Source of the DNA: a virus
DNA length: 36,143 nucleotides
Reading direction: 5' to 3' (one strand)
Virus record (IMG/VR): IMGVR_UViG_3300010885_022591
Coordinates: 1 to 36,143 of that record
Shown: piece by piece, positions 1 to 36,143 of the stretch
Position numbering within the stretch: position 1 is the first letter of the stretch
Layout: the number at the start of each line of letters is the position of its first letter
Made by a program: the position numbers and the translations under genes
Notes under the pieces: model-generated
Databases searched by the model: none
What the model was told of the DNA's origin: nothing
What the model saw: the letters and a program-made list of their open reading frames with translations, nothing else

Positions 1-1
1 T

Positions 2-445
2 ATAACGTTATCCAATGGTGATACGTTACCAATTGAACAGGTTATAATCGGTATGGAAGTTATGACATGGAATGAGCAAAATGGTAAACAGGAAATAGGT
101 GTAGTAACTGATTTAATTAGACCAATGAGTGCTGATATCATATCAATAGATTTATCTACCGATTCGATACAATGTACGGATGAACATCCTATATTTGTAA
201 TTGGTAAAGGCTGGGCATCTTATAATCCGGTTAAAACAAAACTAATACACAATATGAGTGTAGAGCTACTATCGGCAGGCGATTTAGTATTAAATAGTTC
301 TAATGAATCAATCGCTATAAATTCAATAGAGCCAATAGTAGTGCTATCAGCTATACAAACATATAATCTAACAATAGCAGAAAATAGTACATATTATGCT
401 AATGGAATATTAGTGCATAATAAAATTGCCAAACAATATATGTAA
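2..445 (+). CDS. C-terminal Hint (intein/hedgehog-like) autoprocessing domain of a truncated protein
   Basis: The gene is cut by the left edge: the frame is already open at base 2, and the ATG at 53 lies inside the domain, so it is not the true start. What remains reads as a Hint fold. An opening ITLSNGDTLPIE (the part just after the catalytic Cys of the family) is followed by a block-B-like TDEHPIF, and the end matches the family's closing block (TYNLTIAENSTYYANGILVHN). The His-Asn pair needed for C-terminal cleavage by Asn cyclisation is present. Only seven residues (KIAKQYM) follow it, and the +1 residue is Lys, not Cys/Ser/Thr. Splicing is therefore unlikely; self-cleavage or attachment, as in bacterial intein-like domains, is more plausible. 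The N-terminal catalytic Cys and the carrier protein lie outside the window. A tail or adhesin carrier is inferred from the neighbours. Confidence 0.85.
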   Translation: MTLSNGDTLPIEQVIIGMEVMTWNEQNGKQEIGVVTDLIRPMSADIISIDLSTDSIQCTDEHPIFVIGKGWASYNPVKTKLIHNMSVELLSAGDLVLNSSNESIAINSIEPIVVLSAIQTYNLTIAENSTYYANGILVHNKIAKQYM

Positions 446-454
446 TAATGAATA

Positions 455-482
455 ATGTAGTATATATAACACCATACTACAT
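455..482 (+). terminator. Hairpin between the Hint gene and the giant tail gene, possible weak terminator
   Basis: A perfect 9-bp inverted repeat (ATGTAGTAT / ATACTACAT) with a 10-nt loop begins ten bases after the stop codon. What follows is T-rich but not a clean T tract, so termination is uncertain. Confidence 0.4.
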
Positions 483-497
483 AAATTATTTATTAAA

Positions 498-505
498 ATA
501 TTTAT
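498..505 (+). promoter_or_regulatory. Late-promoter-like octamer ATATTTAT
   Basis: Exact ATATTTAT beginning 22 nt before the ATG of the giant tail gene. The same octamer recurs at similar distance before many other genes here. Confidence 0.5.
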
Positions 506-519
506 AATAAAACTAATCA

Positions 520-3500
520 ATGGCTATTAATCAAAATAATTCAGGATTTTTTGGTGGTGGGGCTAACAATAACAGCGGTGGTACAGGCGATGGTCCAGGT
601 TTAGGCGGTGGCGGCGGTACAGGCGCCGGAAGTGGTATAACTAACCTAACAAATAATGCAGGCGATGGTTCTGGAGGAGGTGGTGGATATACTGGAGGTG
701 GTGTGGTTACGCCAACAACAACGACTACTACAAGTACAACCACTACTACAACTACGCAGCCATATCTTCCAACCGGATTTGCAACATCTAAAGGTGATAT
801 AATATTAAATTTAACTGCGGATGAAGCTGTTGAATTTTCTTTTATTGATCAGACAGGGTTTCCTAAATCGTTTGCCATATCAAATACATATCAATTTAAA
901 AGAAACCATTTACAATTTCACGGACCGTATATATTCCGTGCACAAAATACAGGTACAACTTCTTTAAACCGATTTAGTGTATCAGTTGAGAGGGAGCAAA
1001 ATACGGCAAAAGAATATTTTTGGATAGTTGAGCAGGAATATAATCCCACAACCCAAACATTTTCCGTTATAAATGAGAGAAAGATAACTACAAATACGAT
1101 TGTAGAAGAATTGCATTTTAGATTTAGTAGTGTACAAACCTCTACGACAACTACCACTACAACTCAGCCGCAGATTACTACCACTACAACGACTACTACA
1201 ACAACTACAGCTAATCCTGTTGTTAATTATGAGATTGCGTTTGCTACAAATTTTAATAATGAATTAGGTAATAATCTTACTCTAAAATATAACATTGTAG
1301 ATAAAAATGGAAACTCCGTAGATTCGGATAGTATATTATTACAAAATAAAAATACAGATAATAAAAAGATTGTAAATAGTATAGCGCTTAATTCTAATGT
1401 TAATATCCAATTAATTGGTACGTTTTCATCTGAATACAAATATACGCATATATACTACACCAATTCTAGAAATGTAAAATCAATCAATAATGATTTTTCA
1501 ACATGGACGGAAGTATCGGGGCCAAACTTTACAATACCTGGTAAAGAATTACTAAGTAGTATCGCTGTGGTTGCTTTATTTGAAAAGACTTTAATTAATG
1601 TTAGCCCGATACTTACTTTGGATACTTCTTCATTTGATGTAGAAGTAAAGGAGTCCGATACGGATAAGCAAATAAACATACCATTCAGCGTAAAACAAGC
1701 TGATTTTGTTGATGTTTATATTACCAAAGATAATGTTATTAGAGTTCCTGCAAATAATGGATTTGCTAATTTATTTTTCAAAAAAGATTTTGGTGGAATA
1801 TATGGTAGTAAACGAATAGTATTTGTACCAGTTAATAACACATATGGCACTGGTAATAAAGTTGAGGTTATTATTAATTTTAAACTTGTTAATGATTTTC
1901 CAAGCATAGTTCAAATATTATATCCTACGAATGTAGAAGTTCCTTCATTTTCAGATGGTAATATAGATTGGGAAATACATTACCAATCATTTGCGGCAAC
2001 AAGTGTTGATGTTGATTTATTAGCAAGAGATAAAAGTCGTATTCCTTTATTTAAAAATTTAAAACCAAATGATTCTTTTAAAATAAATCTAAAAGAATTA
2101 GGTAATAAGTTTTCTAATTGGAATGGTAATGATACAATAACGCTCGTATTTAGACCTATTAATAGAGGTGGTGAGCATGAATTAATTGGTAATGAATATG
2201 AAGTTATAACATCTATAGTATATCCTAAAATACAATTAGATGAAGATATAATAAGAAAGTCTATCTTTGATGCATTCATGGATAAACTTAAGTTTACAGA
2301 GCCTGAATTAGAAAGTAAATATCTTACACACTTACTTAATTTTGGCGATGACCAGCATTTATTAATTTCGTCGTGGGAAGAAGATAATTGGACTCTATCA
2401 GATAAGCAGACTGATGAATTAGGAAATGTTACGGTAACGAATGAGGTAAAATCTTTAATACTAAAATTATACTCGCCGCTACCTGCTGAATATCAAACAA
2501 ATCAAACTGTTTGGGTTACGAAGTTAATGACTAATCCATTAGTTGAAACGATTATTTTAAATGAGGAAAGTAATATTGAATGTCCTAATATAAAAGGGCC
2601 CAATTTTAATATAGATGTAGATTACATAAAAGGTGCATCTACAACATTTGAATCATTGGATAGTTTAATACTATCGGCAACTTCATCTGCGGAACTTATA
2701 AGCACATATTTAAGTTCGTCTTTTACAAATACCGATGACTTAAATATACAATATGTAAGCGGATCTCTTACTTCAAATCCATCGGGTTCATTATTAAAAA
2801 ACGGAATAATAATTGATTCATTTGCATATGATGGCGTATATCAATGGGATAATTTTGTACACTTTAGTTCGGCTAAAGATAGAGTTGATAATTTTGTTTA
2901 TAAAGTACAACTCATAGAAAGCTATAATACAGCCATAGTAAAAGCATCTACAAATTATACAGGAGGTGGTGGAGCATATTATACAGCATCGGTTGCATCG
3001 ACTCAAGAAGTACAAAGACAGCAATCCAAAAAATCAAAAATTATTCAAAGCTTTGATGGATTTGAAAAATTCTTATATACATATTCTGCCGATTATTCAA
3101 ACGCAAATTCAAGTTCAATTACGTGGCCAATACAAAATGGCGCATTGTTGGCATCAACTACCAACGTAGTGATTGGTTGGTATAATAATATAATAAACAT
3201 AGCATCGGATTATGATAAAACAAATACAAACCATTTATTAAATAATATACCGCAATATATTTTAGCAAATGAGAATAATGATAATTATCTATTATTCTTT
3301 TCAATGATTGGACACCACTTTGATAATATTTACTATTATACAAAAGCAGTTGAAAGAGGTAGGGGTCTTGGATACAAATCTAAAAATGGTATTACTGATA
3401 GATTATTATTCGATGTATTAAAATCATTAAGTTGGGATGCAAAACATTTATCTCCGAATACGGATTTGTGGCACTATGTATTTGGTACAGATGTGAATGG

Positions 3501-6096
3501 TACTAGCTCACAACAAACACCTGCTAAACAAAGAAATGCTGAAATATGGCGTAGGATAGTTAATAACATCCCATATCTATTAAAGCATAGAGGTACAAGA
3601 CGTGGTATTTATGCAATGATGGCATGCTACGGTATACCATCATCAAATCTTTCGGTAATAGAATTTGGTGGACCGGAAGTGACCGATGAAGTCAAGCATA
3701 AATTAATAATGAGTGATATTGCATATAATATTTTAATGTCACCATCTGCATCAATTCAAATACCTTGGAAAAATACTGAACAAAATAAAAAACCAAATTC
3801 CATAGAGATATTTTTAACTCCAGCGCGTAGTGGTTATTGGAATGTAATATCCGGTAGTAATTGGGGCGTATCGTTATCGGGCTCAATTGGTAGTAGTTTG
3901 GGTACTGTTATATTTAATTACTCTGGCTCAAACGCAATAACATCATCGGTATTACCTATATTTAATACTAATTATTTTGGTATTGAAATATCAAAAATAT
4001 ACACAAACTCCGGTTCGGCTAGTTTGGAATTAAATGTAAAGCAGACCGATGTAGATAGAACTATATTCTCCGGATCTTATACTAAATTAATTCAAACCGC
4101 ATCCATTGCTATGGAAAGTGGTAGTTACATTTATATAGGAAGTGGTAGTAATGGGTTTAGTGGTAGTATAGATGAAATAAGATTATGGTCTACCGCATTA
4201 AGCTCAAGTAAATTCTTTGAGCACTGTCACTATCCAGAGATGATAAATGGTAATAATATATCATCTTCATATAGCGATTTATATTTCAGACTTGATTTTG
4301 AATATCCTAAGAATGTTGCGCTAACTTCATCTTTTATAAATGTTTCACCAACCACATATTACTCCGGAACATTGGATAGAAACTATTATGAAAGTGGAAA
4401 TGGCAGACTAACAACATTAGCTTCTACAAATATTTCAGCATCATTAAGTGCTTCGGCATTTGGATTTACATCGGCAACAGCATATCCGTATCAATTCCAA
4501 GTAATAGAAAGAGATGTAGTATTGGCAACTCCTGATCTGGGTGTATCTCGATACTCTACAAATAAAATTAGAAACGAAGACCAGATTTTAATAAATGATT
4601 TATCACCAAACTATCGTTCAACTATTCAAACGAATCAATTATCTCCTGGTGATACGAACCGTGTTGGTATATTTTTATCTACTGCTAAGGAAATAAATTT
4701 AGATATAGCTAGGTCAATTGGTGCAGAAAATTTAGATAACTATATTGGTAATCCAGATGATTTATATGAGGAAACTTATAAACCACTTGAAAGTTTAAGA
4801 AATTATTACTTTAAAAGATATAAAAATAGAGATGTATATTCCTATATAGATTTAATTAAATTATATGAGAAAGCAATGTTTGATGATATTAAACAAATGC
4901 TTCCAGCAAGAGTTGCAGTGGCAACTGGCTTATTAATTGAACCGCATTTTTTAGAAAGAAATAAATTAAAACATAAAAGACCAAGTGTAGAAAATAATCA
5001 AATTAATACCGTATTAAATGCCGAATTGCATACGGTTATAACTTCTGAAATTGAGCAGTTTAATACTGTAGTGGATTGTCATTCAACAACCGATGTTAAT
5101 GGTGAGTCGGTACAATTGGAAAAAACGATTAATACCGAAGATGATATTAATACAATTGCTAATGAATATCAATTGGATACCTTAATTGCAAATACATCAC
5201 CATTGGTTACTTCCGAAAATTACGAATACTATTCTACTATTATAAATGATACGGCAATATCAAGTTATAATGAGCAATATGAATGTATAATTGATTCGCA
5301 TATCATTAAGAACACCGTATTATCGGAATCGGAACTGAATGCTTCAAATACCATTATAGATGATAATAGTTTATATAATACTATTGGATATGGAATTTAT
5401 TTAGAAAATGGATCTGCAATAAGAACTTATTATGATGCTAATAAAAACAAAATAAAAGAAAGAATTAAAGTATACGTTGTAAAAGTACAAAAACAAAGAG
5501 TTGTAACCGTACCAAACGTTGTAGTCAATGGTAAAGGTGATGCAAGAATGGGACTATCAAGTTCTATACAAACGTATTATGATACTACATTGGTGGTACA
5601 GCCATTTGAAGAAAATTATACTGTGAGTTCTTCGTATGATGCTAATAATCTTCCTATTACATTTTTAAATCCAAATTCTATGTATCAAATATCATCATAC
5701 AATCCGGCAGATGATTTTTCTAATATAGGAGGGCCTGCTCCCGCTGGTGGTTATAATGGAATGCGATTTATTGCAAAAGGAACAACTCCAAAAGTTTGGA
5801 CGGCTACTACTGGTACCGGATTGATATTTGTACCAAAGACTACATACGCTCCTTTCTCTGGAAGTGGTAACATTGTAGAAGTTTCTATACCATCGGGATA
5901 TTTGAGTTCACATTATTCAAAAAATTCATTATTAACAACAGGTATGAAAAATGCATATTATAGAGGTTGTAAAAATACAGCAGCAACTACTTTAGATGGA
6001 ACTCCGCCTATTGAAGTGTTTACAACTAACCCTAATGCTATTAAAGTAAATAAAGCAGGTAGGGACATATCAGAACCTATTTTAGAAGTAGGATAA
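520..6096 (+). CDS. Giant (1858 aa) tail/baseplate-type structural protein with poly-Thr linkers and LamG-like domain
   Basis: Modular virion protein, probably of the tail or baseplate. Residues 1-65 are Gly/Asn-rich low complexity. Two almost pure Thr stretches (about 69-86 and 206-234) flank a first small beta domain and look like extended linkers. Around residues 1008-1050 is a helical block ending in LLKHRGTRRGIYAMMACYGIP and then EFGGP, which recalls the KGT-containing region of gpI-type baseplate proteins; that likeness is only suggestive. Residues about 1093-1245 look like a concanavalin/LamG-type lectin domain, with the typical GSIDEIRLWSTALS near the end. Residues about 1490-1610 hold degenerate short repeats. 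The start follows an ATATTTAT octamer and an A-rich leader without Shine-Dalgarno. It could be a baseplate wedge or receptor-binding component; I cannot assign a T4 gene number. Confidence 0.65.
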   Translation: MAINQNNSGFFGGGANNNSGGTGDGPGLGGGGGTGAGSGITNLTNNAGDGSGGGGGYTGGGVVTPTTTTTTSTTTTTTTQPYLPTGFATSKGDIILNLTADEAVEFSFIDQTGFPKSFAISNTYQFKRNHLQFHGPYIFRAQNTGTTSLNRFSVSVEREQNTAKEYFWIVEQEYNPTTQTFSVINERKITTNTIVEELHFRFSSVQTSTTTTTTTQPQITTTTTTTTTTTANPVVNYEIAFATNFNNELGNNLTLKYNIVDKNGNSVDSDSILLQNKNTDNKKIVNSIALNSNVNIQLIGTFSSEYKYTHIYYTNSRNVKSINNDFSTWTEVSGPNFTIPGKELLSSIAVVALFEKTLINVSPILTLDTSSFDVEVKESDTDKQINIPFSVKQADFVDVYITKDNVIRVPANNGFANLFFKKDFGGIYGSKRIVFVPVNNTYGTGNKVEVIINFKLVNDFPSIVQILYPTNVEVPSFSDGNIDWEIHYQSFAATSVDVDLLARDKSRIPLFKNLKPNDSFKINLKELGNKFSNWNGNDTITLVFRPINRGGEHELIGNEYEVITSIVYPKIQLDEDIIRKSIFDAFMDKLKFTEPELESKYLTHLLNFGDDQHLLISSWEEDNWTLSDKQTDELGNVTVTNEVKSLILKLYSPLPAEYQTNQTVWVTKLMTNPLVETIILNEESNIECPNIKGPNFNIDVDYIKGASTTFESLDSLILSATSSAELISTYLSSSFTNTDDLNIQYVSGSLTSNPSGSLLKNGIIIDSFAYDGVYQWDNFVHFSSAKDRVDNFVYKVQLIESYNTAIVKASTNYTGGGGAYYTASVASTQEVQRQQSKKSKIIQSFDGFEKFLYTYSADYSNANSSSITWPIQNGALLASTTNVVIGWYNNIINIASDYDKTNTNHLLNNIPQYILANENNDNYLLFFSMIGHHFDNIYYYTKAVERGRGLGYKSKNGITDRLLFDVLKSLSWDAKHLSPNTDLWHYVFGTDVNGTSSQQTPAKQRNAEIWRRIVNNIPYLLKHRGTRRGIYAMMACYGIPSSNLSVIEFGGPEVTDEVKHKLIMSDIAYNILMSPSASIQIPWKNTEQNKKPNSIEIFLTPARSGYWNVISGSNWGVSLSGSIGSSLGTVIFNYSGSNAITSSVLPIFNTNYFGIEISKIYTNSGSASLELNVKQTDVDRTIFSGSYTKLIQTASIAMESGSYIYIGSGSNGFSGSIDEIRLWSTALSSSKFFEHCHYPEMINGNNISSSYSDLYFRLDFEYPKNVALTSSFINVSPTTYYSGTLDRNYYESGNGRLTTLASTNISASLSASAFGFTSATAYPYQFQVIERDVVLATPDLGVSRYSTNKIRNEDQILINDLSPNYRSTIQTNQLSPGDTNRVGIFLSTAKEINLDIARSIGAENLDNYIGNPDDLYEETYKPLESLRNYYFKRYKNRDVYSYIDLIKLYEKAMFDDIKQMLPARVAVATGLLIEPHFLERNKLKHKRPSVENNQINTVLNAELHTVITSEIEQFNTVVDCHSTTDVNGESVQLEKTINTEDDINTIANEYQLDTLIANTSPLVTSENYEYYSTIINDTAISSYNEQYECIIDSHIIKNTVLSESELNASNTIIDDNSLYNTIGYGIYLENGSAIRTYYDANKNKIKERIKVYVVKVQKQRVVTVPNVVVNGKGDARMGLSSSIQTYYDTTLVVQPFEENYTVSSSYDANNLPITFLNPNSMYQISSYNPADDFSNIGGPAPAGGYNGMRFIAKGTTPKVWTATTGTGLIFVPKTTYAPFSGSGNIVEVSIPSGYLSSHYSKNSLLTTGMKNAYYRGCKNTAATTLDGTPPIEVFTTNPNAIKVNKAGRDISEPILEVG

Positions 6097-6113
6097 TAAT
6101 TTTTAAAAAAACT

Positions 6114-6121
6114 ATATTTAT
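6114..6121 (+). promoter_or_regulatory. Late-promoter-like octamer ATATTTAT
   Basis: Exact octamer, start 30 nt before the ATG at 6144, in the 47-nt gap after tandem TAA stops of the preceding gene. Confidence 0.5.
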
Positions 6122-6143
6122 TAACAAACGATAATATAATACT

Positions 6144-6812
6144 ATGGGATATTTAAGTAACGCAGAATTGACAGTAGATGCAATTCTTACTAAAAAAGGT
6201 AGAGAGCAACTTGCGGCTGGAATGGGATTAAACATTACACAGTTTGCTTTGGCAGATGATGAAATTGATTACTCTTTATATGAACCTGCACATCCATTGG
6301 GGTCTGCATATTATGATGTGGCTATAAAAAATACGCCAGTATTGGAAGCTAGTCCCGATGAAACGCAAGTAATGAAATATAAATTGGTAACTCTTCCAAA
6401 AAATACAACACGTATTCCGGTTGTTGAGTTTGGTGTTCCAACTATTTCTGTTAATCAAAGAAGTGGAGAAGTTTCTTTATCACCTACAACATCCCCCGCA
6501 GGTAATAGGACTTTAGGATATACTATTATTCTTGCAAATAAAACCGCAGGTAATATTATAGGCGAGGGAGTTACCTCGGATGTTGGTACTGTTCCTATTT
6601 ATATTGGTGATGATGTATCGGCAACGGCAGCTATCGCTAAGGGTTTAACATTCAAATTTATACCTAACCCGGCTATAACAAGTACAATCAAAACAACAAT
6701 AACTGTGTATGGTAATGAAACCGGTGGTTCTCAAACTATTCCAGTTACCGTAACATATTTCAACTTTAATAGAAGTGAGTATGTTAAAGGAAAAATACAA
6801 AATTTAGGATAA
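6144..6812 (+). CDS. Conserved phage structural protein of unknown function (222 aa)
   Basis: The first 110 residues contain a block that I recognise as recurring in T4-like phages of marine and Bacteroidetes origin: LTKKGREQLAAG, then FALADDEIDYSLYEPAHP, then a KYKLVTLPKNT segment. The rest is beta-rich, with Ig-like alternation of Thr, Val and Gly. There is no signal peptide, membrane segment or catalytic motif. Its place between the giant tail protein and two paralogous structural proteins suggests a tail or baseplate component. It ends in tandem TAA codons, and the next gene starts 24 nt downstream without a late octamer, so the two are probably co-transcribed. Confidence 0.7.
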   Translation: MGYLSNAELTVDAILTKKGREQLAAGMGLNITQFALADDEIDYSLYEPAHPLGSAYYDVAIKNTPVLEASPDETQVMKYKLVTLPKNTTRIPVVEFGVPTISVNQRSGEVSLSPTTSPAGNRTLGYTIILANKTAGNIIGEGVTSDVGTVPIYIGDDVSATAAIAKGLTFKFIPNPAITSTIKTTITVYGNETGGSQTIPVTVTYFNFNRSEYVKGKIQNLG

Positions 6813-6836
6813 TAAATAAAATTTTAATATAAACAT

Positions 6837-8105
6837 ATGGCAATAGTTAGAGATAATAGAGGAGCGCTTTTAGCAAGTAATCTATCAAAGTATTTAGCAA
6901 ACACTGCGAATACTGCAGGTACTCCAATAGATACAAATGAAATGGTTAATATAATTAACCAATTTTTAGGAACAGGTGAACAAATCGGTTCAAATGTTTC
7001 AACTTTTACAACGGGTATCTACAAGAAATTCGCTGATAATGATAAGATTACAAATAGAACCCAAGTAGTAACTGCTGGTATTTGGAGTGGCGATACTGGT
7101 TCTTTATCAGCATTTTATACATCATCGACTCAGGTAGCAAGTACATTAGGTAAATACTACATTAATGCATATAATATTGACCCAGCATCAACGGCAGCTG
7201 AGGTTCAATTCTCATTGGCTTATGCTGATGTAAATGGATATGGTGCACCAACATTGGCACAAGACCAATCTTCAACAAGTCCATCGCTGGCATTGTATAA
7301 GCAATTAAGAAATATATTATTAAACCCAGGTGATAGATATTTTAGTGTATATTCTGGCTCAAATGCTACTGGCAAGGATATGAAAAGCATGTATATTATC
7401 AATATCAATCGTTCTAGATGGAAAGAGAGAATGGATCCAGGAAATATATCAATATCTCTATCTGGTTCAAAAGGCATTATTACACTTATCGATGATAGTG
7501 GTGGAGCAGATGAAAATGTAACAACAGCTGGCCGTATTTATCGTATAGTTAGTGGATCATTAAATATAGGGTCTGCATTAACTTCATCTATTGCATCGTA
7601 TGTTGATACATATTCGCAAGAGGGGTATGGTTTATTTTATCCTGATATGGGATTGATTCTTTTAAACCCTACGGCACTATCTGGATCTGTTGGTACTGTT
7701 CGTGGTGGTTCATTAAAAGCTGCACCAAGTTCTATTATAGGATATTACCATAATAACTCATTGAGTGGTAGTACAGTTACAAATAATTCGGGATCTATTG
7801 TATTGTTAAACGCAATAGATGATGGTAATGCATTTGCTGCTCGTAGAACTGAAAATGTTTCTACTTCTCACTATTTTGTTAGAGCAAATAATAGAGAATA
7901 CAACTTTTCAAACAACCCATCGTTTGTAACAGGATCATCTGGTCAGTTTATTCAGGCTTTATTTGAAAATGACCCGCATGTATATGTTACAACAGTAGGA
8001 TTATATAATGATTCGCATGAATTGTTAGCAGTAGCTAAGACATCTACTCCTATTGAAAAAACATTTGATAAAGAAATAGCAATAAAAGTTAAATTAGATT
8101 TTTAA
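6837..8105 (+). CDS. Structural protein (422 aa), paralogue of the protein at 8177-9451 by its C-terminal domain
   Basis: The N-terminus (MAIVRDNRGALLASNLSKYL) is helical and the body is rich in Ser-Gly-Ser turns and beta strands, typical of tail or baseplate proteins. The last 40 residues (VTTVGLYNDSHELLAVAKTSTPIEK, ending KVKLDF) closely match the end of the next gene's product (ITTIGLYDEHCNLVAVAKLPTPIKS, ending IIRFDI), so the two share a C-terminal module. There is no enzymatic motif. The gene is followed within 22 nt by a strong factor-independent terminator, so it closes the transcript that begins near 500. I cannot name a T4 equivalent. Confidence 0.7.
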   Translation: MAIVRDNRGALLASNLSKYLANTANTAGTPIDTNEMVNIINQFLGTGEQIGSNVSTFTTGIYKKFADNDKITNRTQVVTAGIWSGDTGSLSAFYTSSTQVASTLGKYYINAYNIDPASTAAEVQFSLAYADVNGYGAPTLAQDQSSTSPSLALYKQLRNILLNPGDRYFSVYSGSNATGKDMKSMYIININRSRWKERMDPGNISISLSGSKGIITLIDDSGGADENVTTAGRIYRIVSGSLNIGSALTSSIASYVDTYSQEGYGLFYPDMGLILLNPTALSGSVGTVRGGSLKAAPSSIIGYYHNNSLSGSTVTNNSGSIVLLNAIDDGNAFAARRTENVSTSHYFVRANNREYNFSNNPSFVTGSSGQFIQALFENDPHVYVTTVGLYNDSHELLAVAKTSTPIEKTFDKEIAIKVKLDF

Positions 8106-8126
8106 AAAGAATAGCTAGTAACTACC

Positions 8127-8151
8127 AACCCACCTTAATTGGTGGGTTTTT
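8127..8151 (+). terminator. Rho-independent terminator
   Basis: Perfect 8-bp stem AACCCACC / GGTGGGTT with loop TTAATT, running into a T tract. It stands out for its GC content and lies 22 nt after the stop of the 422-residue protein. It is the clearest terminator inside the structural region. Confidence 0.9.
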
Positions 8152-8161
8152 AGTTAAATGG

Positions 8162-8169
8162 ATATTTAT
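8162..8169 (+). promoter_or_regulatory. Late-promoter-like octamer ATATTTAT
   Basis: Exact octamer directly after the terminator, 15 nt before the ATG at 8177, as expected for restarting transcription. Confidence 0.55.
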
Positions 8170-8176
8170 TAATAAT

Positions 8177-9451
8177 ATGTTAAAAAAGATACCCAAATCA
8201 GATATACAGATTCGTCCATTCAAAGCTTATAAACAATGGAACTTCAATCAAAGTAGCGCTGAGATTTCCGTGTTTGATACAACGGGAACCACTTTTTATG
8301 ATAATGCTCCCACACTAACCGGAAATACCGATAGTAATGGAAATATATTATCTTTTAATTCATACGCTATATATAAGCAGTTAATTCATCAATTCTATGA
8401 CCCAATATCCACAAATAATCCATTTTTAAGATTTGGGACAAAATCATCGGAGTATATTCAAGAGGTGGATGACTATTCGCAAGAACGGTATATAGCACCG
8501 GTTATATCCGGCTCTAAAGCAATAAAAGTAGTATCAATTCCTCAAAAATACGTTGGCGAAGGTATAAAGAAAAAATCAGTTTCAATTTATTGTACCGGAA
8601 TTGGGCCCAGTAATATTAGTAAAACTTTAATAGATGATGGGTATGGTAATTTAATATTCGATGATACGGTTTCGGTTACTAATTTTTCTTTGGATTTGAC
8701 ATTAGGAGTTTTTTCATTTGATTTTACAGATATTTCGACTGTTGCAACACGATACACAACCAGTGTTGATAATAATTATTGGAATCTGCAAACCGGAGTT
8801 GTAAAAATAACTTATAATAATATCACATATACTTGCAATATAATAAGTTACAATGCCGTAGCAAAAACAGCTACGTTTGATAAATTACCATTTGTTCGTG
8901 GTATTTCGGCAGAACAATATGTTGGTAATGTTTTTTATAGTCAAGGATTGATAGTATTTAATAAATACATTAGTACATTTACGAATTGGACTTTACAATA
9001 TAATTCAACAATGACTATATATGAACACGAATATCTTATAGTAGTTAAAGAAGATGAATTTAATGTTTCTACTAATCCGTCAGCAACTATAACTTTCAAT
9101 GATGAAACTGGATCATTTACAGATAGTTTTGGACTAGTTCGTTATGTTGTATATAATCCAGGACAAAAGTATATACGAAAAAGTCAAATGATGGAAAATG
9201 GTAATATATTAGACTTAAGGTATAAAGGATCAGTATCATCTTCCGTTACAAATGATTGGATATATGCCGGATTTGAACATTGGGAAGTAAGCGGTTCAAC
9301 TGATAGAACTGGATCATTTTTAGCACCTATGATTACAACAATTGGATTGTATGATGAACATTGTAACTTAGTAGCAGTTGCAAAATTACCAACACCAATT
9401 AAATCATTACCCGATCATCCTATAAATTTTATTATAAGATTTGATATTTAA
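8177..9451 (+). CDS. Structural protein (424 aa) sharing its C-terminal module with the preceding gene product
   Basis: Beta-rich protein with Ser/Gly/Thr turns and no enzyme motif. The N-terminus (MLKKIPKSDIQIRPFKAYKQW) is charged, and a YKQLIHQFYDP helix lies near residue 75. The C-terminal 40 residues carry the TTIGLYDEHCNLVAVAK...TPI module seen in the protein at 6837-8105, while the rest of the two proteins is not obviously alike; this fits duplication of an assembly or docking domain. Nearly equal length (424 and 422 residues) supports paralogy. The gene has its own terminator upstream and octamer promoter, so it is transcribed apart from its paralogue. A tail or baseplate role is inferred from context. 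Confidence 0.7.
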   Translation: MLKKIPKSDIQIRPFKAYKQWNFNQSSAEISVFDTTGTTFYDNAPTLTGNTDSNGNILSFNSYAIYKQLIHQFYDPISTNNPFLRFGTKSSEYIQEVDDYSQERYIAPVISGSKAIKVVSIPQKYVGEGIKKKSVSIYCTGIGPSNISKTLIDDGYGNLIFDDTVSVTNFSLDLTLGVFSFDFTDISTVATRYTTSVDNNYWNLQTGVVKITYNNITYTCNIISYNAVAKTATFDKLPFVRGISAEQYVGNVFYSQGLIVFNKYISTFTNWTLQYNSTMTIYEHEYLIVVKEDEFNVSTNPSATITFNDETGSFTDSFGLVRYVVYNPGQKYIRKSQMMENGNILDLRYKGSVSSSVTNDWIYAGFEHWEVSGSTDRTGSFLAPMITTIGLYDEHCNLVAVAKLPTPIKSLPDHPINFIIRFDI

Positions 9452-9462
9452 TAAAATTATTT

Positions 9463-9470
9463 ATATTTAT
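9463..9470 (+). promoter_or_regulatory. Late-promoter-like octamer ATATTTAT
   Basis: Exact octamer, start 23 nt before the ATG at 9486. A TTTG lies 18 nt upstream of the matching TATATTTA, so a host-type promoter is a weaker alternative. Confidence 0.45.
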
Positions 9471-9485
9471 ATAAAAATAGAAAAT

Positions 9486-9698
9486 ATGGCACAGAGTATT
9501 ATAGATACATATAACGCAAAACAAAAGGAATTGGGAGTGGATAAAATTTCATTCGCAGCCGGTCAGACTGCTAAAACCCCATATACTACCGATGATTTAA
9601 AAAATGCAGATGATCAAGTTTTAACGGCTGCTAAATTTAAAACAGGTCGTGGTGGTGAATTGCCTGGAATGAAATATTCTGATACTAATCCGAAATAA
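9486..9698 (+). CDS. Small protein of unknown function (70 aa)
   Basis: Begins MAQSIIDTYNAKQKELGVDK. An in-frame ATG at 9441 would overlap the end of the previous gene and translate the AT-rich leader (with the octamer at 9463) into an Ile/Tyr-rich tail, so I take the ATG at 9486. The product is polar, with a Gly-rich end (KTGRGGELPGMKYSD), and has no Cys, signal peptide or membrane segment. It lies between the structural genes and the endonuclease gene and could belong to either group. I do not recognise it. Confidence 0.65.
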   Translation: MAQSIIDTYNAKQKELGVDKISFAAGQTAKTPYTTDDLKNADDQVLTAAKFKTGRGGELPGMKYSDTNPK

Positions 9699-9707
9699 TA
9701 GCACATT

Positions 9708-10118
9708 ATGGCTAAAAGAGTTATATTACCCAAATCAAATTGGGTTGCAAAAAAGCATGGGTTTAAATCTGGACTTGAAGAAAGTATATCCAATCAAATA
9801 GATAGTAAAGGAATTAAAGTGATGTATGAAACTGAAAAGGTTGCGTATATCATTCCTGCATCAGACCATACATATCATCCAGACTTTTTACTACCAAATG
9901 GTATCTATGTAGAAACCAAAGGTAGATTTGTAATTGCCGATAGAAAAAAGCACCTACTAATAAAATCGCAGCATCCTGAATTGGATATTCGATTTGTATT
10001 TACAAATTCTAGAAATAAGATAAACAAAGCTTCTAAAACTACTTATGCCGATTGGTGTGAGAAGAATGGGTTTAAATATGCAGATAAAGTTATACCGGAA
10101 GATTGGTTTAATGAGTAA
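9708..10118 (+). CDS. T7-type endonuclease I (Holliday-junction resolving enzyme)
   Basis: Cuts branched DNA such as four-way junctions, which must be resolved before packaging. It is a clear member of the phage T7 gp3 family: GFKSGLEESIS, IPASDHTYHPDFLLPNG, YVETKGRF and DRKKHLLIKSQHPELDIRFVF match T7 endonuclease I almost word for word from memory. The four catalytic residues of T7 (E20, D55, E65, K67) correspond to E24, D59, E69 and K71, all offset by four. Length (136 aa) is close to that of the T7 enzyme. T4 itself uses the unrelated endonuclease VII (gp49), so this looks like a non-orthologous replacement. It lies at the head of the DNA-metabolism cassette, 9 nt after the previous stop. 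Confidence 0.95.
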   Translation: MAKRVILPKSNWVAKKHGFKSGLEESISNQIDSKGIKVMYETEKVAYIIPASDHTYHPDFLLPNGIYVETKGRFVIADRKKHLLIKSQHPELDIRFVFTNSRNKINKASKTTYADWCEKNGFKYADKVIPEDWFNE

Positions 10119-10123
10119 TTAAA

Positions 10124-10156
10124 TTTGGTATTTTCGGATATTTTTTGTATATTTAC
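10124..10156 (+). promoter_or_regulatory. Bacteroidetes-type promoter before the primase gene
   Basis: TTTG at 10124-10127, a 20-nt spacer ending in a T-run, then TATATTTA(C) at 10148. This matches the Bacteroidetes -33/-7 form (TTTG, TAnnTTTG) except for A in place of the last G. The -7 element lies only 2-3 nt from the ATG, so the transcript would be nearly leaderless. Confidence 0.65.
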
Positions 10157-10158
10157 TT

Positions 10159-11100
10159 ATGTTAAGTAATACAGAAAAAAATACAGTTATAGCATCCCTT
10201 ACAACTACACTAGGGCAATATTCCACGCTAAAAGGAAATGAACTTGCATTTTACTGTCCGTTTTGCCATCACCATAAACAAAAATTACAAGTCAACACAG
10301 AAACGCAAAAGTGGCATTGTTGGACTTGCAATAGTGGTGGTAAAAAATTAACATCACTACTCCGTAAATTAGATGTAGACCGTAAAACCATTTCAATTAT
10401 TCGTGAAATATATGGCGACTCTAATTACAATCTACAAAACGAAGATTCCGATGCAAAGGTATTTATAAATCTTCCAAAAGAGTTTATATCATTAGCAGAT
10501 GAGCCAAAGGGATTTAACCCTGAATATAAGCATGCTATACATTATCTTACTCAAAGAGGAATTGGTATAAAAGAAATAGTAAAGTATAATATTGGATATT
10601 GTAAAGATGGAATGTACGCAAGACGTATAATTGTTCCGTCATATAATTCCAATGGTTCACTAAACTATTTTGTATCACGTTCGTATTATGCAGAAGAACG
10701 AATGAAATATAAAAATCCACCAATCAGTAAAAATATTATTTGTTTAGATTCTCAAATTAATTGGAATGAGCCAGTTATATTATGTGAGGGTGTATTTGAT
10801 GCTATTACAATTCGTAGAAATGCAATACCACTTTTGGGCAAATTTCCTTCTAAAACATTGGTTGAGAAAATCTTTATGAATGGCGTTACGGATATTGTAA
10901 TTGCATTGGATTCAGATGCTATCAATGAAGCATTAAAAGTTTCCGATTATTTTCGTAAGCAAGGTATTAATGTAAGATTAATGATGTTAAAGGATAAGGA
11001 TGCATCAGAACTAGGATATGATGGTTTTTATAAAGAATTAAATGGAACAAAAGAATTTGGAATAGAAGAATTATTATTAAGTAAAATAAGTAGTTTATAA
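10159..11100 (+). CDS. DNA primase, DnaG type (CHC2 zinc finger plus Toprim), gp61-like
   Basis: Synthesises RNA primers at the replication fork. The N-terminal zinc-binding domain shows FYCPFC (C33, C36) and HCWTC (C54, C57) around a short beta hairpin. The Toprim domain shows CEGVFDA (E210) and IALDSDA (D251, D253), the metal-binding acids of the family, followed by a Lys/Asp-rich segment (LKDKDASELG). At 313 residues it is compact and has no helicase domain, like T4 gp61; the replicative helicase must lie outside the window. A host-like promoter sits directly upstream. The stop overlaps the next start by one base (TAATG), implying coupled translation. Confidence 0.93.
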   Translation: MLSNTEKNTVIASLTTTLGQYSTLKGNELAFYCPFCHHHKQKLQVNTETQKWHCWTCNSGGKKLTSLLRKLDVDRKTISIIREIYGDSNYNLQNEDSDAKVFINLPKEFISLADEPKGFNPEYKHAIHYLTQRGIGIKEIVKYNIGYCKDGMYARRIIVPSYNSNGSLNYFVSRSYYAEERMKYKNPPISKNIICLDSQINWNEPVILCEGVFDAITIRRNAIPLLGKFPSKTLVEKIFMNGVTDIVIALDSDAINEALKVSDYFRKQGINVRLMMLKDKDASELGYDGFYKELNGTKEFGIEELLLSKISSL

Positions 11101-11657
11101 TGAAGATAGCGTTTATACTACCTGGTAGGGATTTTTCCAATAGGTTCATAGATAGTTGGACAAATGTTTTATACTCGATGCCAAAGGAATGGGATTGGGT
11201 TCACATTTGCGGATATGCACCAAATATATTCTACAATAGAGAAGCATTGCTATACAGAGCAAAGGTATTCAAACCAACGCATTATATGTGGATTGATAGT
11301 GACCAGGTTTTTAATTTTAAAATGTTAGAAAAGTTGGTAAAATATGATTTACCAATAATCTCTGGAATATATAAAAAATCACCAACATTATTTGCATGTT
11401 GTAAATTAAATGGCGAAACCCTAACAATAGAAGATGTTGTAGGGCAAACGGAGTTAATGGAAGTTAAAGCAAATGGTATGGGATTCATGTTAGTAAAGCG
11501 TGAAGTATTTGATTGTATAGTAGACCCATTTGAACCACAAGATCCAGACCAATGGGAAGATTTTACGTTTGCAAATAAAGCAAGAGAAAGAGGATATAAA
11601 TCATATGTAGATCCAACATTAATAGTTGGACATGAAAAAAAGATAGTTTATGAATAA
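11100..11657 (+). CDS. Small GT-A-fold glycosyltransferase-like protein (185 aa)
   Basis: Contains the Asp-x-Asp signature of nucleotide-sugar-dependent GT-A enzymes in HYMWIDSDQVF (D66-S67-D68). It also has GMGFMLVKREVFD and an EDFTFANKARERGYKSYVD stretch ending in a conserved His (VGHEK), typical of short phage glycosyltransferases. The N-terminal strand (KIAFILPGRDF) fits the start of a Rossmann-like sugar-nucleotide domain. It may modify phage DNA, virion proteins or host glycans; the sequence does not say which. It overlaps the primase gene by 1 nt and the Mre11-Rad50 gene by 8 nt, so it belongs to that operon. Confidence 0.75.
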   Translation: MKIAFILPGRDFSNRFIDSWTNVLYSMPKEWDWVHICGYAPNIFYNREALLYRAKVFKPTHYMWIDSDQVFNFKMLEKLVKYDLPIISGIYKKSPTLFACCKLNGETLTIEDVVGQTELMEVKANGMGFMLVKREVFDCIVDPFEPQDPDQWEDFTFANKARERGYKSYVDPTLIVGHEKKIVYE

Positions 11658-14600
11658 GTTAAAAAAGATTTATCATATTGCGGATATACATATTCGTAAT
11701 GTAAAAAGACACAAAGAGTATAGAGAAGTTTTTGAAAAAATGTTTACTGAAATTCGTAAGCATGGGACTGAGGACTCTATTATTTATTTAGCAGGAGATA
11801 TTGCTCATGCTAAATTAGAAATGTCACCGGAATTAATTAGTGAAATAGTTTGGCTATTTACGGAGTGTGCAAAAACATGTCCTACTATTCTTATAGCTGG
11901 GAATCACGATTGTAATATGAATAACTCCGATAGGCTTGATGTGCTTACGCCCATAGTTACAGCACTCAATCTCGATAATTTTACTTATTTAAAAGATACA
12001 CAAATACATTCAATTGGCGATGTTGATTTTGCAGTATTCAGTATTTTTGATAACAAAGATAATTGGCCTAAAGCAGATACTCTTACTGGTAAAACAAAGA
12101 TTGCTCTATTTCATGGGCCTGTTGATAATTCTACAACAGATATTGGATATGTAGTTAGTAGTAGACATTTTACAACGGATATATTTGATGGTTACGATTT
12201 AGCCTTATTAGGTGATATTCATAAACGTCAAGAAATGGTAAGCCCTACCGGGTGTAAAGTTGTATATGCTGGCTCATTGATACAGCAAAACTTTGGTGAA
12301 ACACTTGGTAAGCATGGGTTCTTAGTTTGGGATTTGGATACTATGAACTATGAGGAGATTGATATTCAAAATGATTATGGGTATTATACTTTAGATATAG
12401 ATAGTGGTTATGTGCCGGTTGTAACGGATATGCCAATTCATCCACGTCTTCGTGTTCGTATATCCAATACCGATACAGCCGATACAAAGCGTGTAATGAC
12501 CGATATCAAAATGAAATATGGTGTAGATGATTTTACTGTCATTCGTACAGACTCACTTTCTAAATTAAAATCAGGCAATCGTTCTAATAAATTAGATTTT
12601 GAAGATATATCAGATGTTAATTATCAAAATTCACTCATATCGGATTATATTAGTAGAATGATGCCGTTTGTAGTGGATGATGATATTCATTCTATTCAAA
12701 AAATTAATACCGATATTAATAGTAGAATAACTCACGAGGAAATTCAAAGAAATGTACATTGGAAACCAATACGTTTTGAATTTTCTAATATGTTTAGTTA
12801 TGGTGAAAATAATACTATTGACTTTAAAAAAGTAAATGGTTTAATGGGTTTGTTTGCACCAAATGCAGCAGGTAAATCTTCTTTATTTGATGCAATTTCG
12901 TTTTGCCTTTATGATAAATGTAGTAGAGCATTCCGAGCACAAAATATCTTAAATAATCGTAAGACAACATTTCATTGTCAATTGGATTTTCAAATAAATG
13001 GTATAGACTATCACATTTGTAGAGAGGCTCGTACAATTAACAAAGGTAAGAATGTTAAAGTTGATGTACAATTTTGGAAAACGGAAGGTGGTATCGTAGT
13101 TTCACTTAATGGAACGGAAAGACGTGATACTAATACTGCTATTGAACAATATGTTGGTACTTATGAGGATTTCATTCTAACTGCTTTAAGTCTACAAGGT
13201 AATAATGCACTATTTATTGATAAATCTCAATCAGAAAGAAAAGACCTTCTTGCTCAATTTATGGGATTAAATGTATTTGATAAATTATATGAAGTAGCAA
13301 CCGAAGATATTAAGGAAGTTAGTGTACTAATTAAAAACTTTAAGAGGACTGATTTTACGACTGAATTGGCTGATAAAGGTAATGAACTTAAATCCAAAAA
13401 GAGTGAATTAAAAGATTTACAAACTAAACTTGATGGGCTATCAAATGATAAGAATACTATATTAGAAAATATACTAACTCTTACAAAAGAATTAGCGCCA
13501 ATTGATTCTACATTAGATTTGAGTAAATTAGAAAAAAGTAAAACCGATATTGAAGGTAATATCCTAAACATTCAAATTGAAAAAGTAAATAAGAAAAATA
13601 AAATTGGTGAGTTTGGTAATCTATTAGCGGAAATATCACAATCCATAGAAGAAAAGAAAACCATTCATAACAGACCTATTGAAGATGCTAAACGCCAATG
13701 GGATGAATATAAATCAGAAATAAATACTACCGAGCATAAGATTGAGCTATTAGAACAATTACTTAATTCAAATCAGGAAAAACTTTCACATTTGGAAGCA
13801 CATGAGTATGACCCAAATTGTACTTATTGTATGAACAATGTATTTGTTAAAGATGCCATTGCTACAAAACAAAAAGTTAAAGAGCAAACCGAAGAACTAT
13901 TAGAATTGGGTAATAAACAACAAACACTCATTCAGCAAGCAAGTTATATATCCGATGTTGAAGAACAATGGGATGAATTGGTTGAATCCAAATCAAAATA
14001 TCAAAAGGGAATTGTAATCAAAGAAAAAGCAGAAGCAGAGCTAAAAGGTTTGGATACAAAAGAGGAATTGTTTAAAACTCAATTAGAAGCGGTTAAAGGT
14101 GATATTAAGCGATATAATGATAATGAGGATACGATAAAACGTAATAAAGAAATTCAATCCGATATTAAGGAATTTGAAAACATAAAGAGTGGGATTGATA
14201 ACTCAATAAGAGAATTAAATAAGAAGGTAACAACCTTAAATGGTACTATTGCTTCATTACAATCGTTTGTAGAGGGTATTAAGAATAAGATGATAGAAGT
14301 TAAGGAGTTAGAAGAGAAAGGACGCCTATACAACTATTATTTAGATGCAGTTAAGCGTGATGGTATTCCTTATGAATTAATATCAAAGGCATTGCCAGTT
14401 ATACAAACAGAAGTTAATAATATATTAGCACAGGTTGTGGATTTTGGTTGTGTAATGGAGGTCGATGGTAAATCTATTAATGCAAAAATTGTATACGATG
14501 ACCAAGAGTGGCCACTTGAAATGTGTAGTGGTATGGAGAAGTTTGTAAGTGGACTTGCTATTAGAGTTGCACTAATCAATATATGCAATCTACCTCGACC

Positions 14601-14796
14601 AAACTTTCTTGTTATTGATGAGGGATTTGGTACATTGGATTCTGATAATCTTTCTTCTTTATTTATGATGATGCAATATCTTAAAACTCAATTTGATTTT
14701 ATTTGGGTAATTTCACATTTAGAACAAATGCGTGATATCGTAGATGGTCTAATTGAAATTAAAAAAATAGATGGCTTTAGTAAGATTGATTTTTAA
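11650..14796 (+). CDS. Single-chain Mre11-Rad50 (gp47-gp46) recombination nuclease-ATPase fusion, 1048 aa
   Basis: Processes DNA ends for recombination-dependent replication. T4 encodes this as two proteins, gp47 and gp46. Residues 1-340 are the Mre11-type phosphoesterase with all its metal motifs: ADIH (D12, H14), AGD (D50), GNHD (N85, H86), FHGP (H155) and GDIH (D189, H191). From about residue 370 comes the Rad50 ATPase: Walker A APNAAGKSS (K409), a long coiled coil broken at its tip by a zinc hook CTYC (724-727), signature CSGME (959-963) and Walker B/D-loop LVIDEGFGTLD (D990, E991). The first Walker A Gly is Ala. The reading frame is unbroken, so the fusion is real in this sequence. The ATG lies within the last codons of the glycosyltransferase gene. 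Confidence 0.96.
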   Translation: MNKLKKIYHIADIHIRNVKRHKEYREVFEKMFTEIRKHGTEDSIIYLAGDIAHAKLEMSPELISEIVWLFTECAKTCPTILIAGNHDCNMNNSDRLDVLTPIVTALNLDNFTYLKDTQIHSIGDVDFAVFSIFDNKDNWPKADTLTGKTKIALFHGPVDNSTTDIGYVVSSRHFTTDIFDGYDLALLGDIHKRQEMVSPTGCKVVYAGSLIQQNFGETLGKHGFLVWDLDTMNYEEIDIQNDYGYYTLDIDSGYVPVVTDMPIHPRLRVRISNTDTADTKRVMTDIKMKYGVDDFTVIRTDSLSKLKSGNRSNKLDFEDISDVNYQNSLISDYISRMMPFVVDDDIHSIQKINTDINSRITHEEIQRNVHWKPIRFEFSNMFSYGENNTIDFKKVNGLMGLFAPNAAGKSSLFDAISFCLYDKCSRAFRAQNILNNRKTTFHCQLDFQINGIDYHICREARTINKGKNVKVDVQFWKTEGGIVVSLNGTERRDTNTAIEQYVGTYEDFILTALSLQGNNALFIDKSQSERKDLLAQFMGLNVFDKLYEVATEDIKEVSVLIKNFKRTDFTTELADKGNELKSKKSELKDLQTKLDGLSNDKNTILENILTLTKELAPIDSTLDLSKLEKSKTDIEGNILNIQIEKVNKKNKIGEFGNLLAEISQSIEEKKTIHNRPIEDAKRQWDEYKSEINTTEHKIELLEQLLNSNQEKLSHLEAHEYDPNCTYCMNNVFVKDAIATKQKVKEQTEELLELGNKQQTLIQQASYISDVEEQWDELVESKSKYQKGIVIKEKAEAELKGLDTKEELFKTQLEAVKGDIKRYNDNEDTIKRNKEIQSDIKEFENIKSGIDNSIRELNKKVTTLNGTIASLQSFVEGIKNKMIEVKELEEKGRLYNYYLDAVKRDGIPYELISKALPVIQTEVNNILAQVVDFGCVMEVDGKSINAKIVYDDQEWPLEMCSGMEKFVSGLAIRVALINICNLPRPNFLVIDEGFGTLDSDNLSSLFMMMQYLKTQFDFIWVISHLEQMRDIVDGLIEIKKIDGFSKIDF

Positions 14797-14811
14797 GTTT
14801 GAGTTTTATCA

Positions 14812-14819
14812 ATATTTAT
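14812..14819 (+). promoter_or_regulatory. Late-promoter-like octamer ATATTTAT
   Basis: Exact octamer, start 26 nt before the ATG at 14838. It lies inside the arms of a short inverted repeat (GTTTGA / TCAAAC, 14797-14826). Confidence 0.5.
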
Positions 14820-14837
14820 ATCAAACGTTTATACTAA

Positions 14838-17800
14838 ATGGCGATTATAAAAAAAACTCTGTTTCCAATAAATTTAGATAGGTGGTCGTATTATATTAAC
14901 GATGATTTAGAAAGTAGTCGATATTTTAAAATAACAGAATTATCAGATACATTTAATGGTGGTAAAAATGGATTTAGAATACAAGGTTCTGAATACCTTG
15001 CCGCAGATAGTACAATATCCATAGAAATAAAAGATTCTCAAGGAAATGTAATCTATCACGAACCTGTTAGAGGAAATCCGCAATATTATGAAGGTACTAA
15101 TATAGTTGTATCGGTAATTGTATACCCTGATACGGCTTTCGGCCCATGTACAATAACTATAATGGGTGAATTGGCAACATTTGAAACGAATGGTGGCAAA
15201 TATCCTATTCCAGATGAATGGTTAGGCAGGCATAATGTACGTTGGCAAAAACGAATTAACGTACAACCATATCATAACAACACAACACGGATTAGATTTT
15301 ATAAAAGACCATCGGTTACCATTCAGGAGCAAACGATACCATTATATTCTAAAACAACGCAAACTACAACCTATACGACTTTTTGCTCAGGAAGTAGTGT
15401 GTTAGGTAATCCTTATTATTACGATTATAATAAATACTTAACCAATAAGATTAATAGTGAAAATATAACAATTACAACTGGTTCTATATTTGGTCCAGGA
15501 TCTACATTAAAAGAAGGTTCTTATTATAAAATTATTCAAAATGGTGGAGCAGGTTGTCGTTTTTATGATGTTGGCGTAAGAGAAATTATAGGAGCAGCTA
15601 CAGGTACTAATTTTTATTTTAAAGCTATACAAACATATGCATATACTGGTTCGAATAATATAATTCAACCAAATGTTCCAGCATTGGATGATTATGGTAC
15701 ATATACTCCAGGTACAATAAAGTGGCCCGATACAACTGGTACGGTATACTTGCAAGAAGTTTTCTTAAATGCAAGATCGGATTATTATATAGAATTTATC
15801 AATCCGTATGGTCGTATAAATAATGCTGTTTCTTATGATAATGGATTAACTACAAATTATCCATATCTTAATGTTCCAGATGATTTATCTAAAACATACA
15901 TTTTAGATAATATTATAAATGAAAATTATCAAATAAATATAACTAATATAATAGGAACTGGCAATTATAATGGTGGTAGTCCAGGCACTCGCATAAATGC
16001 AGGTGGCACCGACGGTGAAGGGATACAATATCCAGATTCATCGCCTGTATTGGCGCGATGGAATACGACAGCTTGGAAATATACACAAATTGGATCAAAA
16101 TATAGATTGTATCTAAATGATTCGGTTTCGCCAATATATGCCGATGGTCCGGGATATGGTATCATTGATCCTGGTACTTTTACTGCAGCAACTGTCGCTC
16201 TGCATGATGGTTTGGGATTTATTAATTCCTTTGAGTCGGCTGATATATCAATTACAAAAACTAAAGATGTATACTTACAATCTGGGTTGAGCCAATCATA
16301 CGCTTATATAACAATAAAAGATTTAGAAACATTTACAGGAGAAGTATATAAAGTAAAAGCTTATGCAAAAAGTAGAAATGATTTACAAGGATATAAATTA
16401 TTGGATGATATACGATTGGAAACAAATCAATTGTTATTAGCAGATAGCTACTTAAATAATTTAAACGTAAGAACTGGTATTTTTACTACGACTGATGTTA
16501 TATCTACGTTTTGGAATACTACTACATTAGACGGTACTACAAATTTGGTATATACGATAAATGCAAGTTCATCATTTTATTCACATTCCATATATTTAGA
16601 ACCCAGTACAATACCATCGTATAAAACCGATGGTCTTGCCAAATTTGAAACTAAAAATTCATTTTCTTTTATAAAAAATACAGAATATAATTTATCATAT
16701 AATTTAGTTTGTAAATCTACACCATATGGTATTGCAAGTTTGGATATTTACTTATCAGGATCTGCGTTTAATAATGATAATTTAACTACACAAAGAGGAA
16801 AATCAATTGGTTCTCATAATTTTTCAAATAAAATAATATTAGATAGGCAATCAATTAATTTTGTAGCCGATAATGATGGGTCTGGTAGTCTAAACTTTAC
16901 TATAAATAATGGTAATTGGGAGTTATCTGATATAAGCTTAACTCCGTATCAACAAATTGCATTTTCTCCAAATGAATTTACATTTAGAATAGTTCCAAAT
17001 CAAAAAATTGCAAATGAAACATTTGATTTTAAATTTGAATTTTATGATATAAATTATGCACTTGCGCCAATTACTGTTGAAACGGCTTATACATTTGTTG
17101 GTGGTAATAATTTATCAAAACGTTTTTTATTACAATACGCATCACTTGTTAATCCAAAAAATAAATTTATAGTTTCAAATAAAACGGGAGGAATATCTGG
17201 CTTGGATATAGCCCCAAATCAACCTACATTGGATATAAGTTGGGTTTTGAGCCAAACGAATGGAGATGTACTATTCGTATCAAGTGCATATGATGAATAT
17301 GATAATTACATATTACCAAGCGATGTATCTAGCCCATATCCTTATCCAGGTGGGTTAGATTATATTGCTACCACTCAAAGAAGTTTAACTTTTCAAAACT
17401 TTACAAGTTCATTAACAAATTCATCTCGAAGAGTTAAAAATATTTATTATACAGCAAGTGTAGATGGTCTTACTCAATATTTTTCAATGTCGGCTGATTA
17501 TACTGCTGCACCATTATATGTATTGCCTGTGGTTACAACGAATGCAGTATATTCTATTAATCAAACATCCGTATCTGGTAGTGGTAGTGTAACAGTTGAA
17601 CCCGTAACAGGCCACATATCTCCAGTGGAAGTTGGATTAGTTTTAAATGATACAACTGCGCCTACTATCTTTGCAAATATAGCAAAAACATCCGAAAGTA
17701 GCTATACGTTGAACGTTCCGTTTAGTGGAAGTTTAACTGGATTAACTCCTGGAACAACTTATTATGTTAAAGCATATGCATCTGGTTCAATTGGTGCGGC

Positions 17801-18236
17801 ATATGGTAATGAACTAACATTTACTACATTGCCTGGCACATCAAGTTTCCAAGTATATATTTCCTCAAGTATGGCAGGATATTCTCCAACTATTCAAAAT
17901 ATTTTTATAAATAGTGGTAGTTTATTATTTAAAAATTCAGCAGGATTAAACGTTACATATCCATTAACTGGCAGTGCGACATCATCATTAACATATAGTA
18001 GTAGTTATTATGATATAGCAATAACGGCATCTCAAAGTTTTCCATTAAGTAAAGGGCATCGCGCATATCTATCATTAGATCGTGTAAATAATAATGGAGG
18101 TATTGCTGAAAATATAGCTAATGTTAATATTGCGGCTGGGACATCATCGTTTGTATTTACAAACGATGATGGCGAACCACTTAATATTCCTTGGCAATCT
18201 GAAACATATATTAGATTATCAATGTACCATACTTAA
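14838..18236 (+). CDS. Large structural protein (1132 aa) with a Bacteroidetes-style FN3-like domain
   Basis: Long beta-rich protein, probably a tail fibre or baseplate-attached adhesin. The N-terminal 130 residues (MAIIKKTLFPINLDRWSYY onward) form a compact domain that may attach it to the tail. Residues about 893-992 form an FN3-like repeat of the kind common in secreted Bacteroidetes proteins: VVTTNAVYSI at the start, GLTPGTTYYVKAYASGS in the middle and YGNELTFTTLPGT at the end. The last 140 residues make another beta domain. There is no signal peptide, as expected for a virion protein. An ATATTTAT octamer precedes it, so it forms its own late unit with the glycosyltransferase gene that follows after 11 nt. 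Confidence 0.7.
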   Translation: MAIIKKTLFPINLDRWSYYINDDLESSRYFKITELSDTFNGGKNGFRIQGSEYLAADSTISIEIKDSQGNVIYHEPVRGNPQYYEGTNIVVSVIVYPDTAFGPCTITIMGELATFETNGGKYPIPDEWLGRHNVRWQKRINVQPYHNNTTRIRFYKRPSVTIQEQTIPLYSKTTQTTTYTTFCSGSSVLGNPYYYDYNKYLTNKINSENITITTGSIFGPGSTLKEGSYYKIIQNGGAGCRFYDVGVREIIGAATGTNFYFKAIQTYAYTGSNNIIQPNVPALDDYGTYTPGTIKWPDTTGTVYLQEVFLNARSDYYIEFINPYGRINNAVSYDNGLTTNYPYLNVPDDLSKTYILDNIINENYQINITNIIGTGNYNGGSPGTRINAGGTDGEGIQYPDSSPVLARWNTTAWKYTQIGSKYRLYLNDSVSPIYADGPGYGIIDPGTFTAATVALHDGLGFINSFESADISITKTKDVYLQSGLSQSYAYITIKDLETFTGEVYKVKAYAKSRNDLQGYKLLDDIRLETNQLLLADSYLNNLNVRTGIFTTTDVISTFWNTTTLDGTTNLVYTINASSSFYSHSIYLEPSTIPSYKTDGLAKFETKNSFSFIKNTEYNLSYNLVCKSTPYGIASLDIYLSGSAFNNDNLTTQRGKSIGSHNFSNKIILDRQSINFVADNDGSGSLNFTINNGNWELSDISLTPYQQIAFSPNEFTFRIVPNQKIANETFDFKFEFYDINYALAPITVETAYTFVGGNNLSKRFLLQYASLVNPKNKFIVSNKTGGISGLDIAPNQPTLDISWVLSQTNGDVLFVSSAYDEYDNYILPSDVSSPYPYPGGLDYIATTQRSLTFQNFTSSLTNSSRRVKNIYYTASVDGLTQYFSMSADYTAAPLYVLPVVTTNAVYSINQTSVSGSGSVTVEPVTGHISPVEVGLVLNDTTAPTIFANIAKTSESSYTLNVPFSGSLTGLTPGTTYYVKAYASGSIGAAYGNELTFTTLPGTSSFQVYISSSMAGYSPTIQNIFINSGSLLFKNSAGLNVTYPLTGSATSSLTYSSSYYDIAITASQSFPLSKGHRAYLSLDRVNNNGGIAENIANVNIAAGTSSFVFTNDDGEPLNIPWQSETYIRLSMYHT

Positions 18237-18247
18237 ATAATTTTAAA

Positions 18248-19195
18248 ATGAAAAAATTACGTTACATTTGTGTACAACCACGCATTAAGTATTATAGTTG
18301 GCAAGTTGAAGTTATGATAAATAACTTTATAAAAAATGGAATAAGTGGTAATGATATGGATATATTAATTGCCTACAATCCAAATGATTTAACGAGTTCG
18401 GAAGAAAATATAGAAAATTGGTATAAATTAGCAGATAGATACAACTATGTTCGTTTTTTCTTTTATGAAGATAGTAGAACGGATTTTAGTTATATTCCAT
18501 CTGTTTATTTTAATATCTTAAAACAACATATAAAATCACACCCGTATCTGCAAGATGAAGTATTATTTCTACATGATTGCGATATTGTGTTTACTAAATA
18601 TGTAGATTTTTCGGATATGCTGAATGATGATATTTGGTATCTATCCGATACGGTTGGCTATATAGGTACACAATACATTTTTACAAAAGGTCAAGATGTA
18701 TATAATGGGATGTGTAATATAATCGGAATAGACCCATTGATACCAAAATTAATGAATAGTAATTCCGGCGGAGCTCAACATATAGTAAAAAATACAACTT
18801 ATGAGTATTGGGATAAAGTTGAAAATGATTCTATAAAATTATACAAATATTTTAATGATATAGAACCACAATGGGAAGGCGAAGGTGAGCCAATACAAAA
18901 ATGGACAGCTGGTATGTGGTCGCTACTTTGGAATGCTTGGTTATTTGGAAACGAAACGCGAGTAGATAAAAGATTGGATTTTTGTTGGGCTACCGACCCG
19001 ATTAAAGATTGGTATAATGTATCAATATTTCATAACGCAGGTGTAGTAGATAATCTCACAGCACAATTCTATAAGGGAGCATTTCAAGAAGAATACCCAT
19101 ATGGAATAGACCCAACTAATTATAGCAAATCATACTGCTCATATAATTATGTAAATGAAATAATACAAACTTCTAAAATATCTTGTCTTATATAA
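18248..19195 (+). CDS. Glycosyltransferase-like protein (315 aa)
   Basis: Probable sugar transferase of the GT-A type. VLFLHDCDIVF carries a D110-x-D112 pair for metal and nucleotide-sugar binding. Downstream are a conserved NSGGAQHIVK loop, an aromatic stretch KWTAGMWSLLWNAWLFG and FHNAGV. This arrangement recurs in phage proteins of unknown acceptor. It is not obviously similar to the shorter glycosyltransferase at 11100-11657. Its position directly after a large adhesin-like gene suggests it might glycosylate that virion protein, but this is only inference. No promoter is seen in the 11-nt gap, so it is co-transcribed with the upstream gene. Confidence 0.65.
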   Translation: MKKLRYICVQPRIKYYSWQVEVMINNFIKNGISGNDMDILIAYNPNDLTSSEENIENWYKLADRYNYVRFFFYEDSRTDFSYIPSVYFNILKQHIKSHPYLQDEVLFLHDCDIVFTKYVDFSDMLNDDIWYLSDTVGYIGTQYIFTKGQDVYNGMCNIIGIDPLIPKLMNSNSGGAQHIVKNTTYEYWDKVENDSIKLYKYFNDIEPQWEGEGEPIQKWTAGMWSLLWNAWLFGNETRVDKRLDFCWATDPIKDWYNVSIFHNAGVVDNLTAQFYKGAFQEEYPYGIDPTNYSKSYCSYNYVNEIIQTSKISCLI

Positions 19196-19228
19196 TTTGG
19201 AAAGTTCAGAAATTTTCCGTATGTTTAC
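19196..19228 (+). promoter_or_regulatory. Bacteroidetes-type promoter upstream of the 1682-residue protein gene
   Basis: TTTG at 19196-19199 (followed by G), a 20-nt spacer ending TTTTCCG, then TATGTTTA(C) at 19220. Element sequence, spacing and T-rich spacer end match the site at 10124. It would give a leader of about 135 nt with no ATG before 19369. Confidence 0.6.
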
Positions 19229-19243
19229 ATTTTTACTCTTGAA

Positions 19244-19318
19244 ACTGATCAGCACTTATAGCACTATAAAACTTAAATAATAAAAAAAGAATAATAAAAG
19301 TAATAACTGACAGCACTT
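19244..19318 (+). repeat. Imperfect direct repeat ACTGA(T)CAGCACTT in the leader
   Basis: Two copies, ACTGATCAGCACTT (19244-19257) and ACTGACAGCACTT (19306-19318), differ by one base and lie between a host-type promoter and two late octamers. A third partial copy of the core (AGCACT) is at 19260-19265. They could be operator or RNA-binding sites; nothing else supports a function. Confidence 0.35.
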
Positions 19319-19341
19319 CCAGACTTTTTGTCTTTAAAAGA

Positions 19342-19364
19342 ATATTTATTTACTGAATATTTAT
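19342..19364 (+). promoter_or_regulatory. Two late-promoter-like octamers ATATTTAT in tandem
   Basis: Exact octamers at 19342-19349 and 19357-19364, starting 27 and 12 nt before the ATG at 19369. With the host-type promoter at 19196, this gene seems to have both early and late control. Confidence 0.5.
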
Positions 19365-19368
19365 CTAT

Positions 19369-22300
19369 ATGAATATAATAAGCGAAATCACTAAACCACT
19401 TGTTACGAAGACTGTCGTTATATACGCAGGTCGTTTTCAACCATTTCACAAAGGGCATTACGATGCTTATAAAAGACTTGTAAGTAAATTTGGACAAGAT
19501 AGTGTATACATTGGCACTTCAAATGATACAAATGATTCTAAATCACCATTTAATTTTAATGAAAAAAAGAAAATTGCTACAACTATGTTTGGCATCCCTT
19601 CTAATCATTTTGTACAAATAAGAAATCCATATAAACCAGTTGAAATATTGCAGCATTTCGATGGACAGACTACTCAATATATTGCTGCTGTTGGAGCAAA
19701 GGATGCGACACGTCTTCAAGGAAAATATTTCAAACCATATAACGGTAAGGCCGGTTATGGGTATAATGAGATAGGATATGTTTGGCCAGTACCAGCAGAA
19801 TCAAATCCAATATCAGGAACAGATGTTCGTAATGGTCTTGGTGGCGATGAAGAAAGTGCTAAGAAGTTTTTCCTTAAAGCTTATCCAAAATTTAATAAAC
19901 AAATATTTACAATGATTACTGATAAAATAAAATCATTGCATGAGGCAGCACCAATGGTTGGCGCTGGTGAGGCTGGAAGTTTTGGACTAAATCCAACTAG
20001 ATATGATGATGATGATGTTACGGAAGATGGTTTTCCAGGTGGAGTGGGTGTAGGGCTTACATTACCCGGTGGATACATAAATGGTGCACCCAATCCAAAA
20101 GATGTAAAAAAATTAAGTAAAAAAATACATACTACGGATAGTAATAAAAAATATGTATATGACCCAATTAGTGAAATAATAGCTAACGCAGTCACAGAGG
20201 AAGCATTTAACGAATTTATAAGTAACTACTTAAATGAAGCTGAACCAAATAAAGCATTAGACCAGGATATTACATATAAAAATACAAAAGGTCAATCTAA
20301 AAAAATTAAAGCTAGAGATGCATTACGTTTACCAAAAGACCACCCTGCGCATATACAAGCTGCAAAAATAGCAGCTCCTGCCGCACCAGCTGCTAAGACT
20401 GCCGGTAAACCGGATGTAAGTATACCTGGAAAGGTAGCAGGTTCTGTTGTTAAAAAGAGCGATGGTAAGCCTGATATAACAATTCCTGGTAAAGATGGTA
20501 AGCCAAAACAACAAGGTCCGCCGCCTCCACCACCAATGCCGCCAAAAAAATTAAGTGGAGCTGAATTAAAATCCAATGCTGAAATGGCACCTGGAGAAAA
20601 GGAAGCTTCTAAAAAGAATGACGAAATAAAAGCATCACTCGATCATGAAATGTCAAAACTATCAACTGATGATAAAAAATCGGTTGAAAGCGTAAATAAC
20701 CCAGATTCTCCGGAAAGAAAGGATATGGCTGAAAAATCTAAAAGTTTTTTATCAAAAGTTGGTAATAAATTATGGAGTGGCGCCAAACATTGGGCTAATG
20801 AGAAAAAAGAAATGTGTCAAGGAGTTGGTGCTGCAATAAAAACATTAGCTACAGGCGGTAAACTTGGTAGTGTAAAGGATGCAAATGGTAAATATGTACA
20901 CCATACGGATTTTAAAAATAAAACTGTACAAATCGACCCAAAGACAGCAAAGGAAAAAACAGTATGGGTAGATAAATCGGATTTAACGCCTGAAGAAAAG
21001 AAATTAAAACATAAATCCGAGCATGAGGAACATCACCAAAAGCATTCATTAAAACATGCTGCAAAAGATATTGCATTACTTGCCGCATCATTGGTTGCAG
21101 GAGCAGCTATTGGTGGAGCCGTTGGTGGTGGTATTGCTGCAGCAAAAGCTGGGGCTGCACACGGATTAGGACATGCGATTGGGCATGGCGCTGCGCATGG
21201 TGTAAGTGCAATTGCACACCACGGAGCAACAGGTATAGCCTCCCATGTTGGAAAGGATTTGATAAAACACTCTGCGTTTGAAGCTATGGGACTTAAAGGA
21301 CACCACGCCGCTGGAGCAACTGCCGCAGTTGGTGCAATTGGTCATTTAATGGAAGGTGATGATAATAATGAGAATGATAATGATAAGAATGCAAAATTAG
21401 TGGATACATTACTAAAAAGGACTATGGAAGTAATGGCAACTTATAAAATGTCGGATGAGGAATTATTAAAATCTATTAAGAATTATAATAAAAATTCAGA
21501 AAAGAATACAGCAAAAGATATACTAAAAACAATTAATGAATCTGTAACATTAGAAAAAGCAAAGAATATACAAGATTTTGTTGATTACGCTTGTGAAAGA
21601 CTTAAACTTAAAGATAAACCAAAAGTAAAATTATTATTAGATGGTGAATATTCCAATGCCGTATCTTCATTAGGTGGATATAGCCCGGTAACAAAAGATA
21701 TATACGTTGTTGTGCCTGGTAGAATGACTGCCGATATATGTAGAACTATTGCACATGAATTGGTACATAGAAAGCAAGATGAAATGGGGATGCTACGAAC
21801 TGAAAATGATGGCGATACTGGTTCACCAATAGAAAATCAAGCAAACGCTGTAGCAGGAATACTATTAAGGGATTATGGTAAAAAGAATAAAGCAATTTAT
21901 ATGGAAAGCGTAAAATATATAAACGAAGTTAGCAACAATACTGGAGATGATGGTCAACCGGATGGTGGATATCTGCCAGCTGGGCACAGACGTACGCTTG
22001 GAGCAAATGATGGTGTGAATAAAGGTGATGATTGGTTTACCGGCGGAGGTTACCTACAACTGGATTATCCAATAGCAGATGCAATATATGGTGCCGATGA
22101 AGAAAATATGTATACTGTAAAATATGTTGCTAGAAAATTAAGAAGGTCGATTGGTATAGATACTAAATTTGAAAAGAGTGAAGAAAAGGCAATAGATGTA
22201 ACTCAAGACAAAAAAAATGGAAAATTAACAGATGAAACTAATAGTAAACGTAATCTTACCGAAGTAAGTAAACGTGATATACATTTCAAAAATATATTCC

Positions 22301-24417
22301 AACATTATAGAGATGGCGATGCTAAAATGAAACAAAAAATAGCAGCAATAATTACCGGAAATGCTTATGCAAAAATAAAAGAGATTCTAAAAGATATAAT
22401 GGAAATGGGGCACAATGAGGTTGAAGAAATTGAAGACCAAATTGGAATATCATTATCTGAAACTATTAAAAAAGTCGGTAGTAAATATATTGTATATCCA
22501 AAAAAAGGTGGTAAAAGATTAGGAACGCATAGCACATACAAATCGGCTAAAAAACAATTGGCAGCAATTGAAATTAATAAAGAAAGCTCAGAAGCTGATG
22601 GATATTATGGATCGGGAGCAAGCCGATGGGATGATGATACTCACTATAAAAATGAAAATATTACTATCAATAATAAGCGTGCAAATACATTCCGCACAAT
22701 TGAAGAAGCATTTGATAGTTTTTATGATAAAATGATTGAAGAAAATACATATGAAATACCAACTATTAATGGTAAGCAAGCAATTACATTTAGAAAATTA
22801 GATGAAGCAAATGATATATTGGGCGCCATATCGCAAGATGGCGGCTCTACTACCGTAAAAATGCCGTATTCAAAAAAATGGGAAGAATTTGATGATACGG
22901 CAGATAAATTATCAGATATTATTGGTTGGAAAAGATTACATCACCCAAGCGATTCATATGAATATTATCGTAAAAATTTAGTAATCCCAACCTTTAATAG
23001 AAGTGAAGAAAATGGTAAAGGTAAACGTTGGATGCATCCAACTAAATCAAAAGAATATGCTGAGCATAAAAAAAGAACTTGGGAGGTTTGGCCATTTAAT
23101 AATAGAGAAGAACCATACAATGAAGATCATGGTCAAGTTTATAAAATAAGAAGAAATGCATATGTTGAACCAACGATTATAAAATCAATAAAAGAAAATA
23201 TAAATGAATCAAAACTTTTATTAGAAGGTGGAGCATATGGACACATGTCACATCCATTTGATGATATGGATTTAACGTTTGGTGACCTTAAAAATATTAT
23301 TAGTAAAGCATTAGATGGTGATTTAGGAGTAGTAAGAGAAAAAACCGATGGACAGGCTTTGGCAATAAGTTGGAAAAACGGAAGATTGATTGCTGCAAGA
23401 AATAAAGGACATTTGCAAAACGCAGGAGCAAACGCAATGGGTATTGAAGAAGTTGCGGCTAAGTTTGCAGGACGTGGTGGACTAACAGATGCATACAACT
23501 TTGCAATGCGTGATTTATCTGCGGCAATTGCAGGATTGACAAAAGCTCAACGTGATAAAATATTCAATGAAGGCAAATGTTTTATGAATATTGAAGTAAT
23601 ATGGCCTACATCTGTAAATGTAATACCATATGGACAAGCATTATTAGTATTTCATAATACTACTTGCTATGATGTATCAGGTACAGCAATTAGTGGAGAG
23701 CAAACAACAGCAAGAATGTTGGCCGGAATGATTAAACAAATTAATGCAGATGTACAAAGTAAATACACAATACAAGGGCCACCAATTACTGAAATACCAA
23801 AGAATCAAAATTTAAGTTCTCTTAAACCAAAATATTTTTCAAAACTTTCTAAATTACAAAATGAATTTGGATTAACCGATAATGATACTATTTCATTATA
23901 TCATCAAAGTTGGTGGGAAAATTTTATAAATAAAAAAGCTCCAGTTAAGGTTGATAAAATGACAAAAGAAGCACTAGTTAGACGTTGGGCATTTGGTGAT
24001 AAAACATTTAAGATTAATACAATATCAAACGCAGAATTGCAAAAATGGGCATTAAATACTGATAAAGTTAATGTAGCAAAACAACAAAAAGATAATATCC
24101 GTCCATTTGAAGAAATATTTTTAGGAGTTGGAGCTGATATACTTTCATTTGTTGGGTCTGTATTAACTGTACATCCTGATAAGGCAATTCGTAATATGAA
24201 AGATAGATTAAAGGCAACCGCAGAACAAGTTAGAACCGCCGGAAGTCCTGCTCAAATACAAAAATTAAAAACCGAATTACAAAGATTAAATAATTTAGGC
24301 GGTATTGATAAGATAGTTGCATCCGAAGGATTGGTATTCTTTTATAATGGAAAAACTTATAAGCTTACTGGAACGTTTGCCCCGCTTAACCAAATTTTGG
24401 GAATTTTTTACGAATAA
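19369..24417 (+). CDS. 1682-residue multi-enzyme protein: NMNAT-like + Gly/His-rich segment + HExxH peptidase + ligase-like domain (putative capsid polyprotein)
   Basis: One open frame holds several unrelated domains. Residues 12-185: nucleotidylyltransferase of the NMNAT/NadM type, with GRFQPFHKGH (H27, H30) and ISGTDVR (148-154). Residues 320-400: Ala/Pro/Lys linker including a PPPPPP run. Residues 565-660: Gly/Ala/His-rich hydrophobic segment, perhaps membrane-active. Residues 730-845: zinc metallopeptidase with AHELVH (H796, E797, H800) and a likely third ligand E822 in ENQANA. Residues 1034-1068: a KKGGKRLGTH module found in other phage virion proteins. Residues 1287-1682: ATP-dependent ligase-like domain with motif I KTDG (K1325), a following ARNKG, FMNIEV, EGLVFF (1653-1658) and YKLTG. 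Between domains stand [L/I]xE-A/G/S sites (E192, E290, E662, E724, E1146, E1280, E1286) matching T4 gp21 cleavage sites. Cleavage and packaging are inferred. Confidence 0.85.
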   Translation: MNIISEITKPLVTKTVVIYAGRFQPFHKGHYDAYKRLVSKFGQDSVYIGTSNDTNDSKSPFNFNEKKKIATTMFGIPSNHFVQIRNPYKPVEILQHFDGQTTQYIAAVGAKDATRLQGKYFKPYNGKAGYGYNEIGYVWPVPAESNPISGTDVRNGLGGDEESAKKFFLKAYPKFNKQIFTMITDKIKSLHEAAPMVGAGEAGSFGLNPTRYDDDDVTEDGFPGGVGVGLTLPGGYINGAPNPKDVKKLSKKIHTTDSNKKYVYDPISEIIANAVTEEAFNEFISNYLNEAEPNKALDQDITYKNTKGQSKKIKARDALRLPKDHPAHIQAAKIAAPAAPAAKTAGKPDVSIPGKVAGSVVKKSDGKPDITIPGKDGKPKQQGPPPPPPMPPKKLSGAELKSNAEMAPGEKEASKKNDEIKASLDHEMSKLSTDDKKSVESVNNPDSPERKDMAEKSKSFLSKVGNKLWSGAKHWANEKKEMCQGVGAAIKTLATGGKLGSVKDANGKYVHHTDFKNKTVQIDPKTAKEKTVWVDKSDLTPEEKKLKHKSEHEEHHQKHSLKHAAKDIALLAASLVAGAAIGGAVGGGIAAAKAGAAHGLGHAIGHGAAHGVSAIAHHGATGIASHVGKDLIKHSAFEAMGLKGHHAAGATAAVGAIGHLMEGDDNNENDNDKNAKLVDTLLKRTMEVMATYKMSDEELLKSIKNYNKNSEKNTAKDILKTINESVTLEKAKNIQDFVDYACERLKLKDKPKVKLLLDGEYSNAVSSLGGYSPVTKDIYVVVPGRMTADICRTIAHELVHRKQDEMGMLRTENDGDTGSPIENQANAVAGILLRDYGKKNKAIYMESVKYINEVSNNTGDDGQPDGGYLPAGHRRTLGANDGVNKGDDWFTGGGYLQLDYPIADAIYGADEENMYTVKYVARKLRRSIGIDTKFEKSEEKAIDVTQDKKNGKLTDETNSKRNLTEVSKRDIHFKNIFQHYRDGDAKMKQKIAAIITGNAYAKIKEILKDIMEMGHNEVEEIEDQIGISLSETIKKVGSKYIVYPKKGGKRLGTHSTYKSAKKQLAAIEINKESSEADGYYGSGASRWDDDTHYKNENITINNKRANTFRTIEEAFDSFYDKMIEENTYEIPTINGKQAITFRKLDEANDILGAISQDGGSTTVKMPYSKKWEEFDDTADKLSDIIGWKRLHHPSDSYEYYRKNLVIPTFNRSEENGKGKRWMHPTKSKEYAEHKKRTWEVWPFNNREEPYNEDHGQVYKIRRNAYVEPTIIKSIKENINESKLLLEGGAYGHMSHPFDDMDLTFGDLKNIISKALDGDLGVVREKTDGQALAISWKNGRLIAARNKGHLQNAGANAMGIEEVAAKFAGRGGLTDAYNFAMRDLSAAIAGLTKAQRDKIFNEGKCFMNIEVIWPTSVNVIPYGQALLVFHNTTCYDVSGTAISGEQTTARMLAGMIKQINADVQSKYTIQGPPITEIPKNQNLSSLKPKYFSKLSKLQNEFGLTDNDTISLYHQSWWENFINKKAPVKVDKMTKEALVRRWAFGDKTFKINTISNAELQKWALNTDKVNVAKQQKDNIRPFEEIFLGVGADILSFVGSVLTVHPDKAIRNMKDRLKATAEQVRTAGSPAQIQKLKTELQRLNNLGGIDKIVASEGLVFFYNGKTYKLTGTFAPLNQILGIFYE

Positions 24418-24425
24418 TTTGATAT

Positions 24426-24433
24426 ATATTTAA
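24426..24433 (+). promoter_or_regulatory. Variant late-promoter-like octamer ATATTTAA
   Basis: One base off the ATATTTAT form (A at the last position), start 30 nt before the ATG at 24456, in the 38-nt gap after the polyprotein gene. Confidence 0.35.
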
Positions 24434-24455
24434 AACAGTTATAAAAACATATAGT

Positions 24456-25121
24456 ATGGCAAAAAGAACTAGCTTTGACCAAAAAGCAAAAGGAGTACAC
24501 AAATCTCGTCAAAAAATAATTGATACGGTATTTGGTAGGGAAAATAATACACAACACACTTTTGGATATGAAGGTGAAATTGAGCCTGATAAAAAAGTTG
24601 GTGATATTTGGACTGATAAAGATGGTAAAACTTGGGAGCAAAAGGATGGATACAAAATATCAGTAACTAAGTTTGATGAAATACGTGAATATCTTAAGAA
24701 AATAACAACTTGTTCAAATCAAGATTGTAAAACCGATACATACATGCATACCGATAAAAAGCTAATAGCTAAAACAGGAATGTGTGTAGATTGTTTACAA
24801 AAATATGAAGAAGGATTAAAACTCGATGGAACATGGCCTTACTATGAGGATTATAAAATATCAAAAAATAAATTAAGTACAGTAAGAGAGTATAAAGAAC
24901 AATACGAACAGGCACTAAAAGATTTATCAACTAAATTACAAATGGTAAATGAAGATGGTACTATAAGTGAATGGAAATGGGATATTGATATTAATCAGGT
25001 TAGAAATGATATTGAAAACGATATAAATGGCGCAATTAATGCAATCGCACTTTTATTAGAAAGAATTGCATTGCTTGAAGAAAAGTTTATAGAATTAGGA
25101 CATTCGGAATTAATAAAATAA
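24456..25121 (+). CDS. Zinc-ribbon phage protein of unknown function (221 aa)
   Basis: Four Cys in two pairs (CSNQDC, residues about 87-92, and CVDC about 35 residues later) predict a structural zinc site. Upstream is a VGDIWTDKDGKTWEQKDGYK block that I recognise from other T4-like phages without a known role. The last 60 residues are helical and end in a coiled-coil-like Leu/Glu stretch (LLLERIALLEEKFIELG). There is no signal peptide. The start is supported by an octamer-like element and an A-rich leader. Lying just before the spanin-like pair and the terminase, it could act in packaging or assembly, but that is only position. It is followed after 4 nt by the next gene. Confidence 0.7.
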   Translation: MAKRTSFDQKAKGVHKSRQKIIDTVFGRENNTQHTFGYEGEIEPDKKVGDIWTDKDGKTWEQKDGYKISVTKFDEIREYLKKITTCSNQDCKTDTYMHTDKKLIAKTGMCVDCLQKYEEGLKLDGTWPYYEDYKISKNKLSTVREYKEQYEQALKDLSTKLQMVNEDGTISEWKWDIDINQVRNDIENDINGAINAIALLLERIALLEEKFIELGHSELIK

Positions 25122-25125
25122 AAAT

Positions 25126-25533
25126 ATGAAAAATACAATCACAATCGTTCTTACCATTATATGTTTGGTATTTGCGTACTTTACTTTCTTTGGTAATGAC
25201 AATACGGAGTATAAAAAGAAATTATCAGAATTAGATGCAGCTAATAAAATATTAGAATTACAACGTGATAGCTTGAATAATGATATTACACAATTAAAAA
25301 CCGAATATACAAAACTTAACGTTAAAGATAGTATATTGAGTGTTACGATTCAAAATCAAGACAATGAGATTGCAAAAGATATTGCAATAGCAAAAAAATC
25401 ACAAGCTGCATTAAATAATATAAAACATACGCTTGAGCAAACTCGTCATCAAATTGATTCTGTTAAAGCACACCCGGCAAATCGCACAGGCAATGATTTA
25501 TTAAACTCACTTAAAATAAAAACATCTAACTAA
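25126..25533 (+). CDS. Candidate inner-membrane spanin (Rz-like), 135 aa
   Basis: An N-terminal membrane segment (about residues 4-22, TITIVLTIICLVFAYFTFF) is followed by a polar, strongly helical region with coiled-coil spacing of Leu and Ile, then a short tail. This is the layout of inner-membrane spanins, which join the two membranes during lysis of Gram-negative hosts. The family is defined by architecture, not sequence, so the call is tentative. It overlaps the next gene by one base (TAATG), and that gene has a signal peptide and a coiled coil, as expected for a partner. It could also be an unrelated membrane-anchored coiled-coil protein. No holin or endolysin is seen in the window. Confidence 0.5.
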   Translation: MKNTITIVLTIICLVFAYFTFFGNDNTEYKKKLSELDAANKILELQRDSLNNDITQLKTEYTKLNVKDSILSVTIQNQDNEIAKDIAIAKKSQAALNNIKHTLEQTRHQIDSVKAHPANRTGNDLLNSLKIKTSN

Positions 25534-26027
25534 TGAAAAAAGTAATTTCAATAATAATTTCTGTATTAATATTTTGTACAGCCAAATCGCAAATCTCATA
25601 TCCTAAATTTGATGTAGATTCTTTGGGTCAAAAAGTTGTTATATTAACTATTGAGCAAGCGCAAGCACTTGATAACAACTCCGATTTACTTATTCTTTTT
25701 GAAAAACTTAATGGGCAAATCGGCACATACGATAGTGTTTGCTTAAAGGTTGTTAATCAGAAAGACTCTATCATTAGCTCACAAACTATACAAATAAATA
25801 ATTTAAAAAATCAATTAAAAATTAAAGATGAGAAGATTACAAATCTTCAATCAACTATTTCAAAACAAGATACTTTAGTAGTAAATCTCAATCAAACAAT
25901 TGCAAATAAAAATACTGAAATTGCGTTACATAAAGAACAAATACAAAATGTAAAAAAGAATGCTCTTAAAAAGGGGGCTATAGTAGGTGTGATTGTGGGG
26001 ATATTAATAAAGTGTCTTATTAAGTAA
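25533..26027 (+). CDS. Exported coiled-coil protein with C-terminal membrane segment, candidate spanin partner (164 aa)
   Basis: The N-terminus (MKKVISIIISVLIFCTAKSQ) is a signal peptide with the Bacteroidetes-style Ala-x-x-Gln ending; I see no good lipobox because the residue before Cys is Phe. Residues about 65-145 are a long coiled coil with Asn/Gln/Lys-rich heptads. The C-terminus (GAIVGVIVGILIKCLIK) is a membrane helix. An exported protein with a C-terminal membrane anchor resembles a unimolecular spanin or one half of a pair. It is translationally coupled to the upstream candidate inner spanin and lies 7 nt before the terminase gene. The function is inferred from architecture only. Confidence 0.5.
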   Translation: MKKVISIIISVLIFCTAKSQISYPKFDVDSLGQKVVILTIEQAQALDNNSDLLILFEKLNGQIGTYDSVCLKVVNQKDSIISSQTIQINNLKNQLKIKDEKITNLQSTISKQDTLVVNLNQTIANKNTEIALHKEQIQNVKKNALKKGAIVGVIVGILIKCLIK

Positions 26028-26034
26028 GATAAAA

Positions 26035-27642
26035 ATGTCAGTACAATCGCAACCGAAAAAAACATTAAAAGAAATTATAGCAGATGAATATCGTAAATGT
26101 GGATTAGACCCAGTTTACTTTATGAAAAAATACTGTGTTATTCAACACCCGACTCGTGGTAAAATACCATTTCACTTATATCCTTTTCAAGAGGATTGTA
26201 TGATTGATTTTAAAAATAATCGTTTTAATATTATTCTTAAATCACGTCAACTTGGACTTTCAACACTTTCCGCTGGATACATTCTTTGGAAAATGCTATT
26301 CAATCAGGACTTCAATGCGCTTGTTATCGCAACAAAAGTAACGGTAGCAAAAAACTTAGTTGAAAAAGTAAGAGTTATGCACGACCTTTTACCGATATGG
26401 TTGCGGGATGGTGGTAATAGCTCGGTTGAAGATAATAAACTATCACTCAAATTAAAGAATGGTTCACAATGTAAAGCAATTGCATCTTCACCTGATGCAG
26501 GACGTTCTGAAGCACTATCGCTATTAGTTGTTGATGAAGCGGCATTTATTCGTGATATCGATGAAATCTGGCTATCGGCACAATCAACATTATCTACCGG
26601 TGGTTCGGCAATTGTATTATCTACGCCAAATGGTGTGGGTAATTGGTTTCATAAAATGTGGGTAGATGGTGAGAGTGGTGCAAATGGATTTCACAATATC
26701 AAACTACATTGGACGGTACATCCGGAAAGAAAGCAAGATTGGAGAGATGACCAAACTCGTATTTTAGGAATTAAAGGCGCAGCACAAGAATGTGATTGTG
26801 ATTTTGTAAGTTCAGGTGATACGGTAATCGACCCACATCTACTAATGTGGTACAAAGATACATATGTAACCGACCCTGTCGAAAAACGTGGATTTGATGG
26901 AAACTTATGGGTATGGGAACATCCAAACTATAATCGTCAATATATGGTTGTAGCTGACGTTGCTCGTGGCGATGGCTCCGATTATTCTACTGCTCAAATA
27001 ATTGATATAGAAGATAGCTCGCAAGTAGCAGAATATCGTGGCAAGATTGAAACAAAAGATTTTGGAAACTTTTTAACAGCAGTGGCAACCGAGTATAATA
27101 ATGCGCTATTAGTTGTGGAAAACTCAAATGTAGGTTGGGCAACGATTCAGCAAATTATAGATAGGGGATATGGTAATTTATTTTATATGAGTAATGACCT
27201 TAAATATATTGATGTTGAAAGGCAGATGAGCAATAAGTTTTACAGAGATGAAAGGCAAATGGTTGCTGGGTTTTCTACTACATCGAAGACTAGACCACTT
27301 ATTATATCATCATTGGATTCATATATACAAAACAAAGATATTCTAATACGTTCAGTAAGACTAATAGATGAATTATTTACATTTATTTGGAATGGTGGTA
27401 GAGCGGAAGCTATGAAAGGATATAACGATGACCTTACTATGGCATTAGCAATTGGACTATGGGTAAGAAATACGGCATTAAGACTTAAACAAGAAGGGGT
27501 TGATTTGACAAAGAATATATTAAACGCATCGCATGTAGCAAAGTATGATAGTGTCTATACTATAAATGGATTAAAATCAAATCCATATCAAATGGATGTT
27601 GGAAATGGTGAACAATCGAGCTTGACTTGGTTATTGGGTTAA
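26035..27642 (+). CDS. Terminase large subunit (gp17-like packaging ATPase-nuclease), 535 aa
   Basis: Motor that drives DNA into the prohead and cuts the concatemer. ATPase domain: Walker A SRQLGLST (70-77), the T4 gp17-type variant; Walker B LLVVDEAAF (D167, E168); and the coupling motif STPNG. RNase-H-like nuclease domain: D308 in VADVARGDGSDY, E362 in LLVVENSNVGW and the acidic pair D465-D466 in YNDDLTMALA match the three catalytic acids of T4 gp17. Length is slightly below T4's 610. It starts 7 nt after the preceding gene. No small terminase subunit (gp16) is recognisable next to it. The downstream neighbour is a cargo-like protein and then the portal, so the T4 order is kept without sheath and tube genes between. 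Confidence 0.96.
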   Translation: MSVQSQPKKTLKEIIADEYRKCGLDPVYFMKKYCVIQHPTRGKIPFHLYPFQEDCMIDFKNNRFNIILKSRQLGLSTLSAGYILWKMLFNQDFNALVIATKVTVAKNLVEKVRVMHDLLPIWLRDGGNSSVEDNKLSLKLKNGSQCKAIASSPDAGRSEALSLLVVDEAAFIRDIDEIWLSAQSTLSTGGSAIVLSTPNGVGNWFHKMWVDGESGANGFHNIKLHWTVHPERKQDWRDDQTRILGIKGAAQECDCDFVSSGDTVIDPHLLMWYKDTYVTDPVEKRGFDGNLWVWEHPNYNRQYMVVADVARGDGSDYSTAQIIDIEDSSQVAEYRGKIETKDFGNFLTAVATEYNNALLVVENSNVGWATIQQIIDRGYGNLFYMSNDLKYIDVERQMSNKFYRDERQMVAGFSTTSKTRPLIISSLDSYIQNKDILIRSVRLIDELFTFIWNGGRAEAMKGYNDDLTMALAIGLWVRNTALRLKQEGVDLTKNILNASHVAKYDSVYTINGLKSNPYQMDVGNGEQSSLTWLLG

Positions 27643-27655
27643 ATCAAATTTTTAT

Positions 27656-27663
27656 ATATTTAT
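27656..27663 (+). promoter_or_regulatory. Late-promoter-like octamer ATATTTAT
   Basis: Exact octamer, start 25 nt before the ATG at 27681, in the 38-nt gap after the terminase gene. Confidence 0.5.
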
Positions 27664-27680
27664 AGATTGAATGATGAAAC

Positions 27681-28868
27681 ATGATAAAGCTAAGAGATAT
27701 GCTAAATAAAGTAGGTGGGCCCACATCAAAATCATATTCTTCTACCCAAACACAAAATGAAGATTTAAACAAATGGTTTAAAGAAAAATGGGTAAATATA
27801 GGAAAAAAAGTAAATGGTAAACATCCACCATGTGGCACTTCCGGTGAAAAAAGTGGTTATGCAAAATGTGTTCCTGCGGCTAAAGCAGCTGGAATGAGTA
27901 AAAAAGAAAAGGAAAGTGCCACTAGAAGAAAACGAGCAGCACAAAACGCAGCAGATAGAGGTGGTAAGAATAGTAATGGACAAGGAAAGACTCCGATATA
28001 TGTTTCTACTAAAACAAAAAATGAAGGATGGAGTCAAAAATATAAAAATAGTATAAATTGTAATAATCCAAAAGGTTTCTCTCAAAAAGCACATTGCAAA
28101 GGAAAGAAAAAAAATGAAACTATGAATATTGAAGAAAGACTAAACCTCTTTTTAGAGAAGAATTGCCCAACTGATAAAGCAAAGTGGGCAGCATCTAAGG
28201 TAGCAGCTAAATCTAAATTCGATGTATACCCGTCAGCATACGCAAATGGATGGGCAGCAAAGAACTATAAAGGTAAAGGCGGTGGTTGGCGAAGTTGTAG
28301 TGAATCCGTAGTAAATGAAGATTGTTGGGATGGATATAAAAATGTAGGTGGAAAAATGAAAAATGGTAAAATGGTGCCAAATTGTGTTCCTATAAATGAA
28401 GAAACCGCTGAACTTAATTGCGATGAAAACGGAAATTGTTGGGAATTAGAACCACCAAGATATCCAAGCGATTCAATGGCAAATAGAACTATGGAAGAAG
28501 AAATCGATGAATATGATGTAGAAACCATAGAAGAAGAAAAATCTTTTATAAAATTTATGAGAGAATATAATCAATTACTATCTGAAGCAACTTGCCCATG
28601 TTTATTGGAAGCTGAGTATCAAGGACGTAACGTAAAGCTTGGTAAAATAATGCAAGGAGATATTAAAAAATTCAAAGTATATGTTAAGAACGATAAAGGA
28701 AATGTTGTTAAAGTAAATTTTGGATTTGGTGGTAGTTCGGCCGGCGGAAAAAGAATGGTAATTAAGAAAAATAATCCTGCAAGAAGAAAATCATTTAGAG
28801 CAAGAATGAATTGTGATAGTCCCGGTCCAAGATGGAAAGCAAGATATTGGGCATGTCGTACTTGGTAA
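27681..28868 (+). CDS. Mosaic virion-cargo-like protein (395 aa) built of several phage modules
   Basis: The N-terminus MIKLRDML resembles that of the protein at 34850 (MIRLKDIL) and may be a capsid-targeting sequence. Module 1 (about residues 29-115): WFKEKWVNIG, CGTSGEKSGYAKCVP and RRKRAAQNAADRGGK, which looks like the DUF5872 type. Module 2 (about 158-210): PTDKAKWAASKVAAKSKFDV and YPSAYANGWAAKNYK. Module 3: a CWDGYKNVG...MVPNCVP unit. Module 4 (311-395): a basic C-terminal unit (YQGRNVKLGKI, VYVKNDKGNVVKVNFG, ARRKSFRARMNCD, ARYWACRTW) that recurs in phage proteins. gp21-type sites LSE302-A and LLE310-A lie just before module 4. Cys are numerous. Function is unknown; a location inside the capsid is inferred from position and sites. 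Confidence 0.7.
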   Translation: MIKLRDMLNKVGGPTSKSYSSTQTQNEDLNKWFKEKWVNIGKKVNGKHPPCGTSGEKSGYAKCVPAAKAAGMSKKEKESATRRKRAAQNAADRGGKNSNGQGKTPIYVSTKTKNEGWSQKYKNSINCNNPKGFSQKAHCKGKKKNETMNIEERLNLFLEKNCPTDKAKWAASKVAAKSKFDVYPSAYANGWAAKNYKGKGGGWRSCSESVVNEDCWDGYKNVGGKMKNGKMVPNCVPINEETAELNCDENGNCWELEPPRYPSDSMANRTMEEEIDEYDVETIEEEKSFIKFMREYNQLLSEATCPCLLEAEYQGRNVKLGKIMQGDIKKFKVYVKNDKGNVVKVNFGFGGSSAGGKRMVIKKNNPARRKSFRARMNCDSPGPRWKARYWACRTW

Positions 28869-28892
28869 TATCAAAAATTTTTCATACATTTG
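28861..28892 (+). promoter_or_regulatory. Bacteroidetes-type promoter before the portal gene
   Basis: CTTG at 28861-28864 (followed by G), a 20-nt spacer ending in a T-run, then a perfect TACATTTG at 28885-28892, 17 nt before the portal ATG. The upstream element overlaps the last codons of the preceding gene. Layout equals the sites at 10124 and 19196. Confidence 0.65.
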
Positions 28893-28908
28893 AATTTAAT
28901 AAAATAAT

Positions 28909-30627
28909 ATGGCAGATAAATCAATATATAGTAGGTTACAAAAACTATTTTCAACCAATACGATAGTTCGTAAAACTCCTAAAGGTACAAAGGTAATTGA
29001 TACCGATGAGTATCAAAATATGACTACAAACCTTGTGGATAGGTTTATGAAACTAAAGGTTACAAACTATTCCACAGGTCAAATTGACTCATCACTAGCA
29101 TATCAGCAAGTTAGAATAGATCTTTTCAGAGATTATGATTCAATGGACCAAGACCCGATATTATCATCTGCATTAGATATTTTTGCAGACGAATGCACGG
29201 CTCGTAATGAAACCGGACAAGTATTAAAAATACATCATGATGATCATAATGTAAAGCAAATCCTTGAAAATCTTTTTTATGATATCCTTAATGTAGAGTT
29301 TAATCTTTGGCCATGGACTAGAAATCTTGTAAAATATGGAGATTTCTTTCTACAATTGGAAATGTCTGAAGGTGTTGGTATTGTAAATGTTTATCCATAT
29401 TCGCCTTATGAAATAAGTCGTGTTGAAAACTTTGACCCTAAAAATCCACAAAGAGTTAAATTTGTATACGCACCATATCAAAATCCATTAGGAGCATATG
29501 GGCAAACTACAAAAAAAGAATTTGAAAATTACGAAATAGCTCACTTCCGTCTAAATTCAGATTCAAACTTTTTACCATATGGTAAAGCAATGATTGAAGG
29601 CGGCCGCCGTGTTTGGAAACAAATACAATTAATGGAAGATGCAATGATATTGCATAAAATAATGAGAGCGCCTGAAAAACGTATTTTTAAAATTGATGTT
29701 GGTAATATACCGCCTACCGAAGTTGATAACTACATCCAAAAAATTATAAACAACTCTAAAAAAGTTCCATTTGTAGATGAAAGGACTGGTGACTATAATC
29801 TTAAATTCAATGTTCAAAATATGATTGAAGATTATTATTTACCTGTACGTGGTAGTGATAATGGCACTTCAATAGATACTTTAAAAGGATTGGAGTATAG
29901 TATGATTGATGAACTTAACTATCTTAAAAATAAGTTAATGGCATCTCTTAAAATTCCAAAGGCATATATGGGGTATGAGGAAGATACCGGTGGTAAAGCA
30001 ACATTGGCATCTTTAGATATAAGATTTGCAAAAACAATAGAAAGAATACAGCGTGTATTGGTTTCCGAATTGACTAAAATAGCTATCATACATTTATACT
30101 CACAAGGTATTGATGATGAAAGATTGACAGAATTTAGTCTTGAACTTACACTTCCTTCAAAAATATATGAACAAGAGCAAGTTGAATTATATAAATCTAA
30201 AGTTGAATTAATAAGCTCAATGCAGAATACAAAAATGTTTTCAAAAGAATGGATGTATCATTCTATTATGAAGATGGCTAAAGATGAACAAGATGAGCAG
30301 ACACTTGCTATATTAGAAGATGTTAAGCAAGCATTTAGATTGACTTCAATTGAAACGCAAGGTGTAGACCCTGCGGCTCAAACCGAAGAACAACCAACTA
30401 ATGTAGAGGAAGAAATAAAAAAGATAAAAACGGAATTAGAAGAAGATGGTAAAGTAGGTAGACCAAAAGATACGGTACGATATGGTAAAGATGACCATCC
30501 ATTAGGACGTGACCCACTTGGTATTAAGAAATTAAAACAAAAAGAAGGTAGCGTTAAATTCAAACCTCGTAACAATTATCAAGAGATATTTAAGGATATG
30601 GATGGTAATAAAAAAATTGTTTTATAA
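28909..30627 (+). CDS. Portal vertex protein (gp20-like), 572 aa
   Basis: Forms the dodecameric ring at the unique vertex through which DNA enters and leaves, and nucleates head assembly. The sequence follows the T4 gp20 family: LSSALDIFADECTARNE near the N-terminus, NLVKYGDFFLQLE, the ARRV-like segment EGGRRVWKQIQLMEDAMILHK, RAPEKRIFKIDVGN and a GKATLASLDIRFAKTIERIQ helix in the crown/stem region. Length is close to T4 gp20 (524). The C-terminal 90 residues are charged and linker-like (EDGKVGRPKDTVRYGKDD). A host-type promoter lies directly upstream. The gene is followed by a 136-nt gap and then a prohead-core-like gene, as in T4. Confidence 0.95.
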   Translation: MADKSIYSRLQKLFSTNTIVRKTPKGTKVIDTDEYQNMTTNLVDRFMKLKVTNYSTGQIDSSLAYQQVRIDLFRDYDSMDQDPILSSALDIFADECTARNETGQVLKIHHDDHNVKQILENLFYDILNVEFNLWPWTRNLVKYGDFFLQLEMSEGVGIVNVYPYSPYEISRVENFDPKNPQRVKFVYAPYQNPLGAYGQTTKKEFENYEIAHFRLNSDSNFLPYGKAMIEGGRRVWKQIQLMEDAMILHKIMRAPEKRIFKIDVGNIPPTEVDNYIQKIINNSKKVPFVDERTGDYNLKFNVQNMIEDYYLPVRGSDNGTSIDTLKGLEYSMIDELNYLKNKLMASLKIPKAYMGYEEDTGGKATLASLDIRFAKTIERIQRVLVSELTKIAIIHLYSQGIDDERLTEFSLELTLPSKIYEQEQVELYKSKVELISSMQNTKMFSKEWMYHSIMKMAKDEQDEQTLAILEDVKQAFRLTSIETQGVDPAAQTEEQPTNVEEEIKKIKTELEEDGKVGRPKDTVRYGKDDHPLGRDPLGIKKLKQKEGSVKFKPRNNYQEIFKDMDGNKKIVL

Positions 30628-30763
30628 TTTTACACTTAATAATCTTTAAAATATATAATTTGACATACTAAATACATTTAAAATAATAAAAATCATATTT
30701 ATTATTAATGGTTATAGTAAACGAATAAAAATTATATATTTATATCTGACAAATTATAAATTG
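30628..30763 (+). other. Intergenic leader after the portal gene with two late octamers
   Basis: A 136-nt AT-rich gap. It holds ATATTTAT at 30695-30702 and again at 30736-30743, the latter 28 nt before the ATG at 30764. A six-codon ORF (ATG at 30708) follows the first octamer but has no other support. No convincing hairpin terminator was seen. Confidence 0.5.
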
Positions 30764-31633
30764 ATGAAAAAAATAAAACATTCAAAATTCAAAAATACCG
30801 GATTTATATTTGAATTACTGGTAAGGCAAATTACTTCCGAAATAATGTCATCAAACAAATCGGTTGCGGAAAAAATTTTAAAAGAACATTTCAACTCCAA
30901 AAAAGAATTATCTAAAGAATTAAAACTTTATCAATACTTAGTTAATGAAAAGTATAATTCTGAAAGCAAAGCAGAAAAATTCATTGATACGATATGCGAA
31001 GCTCGTAAAAGACTTGATGAAACTAAACTTACAAAAGAAAAATATAACTTAATAAAGATAATCAAAGAACAATATGGTTTGGAGGAGTTTATAAAATCAC
31101 CAATATCAAACTATAAGGCTTTAGCATCAATTTATAAAATATTTGAAGTAACAGTTTCCAATGAACAATACGATCCAACCGATATTGTAAATTCACGTTT
31201 CACAATTACAGAAAACATAATTAATACATCTATTCAAAATAAAGATAATAAGATTAAAGATGCTGTATTAGAGGAATATCGTAAACAAGATGAAGACCTT
31301 CGTGCAATATCTTATAAACTACTTGTTGAATCATTTAATAAAAAATATAAAAATCTTAGTAATGAACAAAAAGGACTTTTAAGAGAATATATTAATAATA
31401 TAAACAACACAGGTAAATTAAGTGAGTATGTTACTAATCAGATTACAACTCTTAGTGCAAATTTAAAAGAAGTTGGTATAAAAATTAATGATAAAGTAAC
31501 TAAAATTAAATTAGCAGAAACAATAGCTAATATTAAAAAAATCAAATCCGTAAAACGTATCAAAGAAGAACATCTATCTGCATTGATGATGACTTACGAA
31601 CTTTTGGGTGAATTGAAAAATAAGATAAAATAA
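30764..31633 (+). CDS. Putative prohead-core protein, helical and charged (289 aa)
   Basis: A TTG codon directly before the ATG is in frame, but ATG at 30764 is the better start, 28 nt after a late octamer. The product is Lys/Glu-rich and almost wholly helical. It begins KKIKHSKFKNTGFIFELLVRQIT, a segment I recognise in other T4-like phages at the same position. It lies between portal and prohead protease, where T4 has the core proteins gp67 and gp68, so a core or scaffold role is likely. There is no membrane segment, Cys pair or enzymatic motif, and no clear sequence likeness to T4 gp67/gp68. Confidence 0.65.
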   Translation: MKKIKHSKFKNTGFIFELLVRQITSEIMSSNKSVAEKILKEHFNSKKELSKELKLYQYLVNEKYNSESKAEKFIDTICEARKRLDETKLTKEKYNLIKIIKEQYGLEEFIKSPISNYKALASIYKIFEVTVSNEQYDPTDIVNSRFTITENIINTSIQNKDNKIKDAVLEEYRKQDEDLRAISYKLLVESFNKKYKNLSNEQKGLLREYINNINNTGKLSEYVTNQITTLSANLKEVGIKINDKVTKIKLAETIANIKKIKSVKRIKEEHLSALMMTYELLGELKNKIK

Positions 31634-31640
31634 ATAAGAT

Positions 31641-31886
31641 ATGACAAATTTTAGAACAAGTAATGCAGCTACATACACTACCGGTCAATCGGGATCATTA
31701 CAAAATGCTTGGGGTATATTAGCAACAACAGGCTCTGCCGGAGTTCTAACATTAGACGGAGGAAATCCTACACTAAGAGGCGCATACGCAACTATGAGTA
31801 TAGCACATGTAGCTACTGGGTTTCCGTTTCCATGCTATGTAAGAAGTGTATCGGTAACAGCAGGAACTGTATATGTTTTAGCATAA
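31641..31886 (+). CDS. Small beta-rich protein, possible head decoration or fibre protein (81 aa)
   Basis: Short protein rich in Gly, Thr, Ala and Ser (MTNFRTSNAATYTTGQSG to GTVYVLA) with alternating beta pattern and hydrophobic strands. There is no signal peptide. Its composition contrasts with the Lys/Glu-rich neighbours and resembles small capsid-exterior or tail proteins. It starts 7 nt after the preceding stop and belongs to the head operon. An overlapping + frame (31709-31924) is longer at its 3' end but has worse composition and crosses the next start, so I take this frame. Function is not known. Confidence 0.65.
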   Translation: MTNFRTSNAATYTTGQSGSLQNAWGILATTGSAGVLTLDGGNPTLRGAYATMSIAHVATGFPFPCYVRSVSVTAGTVYVLA

Positions 31887-31907
31887 TAAAAATAAAATCA
31901 ATTAACT

Positions 31908-32492
31908 ATGCCAGCGGTAAGTAAATCACAACAAAAATTAATGGGAATTGTACATGCTATCCAAAAAGGAGAAGCAAACCCAAAAGATTTCAGCAAAGGA
32001 GCACAAGATATGGCTAAAAATATGAAAAAATCCGATGTTAAAGATTTTGCATCAACAAAGCAAAAAGGACTTCCTGATAAAAAAGAAAATACGGATAAAC
32101 TAAAAGAGTATATTCGTAAAATGGTTAGAGAAATGAGTACAACGGGTGCAGTTGATGGATATAATACACCATTTGCATTTGGCAAACGTGGCAATGAAAA
32201 AGCAAAAGCTAAAAAGCAAGCCGATTTGACTGGGTATACTCCAGTAAATGAAAATCGTTGGTTAGAACTAAAAAAAGAAGATAGTCCAGCTAACGCCAAA
32301 ATAAACAAAGGTATCTCAAACATAAATAAACAACTTGCTGAAATGGAAAAGTTTATGGATTGGTATGGTAGATTGAAGCAAGAGAGTGGTGTTACGAATG
32401 AAACTTTTTGGAAAGCAACAAATCGTAACATTTATACGATTAAAGAAAGATTAGTGAGGCTTGAGCAGAAAATTCGTAAAATATCTGAATAA
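31908..32492 (+). CDS. DUF3008-type N-terminal module plus helical domain (194 aa)
   Basis: Residues 1-58 (MPAVSKSQQKLMGIVHAIQKG, then MAKNMKKSDVKDFASTKQKGLP) match the small basic DUF3008 module common in phages, of unknown role. It is followed by MVREMSTTGAVDGYNTPFAFGKRG, a short Gly/Phe block seen in other phage virion-associated proteins, and a C-terminal helical region (about 115-194) with a KERLVRLEQKIRKISE coiled-coil end. Basic charge and position in the core/protease operon fit a DNA-associated internal protein, but this is inferred. The stop overlaps the next start (TAATG). Confidence 0.7.
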   Translation: MPAVSKSQQKLMGIVHAIQKGEANPKDFSKGAQDMAKNMKKSDVKDFASTKQKGLPDKKENTDKLKEYIRKMVREMSTTGAVDGYNTPFAFGKRGNEKAKAKKQADLTGYTPVNENRWLELKKEDSPANAKINKGISNINKQLAEMEKFMDWYGRLKQESGVTNETFWKATNRNIYTIKERLVRLEQKIRKISE

Positions 32493-33109
32493 TGAATTTA
32501 ACGGAATTAGAAAATATTGTTGAGGAAATTGTAAGAGAAGAGATGGAGTATCAACAGCTCTTCAAAGCCATGCTAAAGGCAACTGGTAAAAATATTCCTA
32601 CAATGAGTGATACGGAGAAGAAGAAGTTTTTTAATGCCGTAGATAAAGCATATAAAGCTAAGACAGAAGGTAGGCTAACTGGGTATAAAGAAAATATGGA
32701 TGAAGGTTTCATATCCGGATTACTATCATTAATGACAGTGGCAATAATTGGTAAAGTAATTTTTTACTATTTTATACAATTAGTAGATAAGGGTATGAAA
32801 TACTTTTCTTCTGATGATAAAAAATTAGAAGTAGTTGTTAAGAAAATATTAAAAGAGTTATCGGATAATAAATCGTTCATAGATGATGTTACCAATATGA
32901 TTAATAAAAACAAAGGAATTGATCAAGTAACAGCCAACAAGATTTTAAAAATGGGATATACTCAAGACCTAATTAAGAAATATACCGCAAAGGGTGATAT
33001 TGATAAGAACAAACTTGAGAATGAATTAAAAACCATATTTTTTAAATCTTGGGAAGATTCAAATGTTGTATCAACAATAACCGATAAAATTAAAAATGAT
33101 ATTAAATAA
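32492..33109 (+). CDS. Membrane-segment-containing head-cluster protein (205 aa)
   Basis: The acidic amphipathic N-terminus (MNLTELENIVEEIVREEMEY) resembles capsid-targeting peptides. Next is a QLFKAMLKATGKNIPTM plus KKKFFNAVDKAYKAK unit, a short motif shared with other phage virion proteins. Residues about 74-97 (ISGLLSLMTVAIIGKVIFYYF) form one hydrophobic helix long enough to cross a membrane. The rest is helical and charged. A membrane-active internal protein ejected with the DNA is one possibility; a membrane-bound assembly initiator (the role of T4 gp40) is another. Both are inferred. It is translationally coupled at both ends (TAATG overlaps). Confidence 0.6.
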   Translation: MNLTELENIVEEIVREEMEYQQLFKAMLKATGKNIPTMSDTEKKKFFNAVDKAYKAKTEGRLTGYKENMDEGFISGLLSLMTVAIIGKVIFYYFIQLVDKGMKYFSSDDKKLEVVVKKILKELSDNKSFIDDVTNMINKNKGIDQVTANKILKMGYTQDLIKKYTAKGDIDKNKLENELKTIFFKSWEDSNVVSTITDKIKNDIK

Positions 33110-33699
33110 TGAATAAAGGACTCTTAATAGAAACACATTTATTTGAAGCAAAAATACAAGAGGAAGATAATGGAACTTTCCTTGTTAAAGGTATCCTACA
33201 AAGAGCTGGAGCCCCAAATCAAAATAAACGTAGATATCCAAAGGAAATTCTTAAAAGAGAATGTGATAAGTATCAACAACTTATTAAAGAAAGACGTGCT
33301 TTGGGAGAACTTGACCATCCAGATTCACCTGTAATCAATCTTAAAAATGTTTCACATAATATTAGAGAAATCTATTGGGAAGGCGATGATGTATGTGGTG
33401 TAGTAGAAATATTATCAACACCATCTGGAAATATACTAAGAGAACTTCTAAAAAATAATATTCGTTTAGGAATTAGTAGTAGAGGTTTGGGTTCTGTAAA
33501 AGAAATGAACGATGGAACGGTTATGGTTCAGGAAGATTTTGAAATTATAGGTTGGGATTTCGTTTCAAACCCATCAACGCATGGTGCATTTATGGCGCCA
33601 ATGAATGAAAGTAAGCAATGGCAGAAAATCGCAGATGAATGTGGTAAATGGTGTCGCTCACATGACTTAATGCGAGAAATTCTTATCGAATTAAATTAA
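33109..33699 (+). CDS. Prohead maturation protease (gp21-like serine protease), 196 aa
   Basis: Cuts scaffold, core and capsid proteins at [L/I]xE sites during head maturation. Family motifs are clear: GELDHPD (H70), the nucleophile in ISSRGLGSV (S124) and WDFVSNPS (D150), with NKRRYPKEIL near the N-terminus as in other T4-type proteases. Its own N-terminus (GLLIETHLFEAKIQEE) holds LIE-T and LFE-A, possible self-cleavage sites. Length is close to T4 gp21 (212). The start overlaps the previous stop. The substrates are presumably the neighbouring small proteins, the gp22-like scaffold at the right edge, a major capsid protein outside the window, and perhaps the 1682-residue protein. Confidence 0.95.
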   Translation: MNKGLLIETHLFEAKIQEEDNGTFLVKGILQRAGAPNQNKRRYPKEILKRECDKYQQLIKERRALGELDHPDSPVINLKNVSHNIREIYWEGDDVCGVVEILSTPSGNILRELLKNNIRLGISSRGLGSVKEMNDGTVMVQEDFEIIGWDFVSNPSTHGAFMAPMNESKQWQKIADECGKWCRSHDLMREILIELN

Positions 33700-33704
33700 T
33701 TAAT

Positions 33705-33712
33705 ATATTTAT
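33705..33712 (+). promoter_or_regulatory. Late-promoter-like octamer ATATTTAT
   Basis: Exact octamer, start 24 nt before the ATG at 33729, in the 29-nt gap after the protease gene. Confidence 0.5.
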
Positions 33713-33728
33713 ACAAAACAATAATAAA

Positions 33729-34094
33729 ATGAAAAAAACAATTTTACAAGAAGTTAAAGCAATAAACAAAATTGCAGGAACTAAAATTACAAAGCAACAA
33801 GAGATTGCATTAATTAAGGAAAGACTTCAAAACTTAAATGAGGCAACAGGACCATATTACTCGACAGGATATGAAGCAGGTGGTAATGGCAAGACCGGTA
33901 AGTTGGATAAAACAACACCAGAAGGAAAATATATAGCTGCTAAAATAAATCAACTATATACATTAATAAATGATAAAAAATTACTTGATTTTACCGAAGG
34001 ATATGTAAAATCAATGGCAACATCGGTACTAAGATTCGATGGAATAAATAGTGTTCCAAAAGTATTATTACAAATAAGAGAGAAAAATAAATAA
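33729..34094 (+). CDS. Small head-cluster protein with a cleavable-looking leader (121 aa)
   Basis: Residues 1-38 are a Lys/Glu/Ile-rich helix ending in NLNE38-ATG, a good match to the gp21 cleavage consensus. Cleavage would leave an 83-residue mature protein starting ATGPYYSTGYEAGGNGK, a Gly/Tyr-rich turn, followed by a helical region (GKYIAAKINQLYTLINDKKLL). This leader-plus-cargo layout is what T4 internal proteins show. I do not recognise the mature part. It lies directly after the protease gene with its own late octamer and 4 nt before the next gene. Confidence 0.65.
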   Translation: MKKTILQEVKAINKIAGTKITKQQEIALIKERLQNLNEATGPYYSTGYEAGGNGKTGKLDKTTPEGKYIAAKINQLYTLINDKKLLDFTEGYVKSMATSVLRFDGINSVPKVLLQIREKNK

Positions 34095-34098
34095 ATAA

Positions 34099-34785
34099 AT
34101 GGCAAAATTAATAAATCTAATACCCGCTAATCAAAAATCACAACAAAAATTAGCAGAATCTTTTGAAGATCCATTAGAAGGATTTCCTAAAGAGTATAAA
34201 GAATTACTTAAAAAACTCCAAAGAAGTAATGATCCAGCTGAAAGAACAATGTTGATAAATAAGATGAATGTTATTAGAAAAAACATCAAACTTAAACCAT
34301 TAACAAATGAAGCTTTGGAAGATATGGAAGTATCTTTGCCGTCTACTATGGAAAGATTTTTGAATAAAACCATTGATATAATTAAATCTTATAAGCTTCC
34401 TAGAAAAAAAGAACAACTTGTAATAGCAAAGATGGTCGATGCATTAGGAATGAGTCCAAATGAATTAACTCAAGTTGTATCTAAATTAAAAAAATACGAT
34501 ATTGTTCATAAGGAAGATATTGAAAACAATGACCACAATTATATGGGTGAAACCGTTAATAAATCTACAATAAAAGATTTTCTTAAAGATTTTAACAATA
34601 ATCCTGATATTTTATCATCAGGGGCTCGTGAAGCAAATGGATATATTACTATATATTTAGATGGCAAAGATGTGCATGATGAATTTCTAGCAACACTTAA
34701 ATTAGCAAAAACTAAGTATAAAGATAAACTAAAAAGAATTAACTCTGGAGCTGAAGATATATTGAAGTTTAAAGTTATAAAGTAA
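34099..34785 (+). CDS. Head-cluster protein of unknown function (228 aa)
   Basis: The N-terminus (MAKLINLIPANQKSQQKLAE) ends in LAE20-SFED, a gp21-type site, so a 20-residue leader may be removed. The body is helical and charged; residues about 90-145 (IIKSYKLPRKKEQLVIAKMVDALG onward) could form a small helical DNA-binding-like fold, and the C-terminus contains GYITIYLDGKDVHDEFLATLKLAK. No known family is recognised. It is co-transcribed with the upstream gene (4-nt gap). The 64-nt gap after it holds nothing I can identify. Confidence 0.6.
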   Translation: MAKLINLIPANQKSQQKLAESFEDPLEGFPKEYKELLKKLQRSNDPAERTMLINKMNVIRKNIKLKPLTNEALEDMEVSLPSTMERFLNKTIDIIKSYKLPRKKEQLVIAKMVDALGMSPNELTQVVSKLKKYDIVHKEDIENNDHNYMGETVNKSTIKDFLKDFNNNPDILSSGAREANGYITIYLDGKDVHDEFLATLKLAKTKYKDKLKRINSGAEDILKFKVIK

Positions 34786-34849
34786 TCATTTGGTAGTAAG
34801 AATTAGATGATTTAATTAAAAACCACTTGGATACTAAAAAAGATAAATA

Positions 34850-35338
34850 ATGATACGTTTAAAAGATATACTAAAAGAAACCGAAGAATACCAACAAATG
34901 CCAAAAGAATTAAAAAAGCATTTTTTGGAAATTATATCTACATATGGGCATCATAGAGAGGGTATGAATCGAAAATCGGATATTCGTAGTATAGCAGAGA
35001 CACTGGGTGCAATCGCTGATGCGGCTCAGGAGTACACTCTACATGAAGCAGGTGATTGGTTTGATAGGGTTACAATTAAACGTAATATGGGCGAGCTAAA
35101 GAACTTACAAAAGAAATTTGAGAAAGAGGCAATTGAAGCAAAAAGCCAAGAGGAAAGACTTGAGGCACTTTACGAAGATATGGGACATGTTTTAGGACGT
35201 TACTTTGAAATCGCAGAAATAAGTGAGCAAGAAATGCAACAAAGACTTGGACTTAAAGGTAATCAGAGTAAAATTGATATGAATAAGAACGGAAAGATTG
35301 ACTCACAAGATTTTAAAATATTAAGAAAACAAAAATAA
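34850..35338 (+). CDS. Head-cluster protein with capsid-targeting-like N-terminus and C-terminal EF-hand-like loop (162 aa)
   Basis: It begins MIRLKDILKE-TEEY, nearly the same as the start of the protein at 27681, with an LKE10-T site resembling a gp21 cut. The middle is helical (IRSIAETLGAIADAAQEYTL; coiled-coil-like MGELKNLQKKFEKEAIEAK). The C-terminus carries DMNKNGKIDSQDF, a good EF-hand/dockerin calcium loop: Asp-1, Asn-3, Asn-5, Gly-6, Ile-8, Asp-9 and Asp-12, followed by Phe. Only one loop is visible. Calcium binding is therefore plausible but untested. The function is unknown. It lies 5 nt before the next gene. Confidence 0.65.
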   Translation: MIRLKDILKETEEYQQMPKELKKHFLEIISTYGHHREGMNRKSDIRSIAETLGAIADAAQEYTLHEAGDWFDRVTIKRNMGELKNLQKKFEKEAIEAKSQEERLEALYEDMGHVLGRYFEIAEISEQEMQQRLGLKGNQSKIDMNKNGKIDSQDFKILRKQK

Positions 35339-35343
35339 ATAAA

Positions 35344-35715
35344 ATGGAACAATTAGCTTCATTATTTTTTCACAGCAGAACACAAGCGCATGTATTCCAC
35401 TTAGGAGTTAAAGGACCTGGAGCATATGCAGCACATGTGGCATTACAAGCGTACTATGACGAAATAATAGGATTAGTAGATGGATTAGTAGAATCGTATC
35501 AGGGCAAATACGGACTTATTAAATTTCAACCAGTTAATGGTTTAGATACTAATTGTGATATTGAAAATATAATTAAGTATTTTGAAAAATTATGTGGAGC
35601 ACTTGAAAAGATAAGAACCGATAAAAAATTACAAGATACTTGGATTCAAAATCAAATAGACAACATTTCGGAATTATTATATTCAACAAAATATAAGTTA
35701 GTAAATTTACAATAA
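35344..35715 (+). CDS. Ferritin-like four-helix protein, DUF5856-like (123 aa)
   Basis: Compact all-helical protein with the pattern FFHSRTQAHVFHLGVKGPGAYAAHVAL and YYDEIIGLVDGLVESYQGKYG, which I associate with the phage family DUF5856. The His and Asp/Glu spacing recalls Dps/ferritin-like bundles, but I cannot confirm a metal site by eye. Length is complete for the family. It is the last gene of the head operon and is followed by tandem terminators. A role in the capsid is inferred only from position; enzymatic function is not known. Confidence 0.6.
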   Translation: MEQLASLFFHSRTQAHVFHLGVKGPGAYAAHVALQAYYDEIIGLVDGLVESYQGKYGLIKFQPVNGLDTNCDIENIIKYFEKLCGALEKIRTDKKLQDTWIQNQIDNISELLYSTKYKLVNLQ

Positions 35716-35730
35716 GATACACCCTACATA

Positions 35731-35786
35731 TAAATTAAAAGCTTAGAAATAATACCAATTTTTAAGCTTTTAATTTATTTTTTTAT
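35731..35786 (+). terminator. Rho-independent terminator with long stem
   Basis: A perfect 15-bp inverted repeat TAAATTAAAAGCTTA / TAAGCTTTTAATTTA (35731-35745, 35763-35777) can extend inward by five pairs to a 7-nt loop. It is followed by seven T. It ends the head operon 16 nt after the last stop. Confidence 0.85.
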
Positions 35787-35800
35787 ATATATTATCAAAT

Positions 35801-35829
35801 ATCCCATCTCATATGGGATTATATTTTTT
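35801..35829 (+). terminator. Second tandem rho-independent terminator
   Basis: Stem ATCCCAT / ATGGGAT with loop CTCAT, followed by TATATTTTTT. It lies only 23 nt after the first terminator's stem. Confidence 0.8.
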
Positions 35830-35836
35830 AGACATA

Positions 35837-35918
35837 GTTGATTAATGAATACCCTTCCCTATAAGGTGTGACCGAACAATCAACATAATTACATTGGAGT
35901 TCCTACACTAATAACTTC
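35837..35918 (+). promoter_or_regulatory. Structured leader region upstream of the scaffold gene
   Basis: Two inverted repeats precede the gp22-like gene: GTTGATT / AATCAAC (35837-35843, 35878-35884) closing a 34-nt GC-richer loop with CCTT/AAGG inside, and GGAGTT / AACTTC (35896-35901, 35913-35918; one G-U pair). A 5' leader structure controlling scaffold/capsid expression or stability is possible. No late octamer is visible here, so the promoter is unidentified. Confidence 0.4.
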
Positions 35919-35943
35919 ACAAACAAATTTAAGTAAAAAAAAA

Positions 35944-36143
35944 ATGGCAAATTCAAAATTATTGAAAGAAGCAATCGCTGATGCCAAAGCCGTTAAAGAA
36001 ACTGCTTTAGCAAACGCAAAACTCGCTCTTGAAGAAGCATTTACTCCAAGACTACAATCTATCTTATCTCAAAAGATGAGACAAGAAGCAGAAATGGAAG
36101 ATGATGACACTGAACAAGTAGATGAGGAATTAGATTCATCTGA
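35944..36143 (+). CDS. Prohead core scaffold protein (gp22-like), truncated by the right edge
   Basis: Only the first 66 residues are in the window. It begins MANSKLLKEAIADAKAVKET, continues ALANAKLALEEAFTP and turns strongly acidic (AEMEDDDTEQVDEE). Helical, Ala/Glu/Lys-rich composition and position after the gp21-like protease match T4 gp22, the core scaffold destroyed by that protease. It contains LKE-A and LEE-A sites. The start ATG follows a run of nine A and has no Shine-Dalgarno sequence. The major capsid gene (gp23-like) is expected just downstream of the window. Confidence 0.75.
   Translation, partial: MANSKLLKEAIADAKAVKETALANAKLALEEAFTPRLQSILSQKMRQEAEMEDDDTEQVDEELDSS

Follow-up and report, generated by a model that had tools for sequence, protein, structure and literature searches.

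What can a Hint domain accomplish when it forms the end of a phage protein and almost nothing follows it? Hint chemistry is already known from inteins, Hedgehog proteins and toxins, and the question is raised here by the first 445 bases of a virus record of 36,143 bases, the whole of which was analysed and is called the window below. The record is probably a fragment of a phage genome. In a comparison with phage records, its terminase came closest to the one encoded by Flavobacterium phage immuto (53.8%), and no terminal repeats of 30 bases or longer were found at the ends of the record. An exact search of viral contigs with its first 30 bases returned no match, a set outside which very near genomes possibly lie.

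The gene is already under way where the window begins. An open reading frame, in frame from base 2 with its 5′ end open (positions 2–445, plus strand), encodes 147 residues; positions 1–445 (+) hold the 3′ end of a carrier gene whose N-terminal part lies beyond the contig. Profile matches and alignment with relatives place a Hint domain at 2–421 (+), corresponding to residues 8–147 of its 147. Within it lie a block-B-like TxxH motif (TDEH, 176–187, +), identified by sequence and alignment, a block-F region reading NSTYY (383–397, +) and a C-terminal VHN (413–421, +), whose penultimate His and terminal Asn occupy 416–421. The tail KIAKQYM follows (422–442, +), with Lys at the +1 position (422–424), and the stop codon stands at 443–445 (+). 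The reading frame stayed open in none of 2000 mononucleotide shuffles of the stretch.

A preliminary description of this DNA had recognised a C-terminal Hint that ends in VHN and seven residues starting with Lys, and both points are borne out. The NCBIfam intein_Cterm profile, which matches at the VHN, passes its cut-off of 15.6 with 27.7 bits, whereas Pfam Intein_splicing (1.3e-5, 25.5 bits) stays under its cut-off of 35.8. Over 140 ungapped positions, 92 residues (66%) are identical to the complete Hint of a related contig, L048, and no Cys, Ser or Thr stands at +1. Because this alignment has no gaps, what the contig lacks would be the codons for the first seven domain residues, CFVEGTx in relatives, Cys1 included.

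The window Hint, used alone as the query against viral contigs, found no relative, and relatives of the carrier were reached through the neighbouring gene for an 1858-residue protein (520–6096, +), taking the best 80 of 531 matches and then the best 80 of 221. Carriers with a Hint occur on four distinct contigs, L048, L091, L042 and L092, with full homologous genes at 7681–9912, 4543–6618 and 4228–6207 of the first three. The N-terminal Cys, which the preliminary description had left to be looked for upstream, is present in all four: each domain starts with CFVEGT directly after a Gly, and no relative covering the position lacks the Cys. TxxH occurs in all five family members, window included, and HN followed by +1 Lys in the four that cover that end. 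The domains of L048, L091 and L042 end in VHN-K-L, with 52, 58 and 17 residues, respectively, after the HN, and in block F they have His where the window has Ser. L092 breaks off within its Hint. From about position 6373 to its end it carries adaptor-like sequence, AGATCGGAAGAGC, which we take to be an adaptor and which cuts the Hint reading frame short; this end is probably an assembly artefact. L060, flagged as Hint-bearing by a regular expression, was dropped when the profile search gave no support. A scan of genome contigs added three distant bacterial matches, two of them in Rhs-like proteins (L093, L094) and one partial (L095).

The fold points to a particular class of Hint. For a model of the L048 domain (mean pLDDT 88.3), the best structural match is BIL2 (6y75/6tmm; for 6y75, Z 24.8 and 1.5 Å over 148 residues), which belongs to the BUBL1 polyubiquitin-like locus of Tetrahymena. 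The C. thermocellum BIL (2lwy) reaches Z 20.2, and BIL structures rank ahead of inteins and Hedgehog. A seven-row Hint profile, two rows of which are bacterial, likewise found 2lwy as its best match in the PDB (1.7e-26), although the phage Hint has an insertion after GKGW that is absent in 2lwy. From this model of a relative and from sequence, we class the window domain as an A-type-BIL-like Hint. It shares with A-type BILs the TxxH motif, the C-terminal His-Asn and a +1 residue other than Cys, Ser or Thr; Cys1, whose position lies beyond the window's end, is seen in the four covering relatives. Location agrees as well: BIL domains sit in hypervariable regions of non-conserved proteins (PMC7765530), and the carrier C-termini are rich in Gly, Pro and Thr and vary widely among homologues. 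The setting differs: the window's domain belongs to a phage protein encoded in a baseplate operon and stops seven residues short of its C-terminus. BIL2, in contrast, lies between ubiquitin-like domains, and its zinc-linked activation is not evident in the window Hint, whose block-F Ser would align with a BIL2 His that we interpret as a zinc ligand.

Other Hint classes accommodate the domain less well. That the contig end has truncated an ordinary class 1 intein is extremely improbable. The Cys1, TxxH and HN of the relatives would be compatible with one; the +1 residue is Lys rather than Cys, Ser or Thr, BILs are the nearest structures, and in place of a conserved site with a functional C-extein there are a variable linker in the relatives and a stop after seven residues. 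Block F, moreover, has Asn, whereas inteins usually have Asp there. The PT-HINT family of polymorphic toxins shows a resemblance at the Pfam level, with 25.1 bits for the window (2.4e-5, under the cut-off of 27.7), 34.6 for L048, 31.4 for L091 and 28.3 for L042. PT-HINT precedes and releases a toxin domain (PMC3482391), whereas the window Hint is followed by seven residues and a stop. Those seven residues likewise leave no sterol-recognition region of the kind that follows the Hint in Hedgehog Hog domains. The S74 chaperone domains, which cleave themselves off phage tail fibres, are not known to be related to Hint. They resemble it by analogy only, as C-terminal domains that remove themselves, and their catalytic residues, Ser and Lys (PMC7824862), are unlike those of Hint.

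The reading that we favour, at a probability of roughly 0.57, is that the window encodes a self-processing domain at the carrier C-terminus that would act at its own N-terminal junction, so that the protein ahead of it is either freed or transferred. Cys1, as seen in the relatives, would attack the Gly-Cys bond to form a thioester, helped by the His of TxxH. With no thiol or hydroxyl at +1 to accept it, the thioester would be resolved by water, so that the Hint cuts itself off, or by an amine, leaving the upstream part in covalent linkage. A second cut, by Asn cyclisation ahead of the +1 Lys, is conceivable as well, a step that the block-F Ser of the window may weaken further. Since such a cut would free just seven residues in the window, the useful act would lie at the N-terminal junction, where the flexible C-terminus of the carrier would be trimmed or attached. 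In a model of the L048 carrier (mean pLDDT 60.3), residues 475–543, just before Cys1, fall below a pLDDT of 50, in line with a flexible linker. A Foldseek search with this model gave no match with E below 0.001; a weak resemblance to Ena fibres was seen. We infer, rather than observe, the activity of the Hint, its timing and its benefit to the phage.

Self-cleavage, or attachment to a nucleophile, was also what the preliminary description had suggested, and it fits the closest homologues. A-type BILs, which carry a terminal His-Asn, are described as cleaving for the most part, and the authors of PMC8616854 report that BIL2 links to Lys through an isopeptide. The absence of a +1 nucleophile stands, whereas the further statement that it rules out normal splicing was too strong, because A-type BILs are said to splice without one in PMC4031507. 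Splicing of that kind, in which the Hint would leave and the Pro/Thr-rich linker would be joined to the tail, restoring an ordinary Gly-rich C-terminus, is nevertheless very unlikely here. It would suit the long tails of L048 and L091, whose richness in Gly recurs at the C-termini of many homologues lacking a Hint. However, A-type BILs are unable to ligate their flanks according to PMC7765530, and tails of seven residues in the window, 10–12 in phage collagen-like proteins and 1–4 in several other reading frames would hardly be worth splicing.

The domain also resembles a module of animal proteins. Pfam AXH, the ataxin-1/HBP1 module (PF08517), matches the window reading frame over its own cut-off (7.2e-11) and covers complete Hints nearly over their full length (L042, 8.8e-15; L207, 1.1e-24), matching L198 across two stretches (2e-41); the Hint profile matches ataxin-1 chains at 1.3e-8. 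On these profile matches, AXH may be a degenerate Hint. No statement of such a kinship was seen among the papers listed by the literature search, and AXH structures are absent among the 50 matches listed for the L048 Hint model, which does not count against the kinship. If Hints resemble AXH in sequence, the window domain might be catalytically idle and kept for folding or binding, as AXH binds in animals. Some C-terminal copies may indeed be inert: LR756508 encodes a protein with a similar C-terminal Hint, ending FHN-KH, in which SASQP replaces TxxHP and the His is missing, and TxxH is absent by regular expression in seven of 55 reading frames with a long first Hint profile hit. The window's family, wherever covered, and eight inspected collagen-like sequences, by contrast, keep Cys1, TxxH and HN, and we consider an idle domain rather unlikely.

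The self-processing domain has its carrier in a recognisable operon. The carrier gene lies directly upstream of the homologue of the 1858-residue gene in relatives, preceded by two reading frames and then by one of 673 residues. The 673-residue protein is 39% identical to an immuto protein annotated as baseplate wedge, and the 145-residue protein before it is 28% identical to an immuto protein annotated as baseplate assembly. The carrier is thus probably a protein of a baseplate operon, belonging to the tail base, a virion location suggested by gene order. The preliminary description had spoken of a virion protein, and a position downstream of baseplate wedge and assembly homologues accords with that setting as far as the operon is concerned.

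The Hint is an optional part of this carrier. Only five of 123 carrier reading frames (117 of them closed at the 3′ end), drawn from the best 80 of 531 and the best 80 of 221 matches, have a Hint match, two of the five coming from one contig; since most retrieved relatives do without the domain, it is dispensable for the carrier. On a quick tree of 120 carriers its distribution needs three changes, at least two of them forced by starred branches, and 20 of 500 shuffles gave a value as low. L091 pairs with Hint-less L103 (support 99), and L048, on a long branch, groups with Hint-less L034 and L043 (support 90). Between L048 and L091 the Hints nonetheless share 90.0% of their residues and 86.0% of their bases, whereas identity is 58.5% in the N-terminal parts and 48.0% in the tails. 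Patchiness on the tree, together with Hints far more alike than the sequences around them, indicates that the domain has been gained, lost or exchanged among carriers. A self-interested mobile domain, spreading with little benefit to the phage, would produce both patterns. Its roughly 147 residues, though, leave no room for a homing endonuclease, it is found in variable C-terminal linkers rather than at conserved sites, and dN/dS over the Hint is low (0.07–0.32 in ten pairs, with dS above 1 in seven and with four pairs involving L092, including about three adaptor-derived codons). Such an element is accordingly a decidedly unlikely explanation.

A possible partner for a transferring domain is suggested by the gene downstream. 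The 1858-residue protein has a Gly-rich N-terminus, and from about residue 575–620 onwards a core whose homologue forms one chain with the carrier N-domain in immuto, Microcystis phage Mel-JY01 and LR756508. The carrier N-domain aligns with the N-terminus of the single chains at an hhalign probability of 98.1% (E 1.1e-13), with a profile score of 94.8, where 60 column-shuffled controls reached no more than 20.9. BLAST with the L005 carrier against the three single-chain homologues, in a set of 15 proteins, gave 1.9e-7, 8.2e-6 and 1.6e-4, and the L004 carrier weaker values. By this alignment, the window family encodes in two genes what immuto, Mel-JY01 and LR756508 encode in one, with the Hint ending the first. 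The N-termini of the downstream proteins vary among loci. Shortly before the 1858-residue gene, ATATTTATA occurs at all six loci compared (window, L004, L005, L042, L048 and L091); AATATTTATA shows no enrichment across the window (2 occurrences against 1.57 expected by chance).

It is speculation that the Hint rejoins the carrier and the downstream protein. As a special case of the self-processing domain, it could serve as a built-in covalent coupler, in which the thioester would be passed regularly to a Lys or an N-terminal amine, in the tail or in a neighbouring protein, and virion parts would become linked by isopeptide or peptide bonds. Joining the carrier N-domain to the downstream core would restore the known one-chain architecture, the +1 Lys is present in all four covering family members, and BIL2, the closest fold, is the one described in PMC8616854 as making a Lys isopeptide. 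Yet the Hint is absent in most retrieved split pairs, the downstream N-termini are variable, the window has Ser at the position of the presumed zinc-binding His, and Lys in short tails may be there by chance. We regard regular coupling as unlikely on balance.

C-terminal Hints are not confined to this operon. Collagen-like proteins of Erwinia, Dickeya, Yersinia and Alcaligenes phages have one at their C-terminal end, and one of these Hints, taken as the query, matched 57 phage records, not all of them that protein. Eight collagen-like sequences were inspected; 10–12 residues follow the conserved HN, and +1 is Thr in six, Val in one and Met in one. These Hints, such as that of Y3_110, which is annotated 'contains intein domain', share the C-terminal placement and short tail of the window's, on a different carrier, and two aligned rows are 24% and 19% identical to the L048 domain. 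Gene 132 of phage NCTB ends in VHN-APVDQKH. Papers on phages CBB, AD1 and PaBG yielded nothing on the protein. Among the papers listed by the literature search, outside which subscription papers lay, none was a functional study of a phage protein with a C-terminal Hint, and no virion proteomics came up.

Environmental phages add many more examples. A DNA pattern for the VHNK ending retrieved 116 viral-contig stretches, three of them from the window family's own contigs, and 115 have a Hint profile match. The pattern itself fixes HN and Lys, so what informs is tail length, Cys1, TxxH and the carriers, not conservation of HN-K. The stretches form 31 clusters at 70% identity before the HN, three of which (L208, L253 and L294) are fragments. 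In 25 of the 31 (23 of 28 without the fragments), at least one 3′-complete reading frame stops within 60 residues of the last HN; the other six have only long stretches past it, of 147–924 residues. Behind the last HN, 46 of the 111 3′-complete reading frames have no more than 12 residues, 28 have 13–60 and 37 more than 60. A single tandem cluster contributes 29 of those 46, and without it the 64 remaining frames divide into 17, 28 and 19. L235 and L301 stop after VHNK, with a single Lys behind the HN, and several frames have tails of 1–4 residues. Among the 55 with a long first Hint profile hit, Cys stands at the start in 51 and TxxH is found by regular expression in 48. Cys1 is found by the same means in 27 of the 31 cluster representatives (L291 is doubtful); the four without it are the three fragments and L213, which has Ser there.

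The tandem cluster is the largest. All 48 of its reading frames show three or four profile hits per protein, some partial, and its environmental phage proteins, including L198 2615–5362 (−) and L207 97–2364 (−), bear their Hints towards the C-terminus. Of its 47 complete frames, 39 have Ser directly behind the last HN. Because this cluster mostly has Ser and the collagen-like proteins inspected mostly Thr, a missing +1 nucleophile is not general among phage C-terminal Hints.

Sixteen representatives were scanned for their carriers; six have a match outside the Hint, and ten have no clear match at the cut-off used. The carrier of L274 is a tail protein (phrog_2048, with a weak PF09931 match), and those of L272 and L276 are tail-fibre-like with DUF5122 beta-propeller repeats (phrog_5073, weak in L276). 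L237 has a DUF4815 protein, L240 a Calx-beta protein and L266 an LCCL protein. The 'virion structural protein' family phrog_38766 matched several carriers, yet over the Hint part. Annotation thus assigns a tail role to a few carriers, and gene order does so for the window's.

The window therefore holds a BIL-like domain in an unusual setting that belongs to a widespread phage pattern. Phage proteins that are unrelated to one another, a few tail proteins included, end in a Hint time and again, often with so little after it that classic splicing makes little sense, and such ends might serve phages to trim parts of their own or to fix them covalently. If active, they would represent a further phage self-processing scheme beside the S74 chaperone domains, or a device for covalent assembly. 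A broader proposal, that many uncultured phages use single or tandem C-terminal BIL-type Hints as energy-free ligases that fix a thioester end to a neighbouring amine, seems to us quite unlikely; in the window family, the partner could then be the adjacent 1858-residue protein.

Two further observations concern other genes of the window. A single reading frame of 1048 residues (11650–14796) matches both SbcD-like and SbcC-like parts (phrog_100 over residues 2–335, phrog_77 over 279–1047). Another, of 1682 residues (19369–24417), has GRFQPFHKGH at its N-terminus, presumably the mark of a nucleotidylyltransferase.
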